NCBI GenBank assembly: GCA_016180845.1
Contig: JACPAK010000004.1
Coordinates: 62,001 to 126,000 of the forward strand
Length of the DNA: 64,000 bases
Direction: 5' to 3'
Source: Deltaproteobacteria bacterium
GTDB taxonomy: Bacteria; UBA10199; JACPAL01
Part shown: positions 1 to 64,000 of the stretch, in pieces
How positions within the stretch are numbered: position 1 is the stretch's first letter
How the letters are laid out: each line of letters starts with the position of its first letter
Made by a program: the position numbers and the translations under genes
The notes under the pieces: generated by a model
Databases searched by the model: none
What the model was told of the DNA's origin: nothing
What the model saw: the letters and a program-made list of their open reading frames with translations, nothing else

Positions 1-96
1 AATAACGACCCTTTTGGTCCCGGCCTCAGAGGACGAAAGAGAGAGGGTGATCAGAAAACCAGCAAGAAGAAATGATCTATAAAGGGATATTCCCAT
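1..96 (-). CDS. Partial gene, N-terminus of an exported protein
   Basis: An open frame runs from an ATG at 96 off the left edge of the window (32 codons, no stop). The first residues, MGISLYRS followed by the hydrophobic stretch [12 protein letters not shown] and then SSSEAG, look like a signal peptide with a cleavage region near residue 25. The ATG lies inside the last codons of the upstream carboxylase gene (20-nt overlap), which suggests translational coupling in one operon. Too little is present to name a family. It could also be chance, because it was found only by reading past the carboxylase stop codon. Confidence 0.5.
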
Positions 97-1627
97 GTTT
101 TTTTGGCGGGTTTTTGTCGCGTTTATTTTTGAGCATCTCCAACGCATCGATGATCCGGCGGCGGGTGTCGCGGGGGAGGATCACATCATCGATAAATCCA
201 AGTTCGGCTGCTTTGTACGGATTTGCGAAGGCCTTTCGATAGTCGGCAACTAGTCGCTCCTTCTCCCTTGCTGGATCCTTCGCTTGTGCGAGTTGATTTC
301 TAAAAATTATATTAACCGCCCCCTCAGGTCCCATGACTGCAATCTCCGCCGTCGGATAGGCCAGATTAATATCGCCACGAACATGTTTGGAACTCATGAC
401 GTCATACGCTCCACCATACGCCTTTCGCGTAATGATCGTGACCTTCGGGACTGTTGCCTCACAGAAGGCGTACAGAAGCTTCGCCCCATGCCGGATGATC
501 CCACCATACTCCTGATCCGTTCCGGGTAGAAAACCGGGGACATCAACAAACGTGACGATCGGAATATTGAAGGCATCGCAAAACCGGACAAATCTGGCCC
601 CCTTGATTGAGGCATTGATATCGAGACAACCGGCGAGATGGGCCGGCTGATTGGCGACAATCCCGACTGTTTTTCCATTCATCCGCGCAAATCCGATCAA
701 CATATTCTTCGCCCAATCGGTCTGAACCTCCAGAAAGGAGCCTTGATCGACAACGAGCTCGATCAATCCCTTCATGTCGTACGGCTTGTTCGGATTGTCC
801 GGGACCCACTCATCCAATTTCTCTTCGATGCGATCTGAGGGGTCATTTGCAGAAACGACTGGTGGATCCTCCAAATTATTCGAGGGGAGATAACTTAAAA
901 GTCGACGGGTCGTCGCAAGACAATTTTTGTCGTTCTCGGTGATGAAATGGGCAACCCCTGATTTCGCGTTATGGGTCATCGCCCCACCGAGGTCCTCTTT
1001 GGAAACCTCCTCATGCGTTACCGCTCGGATCACGTCAGGGCCGGTAATAAACATATGACTCGTCTTGTCGACCATCAGCACAAAATCGGTCATGGCGGGT
1101 GAATAGACCGCCCCACCGGCACAAGGTCCCATCACCACGGAAATTTGAGGAATCACACCCGAGGCCAAGACATTCCTCAAGAAAATATCGGCGTAACCGG
1201 CGAGGCTCATGACTCCTTCCTGAATCCTCGCCCCGCCGGAGTCATTGAGGCCGATCACCGGTGCCCCCACCTTCATCGCATGATCCATCACCTTGCAGAT
1301 CTTCTGCGCAAACATCTCCCCCAGCGAACCACCGAAAACAGTGAAATCCTGTGAAAAGACAAAAACGAGTCTCCCTTCGACTCGGCCATAACCAACAATG
1401 ACCCCATCCCCCGGGATTTTTTGCTCACCAATCCCAAACTCGGTCGCGCGATGGACGGCAAATCGATCGATCTCGACAAAGGTCTCTGGATCGAGAAGGA
1501 GATCGATCCGCTCACGGGCCGTCAGCTTTCCGGCGGCATGCTGCTTCTCGACCCGCTCCGGGCCCCCTGACTCGATAGCCTCCTGATTACGACGGCTGAG
1601 CTCATCAACTTTTTCCTGTGAAGACAT
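77..1627 (-). CDS. pccB: Acyl-CoA (propionyl-CoA type) carboxylase beta subunit
   Basis: This is the carboxyltransferase subunit of a biotin-dependent acyl-CoA carboxylase or decarboxylase (PccB/MmdA family). It moves carboxyl from carboxybiotin to propionyl-CoA or a similar acyl-CoA in the cytoplasm. The 516-aa length fits the family. It carries the N-terminal crotonase-like half with [13 protein letters not shown] and a [12 protein letters not shown] oxyanion region, and the C-terminal half with [23 protein letters not shown] and the [10 protein letters not shown] motif. The start at 1627 ([10 protein letters not shown]) is preferred over an ATG 48 nt upstream because family members begin this way and a GAG lies 8-10 nt before it. 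The biotinylated alpha subunit is not in the window. Decarboxylase or transcarboxylase use cannot be excluded from sequence alone. Confidence 0.93.
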
Positions 1628-1698
1628 AGAGTTAATCTCACGAAATATTTCTTTTCTATTGAACTTGCAAAGCATTTTTTCTTAGAGTCGGACGAACC

Positions 1699-2739
1699 AT
1701 GCTTCGCGAACATGTCAAAAAACTAAAGGCCTATTCGGTCGAACAACCAGCTCACCGGATCAAGCTGAATCAAAACGAATCTCCGTACGACCTTCCGGCT
1801 GAGTTAAAAAATAAGGTCATCGAAAAGATCCGTGATCTGAACTGGAATCGCTACGCCTCCCCTTTTGCCGATTCCCTGCGTCGCGCCATTGCCAAAAAAG
1901 AGGATTGGGATCCGGAAGGGGTTCTCCTGCAAAATGGATCAAACAGCCTTATCAATATTATCGTCACCGCAACGGCGATACGAGGCAAGCTCATGACGGT
2001 AGCCCCCAGCTTTTCTCTCTACGCCATGGAAGGGAAAATCTTTGAAAATCGCGTGATCGAGATCCCCTTGGATCCGGAAGATTTTTCATTGCCGCTGAAA
2101 TCCTTTTTGCAAAAGCTAAAGAAAGAAAAACCGTCGGTTGTTTTTTTGGCCAATCCCAACGCCCCGACCGGCAATCTTTTCCCTGAAGAGGAACTGCTTC
2201 AAATCGTGAAGGCAAGGAAAGAAACGATCGTGGTGGTCGATGAGGCCTACTACCCCTTCTCCAAAAAAACGATGAGACCGCACCTCAAGGATTATGAGAA
2301 TTTAGTCATTCTGCGCACCTTCTCGAAGGCCTTTTCCGCCGCAGGGATCCGTCTCGGATATCTTCTGGCTGCCCCCTCGCTCGCTCGGGAACTTAGAAAG
2401 GTTATGCGCCCCTTTTGCATCAACCTCTTTCAGGAGGCTGTGGGACAAGTGATGCTCGATCACCCTGGATATGTGAGTGATGTTGTCAATCAGATCGTCC
2501 GGGAACGGGAGATGCTTTTCAATGAGCTCAAAAAAATCCCGGGGACGATCTCCTACCCCTCTCAGGCGAATTACATCCTGTTTCGTGTTGCGAACGCCTC
2601 CAAGACATATACCAGTCTCCTGGATCAGGGGGTTCTCGTCCGTCCGATGCACGGCAAGGGGATCGAAAACTGCCTTCGTGTAACGATCGGAACCCCCGAA
2701 GAAAACCGGCTCTTCCTTCAGGCCTTATCAAAACCTTGA
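1699..2739 (+). CDS. hisC: Histidinol-phosphate aminotransferase
   Basis: This is a fold-type I PLP aminotransferase that converts imidazole-acetol phosphate and glutamate to histidinol phosphate in histidine synthesis. At 346 aa it has the expected length. Visible landmarks are KLNQNESPYDLP near residue 22, ANPNAPTG at 151-158, D181 in DEAYYPF, the PLP-binding K210 in the TFSKAFSAAGIRLGY block, and R-containing LRVTIGTPEEN near the C-terminus. It is transcribed divergently from pccB, with about 70 nt between starts, and no other his gene is near. HisC-like enzymes can also act on aromatic or other amino acids, so the physiological substrate is inferred. Confidence 0.9.
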   Translation: MLREHVKKLKAYSVEQPAHRIKLNQNESPYDLPAELKNKVIEKIRDLNWNRYASPFADSLRRAIAKKEDWDPEGVLLQNGSNSLINIIVTATAIRGKLMTVAPSFSLYAMEGKIFENRVIEIPLDPEDFSLPLKSFLQKLKKEKPSVVFLANPNAPTGNLFPEEELLQIVKARKETIVVVDEAYYPFSKKTMRPHLKDYENLVILRTFSKAFSAAGIRLGYLLAAPSLARELRKVMRPFCINLFQEAVGQVMLDHPGYVSDVVNQIVREREMLFNELKKIPGTISYPSQANYILFRVANASKTYTSLLDQGVLVRPMHGKGIENCLRVTIGTPEENRLFLQALSKP

Positions 2740-2768
2740 CAAGCAGCCCGATTTTCACCTAGTGGGTC

Positions 2769-2802
2769 TTGACTCGGATATAGGACCTTGCTAGTCTTAT
2801 AT
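2769..2802 (+). promoter_or_regulatory. SUF operon promoter with overlapping dyad operator
   Basis: A TTGACT -35 box (2769-2774) is followed after 17 nt by a weak -10, TAGTCT (2792-2797). An inverted repeat ATATAGGAC-N7-GTCTTATAT (2778-2802, 8 of 9 positions paired) covers the spacer and the -10. Its layout (ATA...GAC...GTC...TAT, 25 bp) resembles the type 1 site of IscR, an Rrf2-family regulator, though the inner bases differ from that consensus. The first gene downstream encodes an Rrf2 protein with three cysteines, so autorepression responsive to cluster supply is the natural reading. Confidence 0.65.
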
Positions 2803-2810
2803 CGCTAATA

Positions 2811-2870
2811 TTGGTGGGGTTAAACACATTAACATACTGATTTAATTAACTAAAATAAACGCCCCATCAA
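2811..2870 (+). promoter_or_regulatory. Foldable 5' leader of the SUF operon
   Basis: The roughly 85-nt leader can form a long-range stem between TTGGTGGGG (2811-2819) and CCCCATCAA (2862-2870), nine pairs with one wobble. It may enclose a small GTTAA/TTAAC hairpin (2819-2833), which would compete for one base. The interior is A/T rich. The ribosome-binding site AAGGA (2878-2882) stays outside the stem. It is not a riboswitch class I recognise; it may only stabilise the message. Confidence 0.35.
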
Positions 2871-2889
2871 AGACTAAAAGGATCTTAAA

Positions 2890-3342
2890 ATGCTTCACTT
2901 CAATAGAAAAACAGAATATGCCCTCCTGGCGCTCGAGCATATGGCGCGAAAGGATGATTCGACGGAAACAGTCACGAGCGCCCGGGAAATAGCGATTGCT
3001 CACCGGATCCCGTACCCGATTATGGCAAAAGTGATGCAGCTCCTCGCGAACAAAGGGTTCATTAAGTCGGTCCAGGGGACCAAGGGAGGTTATGTCCTCG
3101 CAAAAAGCCCGGAGGAGATCACTGTTGAGAACATTGTCTATATCTTTGAGGGGTCATTGGCGGTCGCCGAATGTTTCAAAGAGGAGAAGATCTCCTGCCC
3201 TCAATGGGATGGTTGCTTGATCAAAGGTCCCTTCTCGGAACTCAATCGAAAGATCCATACCCTCTTGGCCCAAACGACGGTGAAACAACTGATCAAAACG
3301 GATCACAAAGAATTCGAGCTCCCGAGTCATAAGGAGATGTGA
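2890..3342 (+). CDS. Rrf2-family Fe-S responsive repressor of the SUF operon
   Basis: This 150-aa winged-helix regulator carries the Rrf2 signature: an N-terminal [16 protein letters not shown] helix, a recognition region [24 protein letters not shown], and the wing [16 protein letters not shown]. Three cysteines at C95, C103 and C109 sit where IscR and related proteins bind an iron-sulfur cluster, so it probably senses cluster status. It is the first gene of the SUF operon and ends 1 nt before the sufB start. The AAGGA ribosome-binding site at 2878 supports this start. Naming it SufR or IscR would be by analogy. The dyad at 2778-2802 is its likely operator. Confidence 0.88.
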
Positions 3343-3343
3343 A

Positions 3344-4780
3344 ATGGAAGAAATAGAGAAAATAACGAGTCAGGAATACAAATACGGCTTCATCAGCCCG
3401 ATTGAGGCAGAGTCTGTACCAGCAGGGCTCAACGAAGAGACGATCAAACTCATCTCAAAAAAGAAAAATGAACCGTCTTTCATGTTGGAATGGAGGCTGA
3501 AGGCGTATCGACACTGGCTCACGATGCAAGAGCCGAAGTGGGCCAATGTCCATTATTCCCCGATCGATTATCAGGGAATCGTCTATTATTCGGCCCCAAA
3601 ATCCAAGAAGGAGGGGCCAAAGAGCCTGGACGAGATCGATCCAGAAGTTCGAAAGACATTTGAGAAACTTGGCATCTCGCTCGAGGAACAGATGAGATTG
3701 TCGGGCGTTGCGGTCGATGCGGTCCTCGATAGTGTCTCTGTCGCAACGACTTTTAAGGAAAAGCTTGCGGAGCTGGGAATTATCTTTTGTTCGTTTTCAG
3801 AGGCGGTCCAAAACCATCCTGACCTCGTGAAGAAATATCTGGGATCGGTTGTTCCTTATACAGACAATTTCTTTGCAACCCTTAACTCAGCAGTCTTTTC
3901 CGATGGCTCCTTTTGTTACATCCCAAAAGGGGTCCGCTGTCCGATGGAACTTTCCACGTATTTCCGGATCAATGCCGCCAATACCGGTCAGTTTGAACGA
4001 ACATTGATCATTGCGGATGAGGGAAGTTATGTCAGTTACTTGGAAGGTTGTACCGCCCCGATGCGTGATGAAAACCAATTGCATGCCGCTGTCGTGGAAC
4101 TGATCGCCCTCGATAACGCCCAGATCAAGTATTCCACCGTCCAGAACTGGTATCCTGGAGACAAAGAAGGCAAGGGGGGGATCTACAACTTCGTTACGAA
4201 ACGAGGCAAATGCGTCGGAAAAAATTCAAAGATCTCATGGACGCAGGTCGAGACCGGCTCCGCAATCACCTGGAAATATCCGAGCTGTATCCTTCAGGGT
4301 GACAACTCCATCGGAGAATTCTATTCTGTTGCGGTGACGAATAACTATCAGCAGGCTGACACCGGCACGAAAATGATCCATATTGGTAAAAATACGCGCA
4401 GCACGATCATTAGCAAAGGGATCTCGGCGGGCCATGGGCAAAATACCTATCGCGGACTCGTCAAGATTCAAAAGGGGGCGACTAATGCAAGGAACTATTC
4501 CCAGTGCGATTCCCTGCTGATGGGGCCCCAGTGTGGGGCTCACACATTCCCCTATGTCGAGGTGAAAAACAGTTCTTCAACACTTGAGCATGAGGCCTCG
4601 ACCTCGAAGATTAACGAGGATCAACTCTTTTACTGTCGCCAGAGAGGGATCTCTTCGGAGGATGCTGTGAACCTGATCGTAAACGGATTTTGTAAAGAAG
4701 TCTTCCGCGAGCTCCCGATGGAGTTCGCCGTCGAGGCTCAGAAACTTTTAGGGGTTAGCTTGGAAGGAGCGGTTGGATAA
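3344..4780 (+). CDS. sufB: Fe-S cluster assembly scaffold SufB
   Basis: SufB is the core scaffold subunit of the SufBCD complex, on which sulfide and iron are assembled into [4Fe-4S] or [2Fe-2S] clusters in the cytoplasm. The 478-aa length is typical. Family blocks visible include the C-terminal beta-helix region with [42 protein letters not shown], and the conserved [15 protein letters not shown] stretch followed by [13 protein letters not shown]. It starts immediately after the regulator stop and is followed by sufC after 21 nt. The full operon order strongly supports the assignment. Confidence 0.97.
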
Positions 4781-4801
4781 GGGGGAAAAGGAGAAATTAA
4801 A

Positions 4802-5569
4802 ATGACGATGCTCGAAATAAAAAATTTGCATGCACGAATCGGCCAGGATGAAATTCTTCAAGGAATCAATCTGAAGGTTCAGCCAGGAGAGGTTCATGCC
4901 ATTATGGGACCCAACGCCTCCGGAAAGAGCACCCTCGCCAACGTCCTCGCCGGACGGGAAAGTTATGAGGTCACGAAGGGAGAGGTTCTTTATGAGGGGA
5001 AGAATCTCCTCAAGGTATCCCCGGAAGAAAGGGCTCGGGAGGGGATCTTCCTCGCCTTTCAATATCCTGTGGAGATCCCGGGAATCAGCAATGCCTACTT
5101 CCTCAAGGCGGCCCTGAATGCGATCCGAAAACATCGTGGTGAAGAGGAACTCGATGCGATGGAATTTCTGGCTCTGGCAAAGGAAAAGATGAAACTCCTT
5201 CAAATGGAGGATTCTCTCTTGAATCGTCCTGTGAACGAAGGATTCTCCGGTGGGGAAAAGAAGAGAAACGAGATCCTTCAGATGGCGATCCTCGATCCGA
5301 AACTGGCCATTTTGGATGAAACCGATTCCGGTCTGGATATCGATGCGTTGCGCATCGTCGCAAATGGCGTCAACACACTCCGAAATAAGAATCGAGCGAT
5401 TATCATGGTCACCCATTACCAAAGGCTCCTGAATTATATTGTCCCTGACTTCGTTCATGTCCTCGCGGACGGTCGTATTGTTCATTCAGGAACCAAAGAG
5501 CTGGCTCATGAACTCGAGGCCAAAGGCTACAGCTGGCTCGAGAAGGAAAAAAAGACGGCGAACTTATGA
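4802..5569 (+). CDS. sufC: Fe-S cluster assembly ATPase SufC
   Basis: SufC is the ABC-type ATPase of the SufBCD scaffold. ATP hydrolysis drives the conformational change needed for cluster assembly. Walker A is GPNASGKST (36-44), the ABC signature is [11 protein letters not shown] (about 148-158), and Walker B is [12 protein letters not shown] with the downstream H-loop in VTHYQRLL. At 255 aa it is normal. AAGGAG at 4788-4793 sits 8 nt before the chosen ATG; a second in-frame ATG two codons later is less well spaced. Its stop overlaps the sufD start (ATGA), indicating coupled translation. Confidence 0.97.
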
Positions 5570-6879
5570 CGAATGAGATGACCCAAAAATATCTCTCTGA
5601 TTTTGAAGGCGTGGGGACCACCCATCCCTTGTGGCTTCAGAAAATCCGGCACCAGGCGATGCGTCGGTTTGGTGAATTAGGTTTCCCAACAACGAGACAG
5701 GAAGAGTGGCGTTATACCTCGGTCGAACCGATCATCAAAAAAACATTCCGAACCCCGGAGACCTATCGCCCCGATGGTTTAAACCCCTCCGACCTCGATC
5801 CTTTGGGGTGCGGTGCGCTTGCCTCGATCCGACTCGTCTTCATCAATGGGCAATGGATGGAAAAATTCTCTCATCTGGAGGGAATCGATGGGATTCTTGT
5901 CTCATCTCTCGCAAATCAGCTTAAGGCAGGAGATGACCGTGTAAAAAACTCTCTCACCCGTTATGCACCTTATTCAGAAAACCCTTTCACGGCGCTGAAT
6001 ACCGCTTTTATCTCCGACGGGGCTTTTATTTTGCTGCCTAAAAACAGCCGTTTTGAAAAACCGATCGAAATCCTCTGGTACACCGACAGCAAGGACAACC
6101 CCCTGATGACACACCCTCGTCACCTTATTATCGCTGAAGAGGGGAGTGAGGCAACTATCCTGGAAAGTTATTTCGGGCAAGGATCCTACTTCACGAACGC
6201 GGTGACCGAAATTGTGCTGGGCGAAAATGCCACGCTTCATCATTATAAGTTGCAGCGAGAGGATGAAGAGGCCTTTCACCTCTCAACGATTCAGGCCTCC
6301 GAGGGTCAGGCAAGCCGTTTCACCTCTCATTCCCTTTCGATGGGGGGAAGAATCGCCCGAAACGAGATCCGCTCCTCGCTGAATGAAGAAGGGGCTGAAT
6401 GTGTGCTGAATGGATTTTATCTGACTCAAGGAAATCAGCATGTCGATCATCATACCTTGATTGACCATATCAAACCGCATGGGACAAGCCTGGAGCTCTA
6501 CAAGGGGATCCTCGATGGTCAATCAACAGCGGTCTTCGATGGAAATATCATCGTCCGCCCTCATGCGAATCAAACGAACGCGAGACAGACAAACAAAAAT
6601 CTCCTGCTGTCCAACGATGCCCTCGTGAACACGAGACCGCTTCTGGAGATCCATAATGATGATGTCAAATGCAATCACGGGGCAACGATCGGTCGATTGG
6701 ACGAGACACAGCTCTTCTATCTGCGTTCGCGAGGGATCGAAAATCAGGAGGCTCGAGCCCTACTGACCGCTGCATTTGCCCAGGAGGTCATTCAAGGGGT
6801 CAAGATCGACCCCCTGAAGGCCTATCTCGATCATGAACTTCGAAACCGGCTTAAGAATCGAAGACAGGAGGTGTCGTAA
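5566..6879 (+). CDS. sufD: Fe-S cluster assembly protein SufD
   Basis: SufD is the SufB paralogue that forms the SufBCD complex and helps iron acquisition. The 437-aa protein shows the paralogous beta-helix core ([55 protein letters not shown]) and the C-terminal [23 protein letters not shown] motif, which matches the equivalent SufB block with its usual CNHGAT variation. It starts in a 4-nt ATGA overlap with sufC and ends one base into the sufS start, so the genes are translationally coupled. Confidence 0.96.
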
Positions 6880-8093
6880 TGTCCTGGGGTGATTGGTGGT
6901 ACGATTTTCCTATCCTGCATCAAAAGGTTCGTGGCAAGCCACTCGTCTATCTGGATAGCGCCGCAACCTCCCAAAAACCGAAGGCAGTTCTCGAGGCGAT
7001 GGAGCGATACTATCGTCAGGACAACGCCAATATTCACCGCGGGATCCACACCTTAAGCGAACGTGCCACTCAAGAGTATGAAAAAACCCGTACAAAAGTT
7101 CAGCATTTTCTGAATGCCCGTGAGAGTCGTGAAATTATCTTCGTCAGAGGGACAACAGAGGCGATTAACCTTGTGGCGCAAACATTCGGTCGTCAACAGG
7201 TCCATGCCGGCGATGAAGTCCTGATCTCTCACATGGAACACCACTCCAATATCGTCCCTTGGCAAATTCTCTGTGAGGAGGTCGGCGCGCATCTTAAAAT
7301 TATTCCGATCACGGACGCCGGGGAACTCAGGATGGATGACTATGAAAAACTCCTCGGCCCGAGGACAAAACTGGTCTCGATTGCCCATGTCTCGAATGCG
7401 CTGGGAACGATTAACCCGGTCAAAGAGATTGTTCGTTTGGCCCACAAGAAAGAAATTCCGGTACTGATCGATGGAGCCCAGGCAGCACCGCATATGAAGG
7501 TAGACGTCCAGGATCTCGACTGTGACTTCTACACCTTTTCTGGGCACAAACTTTACGGACCGACCGGCGTCGGCGTCCTGTATGGGAAGGCTCAACTTTT
7601 GGAATCGATGCCTCCGTATCAAGGGGGGGGCGACATGATCAGCGCCGTGACATTTGAAAAAACCACCTACAATGTCATCCCGTACAAATTCGAGGCGGGG
7701 ACCCCGCACATTGCGGGTGTCATTGGGCTCGGAACAGCGATCGATTACCTTGAGACCGTGGGCCTGCAAACTATTGAGACCTACGAGAAGAGTCTCCTGA
7801 AGTATGCGACAGAGGCACTCCTTTCTGTCCCGACCGTTAAAATTATCGGGACGGCGCGTGAAAAGGCGGCGGTGATTTCGTTCATCATGGATGATATTCA
7901 CCCCCATGATATTGGGACGATCCTCGATCAGGAAGGGATCGCGATCCGGACAGGCCATCACTGTGCGATGCCGCTCATGGATCGTTTTCAGGTCCCCGCA
8001 ACAGCGAGGATCTCATTCGCCCTTTATAATAAAAAAGAAGATATCGACGCCTTGATTAAAGGGCTTAAAAAGGTCGTGGAGGTGTTTGGGTGA
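6879..8093 (+). CDS. sufS: Cysteine desulfurase SufS
   Basis: SufS is a group II PLP-dependent cysteine desulfurase that supplies persulfide sulfur to the SUF scaffold through SufU or SufE. The PLP lysine is K224 in [11 protein letters not shown] and the catalytic cysteine is C362 in [14 protein letters not shown], the spacing and sequence typical of SufS rather than IscS. The 404-aa length is normal. It starts on the last base of the sufD stop. The 3' end (GAGGTGTTTGG) is partly duplicated just before sufU, on the far side of a palindromic repeat. Confidence 0.96.
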
Positions 8094-8190
8094 ATTATCA
8101 AATAACCAGCCCCAAAGGGGCGTTGAGGGGGAGGCTCCATCCCCGCCGTTTCCAAGGCGGGGTGGAGGGGGCGACGTGAGCCCCTACAAA
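8094..8190. repeat. GC-rich palindromic repeat between sufS and sufU
   Basis: This noncoding insert holds a strong hairpin, CTCCATCCCCGCC (8135-8147) with GGCGGGGTGGAG (8156-8167), and a smaller CCCC-AAA-GGGG hairpin near 8110. It ends in GCCCCTAC, the same octamer that bounds the palindrome inside hemD near 63.4 kb. GAGGTGTTTGG occurs on both sides (8079-8089 in sufS, 8194-8204 before sufU), consistent with insertion that duplicated its target. It could also act as an mRNA stability or attenuation hairpin. Confidence 0.6.
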
Positions 8191-8207
8191 GTTGAGGTGT
8201 TTGGATA

Positions 8208-8681
8208 ATGTCTGAACTTTCTGGACTCTATCAAGAAGTGATTCTTGATCATAATCGCCAACCCCGAAATTTTCAAAAAATGGAGGGGGCCGATCGGATT
8301 CAGGAGGGATACAATCCTCTCTGTGGGGATCGTCTCACCCTCTTCGTCAAACTGGAGGGGGATCGGATCCAGAATATCAGTTTTGTCGGATCGGGATGCG
8401 CGATCTCGAAGGCCTCCAGTTCCTTGATGACCACCGTCGTGAAAGGAAAGGAGATCCAGGAGATCGAAAAACTCTTTAGTGGGTTTCATGACCTGGTCAC
8501 CACCAAAACGACCTCAATCTCCCAAGAAAAACTGGGTAAGTTAGTCGTTTTTTCGGGCGTCTCTGAATTTCCAGCCAGGGTCAAGTGTGCTACACTCGCC
8601 TGGCATACGCTCCTCGCCGCGCTTCATGGGGAGAAGAAAATTGTTTCAACAGAAGAGGATGGGGATGGAACTCAAGGATGA
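8208..8681 (+). CDS. sufU: SUF scaffold or sulfur-transfer protein SufU
   Basis: This SufU/IscU-like protein accepts persulfide sulfur from SufS. SufU proteins usually bind zinc rather than serving as the main scaffold. The ligand set C39-x-D41 (NPLCGDRL), C64 (VGSGCAISKASSS) and C127 (VKCATLAWHTLLAAL) is present, and the extended loop after the second cysteine (residues about 75-118) is the usual SufU insertion. At 157 aa it is typical. GAGGTG at 8194-8199 is a plausible ribosome-binding site, 8 nt before the ATG, and it lies in the duplicated end of sufS. Confidence 0.93.
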   Translation: MSELSGLYQEVILDHNRQPRNFQKMEGADRIQEGYNPLCGDRLTLFVKLEGDRIQNISFVGSGCAISKASSSLMTTVVKGKEIQEIEKLFSGFHDLVTTKTTSISQEKLGKLVVFSGVSEFPARVKCATLAWHTLLAALHGEKKIVSTEEDGDGTQG

Positions 8682-8967
8682 AATTATTGAGGCGTTGAAG
8701 AACTGCTACGATCCTGAGATCCCGGTAAATATTTATGAACTGGGATTGATTTATGATATTCAGGTTGATGAATCGAAGGCTGTTGCAATCAAAATGACCT
8801 TGACCTCCCCTGCCTGTCCTGTGGCCGGTTCTCTGCCTCCGGAGGTTCAGAGAAAAGTAAAAGGGGTCACTGGAGTCACTGATGCGAAGGTTGATGTCGT
8901 CTGGGATCCGCCCTGGGGACCCCAGATGATGAGTGAGGCGGCAAGGTTGCAGTTGGGGATAGGGTAA
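8665..8967 (+). CDS. sufT: SufT / MIP18-family (DUF59) Fe-S maturation factor
   Basis: This 100-aa protein of the DUF59/MIP18 family is probably involved in delivery or maturation of iron-sulfur clusters, as for SufT in Firmicutes. The family pattern is clear: YDPEIPVNIYELGLIYDI near the N-terminus, TSPACPVAGSLPPEV with the conserved C51, and VDVVWDPPWGPQMMS. I place the start at 8665 (MELKDEI), 6 nt after AGAGG at 8654-8658. ATG at 8659 is possible, and a far-upstream ATG inside sufU is not needed. It overlaps the end of sufU by 17 nt. Confidence 0.92.
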   Translation: MELKDEIIEALKNCYDPEIPVNIYELGLIYDIQVDESKAVAIKMTLTSPACPVAGSLPPEVQRKVKGVTGVTDAKVDVVWDPPWGPQMMSEAARLQLGIG

Positions 8968-8969
8968 TC

Positions 8970-9026
8970 ACCTCTCCCTCCGTCTCCCTCTCCTTATTAA
9001 GGAGAGGGAGAGTCAGAGGGTGAGGT
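8970..9026. repeat. Nested palindromic repeat between sufT and grxD
   Basis: A perfect 12-bp stem, CTCCCTCTCCTT (8984-8995) with AAGGAGAGGGAG (8999-9010), has a 3-nt loop. It is enclosed by a second stem, ACCTCTCCCTC (8970-8980) with GAGGGTGAGGT (9016-9026), 10 of 11 paired. There is no run of T after it, so it resembles a dispersed palindromic repeat more than a terminator. The grxD ribosome-binding site (AAAGGAG, about 9031-9037) follows directly. Confidence 0.7.
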
Positions 9027-9045
9027 CAAAAAAGGAGAAACAAAC

Positions 9046-9354
9046 ATGTCAGATGACCTGCATAAAAAAATCGAGGGGATCGTGAGATCAAACAAGATCG
9101 TGATCTTTATGAAAGGAACCCCAGAAGCACCACGATGTGGCTTCTCGAATCAGGCAGTCCAGGTCTTGAAAACACTGGGCCAACAGATCCATGCCGTCGA
9201 TGTCCTTCAGGACGAACTTCTCTGGGATGCACTCGAGAAATACACCGAATGGCCGACGGTTCCTCAGATCTTTATCAACGGGGAATTTGTTGGAGGGTGT
9301 GATATCGTCACGGAACTCAATGAGCGTGGTGAGTTGGCCAAACTGGCAAAATAA
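9046..9354 (+). CDS. grxD: Monothiol glutaredoxin, Grx4 family
   Basis: This is a CGFS-type monothiol glutaredoxin, 102 aa. The active motif CGFS is at 31-34 in APRCGFSNQAV, followed by the glutathione-contact WPTVPQIFINGEFVGGCDI block. Grx4 proteins bind a glutathione-ligated [2Fe-2S] cluster and carry clusters from scaffold to client. It is the last gene of the SUF operon, after a palindromic repeat, which fits that carrier role. No thiol-disulfide reductase activity is expected because only one active-site cysteine is present. Confidence 0.93.
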   Translation: MSDDLHKKIEGIVRSNKIVIFMKGTPEAPRCGFSNQAVQVLKTLGQQIHAVDVLQDELLWDALEKYTEWPTVPQIFINGEFVGGCDIVTELNERGELAKLAK

Positions 9355-9360
9355 TTTCTA

Positions 9361-10299
9361 CTAATTGGTGACCGTACAGCTTGTTGTAATGTCTTCTTCA
9401 CAAACCCCGCTTGCACCGATGACCGGTGTTCCGTTCCCAACATTCGTCGTACAACTCACCCCTGAAATGGCGGTACGGGTCGTCTTCCTGACAGTCACCT
9501 GACAAGAGGTCTTTGTCACTGAAATCTTCTTGGTCCTTGCTGCGCTAAAGGTACACCCATTGATGGTGGTTTCTCCGAGAGAGTTTTCCCATGTTAAGAC
9601 ATTCCCAGATCTTGTGTACGTCACATTGGTGCTCCCCGTTCCTTCAACAAAAACGGAGGTGACCACTTGTGTCTCTGACTCGCTTGTCACCGTATCTGTG
9701 ACTGTCACAAGCGGCGGAGGGCCAAACGGCCCAACCGGTGATTCAGGACAGGTCGTCGTGTAGCCCGACTCTACAATCCTCCATCCCAAGGGAAGCGTGC
9801 TGGCCGTTGTCGTCCCTCCATCATCATCACTCGAATCATTCGTCGTACTCGTAGTTACGCTTACGGAAAGTGTTGTATCGGAAATCTTCTTCGCCTTGGA
9901 ATCGGCAATCCCCGAGGCAGAAAAGACACAGGTCGCCCCTTCCGGCAAACTGTTGTTGGGCACAAAACAACATTCATTATCGGCGATGTCATCACTATCG
10001 ACCGAGGTGTGAATCACACCAGCAACTGCGGTATTATTGCAAACCAGTTTCAAAGTCTCCGTTGTGCAGGTCGAGGTATCGACCGACTTGTTAAAACTGA
10101 CACAGAAAGTTGCGTTTTTACCGACGGAAGAATTCGATTCGATCGTGTTTCCTAGATCGTCCTGGAAATTATCGACAGTCGGATCTGCTGCAGCCTCTTC
10201 CGTCGTCCCAACACTCGAGGCACACCCGATACAAAAAAAGGCAAGGCTAACCCCCCAAATAAACAAGGAAATTTTAACTGTTTTACTACTGACCATCAA
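9361..10299 (-). CDS. Lipoprotein with Ig-like domain, unknown function
   Basis: This 312-aa exported protein has a signal peptide ending in a lipobox (FFCIGC), so it is predicted to be a lipoprotein. Residues about 40-150 (VDNFQDDLGNTIESNS, CVSFNKSVD, LPEGATCVFSASGIADSKAKKI) resemble bacterial Ig-like 'Big_5' domains, and a Ser/Thr/Asp-rich linker follows (about 150-165). The C-terminal part is rich in Thr and Val with several cysteines, probably disulfide-bonded beta structure. It ends head-to-head with grxD 6 nt away. An in-frame ATG one codon later is an equally good start. Function is not known. Confidence 0.7.
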   Translation of the reverse strand: MMVSSKTVKISLFIWGVSLAFFCIGCASSVGTTEEAAADPTVDNFQDDLGNTIESNSSVGKNATFCVSFNKSVDTSTCTTETLKLVCNNTAVAGVIHTSVDSDDIADNECCFVPNNSLPEGATCVFSASGIADSKAKKISDTTLSVSVTTSTTNDSSDDDGGTTTASTLPLGWRIVESGYTTTCPESPVGPFGPPPLVTVTDTVTSESETQVVTSVFVEGTGSTNVTYTRSGNVLTWENSLGETTINGCTFSAARTKKISVTKTSCQVTVRKTTRTAISGVSCTTNVGNGTPVIGASGVCEEDITTSCTVTN

Positions 10300-10304
10300 A
10301 TCGA

Positions 10305-10598
10305 TTACATCCTACCACGACCTTGAAACCTTTTCATCCGAAAAAAGTAGGCGAGGAAAACCACCCCACTAAAGAAGATCAGATTCATCGTGGCGAAGAG
10401 CTTGAAGATCCAATCGGTTGAAAAAAGGGCTAGGGGCTCCATCGCCACCATACAGAGGTAAACCCCTGTAACCCAAAGAAGACTAAGATCGGCAGAGGAG
10501 CGTCTCTGAATCATTCGAACGATCAAGGGGATATTAAAAAAGGGGAGGATCACAGAGGCGACAAGTCCGATTTTTTGCCACAAAACAATCTGACTCAT
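10305..10598 (-). CDS. Small PQ-loop / SemiSWEET-like membrane protein
   Basis: This 97-aa hydrophobic protein has three predicted membrane helices (about residues 8-25, 40-58, 65-86). The block FFNIPLIVRMIQRRSSADLS followed by LLWVTGVYLC resembles the PQ-loop pattern (P-x2-VRMI-(K/R)-(T/R)-K-S-x3-LSL-x2-W) of SemiSWEET and MtN3 proteins, which transport sugars or other small solutes as dimers. Here the proline-glutamine pair is replaced by IPLI, so assignment is tentative. It lies upstream of the lipoprotein gene on the same strand (5-nt gap), probably in one transcript. AAGGAG lies 11 nt before the ATG. Confidence 0.6.
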   Translation of the reverse strand: MSQIVLWQKIGLVASVILPFFNIPLIVRMIQRRSSADLSLLWVTGVYLCMVAMEPLALFSTDWIFKLFATMNLIFFSGVVFLAYFFRMKRFQGRGRM

Positions 10599-10673
10599 AA
10601 GAAGTACTTCTCCTTATCTCATTATCAGCTCGTTGACAAATTGATCTAATAGAAGGATGGTCGGAAAGTTCTT

Positions 10674-11831
10674 ATGTCTCTCAAACTCCCAATTTATCTG
10701 GATAATCACGCCACCACACCTGTTGACCCACGTGTCTTTGAGGTGATGAAACCTTATTTTACGGAAATCTTCGGGAACGCCGCCTCGAGTACGCACCCGT
10801 TTGGTTGGCAGGCAGAGGCAGCGGTCGAAAAGGCGCGCGAACAGGTCGCCGCTCTGATCAACTCAGAACCCAAAGAGATTATCTGGACAAGCGGCACGAC
10901 CGAATCGATCAATCTCGCAGTCATCGGCGCTGCTCAACTCTATCGCTCTAAAGGAAATCATATGATTACCTGTGTCACGGAACACCGCTCCTCGCTCGGC
11001 CCCTCAAAATATCTCGAAACCCTTGGCTTCAAGGTCACCTTTCTCCCGGTTAATAAAGAAGGATGTCTGGATTTAGAAGAGCTCAGGAAGGCGATCAACT
11101 CTCAGACAATCCTTGTCTCCCTCATGGCGGCAAATAATGAAATCGGAACAGTCCATCCGATCGAAGAGATTGGCAAGATGACAAGGGAGAAAGGGATCCT
11201 TTTTCATGTCGACGCCGCGCAGGGGTGTGGTCGCATTCCTATCGATGTCCAGAAAATGGGGATCGACCTTCTTTCGATGTCGGCCCATAAGGTCTATGGG
11301 CCTAAGGGAACTGGGGCCCTCTACATCCGCAAAAAAAATCCCCATGTCCGTATCATGCCGATCCTCCACGGAGGGAGTCAGGAGGGGGAAATCCGTCCGG
11401 GAACCTTGGCGGTCCCGAATATTGTCGGGATGGGAAAGGCGTTCGAGATAGCCCGCCAGGAAATAACGGAGGAGTGCCAGCGCATCCTGAGATTTCGTGA
11501 AAAGCTAAAGGACGGACTCATGAAAAACCTCGATAACGTCTACCTGAACGGACACCCAACCCAGCGGTTAGCAGGAAATCTGAACTTGAGTTTCCCCCCA
11601 TTGCGATCAAGCGATATCATGTCAAACCTCCGGGATGTCGCCGTTTCCTCAGGCTCCGCCTGCGCCTCAGGATCCTTCGAACCTTCTTATGTCCTGAAGG
11701 CGCTTGGTGTCGGCGATGAAAGGGGTCGATCTTCTATCCGTTTCGGTATCGGCCGATTCAATACGGAAGAAGAGATCGATTACGCGATTCAGGCGGTTAC
11801 AGAGACAGTCAAGAAACTTCGTTCAGTTTAA
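10674..11831 (+). CDS. iscS: Cysteine desulfurase, IscS/NifS type
   Basis: This is a group I PLP cysteine desulfurase that provides sulfur for clusters and tRNA thiolation. The N-terminus (IYLDNHATTPVDPRVFEVM), the PLP lysine K206 (SAHKVYGPKG) and the catalytic C330 on the flexible loop (SSGSACASGSFEPSYV) are all IscS-like and distinct from the SufS in the same window. At 385 aa it is slightly short. No iscU, iscA or hscBA is adjacent, so it is an orphan next to the SUF operon and may serve tRNA-modification or general sulfur transfer. GGAAAG lies 5 nt before the ATG. Confidence 0.9.
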   Translation: MSLKLPIYLDNHATTPVDPRVFEVMKPYFTEIFGNAASSTHPFGWQAEAAVEKAREQVAALINSEPKEIIWTSGTTESINLAVIGAAQLYRSKGNHMITCVTEHRSSLGPSKYLETLGFKVTFLPVNKEGCLDLEELRKAINSQTILVSLMAANNEIGTVHPIEEIGKMTREKGILFHVDAAQGCGRIPIDVQKMGIDLLSMSAHKVYGPKGTGALYIRKKNPHVRIMPILHGGSQEGEIRPGTLAVPNIVGMGKAFEIARQEITEECQRILRFREKLKDGLMKNLDNVYLNGHPTQRLAGNLNLSFPPLRSSDIMSNLRDVAVSSGSACASGSFEPSYVLKALGVGDERGRSSIRFGIGRFNTEEEIDYAIQAVTETVKKLRSV

Positions 11832-12126
11832 TTCCTTCCTTAGCAAGCAGTCGTCTCTTTTTTCTCGCTCCCCCTCGACCACTATACCCCCCAATCCCAT
11901 TCGAAGCGACAATACGATGACATGGCACATGGGGGGCTAAGGGATTTTTGCCAAGCGCATTTCCGACAGCCCGGCAGGCCTTCGGACTTCCAATTGTTTT
12001 GGCAAGCCACCCATAAGTCCTCACCTCTCCTCGAGGAATCTCCAAAAGCGCCCTCCAAACCCTCTTCTGGAACGGAGATGCCTTCTGTTTTAGAATGAGC
12101 CCGATCATTTTTCCCTTCCCCTTCAT
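11809..12126 (-). CDS. ogt: Methylated-DNA:protein cysteine methyltransferase domain protein
   Basis: This 105-aa protein consists of only the C-terminal O6-alkylguanine-DNA alkyltransferase domain. It shows the arginine-finger helix-turn-helix (GEVRTYGWLAKTIGSPKACRAVG), the asparagine hinge (NALGKNPLAPHVP) and the active-site PCHRIV with the acceptor cysteine, so it can in principle accept alkyl groups. Alkyltransferase-like proteins replace that cysteine, and this one does not. Full-length Ogt has an additional N-terminal domain that is missing here. The start has a strong ribosome-binding site (AAGGAGG). The gene converges on iscS with a 23-nt overlap of 3' ends. Confidence 0.85.
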   Translation of the reverse strand: MKGKGKMIGLILKQKASPFQKRVWRALLEIPRGEVRTYGWLAKTIGSPKACRAVGNALGKNPLAPHVPCHRIVASNGIGGYSGRGGARKKRRLLAKEGIKLNEVS

Positions 12127-12135
12127 CCCCCCTCC

Positions 12136-12178
12136 TTATCAGTTTGATTGTATCAAAATGAGAAAATTATCAGTTTGA
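12136..12178 (+). promoter_or_regulatory. Direct repeats, possible activator-binding sites
   Basis: The 12-mer TTATCAGTTTGA occurs exactly twice, at 12136-12147 and 12167-12178, 31 bp start to start (about three helical turns). The copies lie roughly 105-145 bp upstream of the predicted start of the sigma-54-like promoter at 12256, where enhancer-binding proteins normally bind. They also lie just upstream of ogt on the other strand, so they could regulate either gene. No dyad symmetry is obvious within a copy. Confidence 0.4.
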
Positions 12179-12255
12179 GAATCGCGTTAAAAATTGACAA
12201 AATAAAAAAATCGTTTTAAATCAAATGGTTATAAATTTTGCGGCATTGCCTCTAA

Positions 12256-12274
12256 TTGGCATACGAAATGCATT
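12256..12274 (+). promoter_or_regulatory. Candidate sigma-54 (-24/-12) promoter
   Basis: TTGGCATACGAAATGCAT matches the sigma-54 pattern TGGCAC-N5-TTGCA at most key positions. The invariant GG (12258-12259) and GC (12270-12271) are separated by exactly 10 nt. Predicted transcription start is near 12283, giving a leader of about 29 nt to the GTG at 12312. A TTGACA at about 12196-12201 has no good -10, so a sigma-70 promoter is less convincing. Confidence 0.5.
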
Positions 12275-12311
12275 TTCTTCCCAGTGAAGGAGTTAATTAA
12301 AAGGAGATCCG

Positions 12312-12689
12312 GTGTCAATAAACTCGAATGAACCGAAGCTGGAAAGATTAAACGACATCAAAGAAAAATTGTCACAAAAGGGGCCTGCCCCTTCCGGGCC
12401 AGAACGTCCCTCTCCACTTTCTTCAGTAGATCAACTCATGAGTTTTGGACAAAAAATCACCTATACCTTTATGCATGAGAAAGAGGTCGGCTCTATTCAC
12501 TTCGATAAGGCGCGTCATGAGATTTATTACAAAGGACATAACCTTAAAAATATGGAAGTCGAGTCGGAGCATCTCAAGATGTTGGAGCAGATGAGGGTTG
12601 TCCTCAAATCTGATTCGAAAGGAAAACGTTTCGCCGAGGCGTATAGTCAGACCTTAGACAAATTGATCCTGCGAAAAAAGAAGTCCTAG
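12312..12689 (+). CDS. Hypothetical protein sharing a repeated motif with its neighbour
   Basis: I do not recognise this 125-aa soluble protein. It starts at GTG with AAGGAG 5 nt upstream. A disordered N-terminus rich in Pro/Ser (about residues 20-45) precedes a folded part beginning at SIHFDKARHEIYYKGHNLKNM and followed by charged helices to the end. That beta-hairpin-like segment resembles two segments in the next gene (MRWSFSGGKILLDGYDV and ITWSMEKGQFILNGINV), each followed by a helical region of about 50 residues. It is the first gene of a short operon behind a candidate sigma-54 promoter, 7 nt from the next gene. Confidence 0.65.
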   Translation: MSINSNEPKLERLNDIKEKLSQKGPAPSGPERPSPLSSVDQLMSFGQKITYTFMHEKEVGSIHFDKARHEIYYKGHNLKNMEVESEHLKMLEQMRVVLKSDSKGKRFAEAYSQTLDKLILRKKKS

Positions 12690-12696
12690 GGGTCAA

Positions 12697-13335
12697 ATGT
12701 CACGAACGCGTGATATCAGCTCTAAAGGCCGCGTTAGTCGCCCTCTAGGGCGACCGAGTTATCCTGCCCCACTGCCTGGTCTCGATCGAGACCTTACCTA
12801 CTACCGGGAAGGGATGCGATGGAGTTTTTCCGGTGGGAAAATTCTGCTGGACGGTTACGATGTCAACGAATTGATCTCCAACCCGAATGCGGAGATCGGG
12901 ATGTGGTTGGGGATCGCCGGTGGTCTTGATGACTATCGAAAAAAAGTAGTCAAGGAGGCAAGGGATCACAATCAGTTTGTCAGGTTCGAGGCTGTCATCG
13001 AAGCGCTTCTGGGAAAGGTCTTTGGACGTCTCAAAAAGGTTTACGATGAAAAAACAAGCGGCATCACCTGGTCAATGGAAAAAGGACAATTTATTCTAAA
13101 CGGCATCAATGTCCGTTCCTTTCTTGCCCTTTATCGTGTAAAGAGGACCGAGAAGGCGAGAAGGTTTCTGGAGGGGTTGAAGACCAAATTAGCACTGATT
13201 CTTAGAAATCCTGACCATGAGAAGATTCGGAAAACGGTTGAAGAGCTTTACGAGGAAATCACTGAAGAGCTTAAGTCTGGGTCGCCCTCTTCTCCCACTC
13301 GCACTCTGCCTGCTCCTCCTCATTTGGGCCGCTGA
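12697..13335 (+). CDS. Hypothetical protein with internal duplication
   Basis: This 212-aa protein of unknown family is built from two similar units: residues about 37-110 start with MRWSFSGGKILLDGYDVNEL, and residues about 123-190 start with ITWSMEKGQFILNGINVRSF. Each is a short beta-hairpin (W/F-x-G-x-I-L-x-G-x-x-V) followed by charged amphipathic helices. The preceding gene has one unit. The N-terminus is Arg/Pro-rich and the C-terminal 20 residues are Ser/Pro-rich. No signal peptide or membrane segment is seen. Its 3' end overlaps the apparent comEC start by 119 nt in another frame, so either comEC starts later or the genes truly overlap. Confidence 0.65.
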   Translation: MSRTRDISSKGRVSRPLGRPSYPAPLPGLDRDLTYYREGMRWSFSGGKILLDGYDVNELISNPNAEIGMWLGIAGGLDDYRKKVVKEARDHNQFVRFEAVIEALLGKVFGRLKKVYDEKTSGITWSMEKGQFILNGINVRSFLALYRVKRTEKARRFLEGLKTKLALILRNPDHEKIRKTVEELYEEITEELKSGSPSSPTRTLPAPPHLGR

Positions 13336-15469
13336 CCGATACCTCCCCCACCCCTTCCCGAAAGAGCTTCAAAAATTTCTTGGCGAAAAACAGACGTACG
13401 AAACAGTTGTCCTGTCGGCTCCAAAACAGGCCCGATCCGGATTTCGCATTGAAACAAACCTTGCCCTCTTGACCCTTGAGACCGAATCGGAACAGGACTT
13501 CCAGAGGGTTCAGGGTCTCAGACAGGGAGACACAATCTCCTTCACGACACGCCTGAAGCGACCCAACTGGTATAAAAATCCGGGCGGATTTAACTATCGA
13601 CGATTCCTGGAGAGGAAAGGGATCTATCTGACGGGATATGTCCCGGCTGAAAAATGGCGGATTCAGAAAAAAGAAGCCTCTTCACTCTTCTCGTTAGATC
13701 CACTGCGCCGTGAGCTCAAGAAAACGATTGATGCCGGGATTTCACCTCCAGCCAACAGCCTCCTCAAATCCCTTCTGGTCGGAGACACCTCGGGATTGAC
13801 ACCCGAAATCTGGGAAGACTTCCGAATCACCGGAACAGCACACCTTCTCGCCATCTCGGGCCAACATATCGCCATCATCGCAGCGATCTGTTTTGCCTTG
13901 TTCTCCTGGCTCTTAAAACGCTCTCCACGATTGATACTCGCCTTTTCTGTCAGAAAACTGGCGTTGCTCCTGACCATCATCCCTGTCATCGTTTATATCT
14001 TGCTTGCCGGCTCCCCTCCTTCCGCTGTTCGGGCAGGGCTCATGTTTTTCGCCACTGTCCTCGCCTTTTCTCTAAAAAGGGATCTGGACCTCCTCTCATC
14101 CATCGCCTTCGCAGCGATCATGATCACTCTCTTTGATTTCTCAGCCCCTTTTAGTCTCTCCTTTCAACTTTCTTTCCTCGCCGTTCTCTCGATGGTCCTT
14201 TTTCTTCCCCCTTTTCAGCAGAAGGCGCCTCGTTTGCTTCTCCCCCTTCTGGTGACAATTGCCGCGACACTAGGCACTGCTCCTTTAGCCGCCTATCATT
14301 TCCACCTGCTCCCGATCAGCGGTGTTCTCATGAATCTCTGGGCAGTCCCTTTCGTTGGATTTCTCCTCCCTTTAAGTGGAGCCTCCCTTTTCTTGATCTT
14401 GCTTTTGCCTCCGTTAGGAATGCTACTTCTTCCCCTTCTGGAAAAGCTCTCCCTCCTCTTTCTGGGACTACTGCACCGTTCCGCTTCCTGGTCCTTCGCC
14501 TATGAGGTTTACCCAACCGAAACGACCATTCTTCTGGTTTATCTCCTCCTCGCCCTCTTTCTAACGATCCTTTATAAAAAATGGATCCGATCATTCGCCC
14601 TCATCTCCATAGGACTTCTCCTCATGATCGGACTCAAACCACTCCTTTCTTCCCAAGATACCCTCAAGGTGACCTTCATCGATGTCGGTCAGGGGGACGC
14701 TGCACTGATCGAATCCCCTGAGGGACAGACGATCTTGATCGATGGAGGGGGATTTTTGATCCCCGATCAGAAGAATCTGTTCGATGTCGGACGAGAGGTT
14801 GTTGTCCCCTTCCTGAAGAGAAAAGGGGTTAAGAAAATTGATCTCATGATCCTCTCCCATCCGCATCCAGACCACTACGGAGGACTGGCCGCAGTCGTCG
14901 AGTCTTTTCCTATCGATGAATTCTGGTGGAATGGTCAGAAATTCCTCGATGAAAGCTTTGATCTCCTCATGAAGGCTTTGGAAAAGAATCAAACGAAAAT
15001 TCAAAAGGTCAGCGCCCCCTTCGTTCGAGACATCGGTCCACTTCAATTCTCCATGATTCATCCAGAAAAAATTGACCGTTCTCAAAACATCAACAACAAC
15101 TGCCTCGCCGTTCGAGCGACCTTCAAGGATGTCAGTTTCTTTTTTGCCGGTGATATTGAAAAGGATGCCGAAGAGGAAATTATTCGTAAAGGAATAAAAA
15201 TTGAATCAACCGTCCTGAAGATCCCCCACCATGGGAGTCGAACCTCCAGTTCGGTCCCTTTCATCGACACGGTAAAACCACGATATGGCGTGGTGAGCCT
15301 CTCTGAAGGAAACCACTTTGGCTTCCCTCACCCCGGTATCTTGGAAAAATATGAGCGGCGTGATGTTCAACTCTTCCGAACAGATAGAAATGGTGCCGTA
15401 ACCTTTGAATCCGATGGCAAGAAAATCGAGGTGAAGCGCTATCTCTTTCCCAAATTCTCCCAGGACTGA
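13217..15469 (+). CDS. comEC: ComEC/Rec2-family DNA uptake protein
   Basis: ComEC forms the inner-membrane channel for single-stranded DNA in natural transformation. The 750-aa protein has the full three-part architecture: an N-terminal hydrophobic segment and OB-like DUF4131 (to about 150, with NPGGFNYRRFLERKGIYLTGY), the multi-helix Competence domain (about 170-480, with GDTSGLTPEIWEDFRITGTA and LLAISGQHIAIIAA), and a C-terminal metallo-beta-lactamase-like domain (VTFIDVGQGDAALIE, LSHPHPDHYGG, IPHHGSRTSSS). The first ATG has no ribosome-binding site and overlaps the previous gene by 119 nt, so an internal TTG or CTG start near 13238-13262 is possible. No other competence gene is in the window. 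Confidence 0.93.
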   Translation: MRRFGKRLKSFTRKSLKSLSLGRPLLPLALCLLLLIWAADRYLPHPFPKELQKFLGEKQTYETVVLSAPKQARSGFRIETNLALLTLETESEQDFQRVQGLRQGDTISFTTRLKRPNWYKNPGGFNYRRFLERKGIYLTGYVPAEKWRIQKKEASSLFSLDPLRRELKKTIDAGISPPANSLLKSLLVGDTSGLTPEIWEDFRITGTAHLLAISGQHIAIIAAICFALFSWLLKRSPRLILAFSVRKLALLLTIIPVIVYILLAGSPPSAVRAGLMFFATVLAFSLKRDLDLLSSIAFAAIMITLFDFSAPFSLSFQLSFLAVLSMVLFLPPFQQKAPRLLLPLLVTIAATLGTAPLAAYHFHLLPISGVLMNLWAVPFVGFLLPLSGASLFLILLLPPLGMLLLPLLEKLSLLFLGLLHRSASWSFAYEVYPTETTILLVYLLLALFLTILYKKWIRSFALISIGLLLMIGLKPLLSSQDTLKVTFIDVGQGDAALIESPEGQTILIDGGGFLIPDQKNLFDVGREVVVPFLKRKGVKKIDLMILSHPHPDHYGGLAAVVESFPIDEFWWNGQKFLDESFDLLMKALEKNQTKIQKVSAPFVRDIGPLQFSMIHPEKIDRSQNINNNCLAVRATFKDVSFFFAGDIEKDAEEEIIRKGIKIESTVLKIPHHGSRTSSSVPFIDTVKPRYGVVSLSEGNHFGFPHPGILEKYERRDVQLFRTDRNGAVTFESDGKKIEVKRYLFPKFSQD

Positions 15470-15762
15470 TACCGCCACCCCAAGGCTTTCCTCTGAAGTG
15501 TTACACGAACGCGATACACCGAACTCCCTTCAGCGAGGTAGGTAAACGCCTCGACGGAGGCGAGATTCTTCTGGATCTCTTCGATATGATCGATCTCAAC
15601 CTTCTCGACCTTGTAGCGTCCGAAATCGGTCTCCTTGTATTTCTTTCCGTACTTCTTGAAGTGCTTGGTGACCACTCTTTCGGCGGTATGAGGAGACGGG
15701 AGCCGACCCCCACAAGCGGTCAATATAAAAAGGCAAACACCGTAAAGAAAAAATCTCTTCAT
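15439..15762 (-). CDS. Small lipoprotein of unknown function
   Basis: This 107-aa exported protein has a signal peptide ending in a lipobox (LFILTAC) and a basic, Lys/Tyr-rich mature part (TKHFKKYGKKYKETDFGRY). The pattern of a short alpha-beta domain ending in VYRVRVTLQRKALGWRYQSW suggests a small cystatin/NTF2-like or DUF4878-type fold, but I cannot assign it. It overlaps bcp by 4 nt (ATGA), so the two are co-translated. Its 3' end overlaps the end of comEC by 31 nt on the opposite strand. Confidence 0.7.
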   Translation of the reverse strand: MKRFFLYGVCLFILTACGGRLPSPHTAERVVTKHFKKYGKKYKETDFGRYKVEKVEIDHIEEIQKNLASVEAFTYLAEGSSVYRVRVTLQRKALGWRYQSWENLGKR

Positions 15763-16214
15763 GGATTCCCCCTCAAAACCTTTTTCGCCTCTTGGATATG
15801 CCGTTCCACCTGAAATTGGGAAGAGAAAATATGTCGAACGATCCCATCTGGATCGATCACATAGGTCACACGTCCTGGCAGAAATCCAAGGGTCGACGAA
15901 ACCCCAAAAAGTTTGCGCACCTTTCCTCCCTCATCGCTCAAGAGAATAAAGGGGAGTCGGTATTTTGAGGCAAAATTTTTGTGGGAATCAACTGAGTCCG
16001 AACTCACGCCAATCACCTCGGCCCCAATCCCTTTAAATTCCTCATACGCATCGCGAAAGGTACAGGCCTCCTTCGTACAGCCGGGCGTCTCATCCTTCGG
16101 ATAAAAGAAAAGGACGACCGCGGAACGACCCTTGAAATCCGCCAACCGGATTTTTCTCCCCTCCTGATTTTTTAATTCAAAATCAGGGACACTGTCTCCT
16201 ATCTGAATTGCCAT
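15759..16214 (-). CDS. bcp: Thioredoxin-dependent peroxiredoxin (Bcp/PrxQ)
   Basis: Bcp is a cytoplasmic thiol peroxidase that reduces hydrogen peroxide and organic hydroperoxides using thioredoxin. The 151-aa protein carries the peroxidatic C46 in the PrxQ motif YPKDETPGCTKEACTF, with a resolving C51 five residues on, the normal Bcp arrangement. The start is fixed by family alignment (GDSVPDFELKNQEGRKIRL) but lies one base after the tRNA-Val gene, leaving no room for a ribosome-binding site outside the tRNA. After tRNA processing the mRNA would be nearly leaderless. Confidence 0.94.
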   Translation of the reverse strand: MAIQIGDSVPDFELKNQEGRKIRLADFKGRSAVVLFFYPKDETPGCTKEACTFRDAYEEFKGIGAEVIGVSSDSVDSHKNFASKYRLPFILLSDEGGKVRKLFGVSSTLGFLPGRVTYVIDPDGIVRHIFSSQFQVERHIQEAKKVLRGNP

Positions 16215-16215
16215 A

Positions 16216-16287
16216 TGGGCGCCGCTGGGATCGGACCAGCGACCTCTTCCGTGTGAAGGAAGCGCTCTACCACTGAGCTAGGCGCCC
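16216..16287 (-). tRNA. tRNA-Val (CAC anticodon)
   Basis: A 72-nt cloverleaf is clear on the minus strand. The acceptor stem is GGGCGCC/GGCGCCC, the D-arm GCTC/GAGC with loop AGTGGTA, and the anticodon stem CTTCC/GGAAG with loop TTCACAC (anticodon CAC). The variable region is AGGTC and the T-arm is GCTGG/CCAGC with loop TCCGATC, which differs slightly from the usual TTCGATC. The discriminator base is A and CCA is not encoded. The bcp start codon follows after a single base. Confidence 0.95.
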
Positions 16288-16290
16288 GGG

Positions 16291-16311
16291 GAATTTTCCT
16301 TTCGAAAATTC
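16291..16311. promoter_or_regulatory. Perfect inverted repeat upstream of tRNA-Val
   Basis: GAATTTTC (16291-16298) and GAAAATTC (16304-16311) form an 8-bp perfect dyad with a CTTTC loop. It lies 4 nt upstream of the tRNA on the minus strand and 25 nt upstream of the next plus-strand gene, whose probable -10 (TATAAC, 16322-16327) follows it. It may be an operator or a promoter-proximal hairpin. There is no T-tract. Confidence 0.35.
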
Positions 16312-16336
16312 TGATCTGTCGTATAACGACTGAAGC

Positions 16337-17440
16337 ATGAAACTTCAAATCCTTTTCTCCACCCTGACCCTCTTCATGCCGATCTGTCTTTTGGCTGAAG
16401 CGGATTCGATAAAATGGTCCATCACCGATCCTCAAGTCTATGACCTCCATCTCCCGCAAAATCTCTTTCTGGGAAAACTTGGTTCAAACAAAAATCAGAA
16501 AACCTGCCACACCCAAGGACTCGCGATCACGGATTCCGAAATAGGGATCAGTTGCTGCCTCTATGATCCCAATAACAGAAAAGAGAGGACCTACCAGAAC
16601 GAGGCCTATCTTCTTTCTACGGACTTGAAACCACTCCTCTCCGGGTCAACCCGAAGACCAAAATGGAGGCTAGAAAAAATAACCGAGTTTGCACCTCTCG
16701 AAGAGAGTGAGCGGATCTCAAAATCGGTGCTTGAGAAAAATGGGAGATTCGATCCCAAGCGAGACCGCTTCCCGATGGGTCATCCATCCGGAATTGCGTT
16801 GGATGAAGATTCAAAAAAACTGATGCTCGCCTTGAGTGTCTATGGCCCACGCGGCTACTCACGACTCAAACAATTCAATCTCGAATCACAATCCTGGGAC
16901 AAAAAATCTTACGACATCCCGGATCACCTCGGAGCGGTTGTTCCCTTGCCAAAAGATCTTATTGTAGGGCCGACATGGGGCAGCCATGAATTTATCGTTC
17001 TCGACAGGAAAAGTGGAGAATGGAGAAAATATCCGAATCGTCTCCCCGAGCAGGTTGACTATCAGGAATGCGAGGCGCTGGAGAAACGGATTTTTATCTG
17101 TAGTGGAAACCTGATCGACAGGGAATGGCTCGTAAAACGTCGCATTGGGAAAATCCATCTCATTGAACTTATCGGTGCCCATTTTGATTCCTTCCAATTC
17201 GAGCTAAAAGGAGAGATCAAAGGAGACTTGGGGGTTCGCGAATTCAGCTACCAGGAAGGCGAGGAGGTCGTTGAGAAACGACAAAACCGCTATGGCACCT
17301 ATTGGATCCCACTGACTCTACCCAATGAGGGACTCTCTTTAAGCCCTGATCAAAAATTTATCTATTTTCTTCCTGAAGATATTCCGGGAGGGAGGCTTAT
17401 TCGCTATCGTCTGATCCATCCCTCTTCTTCCGACCAATAA
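16337..17440 (+). CDS. Secreted protein, possible beta-propeller, unknown function
   Basis: This 367-aa protein has a clean signal peptide (hydrophobic residues 3-18, cleavage near CLLAEA-D). The mature part contains HTQGLAITDSEIGISCC, HPSGIALDEDSKKLMLALSVYG, DHLGAVVPLPKDLIVGPTWGS and LSLSPDQKFIYFLPEDIPGGRL. These are recurring 'x-G-I/L-A-x-D/T' strands with 40-60 residue spacing, as in NHL or six-bladed beta-propellers (it may belong to the DUF6454 group). A periplasmic or outer-surface location is likely. It is convergent with the small gene at 17397. Function cannot be assigned. Confidence 0.75.
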   Translation: MKLQILFSTLTLFMPICLLAEADSIKWSITDPQVYDLHLPQNLFLGKLGSNKNQKTCHTQGLAITDSEIGISCCLYDPNNRKERTYQNEAYLLSTDLKPLLSGSTRRPKWRLEKITEFAPLEESERISKSVLEKNGRFDPKRDRFPMGHPSGIALDEDSKKLMLALSVYGPRGYSRLKQFNLESQSWDKKSYDIPDHLGAVVPLPKDLIVGPTWGSHEFIVLDRKSGEWRKYPNRLPEQVDYQECEALEKRIFICSGNLIDREWLVKRRIGKIHLIELIGAHFDSFQFELKGEIKGDLGVREFSYQEGEEVVEKRQNRYGTYWIPLTLPNEGLSLSPDQKFIYFLPEDIPGGRLIRYRLIHPSSSDQ

Positions 17441-17651
17441 AGGTACGGGTCGTGATCTCAAGGAAGTCGATGAACTGATACTGTTTCCGACTGATCGCCT
17501 TCAGAAAAACCTTAAAGGTCCCCAGCAGGCCGTAGATCGAGAAGACTTCCCTTGGATTCAAGAAAAGGTCTTTGGTTTTAATCACCCCGACGATCATAAA
17601 GGCTCCTACCCAGTTAGAAAGCAACCTTCGTGCCAAAATTTCAAAGCGCAC
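17397..17651 (-). CDS. Small hypothetical protein
   Basis: This 84-aa frame uses a GTG start and has a hydrophobic segment (WVGAFMIVGVI) followed by an amphipathic, basic C-terminal half (KVFLKAISRKQYQFIDFLEITTRTFIGRKK). Its 3' end overlaps the preceding plus-strand gene by 44 nt. No family is recognised and the ribosome-binding site is weak. It is listed because it fills an otherwise empty 330-nt gap with a plausible membrane-associated protein. Confidence 0.4.
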   Translation of the reverse strand: MRFEILARRLLSNWVGAFMIVGVIKTKDLFLNPREVFSIYGLLGTFKVFLKAISRKQYQFIDFLEITTRTFIGRKKRDGSDDSE

Positions 17652-17768
17652 GATCTTTTCTAACCATTTGATTTAAAAGTAATTTTAAATATGGTGTTTC
17701 AGGGATGGGGCCTTGGAGACCCCAGAAGGTGTCAAAAATTCACCACCCCGGTATCAATTTGATAACAA

Positions 17769-18839
17769 TTAGCGGTGGTCAAATGGGAGTGTCACCAAAA
17801 ACGCCTCAAACCCCTTATGGGGAAGTCGATAAACAGCCTCCTCCCCTGTCTGAACCCAGGTCTTACGAAAACATTCAAGCGTCCTTCCAGAACGTGTATC
17901 TTCGCGTACCAGGATAGAACCGTTGAGAAAAGAATTTGTTCCAAAAGGTTTGTGTCCGAAGGAGACCTTCCACCATCCTGGGACAGGGGTCGAAAGATAG
18001 GATTGAAAAGGGTCTATTTCCGTGTCCCAGCCAACCCCATTCATGTCGACCTCCCTCACGCCATAAGTGTAAGCCCTTCCTTTCCCCCGCCTGGCGAGTC
18101 GCGTGACCGCCGATACAGGATGTCCCGTCACTCCCCGAACGGAAGGATTAAGAAAAATAACCCCACCTCTTTCAAGCGCAATAAAGCTCTCCGTGCCCGG
18201 AGCGGTCATCAGCATCGCGAGTCTTTCGGCAAGCCAACAATGATCAGTGCCGGCCCGCTTCCCGTCCCACAAGGTTTGGTTGTCGATCAAAAATCGGTGC
18301 CACGGAGTTCCTACCCCAAAAACCACCTGTCCCCCTTCTCCCCCGACATCCACAAATGACAGGGAGATGGAGCCATCGGCACGAGGGAGAAACCTCACAG
18401 TTTCTGCACGCGCCTTGTAGCTGAATCGAAGGGTTGGTGCCTCTGTGATGACCTCGGTTAGTGGTTCCGGAGCGAGCATTTTTGAATGAGAACCGGTCAT
18501 GACCTTTTCAATCTGATAGACCCCATCCTCTCCGCGTCTGAATGCGGTCAAGAGCTCGGTCTCATGGAGCGTGACCGGGCTGTGGAATCGCCTTGCAGAC
18601 ACATTCCATCTGACAGCAGAGAGAAAGCGGACCAGGACTCCTCCCCCAACAAGCCTTAAGGTTGCGTAAATCCCCAGAGAGAAAACAGAGACAGCGAGTA
18701 AACCCTTACCTATTTGACAGAACTCAGGTGAAAGATAGTGATCAATGCCTGACCTGTCTTGAATAGGATCAGGGGCACCTTGAATTGGAGTCAACCGGCT
18801 GGTGGAAAAAAGATATCCCGTAGTTTCTCTCAGTGCCAT
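17769..18839 (-). CDS. Hypothetical membrane-anchored protein
   Basis: This is about 356 aa when started at ATG 18839 (MALRETTGYLFS). An upstream in-frame ATG at 18953 would add 38 residues but run into the divergent gene. One membrane segment (KGLLAVSVFSLGIYATLRLVGGGVL) lies about 45-70 residues in. The large soluble remainder is beta-rich (ISLSFVDVGGEGGQVVFGVG, FIALERGGVIFLNPSVRG, GWWKVSFGHKPFGTNSFLNGSILV). No family is recognised. It is divergent from, and has a similar anchor layout to, the pentapeptide-repeat protein at 18945, so the two may work together. Confidence 0.55.
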   Translation of the reverse strand: MALRETTGYLFSTSRLTPIQGAPDPIQDRSGIDHYLSPEFCQIGKGLLAVSVFSLGIYATLRLVGGGVLVRFLSAVRWNVSARRFHSPVTLHETELLTAFRRGEDGVYQIEKVMTGSHSKMLAPEPLTEVITEAPTLRFSYKARAETVRFLPRADGSISLSFVDVGGEGGQVVFGVGTPWHRFLIDNQTLWDGKRAGTDHCWLAERLAMLMTAPGTESFIALERGGVIFLNPSVRGVTGHPVSAVTRLARRGKGRAYTYGVREVDMNGVGWDTEIDPFQSYLSTPVPGWWKVSFGHKPFGTNSFLNGSILVREDTRSGRTLECFRKTWVQTGEEAVYRLPHKGFEAFLVTLPFDHR

Positions 18840-18944
18840 TTCTTGCGGAAAGATCGGTTGTTTCAATGTGGAGTTGCTATAAAGACACTTGAAAGCTCCA
18901 TTTTCAGAGCAACAAGCTCTTAACAGAGGTCGAAGTTTCCAACA

Positions 18945-20705
18945 GTGATCCACCAGCTCTCATCAGCAGGAGTTGCCACGTTGAGGCCACCCCCGATCGG
19001 GTTGTCAGTAATGCCGAAGGCGCTGCCGTTCGTCGGGAGTGCATTTCTCGTTGCCACCGCCGGAGTGGCATTCCAACGTATAATCGATGGAAATACCCAA
19101 CAAAGAGCTGATGAAAATACACCTGACCTCCTTCTGCTAGCAGGTAGTCTCATCGGTCTCATTGTGCTGAGTGTCATCACACGTAAGGCTCCTCCCGCCT
19201 CTTCAACCCCTCCCGCTTTATCTCCCGCCAGAATACTGATGGCCTCTCCGACCCCCGGCAGTCCCCTCCGAACCAATCAACAAATTTTTCAGTCGGCAAT
19301 CGTCCGGTACTCCACGACTAAGCGCACTACCAACTGGAATTTCGATTTCGTCGATGCCCTTATTCAAGAGCAGGCACGAACCAGAAAGATCCTGCAGGAT
19401 GGCGAATGGAAGGTGATCATCGACATGACAGGCATCGATGGGAGTAACCTCCAGCTCAAGCATATCGATTTCTGGAAAAAGGGGTACATCCTCGACTTCA
19501 CCGGATCCAATTTTGACAAACTCAATCTGACGGAATGTGACTTCACCCGATGCATCCTCGACGGGGTCAAGATGCGCGGGATCGATTTTTCGGCGACCAA
19601 ATTCATGCGATGCCAATTTGGGAAACGGGCCGAGATCAAGGGAAAGATCTGGGGGAGTTCCCGATTCGAGGAATGTCTGTTCCAGCAAGGCACAACCCTC
19701 GATGGATCGACGTTTGAGAATGTGCAGTTTGTCCGCTGCCGCTTTCGTGGGGTCACGCTCCGCTCTTGTCTCTTTGATAAGGTCGATTTTGAATGGCGCC
19801 CCTCTCTCAATGAGTACGACGCCCTGCAACCGGATTTTAATGGGGTCATCTTTGATCGAAGCGAGTTCAAGAGCGGATCCTTCGATCTGATTACGGCGGT
19901 TGAAACCAGCTTCCGGGGATGCCGGTTTGATACATTTGAATTTAAAAGACTTCGTTTTAACGGCGTGACTTTCGATTCGTTCCCCAGCACCGAAAAAAAC
20001 TGGGAGACCATATTTGACAGCTGTGGCCTCGGCGAAAATTCACGATTGACACAATGTGAACTTCGCCGCGTGCGATTTCGGAATAGTTTGATCATCGGGG
20101 GTAAACACCCTAATATTTTCGAACATTGCGATTTCTCGGAAAGCCGGTTTGAACCCGGAACCGACCCTGTATTTTTTCTCCTTCATATCACCGGTTCTCA
20201 TTTTAAAAAGTGTCGCCTCAATCGTGTTTTTATCGATCCTCGCTACCAATTTGGTGATCCAGATGATGTTAAGGCCAAGGTGATCTTTGAATCTTCTGAC
20301 CTCTCGGAATCGATCCTCTCCGCAATCATAGACCGTCAATGGGTGGGGGCGACGCTTGGACCAGAATTGGTTGAATTCCGCGGATGGAATCTCTTTAAGA
20401 GAGCGATCTGGAGATTTGTGCAGATGGCTGATCCAAACCGTGTCGGGTCGAAAATTGAGGGGGATTTCACGGAGGCCTATCTCACAGGGGGCGACTTTTA
20501 CATGAGGGATTTTGGAAGATCAATTCTCGACACAACCCACCTCGAAAGAAGTCGGTGCCAAAGTGTACGATTCAGAGGGTGTCAAAAATTGAAAAAAGCA
20601 ATTGTCAGTGACCAAACTGCGCTCTACCGTGCCGAACTCCCACGCGATGTCCGCTACTCCCCGATTGGAAAGATCGGGGCAAAACAAGGTGCAGTTTTTA
20701 ATTAA
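18945..20705 (+). CDS. Membrane-anchored pentapeptide-repeat protein
   Basis: This is up to 586 aa. Two hydrophobic segments near the N-terminus (ALPFVGSAFLVATAGVAF and DLLLLAGSLIGLIVLSVI) precede a Pro/Ser linker. From residue about 155 to the end there are degenerate pentapeptide repeats with F/L every fifth position (LDFTGSNFDKLNLTECDFTRCILDGV, FENVQFVRCRFRGVTLRSCLF, FNGVIFDRSEFKSGSFD). Such repeats form a right-handed quadrilateral beta-helix. Many turns carry Cys or Arg. The GTG start at 18945 lacks a ribosome-binding site, and ATG 19011 (MPKALPF) is an alternative. Function is unknown; pentapeptide proteins range from gyrase mimics to scaffolds. Confidence 0.75.
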   Translation: MIHQLSSAGVATLRPPPIGLSVMPKALPFVGSAFLVATAGVAFQRIIDGNTQQRADENTPDLLLLAGSLIGLIVLSVITRKAPPASSTPPALSPARILMASPTPGSPLRTNQQIFQSAIVRYSTTKRTTNWNFDFVDALIQEQARTRKILQDGEWKVIIDMTGIDGSNLQLKHIDFWKKGYILDFTGSNFDKLNLTECDFTRCILDGVKMRGIDFSATKFMRCQFGKRAEIKGKIWGSSRFEECLFQQGTTLDGSTFENVQFVRCRFRGVTLRSCLFDKVDFEWRPSLNEYDALQPDFNGVIFDRSEFKSGSFDLITAVETSFRGCRFDTFEFKRLRFNGVTFDSFPSTEKNWETIFDSCGLGENSRLTQCELRRVRFRNSLIIGGKHPNIFEHCDFSESRFEPGTDPVFFLLHITGSHFKKCRLNRVFIDPRYQFGDPDDVKAKVIFESSDLSESILSAIIDRQWVGATLGPELVEFRGWNLFKRAIWRFVQMADPNRVGSKIEGDFTEAYLTGGDFYMRDFGRSILDTTHLERSRCQSVRFRGCQKLKKAIVSDQTALYRAELPRDVRYSPIGKIGAKQGAVFN

Positions 20706-21900
20706 GATTGGCCAAGGTCCGTCCCTTCGGAACACGGATCTTCGCGCCTACCGGAAGTTTCATCCCTTCTAGAAAAACGCGCGACTCATACGCGGGATTG
20801 AGAAACTGGATCTCGAGCAGTGACGAGCCACTGAGTTCCGCCACCTGCAAAAAAGTCACACTGACCGGCAGGGTCACTTGATCGAATTCAAGGACCGGTT
20901 CTTTCTCGAGGGACCCAAAATAACGCTCCCGATTTTCATAAACATGATAGGCAGCCAAAAACGAAGGGTAGAAATTCCGGGAGGCGAAACCAAAACCATC
21001 GCTTCGGTAACGTTTGATGATCGTTCCGATATCGGTTGTCCCTACCGTATGAACCGCCTTCTTCACATGACCGGTCCCGGTATTATAAGAGGTGATTGCG
21101 AGGGGCCAACTCCCGACCTCTTCCATATTCTTGAGGAGGAGCCGTGCCGCCGCGTGAGTGGAGACGATCGGGTCGTAACGTTCATCAATCCAGTGATCGA
21201 CCTTGATAAAACGCCTCGCGGTCCCCGGAAGAAACTGCCAGAGCCCACCTGCCCCTACCTTTGAACGGGCCCGTTCCTGAAACATTGATTCGACGAAGAC
21301 AAGTCGCGTGATCTCCTGGGGAACCCCGTAAGAGACAAAAATCTCCTCGAAGAGAGGCAGATATCTTCCGGAGACCCTTACCGCCTGAATAAATTTGTCT
21401 TTAAGTCCGGTTTGACTTCGGACACGATCAGCATGCTCCTCATCGAGACGCTCCTGCAACAATCGAGTCGCCTCCAGAACCCGTGACTCCCGACTCTTCA
21501 TCTTTTCCTTTTCCGGCAAATTATTGAGATCTTTAAGATCGATCACCCCATAAATGACCGAGAGATCCTCGGCATCATGCAAAACCACCTGGTCTGAATC
21601 ATAAACCGCGTAGATCTTCCGCCAAAAATCAACCGCCGCCTCCAAGGCAGCGGGGACGGAGAAATCAGCCGAGGTAATGAGCGGAAGGGGCTCGATTGAA
21701 ATGGAGGTCTGGGATCTAAGTGGTGTAGGTCCCTCCTGAACCGGCTCCTCGATCTCGGCAATAATAACTTCTTTGGAAGGAAGGGGATTTGGGAAACGGG
21801 ACTGAAGAACCCCGCCCAAATTTGCAAAAAGAAACCACAGACCGGTGATCAGACCACCGGCGACCAAAAGACTTCCCCAATTTTTCCGTCCCGAAGTCAT
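20698..21900 (-). CDS. MltD-like lytic transglycosylase with LysM domain
   Basis: This 400-aa envelope protein has an N-terminal membrane anchor (SLLVAGGLITGLWFLFANLGG). It then carries a transglycosylase SLT domain with catalytic E204 (VESMFQERARSKVGAGGLWQFLPGTARRF) and the ITSYNTGTGHVKKAV and SRNFYPSFLAAYHVY motifs, and a C-terminal LysM-like peptidoglycan-binding repeat (about 350-395). It cleaves glycan strands to 1,6-anhydro-muropeptides in the periplasm. It overlaps dacB by 4 nt, so the two hydrolases are coupled. Its 3' end overlaps the pentapeptide gene by 8 nt. Confidence 0.88.
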   Translation of the reverse strand: MTSGRKNWGSLLVAGGLITGLWFLFANLGGVLQSRFPNPLPSKEVIIAEIEEPVQEGPTPLRSQTSISIEPLPLITSADFSVPAALEAAVDFWRKIYAVYDSDQVVLHDAEDLSVIYGVIDLKDLNNLPEKEKMKSRESRVLEATRLLQERLDEEHADRVRSQTGLKDKFIQAVRVSGRYLPLFEEIFVSYGVPQEITRLVFVESMFQERARSKVGAGGLWQFLPGTARRFIKVDHWIDERYDPIVSTHAAARLLLKNMEEVGSWPLAITSYNTGTGHVKKAVHTVGTTDIGTIIKRYRSDGFGFASRNFYPSFLAAYHVYENRERYFGSLEKEPVLEFDQVTLPVSVTFLQVAELSGSSLLEIQFLNPAYESRVFLEGMKLPVGAKIRVPKGRTLANLN

Positions 21901-23312
21901 CGAACTGCCCTCATCGCGTGAACTTCCTTATAGACCGCCTCCAGAATCTTCTCCTCTGCCCTCTGAATTCGGTGGGGGGAGGCTGAAAAATCATTGAAGA
22001 GAAAGGCAAAGGCGACCGGCTCTTCCTCCACAAAAAGATACCCGGCCAGCGATACGACCTGATTTAAGGAACCGGTCTTTCCAAAAACCTTTCCCTTAAG
22101 CATCCCCCTAAACCTGCGTCTGAGAGTACCATCAATTCCCCCAACACTCAAGGATGAGATTGCCTCTTCACGCCACCGCTTCTGGTAAAGTTCGCGAAGC
22201 ACAGCAATGATCTGGTTCGAAGAGAGCCTGGACAGCTTCGAAAGACCCGAACCATTTTCAACATAGTAATTGTTCGAAACCCCAAGGGAGGCGAGATACT
22301 CGGCAGCGGCCCGACTCCCCTTGTCCAAAACACCGGGAGGACCGTACCGCGCAGCGCCCAGGGCGAGAAAGAGCTGTTCCGCCACAAAATTGTTTGAAAG
22401 CTTCCCCATCGCCCGCATCAGCGTCGGCAAAGGGGCGGAGAGATGTTGCAAGACAGGCTTGGCCGCAATCGGCACCGGCTCCCTCCGGATATGTCCGCCA
22501 AAACTGATTCCTGCCCGCTCCATCGCCTCCCGAATTACGGTTCCGGTATAGAGGGTCGGCTCTGAGACCGCCTGCCGGAAACTCGCACCGCGAGACCGAA
22601 GCGGCACACGCCCCTCGACAATCAGCCTCTGTCCCTGGACTTCGAGGGAGGAGGAGACACTGGCCCTCCTTCCATCAGTTTTCGTCTGATTGACGACAGA
22701 GAAATACTGCGTCTCGGGTTTAAGTTGAATCAGCGCAGGAACCCCACGATGGCTGGCCGGCCGAACAAAAATCTCTACCGTATTAAAATTAAAAGAAAGC
22801 GGACCGGTCACCACACGATACACCTTTTCCGATTCGTCGGAAAAATAGGTGACGGGATGATCATGATTAAAAAAGGTATCATCAATCAAAAAATCCCCCT
22901 CCACCTTCGTCCATCCTTTTGATTGAATGGTCTGGATCAACATCTCCAACTCTTCGGTAACAAAAAGGGGATTGCCGTACCCCTTCACCCAGAGATGGTG
23001 AAAAACCCCCTCGGCCTTCTCCTGATCGGTATAAAACTCTGTGCGAAACTGATAGTCAGGACCCAAAATCTGAAGCGCAGCGGCGGCGGTCACTAATTTC
23101 GAGACCGAGGCGGGATTCAACAGGCGATCAGGATCCTTTTCATAGAGAATCGCCCCATCAGAGAGCCGGATGATCTGCATCGAAACCTTCGCCGATAACA
23201 ACCGCTGATGTTGAAGGATCTCGTCAATCTTCTGGGAAAGGGTTGCCGCCTCTGCGGTGGCCGCTAGAAAAAACAGGAGCAGGGCAAATTTAACTCGAAT
23301 CAACGTGGTCAC
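21897..23312 (-). CDS. dacB: D-alanyl-D-alanine carboxypeptidase/endopeptidase (PBP4 family)
   Basis: This is a class C penicillin-binding protein, 471 aa, with a signal peptide (LLLFFLAATAEA). The catalytic motifs are SVSK (69-72), the S-x-N-like VENGSGLSK block, and KTG in FGKTGSLNQV. The large insertion between the first two motifs matches PBP4/DacB. It removes terminal D-Ala and cleaves cross-links in the periplasm. The start is GTG at 23312, with TTG 23303 possible. It is the first gene of the dacB-transglycosylase pair and diverges from the ABC importer with only 18 nt between start codons. Confidence 0.9.
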   Translation of the reverse strand: MTTLIRVKFALLLFFLAATAEAATLSQKIDEILQHQRLLSAKVSMQIIRLSDGAILYEKDPDRLLNPASVSKLVTAAAALQILGPDYQFRTEFYTDQEKAEGVFHHLWVKGYGNPLFVTEELEMLIQTIQSKGWTKVEGDFLIDDTFFNHDHPVTYFSDESEKVYRVVTGPLSFNFNTVEIFVRPASHRGVPALIQLKPETQYFSVVNQTKTDGRRASVSSSLEVQGQRLIVEGRVPLRSRGASFRQAVSEPTLYTGTVIREAMERAGISFGGHIRREPVPIAAKPVLQHLSAPLPTLMRAMGKLSNNFVAEQLFLALGAARYGPPGVLDKGSRAAAEYLASLGVSNNYYVENGSGLSKLSRLSSNQIIAVLRELYQKRWREEAISSLSVGGIDGTLRRRFRGMLKGKVFGKTGSLNQVVSLAGYLFVEEEPVAFAFLFNDFSASPHRIQRAEEKILEAVYKEVHAMRAVR

Positions 23313-23330
23313 TGTGATACCGAAAAATTT

Positions 23331-24839
23331 GTGCGCATTTTCTCTTCTTTACCACTATTTTTATTTCTTTTCATTATTTCCTGTTCCCCCTCCATCAAAA
23401 CACCGTCCGATACCATCGTGATCGGTATCGAGGCAGCCCCCAAGACACCCAATGACCCCCGCCTCTCGATGGCGGATGCCTACTCCTCAAAGATTTCCGA
23501 CCTGATTTTCAATGGCCTTTTCCGGATCAATGAACGGATGGAGGTGATCCCTGACCTCGTGAAGTCGTATCAGTTGATCCAGCCAACCCTCTACCGTTTT
23601 CACCTCAAATCAGGTGTCGTCTTTCATGACGGCCGCCCCTTGACCGCCAACGACGTCAAGAAAACGATCGAGGCGATCCTCGATCCGACACTCGCCTCTC
23701 CGCATCGAAGTCTGCTCTCGAAAATCGAGGCGATTCATGTTTTAAATGACCTTTCTCTTGAGATCAAATTGGCAGAGCCTTTCGCCCCCCTCCCCGACGC
23801 CCTCCGATTAGGAATCCTCCCGGACGGGAAAGATATCGGTATCGGAACAGGCCCCTATAAGATTGAAAAATTTATCCCGGCGGAAGGGATTACTCTCACA
23901 CGAAACGAAAACTATTTCGGAGAAAAACCGCGAATGGCCCGCCTTCATTTTAAGGTGATCCCCGATGACAACGTGCGTGTGCTGGAGCTTCTCAGCGGAC
24001 AGGTCGATTTTCTACAAAACAACATCCCCTATCTGATGGTTGATTATCTCAGAAAAAAACCGGCGCTTCAGGTCGCTGTCACGAACGGTGTCAATTTTAC
24101 CTACCTGGGAATGAATCTGAATCAGGAGCCACTCAATAAACAGGAGGTGCGAGAGGCGATCGCGCATGCGATCGATGTCCCGAGCATCATCCGTTATCGA
24201 TTTGGGGACCTCGCCACTCCGGCGACAGGGATCCTGCCACCAATCCATTGGGCCTACGAAGGCAACGTCAAAAAATATCCCTACAATCCACCACTGGCCC
24301 GCAAGCTTCTCGATCAGGCAGGATACCGAGACCCTGACGGTGTCGGTCCCAAATCCCGTTTTTCCTTCACCTACAAAACATCGACGAATCGTGAGAGGAT
24401 CGGACTCGCACGATTGATCGCGCGTTATCTCAAGGAGGTCGGGATTGGGGTCCATATCTTGCCTTTTGAGTGGGGGACATTCTTTCATGATATCCAGACC
24501 GGTAATTTTCAGCTCTACTCGCTAACCTGGGTCCGAATCACCGAGCCGGATATCTATCATTATATCTTTCATTCATCCCAAACCCCGCCAAACGGTGCCA
24601 ACCGCGGATCTTATAAAAATGAATCGATCGATCGACTCACCACGGAGGCCCGCAAGACACTCGATCTCCCAAAAAGACACGAGCTCTATTCCTATACTCA
24701 AAAAGTCATCGCACAGGAGATTCCCTATATTAACCTCTGGTATGAGAAAAATGTGGCGGTCTTTCAGAAAAATCTGAGAGGGGTCCGATTGCGGCCCGAT
24801 GCCGGGTTTGAGATTTTTACTGAAGTCTATAAAGAATGA
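23331..24839 (+). CDS. Peptide ABC transporter substrate-binding lipoprotein
   Basis: This 502-aa SBP_bac_5 (OppA/DppA) family protein has a lipobox (LFIISC) at the end of its signal peptide. The family motif region LVKSYQLIQPTLYRFHLKSGVVFHDGRPLTANDV and the GTGPYKIEKF block are clear. It presents peptides or other solutes to the permeases that follow. The ATGA overlap with the next gene shows tight coupling. Its position between dacB/transglycosylase and nagZ suggests murein peptides as ligand, which is inference. The start is GTG with weak ribosome-binding signal. Confidence 0.9.
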   Translation: MRIFSSLPLFLFLFIISCSPSIKTPSDTIVIGIEAAPKTPNDPRLSMADAYSSKISDLIFNGLFRINERMEVIPDLVKSYQLIQPTLYRFHLKSGVVFHDGRPLTANDVKKTIEAILDPTLASPHRSLLSKIEAIHVLNDLSLEIKLAEPFAPLPDALRLGILPDGKDIGIGTGPYKIEKFIPAEGITLTRNENYFGEKPRMARLHFKVIPDDNVRVLELLSGQVDFLQNNIPYLMVDYLRKKPALQVAVTNGVNFTYLGMNLNQEPLNKQEVREAIAHAIDVPSIIRYRFGDLATPATGILPPIHWAYEGNVKKYPYNPPLARKLLDQAGYRDPDGVGPKSRFSFTYKTSTNRERIGLARLIARYLKEVGIGVHILPFEWGTFFHDIQTGNFQLYSLTWVRITEPDIYHYIFHSSQTPPNGANRGSYKNESIDRLTTEARKTLDLPKRHELYSYTQKVIAQEIPYINLWYEKNVAVFQKNLRGVRLRPDAGFEIFTEVYKE

Positions 24840-25759
24840 TGGCCTATCTTCTCAGACGCCTCTTGCTTCTGATCCCCACCCTCTTTTTCGTCTCCTCTCT
24901 TGTCTTTTTTCTGATCCACCTTGTCCCGGGAGATCCTGTCGACCTGATCCTTGGGGAACAGGCCTTATCTGTGGATAAAGAAGCCTTTCGCCAGATGCTC
25001 CATCTCGATCGGCCTCTTGGGGAGCAATACCTGCTCTTTTTTAAACAACTGTTTCAGGGGGATCTGGGGGTTTCTCTTTTCGACCGTCGGGCAGTTGCCG
25101 ACATTCTTTTCGAGCGTTTTCCTGCGAGCCTCGAACTCGCCCTCACTTCACTGGGGATCGCCCTCCTGATGTCTCTTTCCCTTGGAGTCTTTGCCGCGAT
25201 CCGAAAAGATACCCCTTGGGATCGGGGGGCCCTCCTTTTCTCACTCCTCGGAATCTCCATCCCCTCTTTTTGGCTTGGCCCCCTTTTGATCCTCTTTTTC
25301 TCTATCTTTCTCTCACTGCTCCCGGTCTCGGGTCGTAGCAACATCGCAAGCCTGATCCTCCCCTCACTGACACTTGGGACAGGCATGGCAGCGCTCCTGA
25401 CCCGAATGACACGATCGTCACTTCTCGAAACGCTTCAGGAGGATTACGTCCGAACCGCCCGGGCCAAGGGAGTTCCCGAAAAAAGAGTGATCCTCCGGCA
25501 TGCCTTGCGAAATGCCCTGAATCCTGTCGTGACGATTATTGGTCTGCAATTCGGATCGGTCCTGACGGGGGCTATTGTCACAGAAAAAATCTTCGCCTGG
25601 CCCGGTGTCGGATCCCTGCTCGTGCTCGCCATCGAACGACGCGACTACCCCGTGCTGCAGGGTTGTATCCTCCTGATCGCCGTTACCTATTGTTTGGTGA
25701 ATTTGATGACCGACCTCTTTTACTCAAAACTCGATCCGCGAATCAGGTATAGCGCATGA
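24836..25759 (+). CDS. ABC transporter permease, DppB/OppB type
   Basis: This 307-aa inner-membrane permease has six predicted helices. It shows the family N-terminus (YLLRRLLLLIPTLFFVSSLVFFLIHLVPGDPVD) and the EAA loop (EDYVRTARAKGVPEKRVILRHALRNALNPV) that contacts the ATPase. It overlaps both neighbours by 4 nt. It forms the channel with the following DppC-type subunit. Confidence 0.93.
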   Translation: MMAYLLRRLLLLIPTLFFVSSLVFFLIHLVPGDPVDLILGEQALSVDKEAFRQMLHLDRPLGEQYLLFFKQLFQGDLGVSLFDRRAVADILFERFPASLELALTSLGIALLMSLSLGVFAAIRKDTPWDRGALLFSLLGISIPSFWLGPLLILFFSIFLSLLPVSGRSNIASLILPSLTLGTGMAALLTRMTRSSLLETLQEDYVRTARAKGVPEKRVILRHALRNALNPVVTIIGLQFGSVLTGAIVTEKIFAWPGVGSLLVLAIERRDYPVLQGCILLIAVTYCLVNLMTDLFYSKLDPRIRYSA

Positions 25760-26559
25760 AAGGAAGGCTTTTCAAATTCGGTTGTCTCGTGATTGGGGTT
25801 GCCGTCGTCCTGGCGATCACAGCGCCGTTTCTCGTCGGAGATATTCATCACTTTACCCTTGAGAAACGTCTCCAGCCCCCTTCCCCCCAACACCTGCTGG
25901 GTCTGGATCTCGATGGGCGAGATCTCTTGGGGTTAATCCTCTACGGCACGAAACTCTCTCTCACAGTAAGCCTGGCGACTGTCTTTCTGAGCGGACTCTT
26001 CGGAAGTCTCGCGGGAATCATCGCCGGCACCCTCGGTGGTCGCTGGGATTCTTTCTTCATCTTTGTCACCGACACGGTCCTTTCATTCCCCTCTCTGCTT
26101 TTGATCATCGCGCTTGCCGCCTTTCAGAGAGAAAGCTCGGCCGCAACAGTCATCCTGATCCTGTCAGCAGTCGGGTGGGTCAGCTATGCCCGGATCGCGC
26201 GCGGGCAGGTTTTATCATTAAAAGAAAGGGAGTTCATCCTCGCCGCACAAGCGATCGGTGTCCCTTTTCGAAGACTCTGTCTCAGACATCTCCTGCCCAA
26301 CATGATCGGTCCACTTCTCGTGAATGCGACTTTTGCAATGGGAGGGGTGATCCTCGCCGAATCGACACTCTCCTTCTTGGGCTTGGGACTCCCGCCCGAT
26401 ATCCCTTCGTGGGGACGCCTGCTCGACCAGGGGGTTCAATATCTCTTGATCGCACCTCACCTCGCAATTTTCCCTGGCCTCGCGATGGCGCTGTTGATAC
26501 TGGCGTTTAATGTAGTCGGTGAAGGGTTAAGAGATTACTTTGATGTTAAAGAAAATTAG
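25756..26559 (+). CDS. ABC transporter permease, DppC/OppC type
   Basis: This 267-aa permease partner has the characteristic PPSPQHLLGLDLDGRDLLG-LILYGTKLSL region and the EAA loop REFILAAQAIGVPFRRLCLRHLLPN. It is slightly shorter at the N-terminus than usual DppC. It ends 20 nt inside nagZ. No DppD/DppF ATP-binding genes follow, so the importer must borrow ATPases encoded elsewhere. Confidence 0.93.
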   Translation: MKGRLFKFGCLVIGVAVVLAITAPFLVGDIHHFTLEKRLQPPSPQHLLGLDLDGRDLLGLILYGTKLSLTVSLATVFLSGLFGSLAGIIAGTLGGRWDSFFIFVTDTVLSFPSLLLIIALAAFQRESSAATVILILSAVGWVSYARIARGQVLSLKEREFILAAQAIGVPFRRLCLRHLLPNMIGPLLVNATFAMGGVILAESTLSFLGLGLPPDIPSWGRLLDQGVQYLLIAPHLAIFPGLAMALLILAFNVVGEGLRDYFDVKEN

Positions 26560-27595
26560 CCAACTTTTTATTTGGGGTTTTAGCGGCACCCGAGTTTCTC
26601 GGGATCTCAAGAAGGCCCTGCTCCAATACCCACCTGCCGGTCTGATCCTGTTCAAGCGAAACATCGAGTCCCCTCGTCAACTCCGTCATCTGACCAGTGA
26701 ACTCCAGTCACTCTCCGAAAAACCGCTCCTGATCGGAATCGACCAGGAGGGGGGGCGTGTCAGCCGACTCCCGGAACCCTTTACGCAATACCCCCCCGCG
26801 GCAACCTGGGGAGAAATTTATCAAAGGATGGGACACCGTGAGGGACAGAATTTTCTCCGGAGGATTGGACGCTATCTGGGACGCGAGCTAAAATCGGCCG
26901 GGATCAATCTCGACTTCGCCCCTGTCCTGGATGTCGACTCAAATCCGAAAAATCCAATCATTGGGGATCGCGCCTTCTCCACCAATCCGAATATTGTGAT
27001 TAAAACAACGATCCCCTTTTTCAAGGGGCTCCTGGATTCCGGAGTCATCCCTTGCGGAAAACATTTTCCAGGGCACGGAGACACGATGACCGATTCACAT
27101 CTCACACTCCCTGTCGTGAAAAAAACCAAAGCCGCTTTGGAAAAAACCGAGCTCGCTCCATTTCGAGCCGCAATTCAAGCGAAGATCCCGATGCTCATGA
27201 CCGCCCATGTCGTCTACCCTGCCTTGGATCCAAAAAATCCCGCGACCCTTTCGCGAAAAATCCTGACAAATTTTCTCCGAAAAAAATTACGGTTCAAAGG
27301 GATCGTGATCTCGGACGATCTGGATATGAAGGCGATTGCGAATCGATACTCGCTGACGGAGGCCTCCTCTCTGGCCTTCAACGCCGGTGTCGATCTCATT
27401 TTGATCTGCAAGGACTTTGAAAAAAGGGGATCAATTGTTGAAGGGCTTGCTAAAGAAGCAGAGAAGGGCCCAACACTGAGGGCGAGGCTTGCCGAGAGTC
27501 TTGGTCGAATTACTAATCCCATAGGGGTGGGTCCTGTCTTAAGGTTCCGCCCACCCGTGCTCACCCGTTGCGCGCGGGCGGGCGCCCGACCTTAA
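26540..27595 (+). CDS. nagZ: Beta-N-acetylglucosaminidase NagZ (GH3)
   Basis: NagZ removes GlcNAc from anhydro-muropeptides during cell-wall recycling. The GH3 signature is complete: IGIDQEGGRVSRLPEPF, KHFPGHGDTMTDSHLTLP with the catalytic His, and FKGIVISDDLDMKAI with the nucleophile Asp. The 351-aa length includes about 20 atypical C-terminal residues (from RFRPPVLTRC on) that are encoded by an 84-nt structured repeat, which also supplies the stop codon. The native end is probably near LGRITNP. It overlaps the permease by 20 nt and completes a murein-turnover block. Confidence 0.93.
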   Translation: MMLKKISQLFIWGFSGTRVSRDLKKALLQYPPAGLILFKRNIESPRQLRHLTSELQSLSEKPLLIGIDQEGGRVSRLPEPFTQYPPAATWGEIYQRMGHREGQNFLRRIGRYLGRELKSAGINLDFAPVLDVDSNPKNPIIGDRAFSTNPNIVIKTTIPFFKGLLDSGVIPCGKHFPGHGDTMTDSHLTLPVVKKTKAALEKTELAPFRAAIQAKIPMLMTAHVVYPALDPKNPATLSRKILTNFLRKKLRFKGIVISDDLDMKAIANRYSLTEASSLAFNAGVDLILICKDFEKRGSIVEGLAKEAEKGPTLRARLAESLGRITNPIGVGPVLRFRPPVLTRCARAGARP

Positions 27596-27607
27596 GCCAC
27601 CCACCCC
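27524..27607. repeat. 84-nt structured repeat, copy 1
   Basis: The outer stem GGGGTGGGT/ACCCACCCC (27524-27532 with 27599-27607) is followed by an unpaired CCTGT on the left and CC on the right. The inner stem CTTAAGGT/ACCTTAAG (27538-27545 with 27589-27596) encloses a 43-nt core (27546-27588). The core folds as CCGCCCACCCG against CGGGCGGGC with one mismatch. The identical core occurs at 45838-45880 with different but again complementary arms. This copy overlaps the end of nagZ. Confidence 0.8.
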
Positions 27608-27632
27608 AGAACGTTAATAAAGTTCCCGATCA

Positions 27633-27653
27633 GGGGTCTTAAAACCCCATTTT
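27633..27653 (+). terminator. Possible terminator after nagZ
   Basis: GGGGT (27633-27637) and ACCCC (27644-27648) form a 5-bp stem with a 6-nt loop, followed by ATTTT. It is short for an intrinsic terminator but lies 38 nt after the nagZ stop, at the end of a five-gene plus-strand set. Confidence 0.35.
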
Positions 27654-27740
27654 CCCTGTTATCCACAAGAGAACTCAACGGATTTTATGTAAAACAATAA
27701 CGATTTCATGGCTTTAAAATGGTGCCTGGTACCACCCTTT

Positions 27741-27757
27741 AGGCACCGGAATTGCAA
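27741..27757 (+). promoter_or_regulatory. Candidate sigma-54 (-24/-12) promoter
   Basis: AGGCACCGGAATTGCAA fits TGGCAC-N5-TTGCA except for A in place of the T before GG. GG (27742-27743) and GC (27754-27755) are 10 nt apart. The predicted start is near 27767, about 31 nt before the ATG at 27798, which has a strong GAGAGGAG site. A 7-bp inverted repeat GGTGCCT/AGGCACC (27721-27727 with 27741-27747) overlaps the -24 element and might hold a regulator. Confidence 0.6.
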
Positions 27758-27797
27758 AACAAAGGGTTGGAGGACCCTCATTTAGGGAGAGGAGTGT

Positions 27798-28835
27798 ATG
27801 GCAGACCCGATTAAAGAACGGCTAGAACGAAGAAATGAACAACATGATCTCATTCGAGAGCAGGTTGAGATTGAGACCCTTCGAGATGGATCTCAACAGG
27901 CAGCGACTGTTCGAAACCGCGATGTAGCACGTTCTCAGGATGCGGCAAAAACGAGGGTGGATCTCACAAGGGTTTCTGAATCAACTCGTTCCGATACTCC
28001 GAAAACTGACAAGGCTGCACCCACTGAAAAACCTCCCGAAAAACCACCGACCGGATTCAAAATCGCGGATGGCCGAGATCTCGAGAAGCTCATGGCGGGT
28101 CGTCCGCAACCGAAGGCACCGCCCGCTGAAGCGGCTCAGACTCGACGGGCCGATGCAAGGGCTGAGACACGAGCCCCACGTCCCGCAGCGGAAACCTCGA
28201 GACCCCCTGGCGCCACACGAATTGCCGAGGGACGCGCGGTCCAAGGAAGACGAGAAGCGGCAATTACCGAGCGTCCGAGAAATGATCAAATTCCACGAGA
28301 GCAGCTCCGCCCTGGAAACCAAAAACCTCTAACAACAGCCCAAAGACAAGGTTTAGTGGCCCAGATGCGGGCTTATATGGCAAAGCTTCTCAGACCCAGT
28401 AAGCCAGCCTCTGCTGACGGTATGAAAAATCTCCATGCAGGTGTGGCTCACAAAAAAGCTGCCGGCGGCCTTCCCCTCTCAAAAACAGGCCCTCTTCCGA
28501 AAGGGACCTCTTCTCCAACATCCGGCTCTCCCGCCCTCGCCTCAAAAGGACCCTTCACCGCAGAAGCAAGGGATAAATCTCCTGTTATTGAAGCAGGAAA
28601 GATCCTGGCCTTTGACGGACAAGCGGGAGATGCAGAAACCCAAGCCCAAGTCTGTGACCGGCGTGATGCCTTCTGTCGATTGGGCGCCGGAGAATCACCT
28701 CTCGTCTTTGATGCAGGGGCCTGGCATGAGGTCCAGCAGGAAAGAAGCCGGCCGATTCAGGTTCGAATTGCCAATAATGGAAACGCCGATCACCGGAGGG
28801 TCGAGGCGCTCCGAGGTCGACAAGCGAAGACTTAA
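27798..28835 (+). CDS. Hypothetical disordered Pro/Ala/Arg-rich protein
   Basis: This 345-aa protein of no recognisable family is rich in Ala, Pro, Arg, Lys and Glu, and probably mostly disordered. The N-terminus (MADPIKERLERRNEQHDLIREQVE) looks helical. Two short similar motifs, FKIADGRDLEKL (about 87-98) and TRIAEGRAVQGR (about 140-151), recur. A helix near 180-200 (LTTAQRQGLVAQMRAYMAKLL) and a short folded tail with two cysteines (QVCDRRDAFCRLGAGESPLVFDAGAWHEV) end the protein. No signal peptide or membrane segment is seen. It lies behind a candidate sigma-54 promoter and its N-terminus resembles those of the later MAD/MAE genes. Confidence 0.65.
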   Translation: MADPIKERLERRNEQHDLIREQVEIETLRDGSQQAATVRNRDVARSQDAAKTRVDLTRVSESTRSDTPKTDKAAPTEKPPEKPPTGFKIADGRDLEKLMAGRPQPKAPPAEAAQTRRADARAETRAPRPAAETSRPPGATRIAEGRAVQGRREAAITERPRNDQIPREQLRPGNQKPLTTAQRQGLVAQMRAYMAKLLRPSKPASADGMKNLHAGVAHKKAAGGLPLSKTGPLPKGTSSPTSGSPALASKGPFTAEARDKSPVIEAGKILAFDGQAGDAETQAQVCDRRDAFCRLGAGESPLVFDAGAWHEVQQERSRPIQVRIANNGNADHRRVEALRGRQAKT

Positions 28836-29062
28836 AGTTTTCCTTGCTGATCCAGTTTCTTCAGCTCTTCAAAACCACCGATCAGTTTCCCATCAATAAA
28901 AATCTGCGGCACCGTCTTCCATCCGGTCTTCTCGACCAAGGCATCAAACTCCTCGTCCGCTGAGACGTCAATCTCCTCAAAGGGAAGTTTTTTACTCGTG
29001 AGCAGATCCTTCGCGGCGCGACAGTAGGAGCAATAGTGAGCGGTATAAACCTTGATTTTCAT
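28832..29062 (-). CDS. grxC: Glutaredoxin, GrxC type
   Basis: This 76-aa dithiol glutaredoxin starts at ATG 29062 (MKIKVYTAHYCSYCRAAK); an upstream in-frame ATG adds 12 unlikely residues. The active site is CSYC instead of the common CPYC, and the glutathione-binding block TVPQIFIDGKLIGGFEEL is intact. It reduces protein disulfides using glutathione. It is convergent with the disordered-protein gene (4-nt overlap) and divergent from rmuC. Confidence 0.9.
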   Translation of the reverse strand: MKIKVYTAHYCSYCRAAKDLLTSKKLPFEEIDVSADEEFDALVEKTGWKTVPQIFIDGKLIGGFEELKKLDQQGKL

Positions 29063-29125
29063 TTCAATAAAAACATAAGAGTTTCTGATTGCTTTCACAA
29101 GGGGACAAAATTAAGATCGCCACTA

Positions 29126-30187
29126 ATGTCCCTTTTGATTGTCTCGATCCTTCTTTCAGGTCTTGTCCTGGTAACGCTTCTGGGCATTCTATTCCGACGT
29201 CGTGATCCGACATCACTTCTTTTGAAACAAGAGATCGATCATCTGCGCCAAACCCAGGAGTCAAACTCAAAACAGGTCAGTGATCAACTTGGCAAACTAA
29301 CAGGTGAAATCGGACTCCGGCTCGAGGAAAGCCTCAAACATTTTCGAGAGGCGAACAAACATGTCGGTGACCGGCTTGATAACGCCGCTCGTGTTGTGGG
29401 CGAGGTCCAGAACCGGCTTGGAAAATTAGAGGTGGCGACCGAACAGATCCATGCCGTCGGTCGGGATATCGCCACGCTGCAGGAATCGCTGCGATCCCCG
29501 AAATTCCGTGGAGGTTTTGGAGAATTCACGTTGGAGACGATCCTCTCCCAAATCCTTCCGGGAGAATTCTTTACACTTCAATATCGTTATAAAAGTGGAG
29601 AGATCGTTGATGCCGTGATTCAGACGAAAGAAGGCCTGATCCCGGTCGACTCAAAATTTCCACTCCCGAATTTTAAAAGAATTATCGAGGCGCCAACCGA
29701 CGAAGAAAAAAAATCAGCGCGTAAGGATTTCGTCCGTGACGTTCGGAAACATGTCGATGACATCGTTAAATACATACGTCCTGAGGAAGGGACACTCCCC
29801 TTCGCCCTTATGTATATCCCCGCGGAGAATGTTTATTACGAAACAATAATCAAGGAAGACGAGGTCGGGAGCGAATTTCTGGATTATGCGCAGAAGAAAC
29901 GCGTCTTTCCCGTCTCACCGAACAGTTTCTACGCCTACCTCCAGACGATCGCGATTGGACTCCGTGGAATGAAGATCGAAGAATGGGCAAAGACAATCGA
30001 TGCCAATTTGCAGAGCCTGAAACAGGACCTCGGTCGTTTCGTCGAGGAGTTTTCGCAAGTCGGTGGACATCTCAAAAATCTCCGACTGAAATACGAATCG
30101 GCCGAGAAACGTCTCGAGCGTTTCCAGGACGACCTCACCACCCTCGAGGTTCCCACCGAAAATAAAAAACTGCTGAAGACCGCCTGA
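29126..30187 (+). CDS. rmuC: RmuC-family DNA recombination protein
   Basis: This is a 353-aa protein from ATG 29126 (MSLLIVSILLSG). It has an N-terminal membrane segment, a coiled coil (about 35-110), and the RmuC PD-(D/E)xK-like nuclease region (GGFGEFTLETILSQILPGEFFTLQYRYKSGEIVDAVI followed by LIPVDSKFPLPNF). RmuC limits inversions at repeats and is thought to be a nuclease. The longer frame starting at 29036 would overlap grxC and lacks homology. It converges on nadK with no gap. Confidence 0.9.
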   Translation: MSLLIVSILLSGLVLVTLLGILFRRRDPTSLLLKQEIDHLRQTQESNSKQVSDQLGKLTGEIGLRLEESLKHFREANKHVGDRLDNAARVVGEVQNRLGKLEVATEQIHAVGRDIATLQESLRSPKFRGGFGEFTLETILSQILPGEFFTLQYRYKSGEIVDAVIQTKEGLIPVDSKFPLPNFKRIIEAPTDEEKKSARKDFVRDVRKHVDDIVKYIRPEEGTLPFALMYIPAENVYYETIIKEDEVGSEFLDYAQKKRVFPVSPNSFYAYLQTIAIGLRGMKIEEWAKTIDANLQSLKQDLGRFVEEFSQVGGHLKNLRLKYESAEKRLERFQDDLTTLEVPTENKKLLKTA

Positions 30188-31054
30188 TCACCACACGGCG
30201 TACAGAGGCTGGTTCGATTGGCAGACGGTAAATTTCTCTCCGCGACGGAGCGGAAACATCAGGTGCGGCCCATCGACATAAATCGCCGCCTCGTCCATCA
30301 TGGAAAGAATCTTTATTTCCTGAGCAGGGCTAACAATCCTTTTAAGCAACCGATACCGATTCCCAAAAGGTTGATAAGGTTCGCGGACGACAAATTGAAA
30401 TTTTTTTGAGGTCACTGGAAGGACGCGACCCCCTGCCGAATGGATCGCTGCTGTTGAGCCCGGAGCCGGAGCGATCCAGATACCGGAGGATTTTTGTTCC
30501 TCCTCGATACGACCGATACTCAAAAGATAGCGCGTTGTCCCCGCCGGATGGCAATTGGTAAACAGAATATCGTTGAGTACAAGAGGCACCCTCTCTCCCC
30601 GAGGGAGCCGCACCAAAAGACGTGCAAGCCTTTGGAGACGAAATTTGCCCCGAAGGATCGCCATCATTTTCTGTCTGAAATTTTTACGATACGTACGACA
30701 ATAATAACCAACCGATTGGGAGGGAGCGGAGTTAATCCCCATCAGGAGTTGATCACTCACATAGTGAGAGGCCTCGAGGAATGTCCCATCCCCTCCGATC
30801 GTCAAAATCAGGTTATATCCTAGAACCTCCTTCAGATAATATCTTTGTCGAATGACAAACGGAATCCCGAGAGAAGCAAGATCCTCCTGAACCTGCCAAA
30901 AGGTCTCGAGATGTTCCTGATGGATCTTCTTCGATCCCCCGATCGCCACACTCCTCTCACGAACGAGCCTCAAGTAGTTGGGATCTTTTTCCTGAAGCGC
31001 ATGCTCCTCGTAGGAGCTCTTTTTGTAAACGATAAGGACTTTCTTAATTTTCAT
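30188..31054 (-). CDS. nadK: NAD kinase
   Basis: This 288-aa enzyme phosphorylates NAD to NADP. The glycine-rich GGDGTFLEASHYV block (about 86-98), the NSAPSQSVGYYC region and the second lobe with SGIWIAPAPGSTAAIHSAGG are visible. The substitution pattern (NSAPS in place of the usual N-x-G-x-L-G-F) resembles the NADK2-like branch. It ends immediately after rmuC (convergent) and starts head-to-head with the nadD-like gene, 22 nt apart. Both act in NAD metabolism. Confidence 0.88.
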   Translation of the reverse strand: MKIKKVLIVYKKSSYEEHALQEKDPNYLRLVRERSVAIGGSKKIHQEHLETFWQVQEDLASLGIPFVIRQRYYLKEVLGYNLILTIGGDGTFLEASHYVSDQLLMGINSAPSQSVGYYCRTYRKNFRQKMMAILRGKFRLQRLARLLVRLPRGERVPLVLNDILFTNCHPAGTTRYLLSIGRIEEEQKSSGIWIAPAPGSTAAIHSAGGRVLPVTSKKFQFVVREPYQPFGNRYRLLKRIVSPAQEIKILSMMDEAAIYVDGPHLMFPLRRGEKFTVCQSNQPLYAVW

Positions 31055-31076
31055 GAATTGCTATATACAGATCGAA

Positions 31077-31574
31077 ATGCGATCGCGCAAGAAACAGATT
31101 GCCCTCTTCGGAGGCTCTTTCAATCCCCCTCACGAGGGACATCGGGAAATCGTCAGGCGTATTGCCCAGAGAAAAACAATCGATGAGGTCTGGATCTTGC
31201 CGGTGTACAAGCACCCGTTTGGAAAGAAACTTCTCTCCTTCAAAAAGAGAGTCTCTCTCTGTCGTCAATATTTTAACTCCCCCACTTTGAAAAAGGGGGG
31301 GCGGGGGGGGGGATTTTTCAGAAAAATCCGAATCAAATCCTACGAACACCGCCCCCACGCGACCGGTTTCACCATCGACCTTGTCCAGTACCTTAAAAAG
31401 AAGTTCCCTACTTACCGCTTCTCGTGGGTCATGGGGGCGGATACTTACCGAGAGAGAAAGAAGTGGAAGGATTTTGGTGGGCTCAAGAAATTAGTCCGGT
31501 TCATCATTTTTCCAAGAGGACCGCGATCACCGATTCCCCATATCTCGAGCACTGAAATCAGAAAAACGCTCTGA
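31077..31574 (+). CDS. Nicotinate/nicotinamide-nucleotide adenylyltransferase-like protein
   Basis: This 165-aa nucleotidyltransferase of the NadD/NMNAT superfamily starts at ATG 31077 (MRSRKKQIALFGGSFNPPHEGH). The GGSFNPPHEGH (T/H-x-G-H) motif and the C-terminal ISSTEIRKTL are diagnostic. It makes the dinucleotide NaAD or NAD from ATP and the mononucleotide. Residues about 67-80 (SPTLKKGGRGGGFF) are encoded by a palindromic poly-C/G repeat inserted in frame. The protein ends right after the SSTEIR motif, shorter than most NadD. It may belong to an adenylyltransferase subfamily other than NadD. Confidence 0.8.
   Translation: MRSRKKQIALFGGSFNPPHEGHREIVRRIAQRKTIDEVWILPVYKHPFGKKLLSFKKRVSLCRQYFNSPTLKKGGRGGGFFRKIRIKSYEHRPHATGFTIDLVQYLKKKFPTYRFSWVMGADTYRERKKWKDFGGLKKLVRFIIFPRGPRSPIPHISSTEIRKTL
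31277..31317. repeat. Poly-C/poly-G palindromic repeat inside the nadD-like gene
   Basis: CTCCCCCACTTTGAAAAAGG followed by two G-runs interrupted by one C and then GATTTTT is the same type as the larger element at 48426-48506 (CCCCC-TTT...AAA-GGGGG...GGGGATTTT). It keeps the reading frame open and adds about 14 Gly/Lys/Arg-rich residues. The long G-runs make this place prone to sequencing error, so the local frame should be treated with care. Confidence 0.6.
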
Positions 31575-31716
31575 GTGAGGACTCATTCCCCCACCCCTCA
31601 CTGCGTCAAAAAAATCGAATAATCTCGTTGATTTGAACAGATAGCGACGCGTCACATTATTTTCGCAACTCTCATCCACCCTTTTCGATTTGGACGGTAG
31701 AAAAGGGGGACAAACT

Positions 31717-31733
31717 TTGACATGTCGCGACAT
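31717..31733 (+). promoter_or_regulatory. TTGACA with overlapping 12-bp palindrome
   Basis: In the 346-nt gap before the unknown operon, TTGACA (31717-31722) abuts the perfect palindrome ATGTCGCGACAT (31722-31733). No good -10 is found at 16-18 nt. It may be an operator or an orphan -35. Apart from this and the inverted element at 31785, I see nothing in 31575-31920. Confidence 0.3.
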
Positions 31734-31784
31734 ACAGGTGGGGCAACAATCGAAGGAATTAGCCGAGAATATTAATGTCATGAA

Positions 31785-31907
31785 GGCTGGTGAAAAAGGT
31801 CTCAGATGCAAGGCGACCGCTGAGGCCCGACTGAGGCGTACTTGGACCGTACGCCGCAAGGAGTGGCCGAAGAGGGCAACGAAGCAGATGAGCCTTTATC
31901 AGCAGCC
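31785..31907. repeat. 123-nt inverted-repeat element upstream of unknown operon
   Basis: The ends GGCTGGTGAAAAAGGTCTCA (31785-31804) and TGAGCCTTTATCAGCAGCC (31889-31907) are imperfect inverted repeats, with 17 or more positions matching. Inside is a perfect hairpin GCGTAC-TTGGACC-GTACGC. The composition (GATGCAAGGCGACC..., GCAACGAAGCAGATGAG) is that of a dispersed noncoding palindromic repeat widespread in deltaproteobacterial-type genomes. It has no coding capacity of its own and ends 13 nt before the next start codon, so it must be in the mRNA leader or contain the promoter. Confidence 0.65.
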
Positions 31908-31920
31908 GAGGAGGGTTTAA

Positions 31921-32661
31921 GTGGCTGAGACCGGGGGCATCAATCCCCTTAAAAAGGCATTTGAGGCGGCTCTTGTTGGCGATGGGATCGTCAAGGAGGG
32001 AGAACGCGCGGCGATTGAGGCGGCGGTCGATTCTCTGGCAACATCTCCTGATGCGATCGAAGAGGCGCTCCATACAATCTACTGGGGAAGTGGTGTCATC
32101 ACACCTGCCGTCCTCGATCCCCTAAAAGCGAAGCTTCAAGCAGCCGGGATTTCCACCGCCACTTTGGACAGGATTCGAGCGAGTTATGATCAGCAAACTC
32201 ACTGGGCGAAGAAGATCCTACTCCCCCTTGCAAAAGATGGACTCACCACCGACGAACTAAAGCATGTTTTTAATACCGGTGACGGAGAGCTTGGCCTTCG
32301 GCTCTTCATGAATCATTGGGGGGTCGGCGCCATCAATCTCTTTTTGGATGAGGTGATCACACTCGCCTCTTCAGGAACCAAGATCTGGATTGAAGAGGGG
32401 GGACTCGTCTTGATCGAAAATCAGCTCGTCTCTCTCGGTGTCCGAAAGGAACTGATCGATCGAGCCCTGAAAATTAAGCCTCCAGAAAAGAAACAGTCAA
32501 AGGAAAGCACTGAGGAGCGAAGGAGAAGAATAGAGAAAGAGAAAGAAACGGCAGAGGCCGAGAGACAAAGGAAGGCCAATGAGGAGGCTGAGCGATTAAG
32601 AAAAGCAGCACCACCAAAAGGAGACGGGGCTGCAGCGCCTCGCCTTCCACAAGGATTTTAA
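31921..32661 (+). CDS. Unknown operon gene 1, helical protein with charged tail
   Basis: This 246-aa protein is of no recognised family. The start is GTG 31921 with GAGGAGG just upstream. The body (1-190) is mostly helical (LKKAFEAALVGDGIVKEGERAAIEAAVDSL, TDELKHVFNTGDGELGLRLFMNHWGVGAINLFLDEV) and reads like helical or EF-hand-like pairs without canonical calcium ligands. From about 195 a Lys/Glu/Arg coiled coil (RRRRIEKEKETAEAERQRKANEEAERLRKA) precedes a Pro/Gly tail. No signal peptide is seen. The stop codon abuts the next start directly, marking the beginning of a long operon. Confidence 0.65.
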   Translation: MAETGGINPLKKAFEAALVGDGIVKEGERAAIEAAVDSLATSPDAIEEALHTIYWGSGVITPAVLDPLKAKLQAAGISTATLDRIRASYDQQTHWAKKILLPLAKDGLTTDELKHVFNTGDGELGLRLFMNHWGVGAINLFLDEVITLASSGTKIWIEEGGLVLIENQLVSLGVRKELIDRALKIKPPEKKQSKESTEERRRRIEKEKETAEAERQRKANEEAERLRKAAPPKGDGAAAPRLPQGF

Positions 32662-33561
32662 ATGAGCACTGAAATCTTCTGCCATTATGAAAACTTCAAC
32701 CCACTGAATCAGGAGGAGTACTATCTCTCGAAGACGGTTGTCGGTCTTGCAAACAAGATCCTCTGCGAACAGGTCGATCGATTCTTGCAACCAGGGGAGA
32801 GCATCCCGATCGCTCCATTAAACAATAAAAAACTCCAAAATACCTGGGCAAGTTTTATTGAATCAAAGAGAAATCCGTCGACCTACCAAAAATTTGGGGC
32901 CGAGGAAGATGCGGAAAAAACTCTGAAGCGCCTCCAAAAATACAATGCCAACGGTGACGACCAGGTGACCTACGAAGAGATTGTTGATGGACTTAAGCTC
33001 GAGATTCAGGAGGCATCTGTCCCTCTCTCTTCTGTGGAAGGGATGCTCGATAAACTTGTTGCGGAACGGGCTGAATCATTCCGCGCCCTCTCCACCCTCT
33101 ATCTGTTTGCAAAGAATCCGAAGAAGAAGATCGAGGCAAAGAGGGAATACACCCCCAAGTTTGCGCGACCGGCGGCCGGCGCGATCTGGCTCTCCGGTGC
33201 GATCATGACCTATGCCGTTCCGATTCGATATGCGTTGTGGCCAATCTGCAGTCTCATCTCATGGAGGACCAGTCTCGCAAGCGAAACCTCATGGCTTGTG
33301 ACACGATGGCTCCGTCAGACCCCGTTTGTCTGGCCGCTCATGAGATGGCCATCACTGATAAGGGTCGGAGGACTCGTCCCTTTAAGTATCGGCGCGATTC
33401 TCCTGACAACAGGGGTTCTCTATGCAGGGGCGATGGGGCTGAATTATCTGTTCTCTCGAGGAAACGAAGAGAACTCTTTCTTGAAGAAGATTGGAAAGAA
33501 CAAGGCGGAGCCTTTTTTCACCGGTCTCGTGGAGAAGGCAACGTCACTGATCCCGGATTAA
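32662..33561 (+). CDS. Unknown operon gene 2, EF-hand-like loop plus membrane helices
   Basis: This 299-aa protein is not assignable. Residues about 90-110 contain an EF-hand-like loop (KYNANGDDQVTYEEIVDGLKL; N-x-N-x-D-D-x-V-x-x-x-E) in a helical context, so calcium binding is possible although the first ligand is Asn and the usual Gly is Asp. The C-terminal half has two hydrophobic regions (AGAIWLSGAIMTYAVPIRYALWPICSLI and RVGGLVPLSIGAILLTTGVLYAGAMGL) that look like inner-membrane helices. No signal peptide is present. It begins on the base after the previous stop, so it is surely co-translated. Confidence 0.65.
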   Translation: MSTEIFCHYENFNPLNQEEYYLSKTVVGLANKILCEQVDRFLQPGESIPIAPLNNKKLQNTWASFIESKRNPSTYQKFGAEEDAEKTLKRLQKYNANGDDQVTYEEIVDGLKLEIQEASVPLSSVEGMLDKLVAERAESFRALSTLYLFAKNPKKKIEAKREYTPKFARPAAGAIWLSGAIMTYAVPIRYALWPICSLISWRTSLASETSWLVTRWLRQTPFVWPLMRWPSLIRVGGLVPLSIGAILLTTGVLYAGAMGLNYLFSRGNEENSFLKKIGKNKAEPFFTGLVEKATSLIPD

Positions 33562-33571
33562 TGGAGCGAAG

Positions 33572-35101
33572 ATGAGTCGTATTGAAACAAAAGACGGACG
33601 CACAAAGACAACCGAGGCGCTCGAGTTGGCGACGACGGACGGAATCCTCGAAGACGCCGACCTGGACCCTGATAAAAACCCTGACTTCTTCACAGAGACG
33701 ACCACGCAAGACGGTTGGGTCGATGGATTTAAACTCGCTGTCACCAATTTTCTGGAGGATATCCGACAGGGGAAACGAAAAATCTGTGTCACAGAAAAGG
33801 GGCTCGCACTTTTATCAGGGCTAGAAGGAGTTTCTCTCAAAGAGGGGGCAAAACCTGCCGATTATTGTCGACCCCCTTCCGCGAGCACTTCGCCAGCACC
33901 GGTACCGGCTCCCCCACCAGCGCCGTCCCCTTCTGAACCACCGTCCCTTGGCCCTGTCGCTCCAGCACCTGAAGCTCGGGAACCGCTCCCGATTCCAGCC
34001 CCCCCACCTCTCCCTGATTCGTTTGGTGTCCCTGAGGCTAGGACAGAACCGCCACCCCCTCCCGTGGCACCAGCACCACCTGCTCCACCACCCCCTGAAG
34101 CACTGGCGGCACCGATCACTGATCCAGCCGCTTTATTAGAGGCAAACAAAAAGAAGGCAGCCCCCTTTGTCGAGAGGGCAACACGAGCCGCAAACGCTGC
34201 AGGGACTGCTAAGGTCGAGACCGAGAAGACCGGGATTGCTGCCGAGATCGATAAGGCAAAAAAGGGGGCGGAAAAGGCAGCTCAGGCGAAAAAGGAGGCG
34301 GATCAGGCTGCAGCGGCAGGAGATGTTGAGAGGACGAAGGCAGCAGCAGCCAAGGCCGAAGAGGGACAGAGGGAGGCTGAGGCGGCGCTTCAAGCGGCGC
34401 GCGCCGCTAAGACAGCGGCAGACACTGCGGCGACATCAACCCACGACCTCTCCGGGGCAGTCCCCTATAACGAACTCTCTGACACCGTTCGTTCTCGAAA
34501 GGTCAAGATCACGCTCTCCACTTATAAAAAAGGAGATTACCTGAAAAAAATTGAGGCCCAATTCTATATCCCGGAGACTGATCCGGCGAAGGTCTTTGAA
34601 TTTTTGAAAAATAGCCTGAGAGGGAAGACAAGATTCAACAATTCATGGGAAAGAGACTCCCATGTGACTGACTGGCGGGATGATGGGATTAGCGGGACCT
34701 GCATCCATAATGTGCTGATCAATTCCAGTGGGGTCAAGTTCGCAAGCAGTGCCCGCTACACGATGCGAGACAACGAGGATGGGACCTATGGGCTCACATG
34801 GACGACTGTTACTCCGATCCGTATCAAGATGGCTCAATATCCGGAACATACCCCGCTTACACAAAACATCGGTGCCTGGACAATCAAGGCAGTAGTCGAA
34901 ATGAAAAATGGAAAACCGGTTATCGTAGGGACCCTCGTCGAACTCTGGGCCTGGACACACCCGGCAGAAAAACTCGAGGCGGCCAAGAAGGTACTGGGTG
35001 ATGCGGTCGTAAAGGAGGCCCCTGGGATGGCAGCTAACATCTCTAAAGGTACAGGCGGGGAATGGACAAGTTATGAATACGAAAACCCCTCGGTAGAATG
35101 A
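33572..35101 (+). CDS. Unknown operon gene 3, Pro-rich linker, coiled coil and START-like domain
   Basis: This 509-aa modular protein has four parts. Residues 1-95 form a small acidic domain. Residues about 100-190 are an almost pure Pro/Ala linker (PAPPPAPSPSEPPS type). Residues about 195-290 form an Ala/Lys/Glu coiled coil (EKTGIAAEIDKAKKGAEKAA). Residues about 300-509 form an alpha-beta domain with DPAKVFEFLKNSLRGKTRFNNSW, beta strands and a long last helix (HPAEKLEAAKKVLGDAVVKEAPGMAANIS), the layout of helix-grip START/SRPBCC lipid-binding folds. That fold assignment is inference from secondary-structure order. No signal peptide is seen. It lies 10 nt after the preceding gene. Confidence 0.65.
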   Translation: MSRIETKDGRTKTTEALELATTDGILEDADLDPDKNPDFFTETTTQDGWVDGFKLAVTNFLEDIRQGKRKICVTEKGLALLSGLEGVSLKEGAKPADYCRPPSASTSPAPVPAPPPAPSPSEPPSLGPVAPAPEAREPLPIPAPPPLPDSFGVPEARTEPPPPPVAPAPPAPPPPEALAAPITDPAALLEANKKKAAPFVERATRAANAAGTAKVETEKTGIAAEIDKAKKGAEKAAQAKKEADQAAAAGDVERTKAAAAKAEEGQREAEAALQAARAAKTAADTAATSTHDLSGAVPYNELSDTVRSRKVKITLSTYKKGDYLKKIEAQFYIPETDPAKVFEFLKNSLRGKTRFNNSWERDSHVTDWRDDGISGTCIHNVLINSSGVKFASSARYTMRDNEDGTYGLTWTTVTPIRIKMAQYPEHTPLTQNIGAWTIKAVVEMKNGKPVIVGTLVELWAWTHPAEKLEAAKKVLGDAVVKEAPGMAANISKGTGGEWTSYEYENPSVE

Positions 35102-35125
35102 TCGGAAAGAAGGAATTGGTTTATT

Positions 35126-36013
35126 ATGGCTGACACTGACACACTGGAAGCAAGACGACGCAAATATGAAAGCGGAATAACGCCGCCTCCCGCGGAGGAC
35201 ACGCTCGATCGGCGCGCGGCGAAGGCGACAGGGAGGCTTGCGCCCGAAGAGAAAAAAGAAGAAGCACCACCCCCCGCTTCTGCGAACGAAAGCGGCTTCA
35301 GGAGTGTCCGTATCCGTGTCGGTCATCATGTCGGATTCTCCTCGATCGCAACCCCTCATCCTGCTGAAGAGCAAGGGACATCAGAAAGAAGCGCTGGCGA
35401 AGCGCTCGACGATCTGCCGGTCGATTTTCATGTCAGCTATTTCTGGAGACAGGATGTCACACCACTCAAACCACGATTCGGTGTTTTTGTAAGCTATCGC
35501 AATTTCCAGGTGACACAAGAGGTCGGCGATCAGAAACAAACCTCAACCGTCCATCTCGGGGGGATAGGAGGCACTGTTGCCTTCGGTCCTTTTTTAAGTC
35601 CACTCAATGGGGAGGCGTGGAAGGCACTGCTCCAATGGGGAGAGTCAACCCGCATCGGGATTGGTGGAGTTCAGGTCTCTGGAGGGATCGCGGTCGGTCG
35701 GATAGGTGTCGAGACGACCAGACCGAATCCTGATGAACCCGCGGCCAAGGGGAGTGAGTGGGTCATTAGCTCAACCCTCCCGATTCCCGCCTACTTAGAG
35801 GCAGAGGTGATCCTCCTCAGTGCCTTGTTTGGAAAGGAAGATCAGCCATGGGGACAGGTCACGTTGGGAGTCGATAATTTCTTTGTCTTAAAAAAGGCAG
35901 AATTTTGGGAAGAAGGAAGTGATGCGATCGAAGAAGGAGAAGAAAAGGTGAGAGGGAATTTCAGGGCGATTGGGTATCTGACCCCCACCTTAGGTTTGAC
36001 ACTTTTTTGGTAA
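35126..36013 (+). CDS. Unknown operon gene 4, beta-strand-rich protein without signal peptide
   Basis: This 295-aa protein has a charged disordered N-terminus (to about residue 55, MADTDTLEARRRKYES) followed by alternating hydrophobic/polar strands (FRSVRIRVGHHVGFSSI, VDFHVSYFWRQDV, RFGVFVSYRNFQV, TSTVHLGGIGGTVAF, TRIGIGGVQVSGGIAVGRIGV). It ends in an aromatic-terminated strand (AIGYLTPTLGLTLFW). Such a C-terminal strand is the signal used by outer-membrane beta-barrels, but no export signal is seen, so the location is uncertain. It starts 24 nt after gene 3 and ends 8 nt before gene 5. Confidence 0.65.
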   Translation: MADTDTLEARRRKYESGITPPPAEDTLDRRAAKATGRLAPEEKKEEAPPPASANESGFRSVRIRVGHHVGFSSIATPHPAEEQGTSERSAGEALDDLPVDFHVSYFWRQDVTPLKPRFGVFVSYRNFQVTQEVGDQKQTSTVHLGGIGGTVAFGPFLSPLNGEAWKALLQWGESTRIGIGGVQVSGGIAVGRIGVETTRPNPDEPAAKGSEWVISSTLPIPAYLEAEVILLSALFGKEDQPWGQVTLGVDNFFVLKKAEFWEEGSDAIEEGEEKVRGNFRAIGYLTPTLGLTLFW

Positions 36014-36021
36014 GGAGAAAA

Positions 36022-37713
36022 ATGGCAGACGTCGATACAAAAATTAAGGCCCCGAAGGCAACCTTCTCAGAACCGTCCCCTGCTGAGGCCGCTACACCAC
36101 AGCCGTTCACGGGGACAGAGCTTCAGGCAGGGTATGCGGGAGCGACCTTTTCTGACGGGGTCCTCCGCGATGTCGCCTCGGTCTTTCCTGAATCGATCGG
36201 GGTCTCCGCCGGCGCGCTGTTTCGAAGTGGTGACCAGCTCTGGGGTATCGAAGGAGAGGTACGTCGAAGAATTGTCAAGGGCTCACCGGACGCTCGTTAT
36301 CTCGACACCCAGGTCCGCCTCTTCGCCGCCGATGTCCGCTCCTGGTATCCGATGGAGGGGAAGGATCTCGCGGTCGTCTATATCCCGCGCGCCGGTATCG
36401 AGGGGACCATGACAAGTGAGATGGGGAGTGGCGATAGTCGTGGCGGAGGGGTCGCACTTTTCACGAGTGATGAGATCGGCATCGGTCTTCGCAAGGGGTT
36501 CATGATGAGTTTCCGTGTCACGCAGACAGGTGAACTCGTCTCTTCGGATCCTTCGTCACCTGACTGGAACCTGACAGAGGGGGTTTACCTCGTCTGGACA
36601 CCAGGGCTTCAAGGATCACGCGATGATATTGATGATATCGCGAAGGAGCTCAAATTCCTGCAGGGAGACGATGGAAAAGGGGGAAAGATCCCGGAGCGTG
36701 ACAAGGCGAGAGAGCGACTGGCCCAATACGAGCTGTTGCTCGCGAATCTTCAGGAAACGGAGAGACTGGCTGAAGGGACGCCTCCCCGACACCGCTACGA
36801 TCTGGATCAACTGATTCACCATTATCGAGAACTCTCCGATGTCGAACAGATGGCGAAGAAGAAGATTGAAGAGGAGATTGGGTCGCGTCTCAGAGACCAT
36901 GCGACCCCCGCTGACGAAAAGAAAAAACTTCGCGCGCTCAGAGATCAATTAGTAAAATTAACACTGGATCAGTTGCTCGAAAAAGGGGGCGAACAGGCGC
37001 TTCTGGTCTCTTCCTTTCTGGAGAAAATGGACCGTGAAAAATTCGGAAACGACGTAGAGCATCTCCACCTGGCAAACGTGCGTGAATTTAAAAAGCATTA
37101 TGGAGACTTGGACGAACAAATCGCCACGCTAAAGACAAAGAAGGAACAGCTCGAAAAGTCAGCCGAGGAAGGACGGGCCCTCTTCAACGCCGCGAATATC
37201 ACCGCCCGCTCGATGGTCGGTATGAGGATGAATGAGGTCGCAGAGTCAACGGCAACCATCGATGGTACCGAAGGGATGGGGAACCTCTTCCTGCTTGTGG
37301 TGAATCCGATGCAGGATATCCCTATGAAGTTGAGTGTTGAAGAGCTTGCCACGAGCGAATCCAAATGGGTTGGAGGGACTGCTGTTGTCCTCATCGCACT
37401 TGTCGGAGGACTCCAGGTCTGGCGCGGCTCCGCCACGGACGATATCGGACAGATGACCAATGGAATGGTCATGATCAGTTCCGCCGGACAGGCGTTGCCA
37501 CGACTGATCAAAGGAAAAGACAACTATTTGGGGAACGCCACACGACTCGCACTCGGGGCGCTGACTTCCTTAGGCTTTGGACTCGTGGGCCTCAAGATGA
37601 CCCGGGACGGTAATCCGGATAACGATGCGTTAGGTTATCGACTCATGAGCATGGGGGCGAGTGAGGCGATCAGCGGCGCGGTCATCGCTGGAGGGATTAC
37701 TTTTAGTTTTTAA
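36022..37713 (+). CDS. Unknown operon gene 5, beta region, coiled coil and C-terminal membrane helices
   Basis: This 563-aa protein starts at ATG 36022 (MADVDTKIKAPKATF), which has AAGGAG 5-10 nt upstream. Residues about 30-195 are beta-strand-rich and resemble gene 4 (ELQAGYAGATFSDGVL, GVALFTSDEIGIGLRKGFMMSFRV). About 200-410 is a long charged helical/coiled-coil region. From about 450 there are three or four hydrophobic helices (WVGGTAVVLIALVGGLQVW, ATRLALGALTSLGFGLVGL, GASEAISGAVIAGGITFSF). No signal peptide or known family is seen. It may be an inner-membrane component with a large N-terminal domain. Confidence 0.65.
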   Translation: MADVDTKIKAPKATFSEPSPAEAATPQPFTGTELQAGYAGATFSDGVLRDVASVFPESIGVSAGALFRSGDQLWGIEGEVRRRIVKGSPDARYLDTQVRLFAADVRSWYPMEGKDLAVVYIPRAGIEGTMTSEMGSGDSRGGGVALFTSDEIGIGLRKGFMMSFRVTQTGELVSSDPSSPDWNLTEGVYLVWTPGLQGSRDDIDDIAKELKFLQGDDGKGGKIPERDKARERLAQYELLLANLQETERLAEGTPPRHRYDLDQLIHHYRELSDVEQMAKKKIEEEIGSRLRDHATPADEKKKLRALRDQLVKLTLDQLLEKGGEQALLVSSFLEKMDREKFGNDVEHLHLANVREFKKHYGDLDEQIATLKTKKEQLEKSAEEGRALFNAANITARSMVGMRMNEVAESTATIDGTEGMGNLFLLVVNPMQDIPMKLSVEELATSESKWVGGTAVVLIALVGGLQVWRGSATDDIGQMTNGMVMISSAGQALPRLIKGKDNYLGNATRLALGALTSLGFGLVGLKMTRDGNPDNDALGYRLMSMGASEAISGAVIAGGITFSF

Positions 37714-37718
37714 AAAAA

Positions 37719-40700
37719 ATGAAACGAACACGAAAAATTTTATTCGTCTTTTTTATTCTCCCTGCCGCTCTTCTTGCCGCTTGCGCCGGTGGAGGGAAGG
37801 ACGAACCGTACCTCTTCCCCTCGATCGTCCCTTCAGAGGGCACCCCCGCGCCAAGTGGTGAACCTCAACCCGACGAAGGGGTCCCCTGTGAGGACAATTC
37901 AAACTGTCCTGAAGGACAGGTCTGTCGAGAGGGAACTTGCACCGCTGAAACTGAGGTTGTCTGTACAGAGGACTCCGAATGTGAGGAGGGAAAGATCTGC
38001 AAGATTGGAGAGGATGAAAAGGGAACCTGTATCGAGGGATGCCGAACCAACGAACAATGCGAGGATGGTGAGCAGTGCACCGAAAACAACACCTGCCAAC
38101 CGGTTATCGGAGGGAACCTCTGCGAGACGCAATTTGAGGCGACATTGACCCTTTATATTGACGCCTCTCTCGGAACCTCCGATGCCCCGAGTGCCTGTAA
38201 CAATTATCCCTCGCCTCCGCATACCGATCTCTTTTGTTGCCACTCAACGAGCGATACCGCCACCCCCCTCAACGGAGAAGAGCGATTTTGTGCCCGTGCC
38301 GAAACGCTTGCCCTGACGCGATTTCTGGGGAGCCAACCGATGAAGATGAAGTTTGATTTTTCGAACGGATGCAAGGTCTACGTCGCCGCAGTCGATTTCC
38401 CTGGTTTTCGGTTGGACAATACGGCACTCGAAGCGGCGCTCATCATCGATGCCGGCGCTACTTACGACCGCCTCAAGGATCACATCGCTGTCAGTGATTG
38501 CCATGAGACAGAAAATGGCGGGATTGCGATCGACAGCCTTCCGCTTCAATTCATGATCCGGCTCTATGACAACTTTAACCGCTGTCAGATTCTGGGGGAG
38601 GATGATTGTGTCGGCCCTGCCTATAGCCGATGGTTTTCCGATTTTAGTCCGACGACCAATCCGCCACCCAATCAGTCGTTTCAGATTATTCCCGGGCTTT
38701 CAAAGGAGTTTCTGCATCTCACAACCGATGAGATTGAGATTACGCCGGTACCCGGAACAGTAGACGTCGGACCGGTCCGTATCTCCGGTAGCCCCACCAC
38801 TTTTGATGCCAGCGCTGGCGAAACGAGAATGACACTTGTCACGGGGCTCATCGTCCCTGAGGGGACTTCCTCAGACCCTGACCAAGGTACCGGCCAGCTC
38901 GGAGCCGCACTCGGCAATGCGGTTATGGCGGCCGAGATTACGGGCATCCTAAGAAATCCGGCAAAAGAAGACGGAACCATCGAGAGTCTTTCGGATCTCA
39001 GAGAAAATTGTGGGGGGGGTGGCGGTGGTGGTGGAACCCCGGTCTTAAATCTGACCGCCTCTGTCGCAACACCACTCGGTCAAGGTGAACTCCTCTCGGA
39101 AGATCTTCCAGTCGTGAGGGATGCTAATGGTAAGATCACGATCGATCTCTGCCTCCCAGGAACTCATCAGCAAGGAAATTGTATCGCTGTTCCGACGAGC
39201 GATCTCCCTTTTGCGAAGGAGGATGGCGATCCCCTCTTTCCCGGGATAGAGGAGCGGTTTATTCAACAAGCAACAGTCACCTTGACGATCGGCGCCGGCT
39301 CCAATCAAAACCTTGATTTGAACGTCCCCGATCAGGTCGGCCCGCTCAAGATTGTCAACGCCCATGACCTGAACACCGCTATCTTCGCACCGATCGTAAA
39401 TAGCGCGATCGCCCTGCAGTTGGAATTCCATCCCGAGCTGGCGGGTCAAGGCTGTTCGAGTTCAGGCGGCCAGGTTACCTGTTCCTCAGAGGTCCGCATC
39501 AGTGAGAACCCTGAAGTCACCCTCTCTCTTCATGGCTTTGGTCGCCCCCCGGCCCCATCGATCGAGATCTCGGAATTAAACCTTTCTGAACCCGGCAGTG
39601 GTGGAACGCCTCTCGCTGTTCATAGTTCAACGCCACCTACCATCACCTTTTCAGAACAGATCGTCGGGATTCAAACGGAAAACAAACTCCTCCGGGTCTC
39701 AAACAACGGTGTCCGCACTCTCGAAGTCACAAGCATTGAGGCTCAGGATCTGAATCTGAACTTCCGGGTCGGCGCTATTTATCAGGGGGAAAGCTTTGAG
39801 GAACGGGAGTGGAGGGGGAATAGAGATCAATGGTCGGTCCCGCCCGACGGCCGCAGAGACCTCTTTTTCTTCCTGAACTATGGTCCCTTCGCGAAACCGG
39901 TCATCACCTCAGCGGACAGGAGACGGACCGATCATACCCTCTTGAAGGTAGAGGGGGATGGAATCAACCCGGCAACAGCGGTCTTGAGTGGGATCGCCAA
40001 ACAGGATCGTCGTGGGACACTCTCTCTGTATCTTCAAGATGAATCCCGCTTTATCGCTTCGGGAGTCAGTTGTGATCCGACCTGTCCTGAAGGAATTGAT
40101 CAGCTCGTGATCAGCGAAACAGAAACCGATCACCTCTTCCGAGCCAGCAATTTTCTCGCCAGTTTCCGTCAGGATGGTGCTGAAAAGGCGCTCTACCTCA
40201 AAAACGACGGGATCTCAGGTACAGAAGATATCGTGATGGCATCACGTCCGCAATTTTCCGGAACGGATATCGGAAAATTCTGTATCAAATGGACAGATCT
40301 TGGAGAGACCGCATGCCACACCGACGGAAGTGGCGACGAAGGGACGGAGACGCCTCCCCTGACGTTCAGTTTGGCAGCCGGTGAAAAACGGAAGATTGCG
40401 ACGATCCAGTTCGATGTGCCAGAGGGATCTTCTAATTATCGCGTCTTCGAGGCCCAATTCGACGTTAATGCCTACTCCGGTCGCCCCGGGAACCGACCCA
40501 AGATCGGTGGAGTCCCATCCGACAGCGGCAACAGTACCCAAATCACCTTTAATATGAAGGGGAGCAATGGGGCGCCGGACGGAACACGAAATCTGATTGT
40601 CCATCGACTCATGGCTGGAATGGATAAGCGATTGAGCGATAGCCTCCAGAGGACACGCATCTTAACAACAGCCACTCGAGGGATTCTCGATCGAGCAGGG

Positions 40701-41615
40701 ATCACCGATATCACTCGCTACCTCGATCGCTTTACGCTGCCAGGTGGGATCCGGCTCGATCCGGTCAGTGGTACCGCCATCTTAAAACCGATTTTTACGA
40801 CCCCCGACCCTGATCGCAACAACCCCGTAGCCGCGACAAACCCCAGCTTCAATGGAGTCCGGATCTACAACACGATTGGATCAGACCCCTCACGAACCGA
40901 GTATCGATTCCAGTGCGAAAATGCCTCTGGACACTCTTGTTCCTATTTCTATCTGTACCTCTCGGATTGGGAGGCGGCCGATCAAAGCCCCTCTTGTGGT
41001 GGAGGCAAGGTCACGGTCACAAGCTCCAACTTCTCGAACATCTTGAACCCCGCGATCGCCTCCGAGGCTGATTGTATCCAGAGCTATTACAATGAGACCG
41101 ATTCTCCGGCACTTGCCACCGGGACTTATGATCCTGTCACCGGCGAGATCTCATTCTCAAACCTTGCGGTAAGACTCTTCTCTCCTGTGGTACCAGCCTT
41201 GGGAAATGACCCGATCGACGCGGTCCTTCAGCTCGCCCTCACGACTGAATGTATCTCTTCGGCCTTCATCCCGGATCAGGCAGCGCAATCCAAGAGACTT
41301 GTTCCCGAAGCGACACTCAACGATCCAGGAACCGGTTGTGGTCCCTGTTTTGACACATTACTCATGGGGCTCGAGGGGAGAAATCCGATCTCACCTTATG
41401 TGGAAGGACCTCGCTGCGCCGATCCCGACGAACTCCATGGCCGACGACTTCTCGAACCCGATACGAGTGGCACATTCGATCGAGGAGCAATTGAGGGGGA
41501 ACTGCCAGCTGGATCGTTAACAATGGATTTGGCCGGAGTGGCGCGGATTGCGAGTCCGAACCCTCAGGCACAAGGAACGATGATGTACATTATTATTAAA
41601 GCGGAGATCGATTAA
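37719..41615 (+). CDS. Unknown operon gene 6, giant Cys-rich lipoprotein
   Basis: This 1298-aa exported lipoprotein has lipobox LLAAC after a basic signal peptide. Residues about 45-130 are Cys-rich repeats (NSNCPEGQVCREGTCT, DSECEEGKICKIG, NEQCEDGEQCTENNTC) typical of secreted proteins of myxobacteria and relatives. A middle region has paired cysteines (FCCHSTSD, CHETENGG) and a run of eight glycines near 432. Residues about 600-720 resemble an Ig-like or choice-of-anchor domain (PAPSIEISELNLSEPGSG, LRVSNNGVRTLEVTSIEAQDL). It should sit on the outer-membrane surface or in the periplasm. It is separated by 5 nt from gene 5 and overlaps gene 7 by 1 nt. Confidence 0.75.
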   Translation: MKRTRKILFVFFILPAALLAACAGGGKDEPYLFPSIVPSEGTPAPSGEPQPDEGVPCEDNSNCPEGQVCREGTCTAETEVVCTEDSECEEGKICKIGEDEKGTCIEGCRTNEQCEDGEQCTENNTCQPVIGGNLCETQFEATLTLYIDASLGTSDAPSACNNYPSPPHTDLFCCHSTSDTATPLNGEERFCARAETLALTRFLGSQPMKMKFDFSNGCKVYVAAVDFPGFRLDNTALEAALIIDAGATYDRLKDHIAVSDCHETENGGIAIDSLPLQFMIRLYDNFNRCQILGEDDCVGPAYSRWFSDFSPTTNPPPNQSFQIIPGLSKEFLHLTTDEIEITPVPGTVDVGPVRISGSPTTFDASAGETRMTLVTGLIVPEGTSSDPDQGTGQLGAALGNAVMAAEITGILRNPAKEDGTIESLSDLRENCGGGGGGGGTPVLNLTASVATPLGQGELLSEDLPVVRDANGKITIDLCLPGTHQQGNCIAVPTSDLPFAKEDGDPLFPGIEERFIQQATVTLTIGAGSNQNLDLNVPDQVGPLKIVNAHDLNTAIFAPIVNSAIALQLEFHPELAGQGCSSSGGQVTCSSEVRISENPEVTLSLHGFGRPPAPSIEISELNLSEPGSGGTPLAVHSSTPPTITFSEQIVGIQTENKLLRVSNNGVRTLEVTSIEAQDLNLNFRVGAIYQGESFEEREWRGNRDQWSVPPDGRRDLFFFLNYGPFAKPVITSADRRRTDHTLLKVEGDGINPATAVLSGIAKQDRRGTLSLYLQDESRFIASGVSCDPTCPEGIDQLVISETETDHLFRASNFLASFRQDGAEKALYLKNDGISGTEDIVMASRPQFSGTDIGKFCIKWTDLGETACHTDGSGDEGTETPPLTFSLAAGEKRKIATIQFDVPEGSSNYRVFEAQFDVNAYSGRPGNRPKIGGVPSDSGNSTQITFNMKGSNGAPDGTRNLIVHRLMAGMDKRLSDSLQRTRILTTATRGILDRAGITDITRYLDRFTLPGGIRLDPVSGTAILKPIFTTPDPDRNNPVAATNPSFNGVRIYNTIGSDPSRTEYRFQCENASGHSCSYFYLYLSDWEAADQSPSCGGGKVTVTSSNFSNILNPAIASEADCIQSYYNETDSPALATGTYDPVTGEISFSNLAVRLFSPVVPALGNDPIDAVLQLALTTECISSAFIPDQAAQSKRLVPEATLNDPGTGCGPCFDTLLMGLEGRNPISPYVEGPRCADPDELHGRRLLEPDTSGTFDRGAIEGELPAGSLTMDLAGVARIASPNPQAQGTMMYIIIKAEID

Positions 41616-44600
41616 TGATTAGAATCTTTCTGAGCATTCTCTTTATATTCCTTTCTCAGGTCAGTTTTGCAGACTGGCGGGGCAACACCATTGCCCTCAC
41701 CTGCCCGAATCCACCGGCAGGTCTTGAGGAGGGAACAGCACTTTGCGACTGTGAGTTTGATACCGATGCTGCTTGTGACCCTGAGGAAAATTATATCGGA
41801 GGAAAGATCTGTATTGTTCAGCCGGTAGCCGATCAAAACATCAATGATTCTACCGTTTGTATTCTTGGAAAGATCCGCTCTTATGAAGATCTTCAAAATC
41901 TGATCGATCTGGTCGCTGCTATCTCTTCCCCGGATGAGTCGAATCCGATTCCGGATGAATTAGCCGAACCGGATCCGATCGAAATAGAAAACAACGGCGG
42001 CTCCTTCCGAATTCTTCTCCCGCTTCAGCGAGAGGGGGAATTTCAGGCGATCGTCCATGCCGATTTTTTCACCGGCGGAAGCAATCCGATCCAGAAGATT
42101 GCCGAGGTACGAGACGTCACCCGCATCAGTGTCCCCGACTTGAATGTCACTGCCGCGCGTGAGAACGGTACTGTCGGTCAGGCGAACTATATCACGTCGC
42201 CCCTCACCGATACCGATGGGGATGGAATCCCCGACAGTGAAGATCCTGATTGGGACAACGATGGAATTTACAATGACGCCGATCCTGATGACGACAACGA
42301 CGGGATCTGTGACCGGATGGAAAATGTCGTTGATTCCGAAGGGAATCGTATCTGCGTCGCCGGAGACCGGCCGGACGAGGTCGCCAGACGTCGCGTGCAA
42401 GTGACACTGCCACCGGAGCTTCAGGAGATCGACGATACATTTAGCGCCAACAACATCGATCTCTGCCTCAGAACAGAAGAGGGCTCGAGCCCCGGTAGTG
42501 AGCTGACCTTCACTGTTTACAATGAGATTGTCGATTCAACCGCTGGTTATGAAAAAACCCTTCAAAACAATTCTGAAGTCACCGCGACCCAAGACGGTCT
42601 CTTCTGCCCTGAGGGTCACGTGATTACCGTCCCACTCGGTCATGGAGAAAACCGCATCGCAGTTGAGGTCAGTAACGCCGCTACTGTCGGCTCCGTGGGA
42701 CATCGAATCGCCCTCGCCCCGATCCAGAATGATATCCGCGGTCCCGAGCTCTGCGTCTCCTATTTCCGTGACGATGACCTCGAGGAACCACTGGAAGAGG
42801 TCGATGGGCAGGTATTGGCGGTTCGTCAACGAACCTCAATCCGATACAGTCGTATCTTCGGCGTCAATATTCCCGTTGGCGTTGACCTTGTCGATGAGAT
42901 CCCTTCTTTCGTGATGGTCGCCGTCTCGGTGTGTGGTGAAGAACCAGACCAACTTCCGGAACGACCACGCCGAAGAAATCGATGGGGAATGGAAATCCTC
43001 TGCAACGAAGAACATTCGATCTGTTTCTGGCCCAACAACCAGACGATAGAAGACGGAACCCCCCTCCGAACACCAATGGCGGAGCGAACGCGCGGTGGCA
43101 CGACCTACCATGCCTCTCCATTTTATGACTTAAGATTCCCGGTCAATACCTTCACGATCAGCGCGCGTGACGTTCATGGAAACAAAACGGTTCAGTCGCA
43201 TTCCTTCGGATTTGGAAAGGTACGATCGATGGCGGATGCATCAGGTGCCTTCCAACCACGATCGGCGCAGGTCCCGAAGGCACTTTCGATGTATCTGCCG
43301 GCAAGTTACGTTACGGGGGAACTCAAGCAAACCCTTCTCAAGATCCTCAACTCCGACAAGTTTAAGCAAGAGACCTTTCCCTCTCTCTTCGAGCCTCACC
43401 GACCTGCCACGAGCGTCGAATCCTCCTGTCCTGAGGCGTTCCCCGAAGGGAAATTGAGGGTCATCAATCTCTTTGAACATACCATTGGAGATATTGAAAT
43501 CCCGCGACTTCAGCTCCTCTCGGGCAACCGTCTTCGCGTAACCCTTCAAATCAACGATCTCGAAGGAAAGGCAGACCTTTTCGAGATCGAACTGACCGAT
43601 ACCGACGATGATGGGATCCCGGATGTCGATGATACGGACGATGATTGCGCCGAAGGCAACCCGGAATGTCAGGGTCTCTCACCGGATACCGACAATCCCA
43701 CCGGAGACAACGACGGCGATGGTCATCCGAATCAATCCGACTTTCCCGGAGAATTGGCACGGATCCCGGTGTATGAAACCTGGATGCTCCCCGCCCTCCT
43801 GACTGTCGAAAGGCTGACCGTACGCATCCAGATGGAGTTTTATCGGGAAAATGACAAACTTCGGGTACGGATTCTTAATCCCCCAGGAGAAATGCTGATC
43901 TCTGTCAATGGAATGGGAGAACCCGGTCGTCTCGTGCAACTTGAATGTAACCGAGAGGCCCATACCTACTTTGATGGAGAACCGGCAACGATTGATTCTG
44001 CCTGTGCGGAACTCGCCAGCTTGAACGAAAGGGTTAGTGGAAGTGGACGCGATGAAAACTGTCTGAATCAAAATCTCGATGACCAGCTTGAGTCCACGTT
44101 GGAAGAGATGCTCAGACGACAGATCCCGTTTGCCCTCAACCAGGCGATCGATGAATCGGCAGAGACGAGGCTCAGTCAGGTAGCACTCGACATGTTCGAT
44201 AAAAAACTGGCGCTGGATCTTTACGCCGATCTTTCAAAATCCGATATCCGTGTCAGTCCGATCGGTCTTTTTCTAAAACTGGATGCCCTCCTCGCCCCAG
44301 CGGGACTGACAGAAGCGGATGCGACCGATGAGGAGATTGAGGAGCTAAACGCCTTCGAATTCTTCCGAAATAACTTGGGTCCTCAATTTGAGAATAACAA
44401 CTTGACCGCCTTGAACTTCGGTCCGATCCGTGAGGTGGAATCTCCGGAACCGGTCGATCCGGCGGAGGAGGCGTCTCATGTCGGATCTGAGTTAAACCTG
44501 GCCTTGGGTGAGGAATTCGTAAACTCCCTCCTCCATTCAGCGAATACCCTGCTTCACCAATTAAGCCTTGAGAAGCCGGATTTCATGGATATGAGTGTGA

Positions 44601-45796
44601 CGCAACTTCGAGAGATGGGGATGGCGGCACCGGATATCGGTGGCTCTGTCTGTCTCGATAAGGAGGGGCATGATGTCCTGGACGATGGTCGGGGGCCCGG
44701 TGAAACAGACGATCCGACAAACAATTGGAAATGCTTCCCGTTCAATCTCGACCTCGGAACAATGCTTGGTGATGGAATGATCGCAGGACTCCCTGGCGAG
44801 ACACCGCTTGTTGTTCGGACCAAACTGAATCCGAACGCCCCCCTGATGGCGAGAATCGTCAATTTCAGTACGATGGCGACTCCACCGGATGAAAGTGGCT
44901 CAACCCGCCCTCCGATGATCACGGCAGAGCTTGAGATCGGCATGAGAGATGGTGAGATGCAGGTCTTCGAAGGACAGTTTATCGACACCGGAAGAAGACG
45001 GGAAGGGTATAAGAGGACGGAACGAAAGATTGAGGTTAAAGACTGGTGTGAGCGGCAACCACTTGCGCATCCTCGCTGCGCCGATCCGAACCATGAAGAT
45101 CTCCCGATGGTCAGCTACAAGACGAATGGGCGGATTTCGATCTCCCTTACATTTTTGATCGACGAGGGGTTGGTCACCATTACCGGCGGGATTACGGGAC
45201 ACTCCGTCTCGACATCGACGGAACTGACAGAAGAAAGTACCAGTTACGCCGTCCCGACAGACTGGGAGGTCGATACCGATCGGACCTACCTGAATCTGAG
45301 TGTGAAAGAGAACTACACGTTGGCACGGGACACAAACGACTCTACAACCTCTTCCCAGGGAATCGTTACCACGTTCCAAAACCAGATCATCGCGCTATTA
45401 ACCAGATATCTTGCTGAGACCGATCATTCAATCTGGGTCGATGTCCCGTTGAAGGCCCCCTTGAGCCAGTTCTGTGCCCTTCATCCGGAGGTTCGAGAGA
45501 TCTGTGACTGTGTTGGGGATCACAAGGGCCAGACCTGCCAGGCGACCTCCGCAGTCGATGACCTGCTCGAAGAGACGGAACCCTACGGTATCTTCGGAAT
45601 CGAGATTAATGACCTCCTGATCGGCATGACCGGCAGTGCCTATGTCGGCGACACACGAGAGGAATCTGTGGAATCAATCAATGCCGCCCCGCGTTATCTA
45701 TTGATGGGGGCGGGGGTCTGTATGAGGGATTGTCTACGGGGGGCAGATGGGGAATGCGTCGAACCGATGGAATATGGGGAGTGTATTGGTGATTAA
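41615..45796 (+). CDS. Unknown operon gene 7, giant exported protein with thrombospondin-3 repeats
   Basis: This 1393-aa protein has a signal peptide (FLSILFIFLSQVSFA). Two calcium-binding thrombospondin type 3 stretches are visible: DTDGDGIPDSEDPDWDNDG and its continuation (about 195-235), and DTDDDGIPDVDDTDDD with DNDGDGHPNQSD (about 660-710). The remainder alternates amphipathic helices (VNSLLHSANTLLHQLSLEKPDFM, NQIIALLTRYLAETDHSIW) with long strands (ITAELEIGMRDGEMQVFEGQFI, RISISLTFLIDEGLVTITGG). This pattern is compatible with a BPI/TULIP-like lipid-binding fold, stated as a guess. Paired cysteines suggest oxidation outside the cytoplasm. Its ATG overlaps the stop of gene 6. Confidence 0.75.
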   Translation: MIRIFLSILFIFLSQVSFADWRGNTIALTCPNPPAGLEEGTALCDCEFDTDAACDPEENYIGGKICIVQPVADQNINDSTVCILGKIRSYEDLQNLIDLVAAISSPDESNPIPDELAEPDPIEIENNGGSFRILLPLQREGEFQAIVHADFFTGGSNPIQKIAEVRDVTRISVPDLNVTAARENGTVGQANYITSPLTDTDGDGIPDSEDPDWDNDGIYNDADPDDDNDGICDRMENVVDSEGNRICVAGDRPDEVARRRVQVTLPPELQEIDDTFSANNIDLCLRTEEGSSPGSELTFTVYNEIVDSTAGYEKTLQNNSEVTATQDGLFCPEGHVITVPLGHGENRIAVEVSNAATVGSVGHRIALAPIQNDIRGPELCVSYFRDDDLEEPLEEVDGQVLAVRQRTSIRYSRIFGVNIPVGVDLVDEIPSFVMVAVSVCGEEPDQLPERPRRRNRWGMEILCNEEHSICFWPNNQTIEDGTPLRTPMAERTRGGTTYHASPFYDLRFPVNTFTISARDVHGNKTVQSHSFGFGKVRSMADASGAFQPRSAQVPKALSMYLPASYVTGELKQTLLKILNSDKFKQETFPSLFEPHRPATSVESSCPEAFPEGKLRVINLFEHTIGDIEIPRLQLLSGNRLRVTLQINDLEGKADLFEIELTDTDDDGIPDVDDTDDDCAEGNPECQGLSPDTDNPTGDNDGDGHPNQSDFPGELARIPVYETWMLPALLTVERLTVRIQMEFYRENDKLRVRILNPPGEMLISVNGMGEPGRLVQLECNREAHTYFDGEPATIDSACAELASLNERVSGSGRDENCLNQNLDDQLESTLEEMLRRQIPFALNQAIDESAETRLSQVALDMFDKKLALDLYADLSKSDIRVSPIGLFLKLDALLAPAGLTEADATDEEIEELNAFEFFRNNLGPQFENNNLTALNFGPIREVESPEPVDPAEEASHVGSELNLALGEEFVNSLLHSANTLLHQLSLEKPDFMDMSVTQLREMGMAAPDIGGSVCLDKEGHDVLDDGRGPGETDDPTNNWKCFPFNLDLGTMLGDGMIAGLPGETPLVVRTKLNPNAPLMARIVNFSTMATPPDESGSTRPPMITAELEIGMRDGEMQVFEGQFIDTGRRREGYKRTERKIEVKDWCERQPLAHPRCADPNHEDLPMVSYKTNGRISISLTFLIDEGLVTITGGITGHSVSTSTELTEESTSYAVPTDWEVDTDRTYLNLSVKENYTLARDTNDSTTSSQGIVTTFQNQIIALLTRYLAETDHSIWVDVPLKAPLSQFCALHPEVREICDCVGDHKGQTCQATSAVDDLLEETEPYGIFGIEINDLLIGMTGSAYVGDTREESVESINAAPRYLLMGAGVCMRDCLRGADGECVEPMEYGECIGD

Positions 45797-45815
45797 GGTT
45801 AACTTAATTTTAAAT

Positions 45816-45899
45816 GGAACGGGTCCTGTCTGGGGGTTCCGCCCACCCGTGCTCACCCGTTGCGCGCGGGCGGGCGCCCGACCCCCAGTCACCCGTTCC
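45816..45899. repeat. 84-nt structured repeat, copy 2
   Basis: The architecture matches the copy at 27524. The outer stem is GGAACGGGT/ACCCGTTCC (45816-45824 with 45891-45899), with left bulge CCTGT and right bulge TC. The inner stem is CTGGGGGT/ACCCCCAG (45830-45837 with 45881-45888). The 43-nt core (45838-45880) is identical to copy 1. The arms differ between copies yet remain fully complementary. It lies 20 nt after gene 7 and 54 nt before gene 8, so it may act as a terminator or processing element. Confidence 0.8.
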
Positions 45900-45952
45900 A
45901 AAGAAAAAGTGCAACATCTCATTAAGTCTACCGATAATAATAAAGAGAGCTT

Positions 45953-46990
45953 ATGAGATTAAATGGTCCAAGACTGATTCAATATATCCCCTGGCTGGTA
46001 ACAGCCCTGATGGCAGCCGCCTGCGGCGAGGACGATTCCACCCCCGAAGAGCCCCATTTCCGGCAGACCGAACCAGATCCGGATAATGCGATCGCCGATC
46101 GAAACTGTCGCCTCACCTTGACCACCTATGCCGATGATGTCTCGTTTAGTGCACCATTCCGAAATTTTCCAAACACACCGGCACAGCCGGTCAACATCTG
46201 TGTGAAGCAGGCGATCGACCGAAACCAACTCGCCTTCCGAGCCAAAGCGGCAGGTCAGACTTATGATCTCTCCGGGATTGAGAAATGGGCCAGTTTCCCA
46301 CGACTCCTTGAAGAGAAAAACTGGAGCGCCATCTGCCGTGAAAGCAGCGCCAATTTTACCGATTGCCAGAAGGTCCTGCGCTACACAAACCCGCGTGCCG
46401 AGGGGCGTGATCTCTACCAAATCGAGCATGAGATCGCAAACTCCAATCCGACTGCCACTGGAAACTTGGGGAGAATGTTCGTCGACATGCTCGGCCTCCT
46501 GACAAGGAGTGAGGCGCTCACGATTGGTACCCATTCCCATGCGATCGGTCTTGCAGAATTCTTAGACACAAAACCGACCGAAGCCCCTCGTGCCAACATC
46601 AGCTTTGACCTTGAGTCAACAGTCGCCGGATTCGACGGTTACCTGCCGTCGAGTGGAAAATATCTCCTCGCCGGTTATCGCCGCACAGGGACTCCGGAAA
46701 CACCGGATCCCAATGATTGCCTCCCAACGGTAGGGAAAGAGGTCGAAACAGCCGACGGGACGGTTATTACTTTTCCCTTTTACGAAGACGAGATCCCGGT
46801 CCTCTTTACGGAAGGGGTCCAATTTCTCTATCAAAACGTAAGTGGGGCTGGCACCTATTGGGCCACCGCCTGTGAAGGGGACTGCCCAACCATCATGGGA
46901 ACAGCCGTTGGTAGACTTTACAAAAAGATGGAAGTTGCCTGTGATGGACAGGATGCGTCACCTGTACCCGAAGAAGAAGAAGAAGAATAA
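45953..46990 (+). CDS. Unknown operon gene 8, lipoprotein
   Basis: This 345-aa exported lipoprotein has a hydrophobic segment (YIPWLVTALMAAAC) ending in a lipobox. The mature start is acidic and Pro-rich (GEDDSTPEEPHFRQTEPD), and the tail is a run of glutamates (VPEEEEEE). The middle contains paired cysteines (NRNCRLTLTTYADDV... CVKQAIDRNQLAF; CEGDCPTIMG). No domain is recognised. It follows gene 7 after the structured repeat, and the next gene (TolC family) begins 45 nt later. Confidence 0.7.
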   Translation: MRLNGPRLIQYIPWLVTALMAAACGEDDSTPEEPHFRQTEPDPDNAIADRNCRLTLTTYADDVSFSAPFRNFPNTPAQPVNICVKQAIDRNQLAFRAKAAGQTYDLSGIEKWASFPRLLEEKNWSAICRESSANFTDCQKVLRYTNPRAEGRDLYQIEHEIANSNPTATGNLGRMFVDMLGLLTRSEALTIGTHSHAIGLAEFLDTKPTEAPRANISFDLESTVAGFDGYLPSSGKYLLAGYRRTGTPETPDPNDCLPTVGKEVETADGTVITFPFYEDEIPVLFTEGVQFLYQNVSGAGTYWATACEGDCPTIMGTAVGRLYKKMEVACDGQDASPVPEEEEEE

Positions 46991-47035
46991 ATTCTTGCTT
47001 TAGTCATCTCCCATTAGCTAAATCTTCCTACTCTC

Positions 47036-48409
47036 ATGTCTTTAATGAAATCTGTATTGATAGGCCTCGTCGTACTTCGGGCATTCCCGCTATCGGCTGC
47101 TGAAGAGATCAACTCAGCAACGGAAAAGGCACAGAAGTTTTGGGGACCACGATCGGAAGAGATCCTGATCCTCGACCTTAAAGAATGCATCCATCGAGCA
47201 GCCCTCTTCAACGGAGAGATCCAGGCGGCCGATTACGACATCGAAACAGCCGAGGCACGGAAAGACAATGTCCGGAAGATCGGAATCCCTGTCGCCGAAT
47301 ATGAATACAACGTCGGCCCTGCCCCCCGTGATGTCTCGAACGCCGTCGAAAGCTTCTTCACAGGAGACCTGACGGTCTTTAACCGCGTGAAGGTCGGAGT
47401 CGGTGTCCCCCTGCAGACATTTGGGAAGGTCAAGACAGGAAAGGCGCTGGCCGATCTTGGCATCATGGCTGAAAAAGAAAAGAAAATGGGGAAGAAGGCG
47501 GAGATCGGGCTCAAGGTCGCTCAACTCTACAACGGCATCCTGCTCGCGCGTGAGGTCAGACGTCTGATCAAGACAGCGAAGGACGAACTCGCGAAAGAAA
47601 TCAAAAAAAGGGAACAACATGAAGGGGGAGATCCCTCGGAACTTCTGAAACTGAAACTTTTCCATGCCGAAATTGAGCGACGCGTCGAAGAGGTCGATAA
47701 AAAAGAGATCATGGCAAAAGAAGCGCTCCGTGTCTTGATCGACGTCGATCCTCGTGTCCGTTTCGAAATCAAGACGGAACGTCTCGAACCACAGCTTCGC
47801 ACCCTCCCCCCTTACGAAAAGATTCGTGAAGAGGCGCTCGTAAACCGAAGCGATCTGAAACAATTGGATATCCTCTACGAGGTCCGCCAAAAAAAGCTGA
47901 CGCTGGAAAAGAGACTTCCGACGCCGAATCTCGGTATCGGTGCCTTTTTTGAGCTCGGTCGTACACCCGGCATCACAGGACTCTCAGCAACGGACGATTA
48001 CACAGATCCCTTTAACTACACCCGAGCCGGGATCGGTCTTCGTCTCAAGGGGGAGTTTGATTTCCGAAGCACCGCCTCGAAGATTCGTGAGGCAAAGAGT
48101 GAATTGATGAAGACGCAAATTCAAAGGGAGATGGCACACGAGGGTTCATTGCTTGAAGTCAAAGAGGCCTATCTTGATGCCCAAAATGCCCAGCAGGAGA
48201 TTGTACGGGCGGAAGAAGCGGGAAAACTCTCTCGCCAACTTCTCTTCCTGACTCAAAGCAACTATGACATTGGTCTTGCAGAACCGAAGGATTTTGTTGA
48301 TGCGGTCCAGTCTTTTCTGGAGACGCGGGGAAAATATTTTGAGGCGCTCTTTAATTATAATGTAGCCCTTGCTAAGTTAGACCAAAAAACTGGGAGGAAA
48401 CCTGAATGA
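47036..48409 (+). CDS. TolC-family outer membrane protein
   Basis: This 457-aa outer-membrane channel component of the TolC/OEP family has a signal peptide (SVLIGLVVLRAFPLSAAEE). Two repeated halves rich in long helices are seen, with the typical NFEIQAADYDIETAEARK-like start (here NGEIQAADYDIETAEARKDN) and the C-terminal VQSFLETRGKYFEALFNYNVALAKLDQKTG. Such proteins form the trans-periplasmic duct of type I secretion or efflux. No inner-membrane partner is nearby. It overlaps the MlaC-like gene by 4 nt. ATG 47045 is an alternative start, and neither has a clear ribosome-binding site. Confidence 0.88.
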   Translation: MSLMKSVLIGLVVLRAFPLSAAEEINSATEKAQKFWGPRSEEILILDLKECIHRAALFNGEIQAADYDIETAEARKDNVRKIGIPVAEYEYNVGPAPRDVSNAVESFFTGDLTVFNRVKVGVGVPLQTFGKVKTGKALADLGIMAEKEKKMGKKAEIGLKVAQLYNGILLAREVRRLIKTAKDELAKEIKKREQHEGGDPSELLKLKLFHAEIERRVEEVDKKEIMAKEALRVLIDVDPRVRFEIKTERLEPQLRTLPPYEKIREEALVNRSDLKQLDILYEVRQKKLTLEKRLPTPNLGIGAFFELGRTPGITGLSATDDYTDPFNYTRAGIGLRLKGEFDFRSTASKIREAKSELMKTQIQREMAHEGSLLEVKEAYLDAQNAQQEIVRAEEAGKLSRQLLFLTQSNYDIGLAEPKDFVDAVQSFLETRGKYFEALFNYNVALAKLDQKTGRKPE

Positions 48410-49236
48410 AGTTTGATCTTTTATTAAAATCCCCCTGTGTCCCCCTTTTACAAAGGGGGAAAAGAGGAGTCCCCCCCTTTGACAAAGGGGGGCTAGGGGG
48501 GATTTTCATTGCTATTTTCTTTATTATTTTCTCACTATCTCTTCCCACAGGAAATGCTGCTAAAACCCAAGCATCGATCGGCTCCCCGACGCGTGCCATC
48601 CAAGATCTCGATGACATGCTCGACTCTTACATCCTCCATCCTAAAAATGATGAGGAGAAAAAAAGAAATGCGGATCTAAAAAAGAATGTCCTGCATGGAA
48701 CCTTCGACATCCGCGAACTCTGTCGGCTCGCATTGGATAAGAACTGGAAAGATTTAAGCTCCAGAGAAAGAGATCGGTTTGTGGATCTGATGACACAACT
48801 ACTTGAAAATAAAGCGATTTTCTCTGCGGAGCGGGGCGGAGGAAGAGAGGGGGAATCGAAAGCGAAAAAGACCTCTTACTTCATCACCTATGAAGGGGAA
48901 AGATTTTTAAATCCAGACAAGAGCGGGGCCTTCGTCCATACCTTTGTCCGAATCCCTTCAGAGAATCTGAAAATCTCACTCGACTATAAACTGACCAAGG
49001 TCCAAGAAGGGTGGAAGATTTATGATGTCATTGTCGATGACGCCAGTCTTGTCGATAATTACAAATATCAATTCGATAAGATTATCAAACAGCATGGCTA
49101 CCCCGATCTGATTCATCGAATGGAAGCGAAGCTTACCGAAATTCAACAAAAGAAAGGGGGCATTGTGGAGATCCCCCCCCCTCTCCCACCTCAACCAGAA
49201 AAGAAATCAGGATGCAGACTCGTTCCGTCATCATGA
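48406..49236 (+). CDS. MlaC/Ttg2D-family phospholipid-binding protein with repeat-derived N-terminus
   Basis: This 276-aa periplasmic protein of the MlaC (Tol_Tol_Ttg2) family carries phospholipids between membranes. The family hallmark is near residues 185-235 (ISLDYKLTKVQEGWKIYDVIVDDASLVDNYKYQFDKIIKQHG). The N-terminus is unusual: MKFDLL is followed by about 27 residues (KSPCVPLLQRGKRGVPPFD and following) encoded by a palindromic repeat, before the genuine hydrophobic signal segment (IAIFFIIFSLSLPTGNA). The repeat is 81 nt and preserves frame. Translation might start at a later codon in vivo. MlaD/E/F genes are not present here. Confidence 0.85.
   Translation: MKFDLLLKSPCVPLLQRGKRGVPPFDKGGLGGIFIAIFFIIFSLSLPTGNAAKTQASIGSPTRAIQDLDDMLDSYILHPKNDEEKKRNADLKKNVLHGTFDIRELCRLALDKNWKDLSSRERDRFVDLMTQLLENKAIFSAERGGGREGESKAKKTSYFITYEGERFLNPDKSGAFVHTFVRIPSENLKISLDYKLTKVQEGWKIYDVIVDDASLVDNYKYQFDKIIKQHGYPDLIHRMEAKLTEIQQKKGGIVEIPPPLPPQPEKKSGCRLVPSS
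48426..48506. repeat. 81-nt poly-C/poly-G palindromic repeat in the mlaC-like gene
   Basis: The ends are AAAATCCCCC (48426-48435) and GGGGGATTTT (48497-48506). Inside are two hairpins, CCCCCTTT-TA-CAAAGGGGG (one extra base near the loop) and CCCCCCTTTG-A-CAAAGGGGGG, giving a three-way fold. It is the complete form of the element whose part lies in the nadD-like gene. At exactly 27 codons it leaves the reading frame intact. Confidence 0.8.
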
Positions 49237-50615
49237 TCCTTGCGGATGGTGCCCGCTTCGACATCATCCAGGACCTCTTGCTGAAAAACCAACTCCCTCA
49301 GATCGCGGAGCACCTTCCTCACCTTCGAGAGGGGGTGACGGCATTTCCCTCAACAACCGGCCCCGCCTATCTGCCTTATCTGACAGGGTGCTATCCGGGC
49401 ACCTGCAATATCCCCGGTATCCGATGGTTCGATAAAAACCGTTACGCCAAACCATTCTCAAGAAAAAAATTCAGGAGTTATGTGGGGGCGGAGACATTCT
49501 TTATGGGACATGACATCCGGGAAGGAATTGAAACAATATTTGGTCTGACTCCAAACTCACACAACATCTTCAACGGAATCACACGAGGCATTAAACGACG
49601 ACATAATCGCACCTGGTTTTCTCGTATCTGGTATTGGTATTATGCCCACCTGACAGACCACTGGGCCCTTGCGGATAAAGCGGCTGCTAAAAAAATAGTT
49701 CAAGATCTCGATCACAATCCCGAGTTTCTTTTTGTGGTCTTCCCCGGAATCGACGAACATTCGCACCTTGCCAGCCCCTTCCACCCTGAAACCATAAAAT
49801 CGTATCTCCACCTCGACGAAGCGATTGGCAACATTGTCAAAAAACTGAAAAAACAGGAGAGGTGGGAAGAGACCGCCATTTTCATCGTGAGCGATCATGG
49901 GCTCTCGGAAACAAAAACACACTTGGGACTTAATTCCTTTTTGGAAGGCTTGGGGGTCGACACCTTTTTTTATCCCAAGGTGGTCTTTCGATACGGTTTT
50001 GATGCCGCCAGCATGGTCTCCGGAAATGGAATGGCCCATCTTTATTTCAAAAATCAAAATGGGTGGGCCGGGAGAATGCCGTGGGAAGAATTGATCCGGA
50101 GACAAGATCGACTCGTTGAAAAATTGTTGGAAAGACCCGAGATTGATCTCATCGCGGGACAAAGGGGTGATGGGACGATTGTTGTCAAAAGCCGGCGTGG
50201 TGAAGCGACAATACGAACCACCGATGGCGGGATCTTGCGGTACCAAGTTCATCAATCAGATCCGTTCGGTTACCCAAACCTCCCTTCTTCAATGACTGAT
50301 CGTGGTTCATTGGAACTCACATTTAACAGTGATTATCCTGATGCCCCGGCCCAGCTCCTTCAAATTTTTCGCTCGGCACGGTGTGGCGACTTGGTCCTCT
50401 CGGCGACAAAAGGGTTTGACCTCCGAAAACGTCATGAAGTCCCTGAGCATAAATCCTCGCACGGATCACTCCACTGGGAACATATGAAAGTGCCGATTGT
50501 CACAAACCTCCCACTGCCTCAACGCCCGATCCGATCGGTCGATATTTTTCCGACAATGCTCAAACTCTTGGGACGACCAATCCCTGAGAAGATCGATGGA
50601 GCTCCTCTTATCTAA
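49212..50615 (+). CDS. Alkaline phosphatase superfamily hydrolase
   Basis: This 467-aa metalloenzyme belongs to the alkaline phosphatase/phosphodiesterase superfamily. Metal-ligand motifs are ordered as expected: ILADGARFD (first Asp), FPSTTGPAYLPYLTG (Thr nucleophile), FPGIDEHSHLASP (Asp and His), IVSDHGLSETKTH (Asp-His) and SSHGSLHWEHMKVP (last His). No clear signal peptide is seen, so it may be cytoplasmic or exported by other means. The substrate is unknown; nucleotide pyrophosphatases, phosphodiesterases and phosphoglycerol transferases share this fold. It overlaps the mlaC-like gene by 25 nt. Confidence 0.85.
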   Translation: MQTRSVIMILADGARFDIIQDLLLKNQLPQIAEHLPHLREGVTAFPSTTGPAYLPYLTGCYPGTCNIPGIRWFDKNRYAKPFSRKKFRSYVGAETFFMGHDIREGIETIFGLTPNSHNIFNGITRGIKRRHNRTWFSRIWYWYYAHLTDHWALADKAAAKKIVQDLDHNPEFLFVVFPGIDEHSHLASPFHPETIKSYLHLDEAIGNIVKKLKKQERWEETAIFIVSDHGLSETKTHLGLNSFLEGLGVDTFFYPKVVFRYGFDAASMVSGNGMAHLYFKNQNGWAGRMPWEELIRRQDRLVEKLLERPEIDLIAGQRGDGTIVVKSRRGEATIRTTDGGILRYQVHQSDPFGYPNLPSSMTDRGSLELTFNSDYPDAPAQLLQIFRSARCGDLVLSATKGFDLRKRHEVPEHKSSHGSLHWEHMKVPIVTNLPLPQRPIRSVDIFPTMLKLLGRPIPEKIDGAPLI

Positions 50616-50659
50616 TTCCCCTTGACGCCCCCCTTCCCCACTCGTTATCCATCGTCGCC

Positions 50660-51235
50660 ATGTCAAACAAGTCGGTCAGAATCATCGAGGCAGCGACCAA
50701 GGTTTTTGCCAAAAAAGGCTTTTATAACGCTACGATAGCGGATGTTGCCAAAACGGCGGAAGTGGCTGAGGGGACGATTTATCTTTATTTCAAAAACAAA
50801 GACGACCTGCTGATCTCGATCTTTGAACATTCGATCGATCTTTTTATTCAGGCGGTCAACAAGAAGCTCAAGGAAATAACCGACCCTAAAGAAAAATTGC
50901 GGCAATTCATCTGGGTCCACCTGAAGCTGGTCGAGGAAAACCCCAACCTGGCTCAGGTTCTTCAGATAGAACTCCGACAATCCTCCAAATTTATGGAGGA
51001 GTACCGTGGAGGTAAGTTCGCGGAATATCTTCATGTTGTCGAAGGAATCCTGATGGAGGGACAAGAAAAGGGGGTTTTTCGAAAAGATCTCAATACCCAC
51101 CTTTTAAGACGAACCCTTTTCGGAGCGGTCGATGAGATGGCACTCGATTGGCTCTTGATGAAAAAGAAAAGATATAGTTTAGAAGAATGTGCGAGTCAGT
51201 TGAGCCAGATGTTTATCCAAGGAATGGTGGTATGA
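50660..51235 (+). CDS. TetR-family transcriptional regulator
   Basis: This 191-aa regulator has the TetR DNA-binding domain at residues about 8-55 (AATKVFAKKGFYNATIADVAKTAEVAEGTIYLYFKNKDDLL), followed by a helical ligand domain. It overlaps etfB by 4 nt (ATGA), so it is in the etf operon and probably controls it. TetR proteins next to etfBA in related bacteria respond to acyl-CoA esters and control fatty-acid oxidation, so this role is likely but inferred. Confidence 0.9.
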   Translation: MSNKSVRIIEAATKVFAKKGFYNATIADVAKTAEVAEGTIYLYFKNKDDLLISIFEHSIDLFIQAVNKKLKEITDPKEKLRQFIWVHLKLVEENPNLAQVLQIELRQSSKFMEEYRGGKFAEYLHVVEGILMEGQEKGVFRKDLNTHLLRRTLFGAVDEMALDWLLMKKKRYSLEECASQLSQMFIQGMVV

Positions 51236-52008
51236 AAATAGGAGTCTTTGTCAAACAGGTCCCTGATACGGAAACCAAGATCCGAACAAAAGCGGATGGT
51301 TCAGGGATCGAAATCGATGGCGTAAAATTCATCGTGAATCCTTACGACGAATTCGCGATCGAAGAGGCGTTGAAGACAAAAGAAAAAGCAGGGGCTGCTG
51401 AGGTTGTCATTCTTTCTCTGGGACCAACACGAGTTGTCGAAGCCCTACGCTCAGGGCTTGCAATGGGGGCCGATCGGGCGATCCATATTGACGACAGTGG
51501 GATTGTGCTTGATTCTTTCGTCACCGCTAAAATCCTGGCGAAGACTGCGGAGACAGAAAAGTTTGATCTGATTTTCTGCGGCAAGCAGGCGATTGACGAT
51601 GATGCCGCACAGGTTCCTCAAATGGTCGCTGAACTCCTGAATATTCCGCATGTCATGGTGATTGAAAAATTTGAAATGAATGCGGAAAAGAACGGGGTTG
51701 TTGTCCACCGTCGGATTGGCGGCGGGGCCAAGGAAGTCTATGATGTGAAACTTCCCGCAATTTTTGGTTGTGAAAAAGGATTGAACACCCCGCGTTATGC
51801 ATCACTCCCCGGCATCATGAAGGCACGATCAAAGCCGGTAACCACCTTAAAGGCCTTGGAACTCATGGGGGATTCGAAACCAAGAACAGGAAATCGCAAC
51901 TATCGTCTCCCCCCTGAACGACCGGCAGGGAAGATGCTTCAGGGAACACCAGAAGAGGTGGCAAAGGAGTTGGTAAGGTTGTTAAGAGAAGAGGCAAAAG
52001 TGATATGA
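51232..52008 (+). CDS. etfB: Electron transfer flavoprotein beta subunit
   Basis: EtfB pairs with EtfA to accept electrons from acyl-CoA dehydrogenases. It is 258 aa from ATG 51232 (MKIGVFVKQVPDTETKIR). The family blocks VNPYDEFAIEEAL, GMGADRAIHIDD (here AMGADRAIHI), the GKQAIDDDAAQVPQMVAELL signature and CEKGLNTPRYASLPGIMKARSKPV are present. It overlaps tetR and etfA by 4 nt on each side. This is the non-bifurcating-looking group by context, which I cannot settle from sequence alone. Confidence 0.95.
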   Translation: MKIGVFVKQVPDTETKIRTKADGSGIEIDGVKFIVNPYDEFAIEEALKTKEKAGAAEVVILSLGPTRVVEALRSGLAMGADRAIHIDDSGIVLDSFVTAKILAKTAETEKFDLIFCGKQAIDDDAAQVPQMVAELLNIPHVMVIEKFEMNAEKNGVVVHRRIGGGAKEVYDVKLPAIFGCEKGLNTPRYASLPGIMKARSKPVTTLKALELMGDSKPRTGNRNYRLPPERPAGKMLQGTPEEVAKELVRLLREEAKVI

Positions 52009-52967
52009 TCCTCGTACTTGGCGAACATTCAGAAGGGAAAATCAAGAAAACGACATTCGAGCTTGTCAGCAAGGCAACTGAGCTTGGACAGGCCTTGAAT
52101 ACAGAGGTTTCTGTCGCTCTCATTGGGAAAGGTATCGAGGGGGCTGAAGGGCTTGGCACTTACGGGGCACAGAAGGTCTACCACATCCCCACACTCGAAA
52201 AATATAACCCCGAGGGGATGACGAAGATTCTTCACACACTTGTCTCAGAATTGAAACCATCCATTGTCTTGGGAACGGCTAGCCCGATGGGGAAAGATCT
52301 TTTTCCACGGCTGGCACTAAGGACAGGGGCTGGTCTCACGACAGACTGTACCGGCCTTAAGGTAGACAATGGGAAGCTCGTCGCAACGCGACCAATCTTT
52401 GCGGGAAAGGCATTCATTGATGTCACGTACGAAACTGAAATTCAGATGGCGACGACACGACCAAATTCCTTCATGCTGAAAACTTTATCTCCGGATCAAA
52501 AGGCGCAGGTTATTGAGAAATCAATAGAGCCTGGTGAGATGAGGACAAATCTTGTCGAAATTGTTAAAGGGAAATCGGACCGCCCCGATCTCACGGAGGC
52601 CTCGATCATTGTCTCGGGGGGACGCGCGATGCAAAATTCTGAAAACTTCAAGATCCTCTGGGAATTGGCCGATACGATCGGTGCGACTGTCGGAGCCTCC
52701 CGTGCCGCCGTTGATTCCGGTTATGCCCCGCACGATATGCAGGTCGGCCAGACTGGCAAGACGGTCAACCCAAATCTTTATGTAGCCTGCGGGATTTCAG
52801 GGGCAATCCAACATCTCGCCGGCATGCGAACATCAAAAGTTATTGTCGCGATCAATAAAGACCCCGAGGCACCGATCTTCAAGAGGGCGACTTACGGAAT
52901 CACCGGAGACCTCTTCCAGATCGTCCCACTCTTAACGCAGGAGTTTAAGAAAGTGTTGGCAGAGTAA
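52005..52967 (+). CDS. etfA: Electron transfer flavoprotein alpha subunit
   Basis: EtfA is the FAD-carrying subunit, 320 aa. The C-terminal FAD domain shows [71 protein letters not shown] and [27 protein letters not shown], all diagnostic. It oxidises acyl-CoA dehydrogenases with EtfB and passes electrons to a membrane oxidoreductase, plausibly the CCG protein at 55627. It starts in an ATGA overlap with etfB. Confidence 0.96.
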
Positions 52968-52971
52968 GGCT

Positions 52972-53469
52972 CTACCTATTTTCCCAATCAATTGCGCACT
53001 GATTGTTCTCGAGTGAATCTCCAACTCTACGTATCCAAGGTTCTGATCCGGGGGAAGAAAAGATCTCAACCTGACATTCGCTCCCATCTCTTAAGGTCCA
53101 GAAACAGGAGATGTAACATTCATCAGACAAAATCATTCGTCGGTAAACAGATAATTCAATTCCGTGGGGAATAAACAAGGATGCGTGGGAGATGTTTTCT
53201 GCGGCATAATCGAGATTCGCAGCAACATTACATCCTGGTCGGGCGTCGTAGAAATCTTCCCTCGCCTGACATGCCTCTCGAGAATTATAAAAAAAGCCTG
53301 CCGTACACTGATCCCTCTGGTCCCCCGATAGCGTATCAAGGGTCTCATCATCAACATCCCAACAAGTCCCAGGCTCATTTGGACAACCAAGAAATGCAGC
53401 ACCGAGTGCTGCCGTTAGAAGCCCTAGGGATCGACCGTCTACAAGACGGCTAAATGGTGATAGGTTCAT
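52972..53469 (-). CDS. Cys-rich lipoprotein of unknown function
   Basis: This is 165 aa from ATG 53469 (MNLSPFSRLVDGRSLG), chosen because AAGGAGG lies 9 nt upstream. Longer in-frame starts (53496, 53592) exist. The signal peptide ends in the lipobox AAFLGC at C29. The mature part has many cysteines (PGTCWDVDDETLDTLSGDQRDQC, ARPGCNVAAN, DECYISCFWTLRDGSECQV), suggesting disulfides. No family is recognised. It is convergent with etfA (4 nt apart) and divergent from the toxin-antitoxin pair. Confidence 0.65.
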   Translation of the reverse strand: MNLSPFSRLVDGRSLGLLTAALGAAFLGCPNEPGTCWDVDDETLDTLSGDQRDQCTAGFFYNSREACQAREDFYDARPGCNVAANLDYAAENISHASLFIPHGIELSVYRRMILSDECYISCFWTLRDGSECQVEIFSSPGSEPWIRRVGDSLENNQCAIDWENR

Positions 53470-53539
53470 ATAAGACAACCTCCTTAGCTTCTTCATCGCT
53501 GAAATAGCAAAATGGGTTGTCAGAAAAGAAGCAATGATA

Positions 53540-53576
53540 TTGACAATTATTAAACCAATTGTTAATCTAATTGTCA
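53540..53576 (+). promoter_or_regulatory. Toxin-antitoxin promoter with perfect dyad operator
   Basis: TTGACA (53540-53545) is followed by candidate -10 boxes GTTAAT (53561-53566) or TAATCT (53563-53568). A perfect 9-bp inverted repeat, TGACAATTA (53541-53549) with TAATTGTCA (53568-53576), brackets the whole promoter. CAATTG lies in the middle. With the downstream -10 the start point would fall about 4 nt before the antitoxin ATG at 53579, i.e. a nearly leaderless message. Autorepression by the antitoxin is the expected role. Confidence 0.6.
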
Positions 53577-53578
53577 TC

Positions 53579-53824
53579 ATGAAGGCGGTCACGACGATTC
53601 AAATGACATTAGAGGAAGATCGCGAAATTGCACACCTTAAAGAGGAGCTCGGGCTCTCCAGCAAGAAAGAGGTTGTGCGAGAGGGACTTCGAGCCTTACA
53701 GGGAATCCTGAAAGATCACAAACGAAGGCGCCAACTCCGAAATGCCTCGCTTTCAGTCCGCAAACAGTCGGAAAGAACCAACCGGGAATGGTCCCTTCTT
53801 TCCCCTGCTCTAAAACTACCGTGA
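53579..53824 (+). CDS. Ribbon-helix-helix antitoxin (MazE/ParD-like)
   Basis: This 81-aa antitoxin starts at MKAVTTIQMTLEEDREI. The N-terminal strand and two helices (TIQMTLEEDREIAHLKEELGLSSKKEVVREGLRALQGIL) form a ribbon-helix-helix DNA-binding fold, and the basic C-terminal tail (KRRRQLRNASLSVRKQSERTN) is the likely toxin-binding part. Its stop overlaps the GTG start of the toxin (GTGA). No ribosome-binding site precedes the ATG, consistent with a leaderless transcript, or a later ATG (53603) is used. Confidence 0.82.
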   Translation: MKAVTTIQMTLEEDREIAHLKEELGLSSKKEVVREGLRALQGILKDHKRRRQLRNASLSVRKQSERTNREWSLLSPALKLP

Positions 53825-54171
53825 GAATCCGCCGTTGGGGAGTCTACCTTGTTGACCTCAATCCCAGAATCGGCACGAAACCGGGCAAGCTTCGTCCATG
53901 CGTTGTCGTTCAAGATGATACTCTGAATGAAATTAATCATCCTTCGACCGTCATCCTTCCGATAACCTCAAAAAATGTGACAAAAGAACATTACCCATTG
54001 AGGGTCTTTTTACCTGAAGGAGAAGGTGGGCTTGAAACTGATTCTATGGTTTTAGTTGATCAGTTTCTCGCTTGGGATAACGCACGATTCAAAAAACAGT
54101 TGGGAGATCTTTCAGGAGACAAACGAGAAGAGCTCGAATCAGCCTGTCGAGATTTTTTTGGTTGGCTATAA
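53821..54171 (+). CDS. MazF/PemK-family endoribonuclease toxin
   Basis: This 116-aa toxin starts at GTG 53821 (VRIRRWGVYLVDLNPRIGTKPGKLRPCVVVQ). The R-x-GxV-x-L-V-DLNP-x-x-GT/S-x-x-x-x-x-RP-x-VV-x-Q motif is the MazF signature, and ILPITSKNV and VDQFLAWDNARFKKQLGDLS complete the fold. MazF toxins cut mRNA at short sequences. The GTGA overlap with the antitoxin gene supports coupled expression. A longer frame from 53788 runs inside the antitoxin and is not needed. Confidence 0.88.
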   Translation: MRIRRWGVYLVDLNPRIGTKPGKLRPCVVVQDDTLNEINHPSTVILPITSKNVTKEHYPLRVFLPEGEGGLETDSMVLVDQFLAWDNARFKKQLGDLSGDKREELESACRDFFGWL

Positions 54172-54173
54172 GT

Positions 54174-55157
54174 TTAAACCCACCCGTTCTCACGGTACCA
54201 CTTCGCTGTCTCGTCAAACCCTTCTTTGAGGGGGTGTGCCGGTTCATAACCGAGAATCCGCCTCGCCTTTGAGATATCGAGTGTCCATCTCTTCTGGATA
54301 AAATTACTCATGTTAGCACGACCAAACGGCATCGAACGGCCAGTGATTAGAGTCAGAAGCTCTCCGACGATACCGAGAAGATAGACGATCGGCTTGATTA
54401 AACGAATTTTGATCACCTTCTTTTTCAGTGCACGAATCAAGAGATCTCCCATATCCTCCCATTCGTAGTCCCGACGATCACCGATAAAAAAGGTCTCTCC
54501 GTTCGAGTTTGGATTCTCTGCAGCAAGAATAAGACCGGTCACGACATCCTGAACATGTGCGATGTTGAGCTGCCTCCCCTTCTCCCCTGGCAAGATCAAG
54601 ATGCCTCGCCGCACCATCTTAAAATATTTGAGAAGCTGTTCATCCCTCGGCCCATAAATCGCCGGTGGTCGGATGATTGTGATCGGAAACCGATCCTTAT
54701 ATTGCAAAGCGACCTTTTCCTCTTCGAGCTTGCTCCAACCATAATCAGTTACCGGATGGCACGAATCTTCTTCCGTCACGGGTCGATCATCTCGTGCCGG
54801 GCCGTGTGCGGCGACACTAGTGACAACAATAACTTTCTTGATCGCAGGATTGACCTTTAAGACCGTTTCGAGAAGATTTCGTGCCCCTTCGACATTGACC
54901 TGCTCATAAATCTCCCGACGCGGCGCCCGGATAATCCCTGCCGCATGGAAACAAACATCAACCCCTCGAAGCCCCTCCTCCATCCCTTTCCGGTCTCCGG
55001 TCACATCCCCATAAAATATTTTAACGTTCTTTCCCTGAAGCCAGCGGAGATTCGAACTCTTCCGGGCCAGCACATGAACTTCCCATCCCTTTTCCAGGAG
55101 ACGATCAACGAGGTGACTCCCAAGAAATCCGGTCGCACCGGTAATGAAGGCCTTCAT
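54174..55157 (-). CDS. NAD-dependent epimerase/dehydratase (extended SDR)
   Basis: This 327-aa extended short-chain dehydrogenase has the Rossmann motif TGATGFLGSHLVDRLL (residues 6-21), the catalytic YGWSK near 140 and the RPPAIYGPRDEQLLKYF substrate-side block. The C-terminal hydrophobic stretch (IKPIVYLLGIVGELLTLITG) resembles the 3-beta-hydroxysteroid dehydrogenase or hopanoid/sterol-related branch of the family. The substrate is unknown. It is co-transcribed with the zinc-ribbon gene upstream (4-nt overlap) and convergent with mazF. Confidence 0.85.
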   Translation of the reverse strand: MKAFITGATGFLGSHLVDRLLEKGWEVHVLARKSSNLRWLQGKNVKIFYGDVTGDRKGMEEGLRGVDVCFHAAGIIRAPRREIYEQVNVEGARNLLETVLKVNPAIKKVIVVTSVAAHGPARDDRPVTEEDSCHPVTDYGWSKLEEEKVALQYKDRFPITIIRPPAIYGPRDEQLLKYFKMVRRGILILPGEKGRQLNIAHVQDVVTGLILAAENPNSNGETFFIGDRRDYEWEDMGDLLIRALKKKVIKIRLIKPIVYLLGIVGELLTLITGRSMPFGRANMSNFIQKRWTLDISKARRILGYEPAHPLKEGFDETAKWYRENGWV

Positions 55158-55513
55158 TTAAAAACCTTCGTGGGGCCGTAACTGCGCCGAAATAATTTAC
55201 TCTGTGAATGTGAACTCTGAACCGTCTGACGGCAATCGTCATGGATCTTGTAATAATCGGCACAGGTCAGGCAGAGCCATTTGGCGACAAGGCTCTGATT
55301 GCGATGTTCATAGTACTCGACATCCGGCGAGCTTTTTTTGCAGGCCTCACACTCCGTACGAAGATGGTGATGATGCTTTCCCTCAATAAAACCAGGTTTT
55401 TTGTCTCCGCTAGGTCTTCCTCTCTTTGGTGATTCTTGATTGGTCAGCTCCTCAACTTTTTTCTTGCTGACCAGCCCCGCCTTAATCATCGCCTGTTGAA
55501 GTGTTGTGGTCAT
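55154..55513 (-). CDS. Small DUF2058-like protein with zinc ribbon
   Basis: This is 119 aa from ATG 55513 (MTTTLQQAMIKAGLVSKKKVEEL), a start typical of DUF2058/YaiL-like nucleic-acid-associated proteins; an upstream in-frame ATG is inside a repeat. A basic linker (PKRGRPSGDKK) and His-run (GKHHHHLR) precede a four-cysteine zinc-ribbon-like segment, CEAC...CLTC, with more basic tail residues. It probably binds zinc and perhaps RNA or DNA. Confidence in function is low. It overlaps the epimerase gene by 4 nt. Confidence 0.65.
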   Translation of the reverse strand: MTTTLQQAMIKAGLVSKKKVEELTNQESPKRGRPSGDKKPGFIEGKHHHHLRTECEACKKSSPDVEYYEHRNQSLVAKWLCLTCADYYKIHDDCRQTVQSSHSQSKLFRRSYGPTKVFK

Positions 55514-55519
55514 ATTATT

Positions 55520-55600
55520 GGGGGGCGACTTCGTCGACTTCCCCCCCACGCCCCCCGCAGGGATTCGCTCGCGCGAAGTGAATTCGACGCTCGCTCATGA
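55520..55600. repeat. GC-rich palindromic repeat upstream of the zinc-ribbon gene
   Basis: GGGGGG (55520-55525) pairs with CCCCCC (55541-55546) around CGAC-TTC-GTCG, and a second small hairpin TTCGC-TCGC-GCGAA (55564-55577) follows. The sequence fills most of the 113-nt gap between two minus-strand genes and leaves no obvious ribosome-binding site for the zinc-ribbon gene. It has the look of a dispersed intergenic repeat. Confidence 0.55.
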
Positions 55601-55626
55601 CAGAGGTTATACATAATGAGGTCGAT

Positions 55627-57573
55627 TTACAGACTGTCGGCGAGAATTTCAACCACATCCTTTGTCTGGATCTTCTCCTCGACATGTTTATCCCGCGTCG
55701 CATCACGAAGCATCGTGATACAAAACGGACAAGCGCTCGCAATGATGTTCGGATTGGCCACCTGAAGGTCTTCGAGACGCTGATGATTGACCCGCTTCCC
55801 AACCCGCTCCTCCATCCACATCCGCCCTCCCCCCGCGCCACAGCAACGACCGTTGTCACGTGACTGTTCGACCTCCACAATCTCCGCTGCAGGGATTGAT
55901 TTCAAGATCTCGCGTGGGGCATCGTAGATATTATTGTAACGCCCGAGATAACAGGAATCATGATAAACAACCTTCCTGAAAAGTGGGCGCACCGGCGTCA
56001 ACTTCTGCTCTCGAATCAACTCAGCAATAAAATCAGTGTGATGAACGACCTCATAGTTTCCACCAAATTGGGGGTATTCGTTTTTGATCGTGTTGAAACA
56101 ATGAGGACAGGCGGTGATCACCTTCTTGAACTGATATCTGGCCATTGTCTCAATATTTTTCTTCGCTAGCATCTGATAAAGGTACTCATTCCCAATCCGT
56201 CGTGCCGGATCACCGGTGCAGACCTCATCCTTTCCCAAGATCGCGAAATCAACCTTCGCCTTTTGCAATATTTTCACAAGGGCTGTCGCGATCTTCTTAT
56301 TCCGATCATCAAAAGAACCGGCGCATCCGACAAAATAAAGATATTCCGCCTTCGGATGTTCCGCGAGCGTTCTGACACCAAGCTCCCGACACCAATCAGC
56401 ACGGGAATCAGAACCGATCCCCCAAGGATTAAAATTAGTTTCCATGTTGCGGAAGGTCGTCTGCACCTCGGTCGGCATCACCCCTTGAGTCAGGACCATA
56501 TGCCGTCTGGTTCCGACGATCCGATCGACAAACTCGATCCCGACCGGACAGGCCTCCTCACAGGCCCGGCAGGTGGTGCAGGACCAAAAAACTTCTGGAT
56601 TGATAACATCAGGGGACAAAAGTGGGGCGGGTCCTGTCTGTCTATTTCTTAGATGCTCCCTCTCATCAATATTCAGCTGCTTCGGATTCAGAATTTTACC
56701 GGTATCGGTCGCGGGACAGACCGAGGAGCATCGACCACATTCCGTACAGGTCGCAATATCAAGGGTGTCCTTCCACGAGAGATCCTTGAGTGTCCCCATC
56801 CCGAATGAGGTCGCCTTTTCATCTTCCAGATTGAGATTGCGAAGTTGACCTAGGGGGGTTGTTCGCATGAAAAAAACATTCGGCAGGAAAGTGAGGATAT
56901 GAAAATGCTTTCCATAGGGGAGAAAATTCAAGAACCAGAGGATCAAGATGATATGGAAGAAATAGAAAAAGTTGTGGGTGTATCCCAACCACAAATCAGG
57001 AAGCCCAAAGGCAAGAAAGAGATTCGCCACAATCCCCGAAACCGGCGCCCATTGGAGATTATCCATCCCCTCCCGTGCCAGTGTGGCACCGTCTATCAGG
57101 AAATCACTGATCATCAAAAGCGCGATCATCGCCAAGATCCGGAGCCCCTCAGCCGAAAGAGTGAGCCGCTTCGGTTTCACGACAATCCGACGATAGGCGG
57201 CATAACCAACCGCAAAAAGGACCATCAATTCAAAAACATTGAGACTCAGTGTATAAATCCGGCCAGGAAGTGAAGAGAGAAAGGTCGAACCAAAAGACTC
57301 ATCAAAGCCAATCCCAAAAAGAATGATCGTCCGAAGGGAGATCACCAAAAACCCCCAGAAAATAATCGCATGCATCAGCCCCGCCTTGAAGTCGCGCCGA
57401 AGCATCTTGGACTGGCCAAAGGCGATGACGATCAAGTTTTTGAGCCGTTGTTTGTAGTCGTTGAATCGAGGGTCAGGTTGGGCCGACCGTAAAACCTTCC
57501 ACCAGCGGGAAAGGGTATACCCGAAAAAGCCTAAGGCGAATAAAATCAAAATCCCGACTGGAATTGGGAACAT
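55627..57573 (-). CDS. Membrane CCG/ferredoxin oxidoreductase, putative ETF:menaquinone oxidoreductase
   Basis: This 648-aa protein has three parts. The N-terminal half has about six membrane helices and a NarI-like cytochrome b pattern. Residues 276-342 hold two [4Fe-4S] motifs (C276-C279-C282-C286; C332-C335-C338-C342). The C-terminal half has two CCG domains (CAGSFDDRNK..., YHDSCYLGRYNNIYDAPREI, GRCCGAGGGRMWMEERVGKRV). This matches the HdrD-like membrane enzymes that pass electrons from EtfAB to menaquinone in beta-oxidation, and etfBA lies 2.7 kb away. The direct partner is inferred. Residues 310-317 (NRQTGPAP) are encoded by a stretch sharing 13 nt with the 84-nt repeat. Confidence 0.85.
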   Translation of the reverse strand: MFPIPVGILILFALGFFGYTLSRWWKVLRSAQPDPRFNDYKQRLKNLIVIAFGQSKMLRRDFKAGLMHAIIFWGFLVISLRTIILFGIGFDESFGSTFLSSLPGRIYTLSLNVFELMVLFAVGYAAYRRIVVKPKRLTLSAEGLRILAMIALLMISDFLIDGATLAREGMDNLQWAPVSGIVANLFLAFGLPDLWLGYTHNFFYFFHIILILWFLNFLPYGKHFHILTFLPNVFFMRTTPLGQLRNLNLEDEKATSFGMGTLKDLSWKDTLDIATCTECGRCSSVCPATDTGKILNPKQLNIDEREHLRNRQTGPAPLLSPDVINPEVFWSCTTCRACEEACPVGIEFVDRIVGTRRHMVLTQGVMPTEVQTTFRNMETNFNPWGIGSDSRADWCRELGVRTLAEHPKAEYLYFVGCAGSFDDRNKKIATALVKILQKAKVDFAILGKDEVCTGDPARRIGNEYLYQMLAKKNIETMARYQFKKVITACPHCFNTIKNEYPQFGGNYEVVHHTDFIAELIREQKLTPVRPLFRKVVYHDSCYLGRYNNIYDAPREILKSIPAAEIVEVEQSRDNGRCCGAGGGRMWMEERVGKRVNHQRLEDLQVANPNIIASACPFCITMLRDATRDKHVEEKIQTKDVVEILADSL

Positions 57574-57662
57574 AGATGATCCCCTCTAGCAATCACTGAA
57601 ACAAAACTTCAATAAAAAACCGCTTGAAATCTCCTTTGTTTTCCAATAGGTATGGCGGCCTC

Positions 57663-58094
57663 ATGCAGAAAACGACATTAGCAAATAAGGCCACGATTGC
57701 AAGGAATTGGGTTGTCGTCGACCTGAAGGACAAGATCCTTGGTCGAGCGGCGACGAAGATCGCCAATATCCTGCGTGGAAAAACCAAGGCAATTTACACA
57801 CCTCATGAGGATACGGGCGATTTTGTGATCGCGATCAACGCCGCCCAGGTGAGGCTCACCGGAAATAAATGGAAACAAAAGAAATACTACCACCATAGCG
57901 GGTACCAGGGGGGGATTAAAGAGTTCACTGCAGAGAAACTCCTCGCCAGAGATCCGAGGAGATTGATCCAACGTGCCGTCCATGGGATGCTCCCAAAAAA
58001 TAAAACCAACGAGCATCTGATGAAAAAGCTCCGTGTCTATGCTGGAGCCGAGCATCCTCATCAGGCACAGCAACCAAAACAGGTCGAGGTCTAA
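57663..58094 (+). CDS. rplM: 50S ribosomal protein L13
   Basis: This 143-aa large-subunit protein starts at ATG 57663 (MQKTTLANKATIARNWVVVD). The longer frame from 57624 adds 13 residues absent from L13. Visible conserved parts are DLKDKILGRAATKIANILRGK, YHHSGYQGGIKE and RAVHGMLPKNK followed by LRVYAGAEHPHQAQ. It is followed by rpsI after 3 nt, the universal gene pair. It diverges from the oxidoreductase gene with about 90 nt between starts. Confidence 0.97.
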   Translation: MQKTTLANKATIARNWVVVDLKDKILGRAATKIANILRGKTKAIYTPHEDTGDFVIAINAAQVRLTGNKWKQKKYYHHSGYQGGIKEFTAEKLLARDPRRLIQRAVHGMLPKNKTNEHLMKKLRVYAGAEHPHQAQQPKQVEV

Positions 58095-58097
58095 AAA

Positions 58098-58502
58098 ATG
58101 GCAACAGCAAAAGCCCCAAGTCGTTATTCCTCCATCGGAAAGAGAAAGACCTCTATTGCGCGGATATGGCTCAAGCCGGGTGAGGGGCAAATCGAAATCA
58201 ATGGCCGCCCGAGCAACAACTATTTTGGTCGAGAGGCATTGAGGATCATTATCCATCAGCCATTTGAGGTCACAGGAACTGTTGGAAAATTCAATGTCTC
58301 TGCCAACCTCATAGGCGGTGGGCTTAGCGGACAAGCCGATGCACTGAAACATGCCATCTCGAGGGCACTACTCTCTGTCAATTCAGACTACCGCAAACCA
58401 CTTCGAAAGGCAGGGTTCCTGACACGAGATCCGCGAGAAGTGGAACGAAAGAAGTATGGGCATCGTGGGGCACGGCGTCGCTCACAATACTCCAAACGAT
58501 AA
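58098..58502 (+). CDS. rpsI: 30S ribosomal protein S9
   Basis: This 134-aa small-subunit protein has the diagnostic G-x-R-K-T/S-(S/A)-IARIWLKPGEGQIEINGR, GGGLSGQADALKHAISRALL, and the C-terminal tail GHRGARRRSQYSKR that reaches the P-site tRNA anticodon. It is 3 nt after rplM and 4 nt before argC, so the three are one operon. Confidence 0.97.
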   Translation: MATAKAPSRYSSIGKRKTSIARIWLKPGEGQIEINGRPSNNYFGREALRIIIHQPFEVTGTVGKFNVSANLIGGGLSGQADALKHAISRALLSVNSDYRKPLRKAGFLTRDPREVERKKYGHRGARRRSQYSKR

Positions 58503-58506
58503 TATA

Positions 58507-59526
58507 ATGACTATCAAAGCAGGCATTGTCGGAGCCACTGGCTACACCGGTGAGGAGCTCCTGCGTCTCCTTTCCCGTCATCCTGAGGTCCAGATCACTT
58601 TGGCAACCTCAACAAGCCAACCCGGGGAAAAAGTTTCCGAGATCTTTCCCGACTTGAAGACGCTTGACCTCATCTTCGAGACACTCCATGACGAGACGAT
58701 CGGAGAGAAATGTTCGGTCCTTTTTTCCTGTCTCCCCCATTCCGAATCGATGCAGCATGTTCCCAACTGGTTAAGACAAGGGATAAAGGTCATCGATCTC
58801 TCTGCCGATTTTCGTTATCGAACCCCTCAAGCTTATGAAAAATCGTATGGAAGGCATACCTCCCCCGACCTTCTCGCCAAGGCGGTTTATGGTCTTCCCG
58901 AGATCTATCGAGAAAAAATCAAAAAGGCGTCACTCATCGGAAATCCAGGCTGCTATCCAACCTCTGCCCTTCTGGGACTTATTCCTCTCCTCAAAAACAA
59001 AATGATCTCGGAAGAAGGGATCATCATCGATTCGAAGTCGGGGATGAGCGGTGCTGGACGGTCAAAGGTCGAAGGGGGGTTGCGGGAGGATGTGCAAGAT
59101 TCCTTCTACGCCTATAGTCTCGAGAAACACCGTCACGCCTCCGAAATCGAGCAGGAGATTTCACTCATTGCCGGAAAAGAGGTCTCTATCCGATTCACCC
59201 CTCACCTGCTTCCGATCGATCGAGGGATCCTTTCCACCATCTACGCAAGACCTAAGTGGAAATGTGACACCAAAAAACTCCTCAAAACATTTCAAGATTT
59301 TTATAAAGGAGAACCGTTTGTCCAGGTCCTGCCCGAAGGGAAATTCCCGAAGATCAAAGAGACAACGAAGACAAATAATATCCAGATCGGCGCCTTCTAT
59401 GATGATCACAGCAAACTCGTCGTCATCATCACCGCCCTCGACAACCTCATGAAGGGGGCCTCCTCCCAGGCAGTGCAAAATATGAATCTGATCTGTGGAT
59501 TTGAGGAAACGACGGGGCTTATCTGA
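58507..59526 (+). CDS. argC: N-acetyl-gamma-glutamyl-phosphate reductase
   Basis: ArgC reduces N-acetylglutamyl phosphate to the semialdehyde in arginine synthesis. It is 339 aa from ATG 58507 (MTIKAGIVGATGYTGEELL), with the NADP-binding GATGYTG at 9-15. The catalytic C149 lies in GNPGCYPTSALLGL, and KSGMSGAGRS, the HRH/HASEIEQE region and FTPHLLPIDRGIL follow. Linkage to rplM-rpsI is common in deltaproteobacterial lineages. Its 3' end overlaps the nucleotidyltransferase gene by 8 nt (convergent). Confidence 0.95.
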   Translation: MTIKAGIVGATGYTGEELLRLLSRHPEVQITLATSTSQPGEKVSEIFPDLKTLDLIFETLHDETIGEKCSVLFSCLPHSESMQHVPNWLRQGIKVIDLSADFRYRTPQAYEKSYGRHTSPDLLAKAVYGLPEIYREKIKKASLIGNPGCYPTSALLGLIPLLKNKMISEEGIIIDSKSGMSGAGRSKVEGGLREDVQDSFYAYSLEKHRHASEIEQEISLIAGKEVSIRFTPHLLPIDRGILSTIYARPKWKCDTKKLLKTFQDFYKGEPFVQVLPEGKFPKIKETTKTNNIQIGAFYDDHSKLVVIITALDNLMKGASSQAVQNMNLICGFEETTGLI

Positions 59527-60301
59527 TTCTCTTCTGATCCTTAACTGCATCGGCCAACGCCTTGGTCTCCCGAGAAGGTGGTTGGCCCTGTTCATAATCG
59601 AGAAGCGCACGAATCAATTTCTTTTGAAGATCGACAATCCTCCGATAGGCCTCGCCGACCGCAGGGCTTGAATCGTCCAGCAAGAAATGACACGATTCCT
59701 GGCGTAAAGTGGCTCCCTGCAAACTGATCAGCATCCCTTCGACATTCATTCCGCCATCAACCAGAGTTCCCTTTTCAACAATCTCATCGATGTCAATCAT
59801 TCCGACTTGATCAAAACACCAGGCGAGGTCGTACAGATCCTTTTCAGAACAACGGCTCAACAGGCAGGCAGCCTTCATGGCAAAAATACTGGGCAAGTCG
59901 GCGACAAACACACCATCATCACTCCTTATCGCTCGTCCTACACGATGTAAATTTTCATCCAGTACAACATCCACGGTAAATGCGTGCCCCTTGAGCTGCA
60001 GATGTCCTTTATAGAAATTTGGGGTCGATTTCTCCTTTTCAAAAATGACCCCGAGCTTTTTGAGACCTTTGACGGCAAGTACGGTTGCACGATGGGTATC
60101 GGAGTCGATGGCAAATAAATCCAGATCATCCGATCGCCGATGCTCGGCGTAATATCCAGCCAAGGCGGTTCCACCGACCAGCCAGAGTCCTTCAGGGACA
60201 TCCGAAAAGATCTGTTTCAAGACCTGCCGAAGAGGAGCTGGAGTCACTTTTTCAGAAATGGTCTCCCTCGGCTTTATCTCTTCGAGGCGTAGAGCGGCCA
60301 T
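59519..60301 (-). CDS. AbiEii-like nucleotidyltransferase toxin
   Basis: This 260-aa protein of the AbiEii/AbiGii (nucleotidyltransferase) family has GGT (43-45) in WLVGGTALAGYY, the metal-binding DDLDLF (58-63) and the C-terminal SEKDLYDLAWCF block typical of this family. Related toxins modify tRNA or other RNA, and the gene pair acts in type IV toxin-antitoxin or phage-defence systems. It overlaps the upstream HTH gene by 28 nt, so they are translated together. It may be a degenerate or housekeeping member; I cannot tell. Confidence 0.8.
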   Translation of the reverse strand: MAALRLEEIKPRETISEKVTPAPLRQVLKQIFSDVPEGLWLVGGTALAGYYAEHRRSDDLDLFAIDSDTHRATVLAVKGLKKLGVIFEKEKSTPNFYKGHLQLKGHAFTVDVVLDENLHRVGRAIRSDDGVFVADLPSIFAMKAACLLSRCSEKDLYDLAWCFDQVGMIDIDEIVEKGTLVDGGMNVEGMLISLQGATLRQESCHFLLDDSSPAVGEAYRRIVDLQKKLIRALLDYEQGQPPSRETKALADAVKDQKRIR

Positions 60302-60735
60302 AGGACCTCCAACTGTTTTCTGCGAATCGGCTGAATAAATTTCTTATATCGATCAAAAAGGGCGATCACTTTTTTACCGACCACACGAGAGGATTCGTAA
60401 AATCCAATCTGTTGAACCAGACGAGCCAAGGCAGGTGGGCGCTTCTGGACAAGCGCCTGAACAAAACCCTCCATAGAGGGGTAAAGCCGGTCCCATAAAA
60501 ATTCAGTTTGATAGGGAGCTAAATCGGCCACCGGTTTAACCAAGCTTTCGACCGGCACACCCAAGCCAGAGGCCAACTGAAACAGAGTCCGGCTTTCAAC
60601 ATTCACCCACCCTTCCCGATTCACCTCCCGAAACCACTTCGTCACTGCCGCTCGAGAAACCCCCGCCAATCTGGCAACATCAGCCTTATGGTACGAGTTA
60701 TTGTTCATTAAATTTTTAAGTACTTGTAAATACAT
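60274..60735 (-). CDS. HTH antitoxin-like partner of the nucleotidyltransferase
   Basis: This 153-aa protein has an N-terminal XRE-type helix-turn-helix (HKADVARLAGVSRAAVTKWFREVNREGWVNVESRTLFQLASGLGV), followed by a helical C-terminal domain ending in KQLEVLWPLYASKR. It is fused by overlap to the nucleotidyltransferase gene, the usual order of a DNA-binding antitoxin before an AbiEii-like toxin. ATG 60708 (MNNNSYHKAD) is an alternative start. A palindrome at its promoter suggests autoregulation. Confidence 0.78.
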   Translation of the reverse strand: MYLQVLKNLMNNNSYHKADVARLAGVSRAAVTKWFREVNREGWVNVESRTLFQLASGLGVPVESLVKPVADLAPYQTEFLWDRLYPSMEGFVQALVQKRPPALARLVQQIGFYESSRVVGKKVIALFDRYKKFIQPIRRKQLEVLWPLYASKR

Positions 60736-60737
60736 AT

Positions 60738-60762
60738 TATTTATAAATATTTGTTAATTATA
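60738..60762 (-). promoter_or_regulatory. Promoter and operator of the HTH/nucleotidyltransferase pair
   Basis: On the minus strand TATAAT (60762-60757), preceded by TAC, is a good -10. The 12-bp perfect palindrome TATTTATAAATA (60738-60749) lies at the expected transcription start, immediately before the ATG at 60735. This leaves a leader of about 15 nt and no ribosome-binding site. The palindrome could be the binding site of the HTH protein. Confidence 0.5.
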
Positions 60763-60842
60763 GTAAATTATTATTCGGGAGAGATCAAGGCTAAAAAAGC
60801 GCAAAAATGGAATGATCCAAAAGGTGCACGGTTACTTTCTGG

Positions 60843-61457
60843 TCAGAGTCCCAACAATTGCTCGATCTCACTGTCGAGAGAGGAATCTTTTCTGGGTGGT
60901 GGAGGGGGAACTACTTTTTTCTTCCCCGCGAGTAGGAGCGCCCCTTCAAATACAGGTTTTTTAAGAAATCGCTCTCGATTGAGGTCATCTCTCAGAAGTA
61001 GGACATCCTGAATACCATCGCCTGTCAGATCCCCCACAAAAATATGTTCGCCATAGAAAAACGAATATTCCGGAAGGGTAATGGTTGCAAAAGGCTCTGT
61101 CACCCAATTCTGATCATCTCTATCCGGACGACATAGAATCCCAGAGTGGAAATGAATCGTCGTCTGGATGTATCGACCAAGGATCTGTCTTATCCCCGCC
61201 GGATTAACCTGTTCGAGCCGAAGATAGATATCCTCGCGCTCTGAGTCACGATCGATGTCTCGTTCGATATGATAGGTAGAGGTCGTTCTTAGGGCCTCAC
61301 TATCCAGAATTGTTTTTTTCGCATGAAGCCCAACCGGTTCTGCAGTCTTGTAGAGGCCACCCGCATCTCTAATTCTTGACAGATCCTGTTCTGTTAATGG
61401 CCTTGCCGACTCAAAAGTAACCGTCTCTGTATAGCGACAGTGGTATTGGTAACCCAT
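60843..61457 (-). CDS. Hypothetical protein with FG-GAP/VCBS-type motif
   Basis: This is 204 aa from ATG 61457 (MGYQYHCRYTETVTF), chosen because GAGGAGG lies just upstream; a longer frame from 61493 is less likely. Near residue 155 the segment HIFVGDLTGDGIQDVLLLRDD is the calcium-binding D-x-T-G-D-G-x-x-D motif of FG-GAP/VCBS beta-propeller repeats. The tail has five consecutive prolines. No signal peptide is seen, which is odd for such a motif. The gene sits 63 nt downstream of a secreted DUF4215 protein on the same strand. Confidence 0.65.
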   Translation of the reverse strand: MGYQYHCRYTETVTFESARPLTEQDLSRIRDAGGLYKTAEPVGLHAKKTILDSEALRTTSTYHIERDIDRDSEREDIYLRLEQVNPAGIRQILGRYIQTTIHFHSGILCRPDRDDQNWVTEPFATITLPEYSFFYGEHIFVGDLTGDGIQDVLLLRDDLNRERFLKKPVFEGALLLAGKKKVVPPPPPRKDSSLDSEIEQLLGL

Positions 61458-61520
61458 GATAAGCCTCCTCTTCTCACCTATTTCAAAACTCACTAACAGG
61501 ATGTTGACAGACTGCTAAGA

Positions 61521-63116
61521 TTATCGAACGAGAAGGGTACAACCTCCTCCTGATGTTGTGGGACTCGCAGAAGGATCAGTTGCTGGAGTTTCCGCAGTAC
61601 TCGTTCCGCCTGGAGTTGTCGAACCACTACCAGCCCCCCCAGATGAACCACCACCTTCGACAGTCGACGCCTCCTTCTTACAAGAGCTATCACATCCATC
61701 CCCATTTGTTGTATTACTGTCGTCACACTCCTCATTTGGGCCAATGATCCCATCGCTACACTTTGCAAGCTGGCAGGAGTTCGTGCAAGAATCAGTAGCG
61801 ACAGTGTTTGCATCGTCGCATCCCTCACCGGGACCTACAATTTCGTCGCCGCACCGGGCGTTCTGACAAGAGTTAGTGCAGGAATCGGTGTTAGTCGTAT
61901 TTCCATCGTCACACTCCTCAGCCGCTCCGCTCTGAACGATGGAGTCCCCACAACCGACCTCGAGGGCACCTATGTCACACCGGGCAGTTCCATTGGCATC
62001 TCCATCCTTTGGCCGCAGAAAACCTCTCTGATCCGTGGAGGCACATACGCTGTTCCCCTGGGTTGCAGTACTCCCAGCATCAACTGCAGGACTACCTGAT
62101 TGAAGTGTGTGCGTTCTTCCAAAACCTCCATTTCCGGCTAAAGGAGACAGCTTGGGATCTATAGGACTCGTCGCAGAACCAATGAGATTTATGTCGGGGA
62201 AGGAAGGGGAACAAGCATCACCAATCCCTATGAGACTGTAAATAGTACTGACAATGCGCACGCAATCAGGTGCGAAGGTCACACTGCCCGCATCTCCGTT
62301 ATCCTTATCCGTATTACCCGCAACGATCGTGTTGTTCAGATTGATCCGGCTCCCTTGAGAGGCCCCATAAATTCCACCCCCATCCCCAACGTTATTCGCA
62401 GGATAATCATTATCAGCCGTATTATTCGTAACCGTCGCATGGTTGAGTGTGATCACGCCACCCCCGTAGAAGATACCACCTCCATCCCGATCGGCGGTGT
62501 TACCGCTGATCGTGCTGTTGGTGACGATCATGTTTCCCTGTTCAATATAAATACCCCCTCCATCTGTCCCTGCACTGTTCCCAGTGATTGTCACCCCCGT
62601 GAGTGAGGTCGTTCCTTCATTAAAAATCCCTCCCCCCGGCCCACTGCCAGCAGAGTTAGACTCAATCGAAGCATCTGCCAGATTCAAAGTATCCCCCGAT
62701 CCAACGTAGATCCCTCCCCCCTCCAGTCCGCCGCTATCAGCGCCCTTTATGACGAGGCGTGACATGGTAACTGTCTGATCGTTTCCAGGGCTGTCGATAA
62801 CGAAAACGCTTGCTGTTCTATTTGCGTCAACCGTCACAACGGTTGACTCAGGTCCCTCAACGCTGATTCCTTCGGTTATTGCGGGGAGCGCACTTTGAAG
62901 CGTTATCGTCGCCGCCGAAACCGAACCGAGGGCAAAACTGATTGTGTCGCTTCCCGAAGTGGAATTGGCATCCGTCAGGGCCTGTCGCAACGATCCCTCC
63001 CCCGAATCATTTATGTTCGTTACGGCGAAGGTTGCGGCTCGTGATGAAACTGGCACGAGCAAAAAGGCTAAGGTCAAGAGGATCGCGACGCTGGCAACGT
63101 AATTTTTAGTCTTCAT
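61521..63116 (-). CDS. Secreted protein with parallel beta-helix and DUF4215 Cys-rich repeats
   Basis: This is 531 aa from ATG 63116 (MKTKNYVASVAILLTLAFLL), with AAGGAG 6 nt upstream and a signal peptide cleaved near SSRA. Residues about 25-60 form the CSLREAI-like start (FAVTNINDSGEGSLRQALTDANS). A right-handed beta-helix of polymorphic repeats follows (STISGNTADRDGGGIFYGGG), and then three DUF4215 repeats (EECDDGNTTNTDSCTNSCQN and similar, about 395-480). A Gly/Ser/Thr tail ends in GGGCTLLVR. The exported surface location is likely. It belongs to the same stylistic group as the secreted lipoproteins near 38-47 kb. Confidence 0.85.
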   Translation of the reverse strand: MKTKNYVASVAILLTLAFLLVPVSSRAATFAVTNINDSGEGSLRQALTDANSTSGSDTISFALGSVSAATITLQSALPAITEGISVEGPESTVVTVDANRTASVFVIDSPGNDQTVTMSRLVIKGADSGGLEGGGIYVGSGDTLNLADASIESNSAGSGPGGGIFNEGTTSLTGVTITGNSAGTDGGGIYIEQGNMIVTNSTISGNTADRDGGGIFYGGGVITLNHATVTNNTADNDYPANNVGDGGGIYGASQGSRINLNNTIVAGNTDKDNGDAGSVTFAPDCVRIVSTIYSLIGIGDACSPSFPDINLIGSATSPIDPKLSPLAGNGGFGRTHTLQSGSPAVDAGSTATQGNSVCASTDQRGFLRPKDGDANGTARCDIGALEVGCGDSIVQSGAAEECDDGNTTNTDSCTNSCQNARCGDEIVGPGEGCDDANTVATDSCTNSCQLAKCSDGIIGPNEECDDSNTTNGDGCDSSCKKEASTVEGGGSSGGAGSGSTTPGGTSTAETPATDPSASPTTSGGGCTLLVR

Positions 63117-63201
63117 GAAAACTCCTTTTTTAATTTCCAAGTTCAAATTGATTATCGTAATTGTGATTGTGACGTTGTGAAAATCAGACTGAAATGGGGC
63201 A

Positions 63202-63225
63202 AAAACTGTTTTCTGGAGAAAACGG
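63202..63225 (-). terminator. Intrinsic terminator of hemD
   Basis: On the minus strand, directly after the hemD stop, GTTTTC (63223-63218) pairs with GAAAAC (63213-63208) around a TCCA loop, followed by AG and five T. This is a conventional hairpin plus T-tract, with a stem that is short and AT-rich. It separates hemD from the secreted beta-helix gene transcribed in the same direction. Confidence 0.6.
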
Positions 63226-63229
63226 GGAG

Positions 63230-64000
63230 TTATTTAAAATACTCAAGAACCGCTTGGACCAATGCCGGAATCGTGTATTTTTTTGGCTGAAGGATCACGT
63301 TGAGACCATGGGACTTGGCGGTCTTTGTCGTAATCGGCCCAATCGAGGCAACTGGAATTTTACAAACGAGATCATGTAGGGGCGACCGGCCGGTTGCCCC
63401 TACACCAACCATTTTCATAAAATTTTCGACCGTCGAAGAGCTTGCAAATGTCATCAGATCGATTTCGCCCTTTTGAATCAATTCTTGCAATCGATCAGCC
63501 CCCCCTTTGGGCCGGATCGTCCGGTAGGCCTCAACGACATCCACCTTCGCCCCGACTCGCTTTAGTTCTTCAACCAAAATCTCACGCGCCTCTTTGGCTC
63601 GCGGGATCAAGATTCTCTTTCCTCTGATCCTTTTGGCAGCCAAGATACGCACAAGCCCCTCGGCGCGATATTCTTCGGCAATCGAGTCAACCCGAATCCC
63701 CTTCTCTCGTATCGCCTCAGCGGTTGCAGGACCGATCGCGGCGATCTGGATCCCCTTCAGATCCCGGAGATCCCTCCCCTTTTTCTGAAGCCGTTCAAAA
63801 AAATGGGAGACCCCATTCACACTCGTAAAAATAATCCAGTGATACTTCTTCAAAGAAGCCAGAGCATGATCTATCCCCCTCCAGCTGGCAGGAGGCTTGA
63901 TTTCAATCGTCGGGATCTCGGAAACCGAGGCCCCATATTCCTCCAAGTGATGACTCAGTTCACTGGCCTGTTCCCGCGTCCGTGTCACGAGGATCCGTTT
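63230..64000 (-). CDS. hemD: Uroporphyrinogen-III synthase, 5' end beyond the window
   Basis: This is the C-terminal 256 residues of a uroporphyrinogen-III synthase, which closes the tetrapyrrole ring with inversion of ring D in heme and B12 synthesis. The frame continues past the right edge (KRILVTRTREQASELS), so the start lies outside; it may be fused to CobA as often seen. Conserved parts include FTSVNGVSHFFERL, IAAIGPATAEAIREKGI, RILIPRAKEAREIL, DLMTFASSSTVENF and IPVASIGPITTKTAKSHGL. Residues near 195-207 (GVGATGRSPLHDL) are encoded by a 28-nt palindromic repeat in frame. Confidence 0.88.
   Translation of the reverse strand, partial: KRILVTRTREQASELSHHLEEYGASVSEIPTIEIKPPASWRGIDHALASLKKYHWIIFTSVNGVSHFFERLQKKGRDLRDLKGIQIAAIGPATAEAIREKGIRVDSIAEEYRAEGLVRILAAKRIRGKRILIPRAKEAREILVEELKRVGAKVDVVEAYRTIRPKGGADRLQELIQKGEIDLMTFASSSTVENFMKMVGVGATGRSPLHDLVCKIPVASIGPITTKTAKSHGLNVILQPKKYTIPALVQAVLEYFK
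63376..63403. repeat. 28-nt palindromic repeat inside hemD
   Basis: GTAGGGGC (63376-63383) and GCCCCTAC (63396-63403) flank the perfect inner palindrome ACCGGCCGGT (63385-63394), with one mismatched pair between. This is a common dispersed bacterial repeat core. It falls within the hemD coding region, adding about nine residues without a frameshift. GCCCCTAC recurs at the end of the repeat between sufS and sufU (8180-8187). Confidence 0.75.

Follow-up and report, generated by a model that had tools for sequence, protein, structure and literature searches.

A conserved lipoprotein and predicted tandem TULIP gene pair, with lipid-handling neighbours, in an uncultured bacterial phylum

The gene run and its surroundings

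We analysed a 64,000-nucleotide stretch of DNA (hereafter the window) from contig C4 of a genome that is 2.13 Mb in size and 98% complete. Downstream of nadD (31053..31574, plus strand; PF01467), an upstream landmark, the ORF call recovered all eight of the consecutive plus-strand genes that a first-pass annotation had claimed, G1 to G8, at positions 31921 to 46990. The first five products lack a signal peptide. G1 (31921..32661; 246 aa) is helical, ends in a charged coiled-coil tail and has no Pfam assignment, and G2 (32662..33561; 299 aa) combines an EF-hand-like motif with C-terminal hydrophobic segments. G3 (33572..35101; 509 aa) has a Pro-rich and coiled-coil region and an alpha/beta C-terminal domain, and G4 (35126..36013; 295 aa) is beta-rich with a C-terminal Trp. 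G5 (36007..37713; 568 aa), for which an ATG at 36022 is an alternative start, has a beta-rich N-half, a C-half of coiled-coil and hydrophobic character and a C-terminal Phe. The last three products are exported or lipidated. G6 (37719..41615) is a 1298-aa lipoprotein with 39 Cys, in which Cys-rich repeats precede beta domains; G7 (41615..45796; 1393 aa, 32 Cys) has a Sec signal, a beta-rich N-half, TSP3-type repeats and a predicted tandem TULIP region; and G8 (45953..46990) is a 345-aa lipoprotein with 9 Cys.

Signal calls were made from N-terminal hydropathy, with lipoprotein signals in G6 and G8 (LAAC and AAAC, respectively) and a Sec signal in G7. The division first described, with signals missing from the first five proteins and present in the last three, therefore holds in the window, but it fails as a general rule: the G3 equivalent in a sister genus (genome G001) has a lipoprotein-like N-terminus, so the signal-less state of G1 to G5 is not fully general. 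From G1 to G8, the intergenic gaps are 0, 10, 24, -7, 5, -1 and 156 nt, in that order. The spacing had been given as mostly 0-24 nt or overlaps, which is accurate for all neighbours but G7 and G8, which are 156 nt apart. The number of sites returned by promoter and terminator scans was close to that in shuffled sequence, so the scans are uninformative on transcription units.

In agreement with the first reading, none of G1 to G8 could be given a family name, as none scored above a Pfam cut-off. NCBIfam models likewise gave nothing above cut-off for G6 to G8. Below threshold, G6 resembles the Cys-rich repeat models DUF7107 (E 0.002) and Myxo_Cys_RPT (E 3e-4). A START-like domain had also been proposed for G3; this was not confirmed, and a G3 profile had no meaningful match among PDB sequences.

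The genes that follow point to lipid handling. As first annotated, TolC and MlaC homologues lie directly downstream on the same strand, at gaps of 45 nt (G8 to TolC) and -4 nt (TolC to MlaC). The first encodes a TolC-family outer membrane protein (OEP; 47036..48409, PF02321, E 2e-31), and the second an MlaC-family periplasmic lipid carrier (48406..49236, PF05494, E 7e-26) whose best NCBIfam model, HpnM, remains below its cut-off. Next on the plus strand come a type I phosphodiesterase/alkaline-phosphatase-superfamily hydrolase (PDE; 49212..50615, PF01663, E 4e-28), to which family-level models gave no family assignment, and a FadR-type (fatty-acid metabolism) TetR regulator (50660..51235), scoring 194.6 bits against the NF053878 cut-off of 200 (E 1.4e-57) and matching the FadR structure 3whb with E 5e-37. 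The electron-transfer flavoprotein subunits EtfB and EtfA complete this part of the strand (51187..52967; NCBIfam matches). No MlaFEDB, MlaA, lipid ABC transporter or MCE protein was seen among the operon and nearby ORFs that were scanned. Type I secretion through TolC gained no support from the operon, where no ABC exporter or membrane fusion protein was seen.

Conservation across the phylum

The sister genus keeps the whole arrangement. In G001, the order is nadD-G1-G2-G3-G4-G5-G6-G7-G8, followed by an extra gene for a signal-less protein of 764 aa and then TolC, MlaC and PDE. Because this order is kept, G1 to G8 can be taken as genes rather than chance ORFs. The two sets differ widely in how closely the individual proteins match: G6 and G7 are 36-37% identical between the window and G001 (E 0), G8 is 29% identical over 290 aa (E 3e-18), G5 matches with E 1.6e-13, G1 is 30% identical over 108 aa (E 8e-4), G4 matches weakly (E 0.002), and the equivalents of G2 and G3 are assigned by position only.

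Among the genomes compared, none is related to the window's organism at a rank between class and domain, so its class appears to form its own phylum, probably the candidate phylum UBA10199. Across the 46 genomes of this class, the profile of G7 found members in 29 and that of G6 in 28; G7 went undetected by profile search in the other 17. Four genomes (G002, G004, G005 and G013) keep the G6-G7 pair together with a signal-less beta-rich protein. In most of 20 further stretches that were fetched, G7 and G6 are adjacent, usually divergent, and G6 is usually followed by a signal-less protein of 500-620 aa. The exceptions are G003, which has G6 with no detected G7, and G025, where the two are on separate contigs. 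G1 to G4 are recognisable in the sister genus only. The conserved core is thus the G6-G7 pair, usually with a signal-less beta-rich partner. An eight-gene system had been proposed; its order does recur in G001, but it is not a fixed set, and only G6, G7 and the beta-rich partner are broadly kept. The homologues are not scattered and unlinked in relatives, where G6 and G7 remain paired. Outside the phylum, searches returned only short matches over the TSP3 repeats or weak fragments.

The neighbourhood of the pair recurs as well. Families f1, f10 and f14 have their G6-G7 loci next to nadD. The pair is followed by TolC, MlaC and PDE in G001 and G002 and by TolC in G004, where the stretch read ends; in G007, a genome of family f6, all three are in the same stretch as the pair. 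The order TetR-EtfB-EtfA is kept in G002, and EtfB-EtfA come directly after PDE in G007. It could be argued that only G6 and G7 form a system and that the other genes stand next to them by coincidence or merely share a promoter. Most operon genes beyond the pair and its signal-less partner are indeed weakly conserved or not conserved, as this explanation would have it. However, G1 to G8 are collinear in G001, and TolC, mostly with MlaC and PDE, stays near the pair in families f1, f2, f4 and f6. We consider the absence of any larger functional unit very improbable.

Predicted folds of G7 and the signal-less partner

An AlphaFold2 model of G7 was built from residues 240-1393 (a 1154-residue model) and 12 relatives, or 13 sequences in all, and reached pLDDT 68 and pTM 0.69. 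The four best Foldseek matches in the PDB are LBP (4e-10), CETP (5.5e-10), BPI (9e-10) and a second LBP chain, with E values spanning 4e-10 to 4e-9 and a probability of 1.00. Well behind these come BPIFA1/SPLUNC1 and the bacterial OrfX1-OrfX3 complex (E 5e-4), while most other matches (E 1e-4 to 1e-3) are to complement-type (macroglobulin-like) domains. The predicted tandem TULIP spans approximately residues 553 to 1371, with TSP3-type DxDxDG repeats at about 193-240 and 668-700. Twice over (model positions 314-661 and 721-1132), the elements run in the order strand, helix, long strands, long helix, strands, and BPI has this same topology. Against BPI, the TM-scores are 0.19 (by query) and 0.39 (by target), low values such as wrong packing between the parts would give. 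Given these scores and a model made from 13 sequences, the packing of the domains is uncertain, and the fold is rated likely rather than proven. In all, G7 is likely a Sec-exported tandem TULIP of the LBP/CETP/BPI type.

Sequence searches place G7 in no described family. It matched neither the Pfam LBP_BPI_CETP models nor solved members by sequence up to E 10, which speaks against placing it in the BPI/LBP/CETP sequence family but leaves the shared fold unaffected. Searches of PDB sequences, run with G7 by itself and with profiles of G7, G6, the barrel described below and G3, gave no meaningful match. TULIP proteins move lipids from one membrane to another, and those of the BPI type are known mainly from animal immunity and blood. 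The bacterial TULIP families in the literature are P47, OrfX2, YceB, DUF4403 (a BPI-like pseudodimer), DUF2140 and DUF2993 (PMC6791001, PMC5507252). None of the Pfam models of the published bacterial families matched G7 at E up to 10, which makes it a candidate for a new bacterial pseudodimeric family. If the predicted fold holds, G7 may be a new bacterial variant of the TULIP.

The third member of the conserved core was modelled from 15 sequences found across the class. The modelled copy, from G031, has two sets of 8 strands separated by about 180 helical residues (pLDDT 79, pTM 0.76), and among the PDB matches listed, essentially all are outer-membrane barrels (OmpA, OmpG, FadL/TodX and porins; best E 3e-7). 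We therefore predict a 16-strand barrel of the outer-membrane type, carrying a helical insert, where the low global TM leaves one 16-strand barrel indistinguishable from two smaller ones. The C-terminal residue is Phe or Trp in most members. None of the 15 copies has a Sec signal by hydropathy, and in the modelled copy the first predicted strand begins at residue 22. The fold is barrel-like, yet with the signal missing from all 15 this is not an ordinary outer-membrane protein. Profiles built from a single family recover the barrels of others (f10 to f14, E 1.3e-15; f18 to f10, 2e-13; f6 to f10, 7e-11), but none in the order to which the window belongs.

In the window, G5 is the equivalent of this family by position only. 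Its membership by sequence was not supported, with no significant profile match. G4 and G5 of the window share with the barrel family their beta-richness, missing signal and aromatic C-terminus, with no significant sequence match.

Type III secretion, lipid supply and comparison with known systems

The window's genome encodes a non-flagellar type III system, with an SctV of 788.6 bits against the hrcV cut-off of 692, SctN and SctJ. It also has an LcrH/SycD-like chaperone at 94.8 bits against a cut-off of 104.8, and flagellin was not found in it. SctV-type proteins occur in 44 of the 46 genomes of the phylum, some of which also encode another FHIPEP protein that scores higher and may be flagellar. 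It would be tempting to read the co-occurrence of G6-G7 with type III secretion as evidence of a link, but with SctV this prevalent we rejected it as uninformative. In family f6 (G007, G014, G018, G023 and G033), the barrel gene adjoins an LcrH-like gene inside full or partial type III loci, and in family f18 (G035) the trio of G6, G7 and barrel comes after sctO-N-L-K-I-sigma-J-G, which leaves roughly 1.5 kb between G7 and sctJ. In these two families the type III link is real. In the window, f10 and f14, the trio is beside nadD rather than type III genes. The window's operon and the type III genes of its genome are on different contigs (C4 and C3), and by Pfam no Sct apparatus protein is among the operon genes. 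For the window itself, we infer both the type III link and type III export of G1 to G5. A literature search under one guessed phylum name found nothing on this phylum and type III secretion. If true, a signal-less barrel tied to a type III locus would bear on whether membrane barrels can be delivered by type III secretion.

These findings bring in the main rival to lipid transfer, in which G7 is a receptor in type III contact. G6 and G7 would be surface proteins that recognise a target, the TULIP domains would bind its LPS or lipid, and G1 to G5 would be translocators or effectors. In f6 and f18 the trio lies within or next to the type III locus and touches LcrH-like chaperones and translocator-like genes, which fits this reading, as does the EF-hand and hydrophobic pattern of G2, which is as in type III cluster proteins; adhesins, moreover, usually have beta domains and Cys-rich repeats. 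The SctV-type proteins of 44 genomes agree with it too, although their near-universal presence strips co-occurrence of its weight. The explanation is at odds with the nadD-associated loci of the window, f10 and f14, and leaves the recurring TolC, MlaC, PDE and Etf neighbours unexplained. We judge it fairly unlikely.

The metabolism of the organism bears on what the operon might supply. Ketoacyl-synthase searches of the window's genome found thiolases only, one of them adjoining a 3-hydroxyacyl-CoA dehydrogenase gene, and ketoacyl-synthase and FabF searches thus leave this genome with no detectable beta-ketoacyl-ACP synthase. No genome of the phylum reached the FabF cut-off, compared with 9 of 14 controls; a few have FabF-like proteins of lower score, or very large ORFs that contain ketosynthase domains. 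It is possible that thiolase-based synthesis replaces the missing synthase. Neither this absence, nor the FadR and Etf neighbours, nor the type III link appears in the first-pass annotation.

We tentatively favour, at a little short of even confidence, a lipid-transfer or lipid-acquisition system of the cell envelope or surface, perhaps working at contact with another cell. G7 would be a Sec-exported lipid carrier, its tandem TULIPs placed behind a beta-rich N-half and TSP3 repeats of the calcium-binding type. G6, as a disulfide-rich outer-membrane lipoprotein and the constant partner of G7, probably docks it. The signal-less beta-rich proteins (G4 and G5 in the window, the barrel in relatives) would form a membrane pore or docking site, and signal-less proteins could plausibly be exported by the type III system of the phylum, possibly into a target cell. 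In the periplasm, MlaC would take over the lipid borne by G7, the phosphodiesterase would trim lipid head groups, and the lipid would then enter the membranes or be burnt by FadR-controlled, Etf-dependent beta-oxidation. Here we infer the ligand of G7, the direction of transport and the order of hand-over. The lipid may come from a target cell, from the environment or from the envelope of the cell itself. That a phylum-specific machine takes the lipid from another cell, by a secreted BPI-like carrier, a lipoprotein dock and a signal-less, type III-delivered barrel in the target membrane that together feed a bacterium without type II fatty-acid synthesis and with beta-oxidation, is decidedly doubtful.

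The lipid-transfer reading draws on computed features, namely gene order, conservation, the fold of G7 (at moderate confidence), the barrel fold in relatives and the missing Sec signals, as well as type III linkage in two families, the lipid-catabolism neighbours and the undetected synthase. Against it, no sequence profile ties G7 to a known TULIP family, G5 is not significantly similar to the barrel family, the operon and the type III genes are on separate contigs, and no lipid ABC transporter or MCE protein was seen in the operon. The original guess of an envelope system that traffics lipid is partly supported, because of the fold of G7, the G6-G7 pairing, the lipid-gene neighbours and the missing synthase. 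What agrees with it is the predicted TULIP and the TolC-MlaC-PDE genes near the pair in several families; what does not is that the unit is no fixed set of eight genes. The operon may move lipids at the cell surface, perhaps feeding a cell that seems to lack the usual route of fatty-acid synthesis. If true, this bears on how an uncultured phylum, seemingly without normal fatty-acid synthesis, obtains its lipids.

The same parts could instead handle the envelope lipids of the cell itself as an ordinary housekeeping route, Mla- or Lpt-like, with G7 as a periplasmic tunnel between the membranes and TolC and MlaC as its partners. An MlaC-family protein and TolC in the same gene run are consistent with such a route, as is the envelope location assigned to bacterial TULIPs such as YceB (PMC6791001, PMC5507252). 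However, G6-G7 went undetected in 17 of the 46 genomes, which argues against an essential housekeeping role, and neither the type III linkage in relatives nor disulfide-rich proteins of 1300-1400 aa with TSP3 repeats and surface-type domains sits easily with it. We regard this route as unlikely.

We found no described counterpart of the whole arrangement, and the lipid-transfer reading is best set against the systems that resemble its parts. The window's genome has Sct genes, and relatives hold the trio inside that locus, as for a type III injectisome, whereas the window's operon has no apparatus gene and is on another contig. The gene run shares with Mla transport an MlaC-family gene, here overlapping TolC; in place of MlaFEDB or MlaA, neither of which was seen in the operon, it has a TULIP and a giant lipoprotein. 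P47/OrfX and YceB (DUF1439) are bacterial TULIP folds like that predicted for G7, and OrfX1-OrfX3 is in its Foldseek list, but they differ in size and gene context and have no sequence match to it. DUF4403 has a bacterial tandem TULIP architecture like G7 (PMC6791001), in a single domain of about 460 aa. G7 was rejected as a DUF4403 protein, since PF14356 does not match it; across the phylum PF14356 also gave no match, though the search controls were silent too. Compared with BPI, LBP and CETP, the eukaryotic pseudodimeric TULIPs, G7 is bacterial and about three times longer, with TSP3 repeats, a beta-rich N-half and no Pfam match, yet like them it is exported and has two tandem TULIP domains, predicted in its C-terminal half. 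A widespread, unrecognised bacterial TULIP of the BPI type, if true, bears on the origin of the fold.

Genes adjoining G7 and a repeat expansion in a G6 homologue

In several families, a lipoprotein of ∼820 to 870 amino acids adjoins G7, the exported protein with a predicted tandem TULIP architecture (L098:9121-11583, L104:3512-6127, L101:2452-5067, L107:215-2830, and L108:218-2839), and von Willebrand type A models matched both of the two members scanned. In G007, a genome of the same class, a TatC and histidine kinase gene pair (L098:11662-12357) lies between G7 and TolC; a similar pair occurs in G014, and kinase-like genes follow or lie near G7 in G005 and G013. The homologue of the Cys-rich lipoprotein G6 in G004 (L025:7075-12192) has 93 Cys and a tandem repeat expansion of the DQVCNNGKCEAKPPV type.

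Signal-less genes and the MlaC start

The 345-amino-acid gene at 27798-28835 of the window, which is signal-less and rich in Arg and Pro, may encode a further secreted protein. Between G8 and TolC, the sister genus (G001) has a signal-less 764-amino-acid gene with two hydrophobic segments (L022:3589-5883) that is absent from the window. The sister genus also has a signal-less 356-amino-acid gene near RmuC (L029:4698-5768), in the same neighbourhood as the 345-amino-acid gene.

At the beginning of the MlaC gene (48406-48560), a GC-rich inverted repeat (CCCCCCTTTGTCAAAGGGGGGG) is translated as part of the N-terminus, yielding SPCVPLLQRGKRGVPPFDKGGLGG. An ORF at 55549 (55154-55549) starts with GGKSTKSPPN, and the resemblance of this peptide to the MlaC N-terminal one suggests a dispersed repeat and an uncertain MlaC start.

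Fatty-acid synthesis and type III secretion across the class

The FabF cut-off was reached in none of the 46 genomes of the class, which is treated here as its own phylum. Most gave thiolase-level matches alone in the ketosynthase search, and a few encode FabF-like proteins with lower scores or carry ketosynthase domains inside very large ORFs. It is possible that type II fatty-acid synthesis has been lost across the whole phylum.

A literature search by one phylum name found nothing on the phylum's type III secretion locus. This non-flagellar locus, at 60000-79999 (L031) and 42000-59999 (L033) of contig C3 in the window's own genome, is general in the class, with SctV-type proteins in 44/46 genomes.
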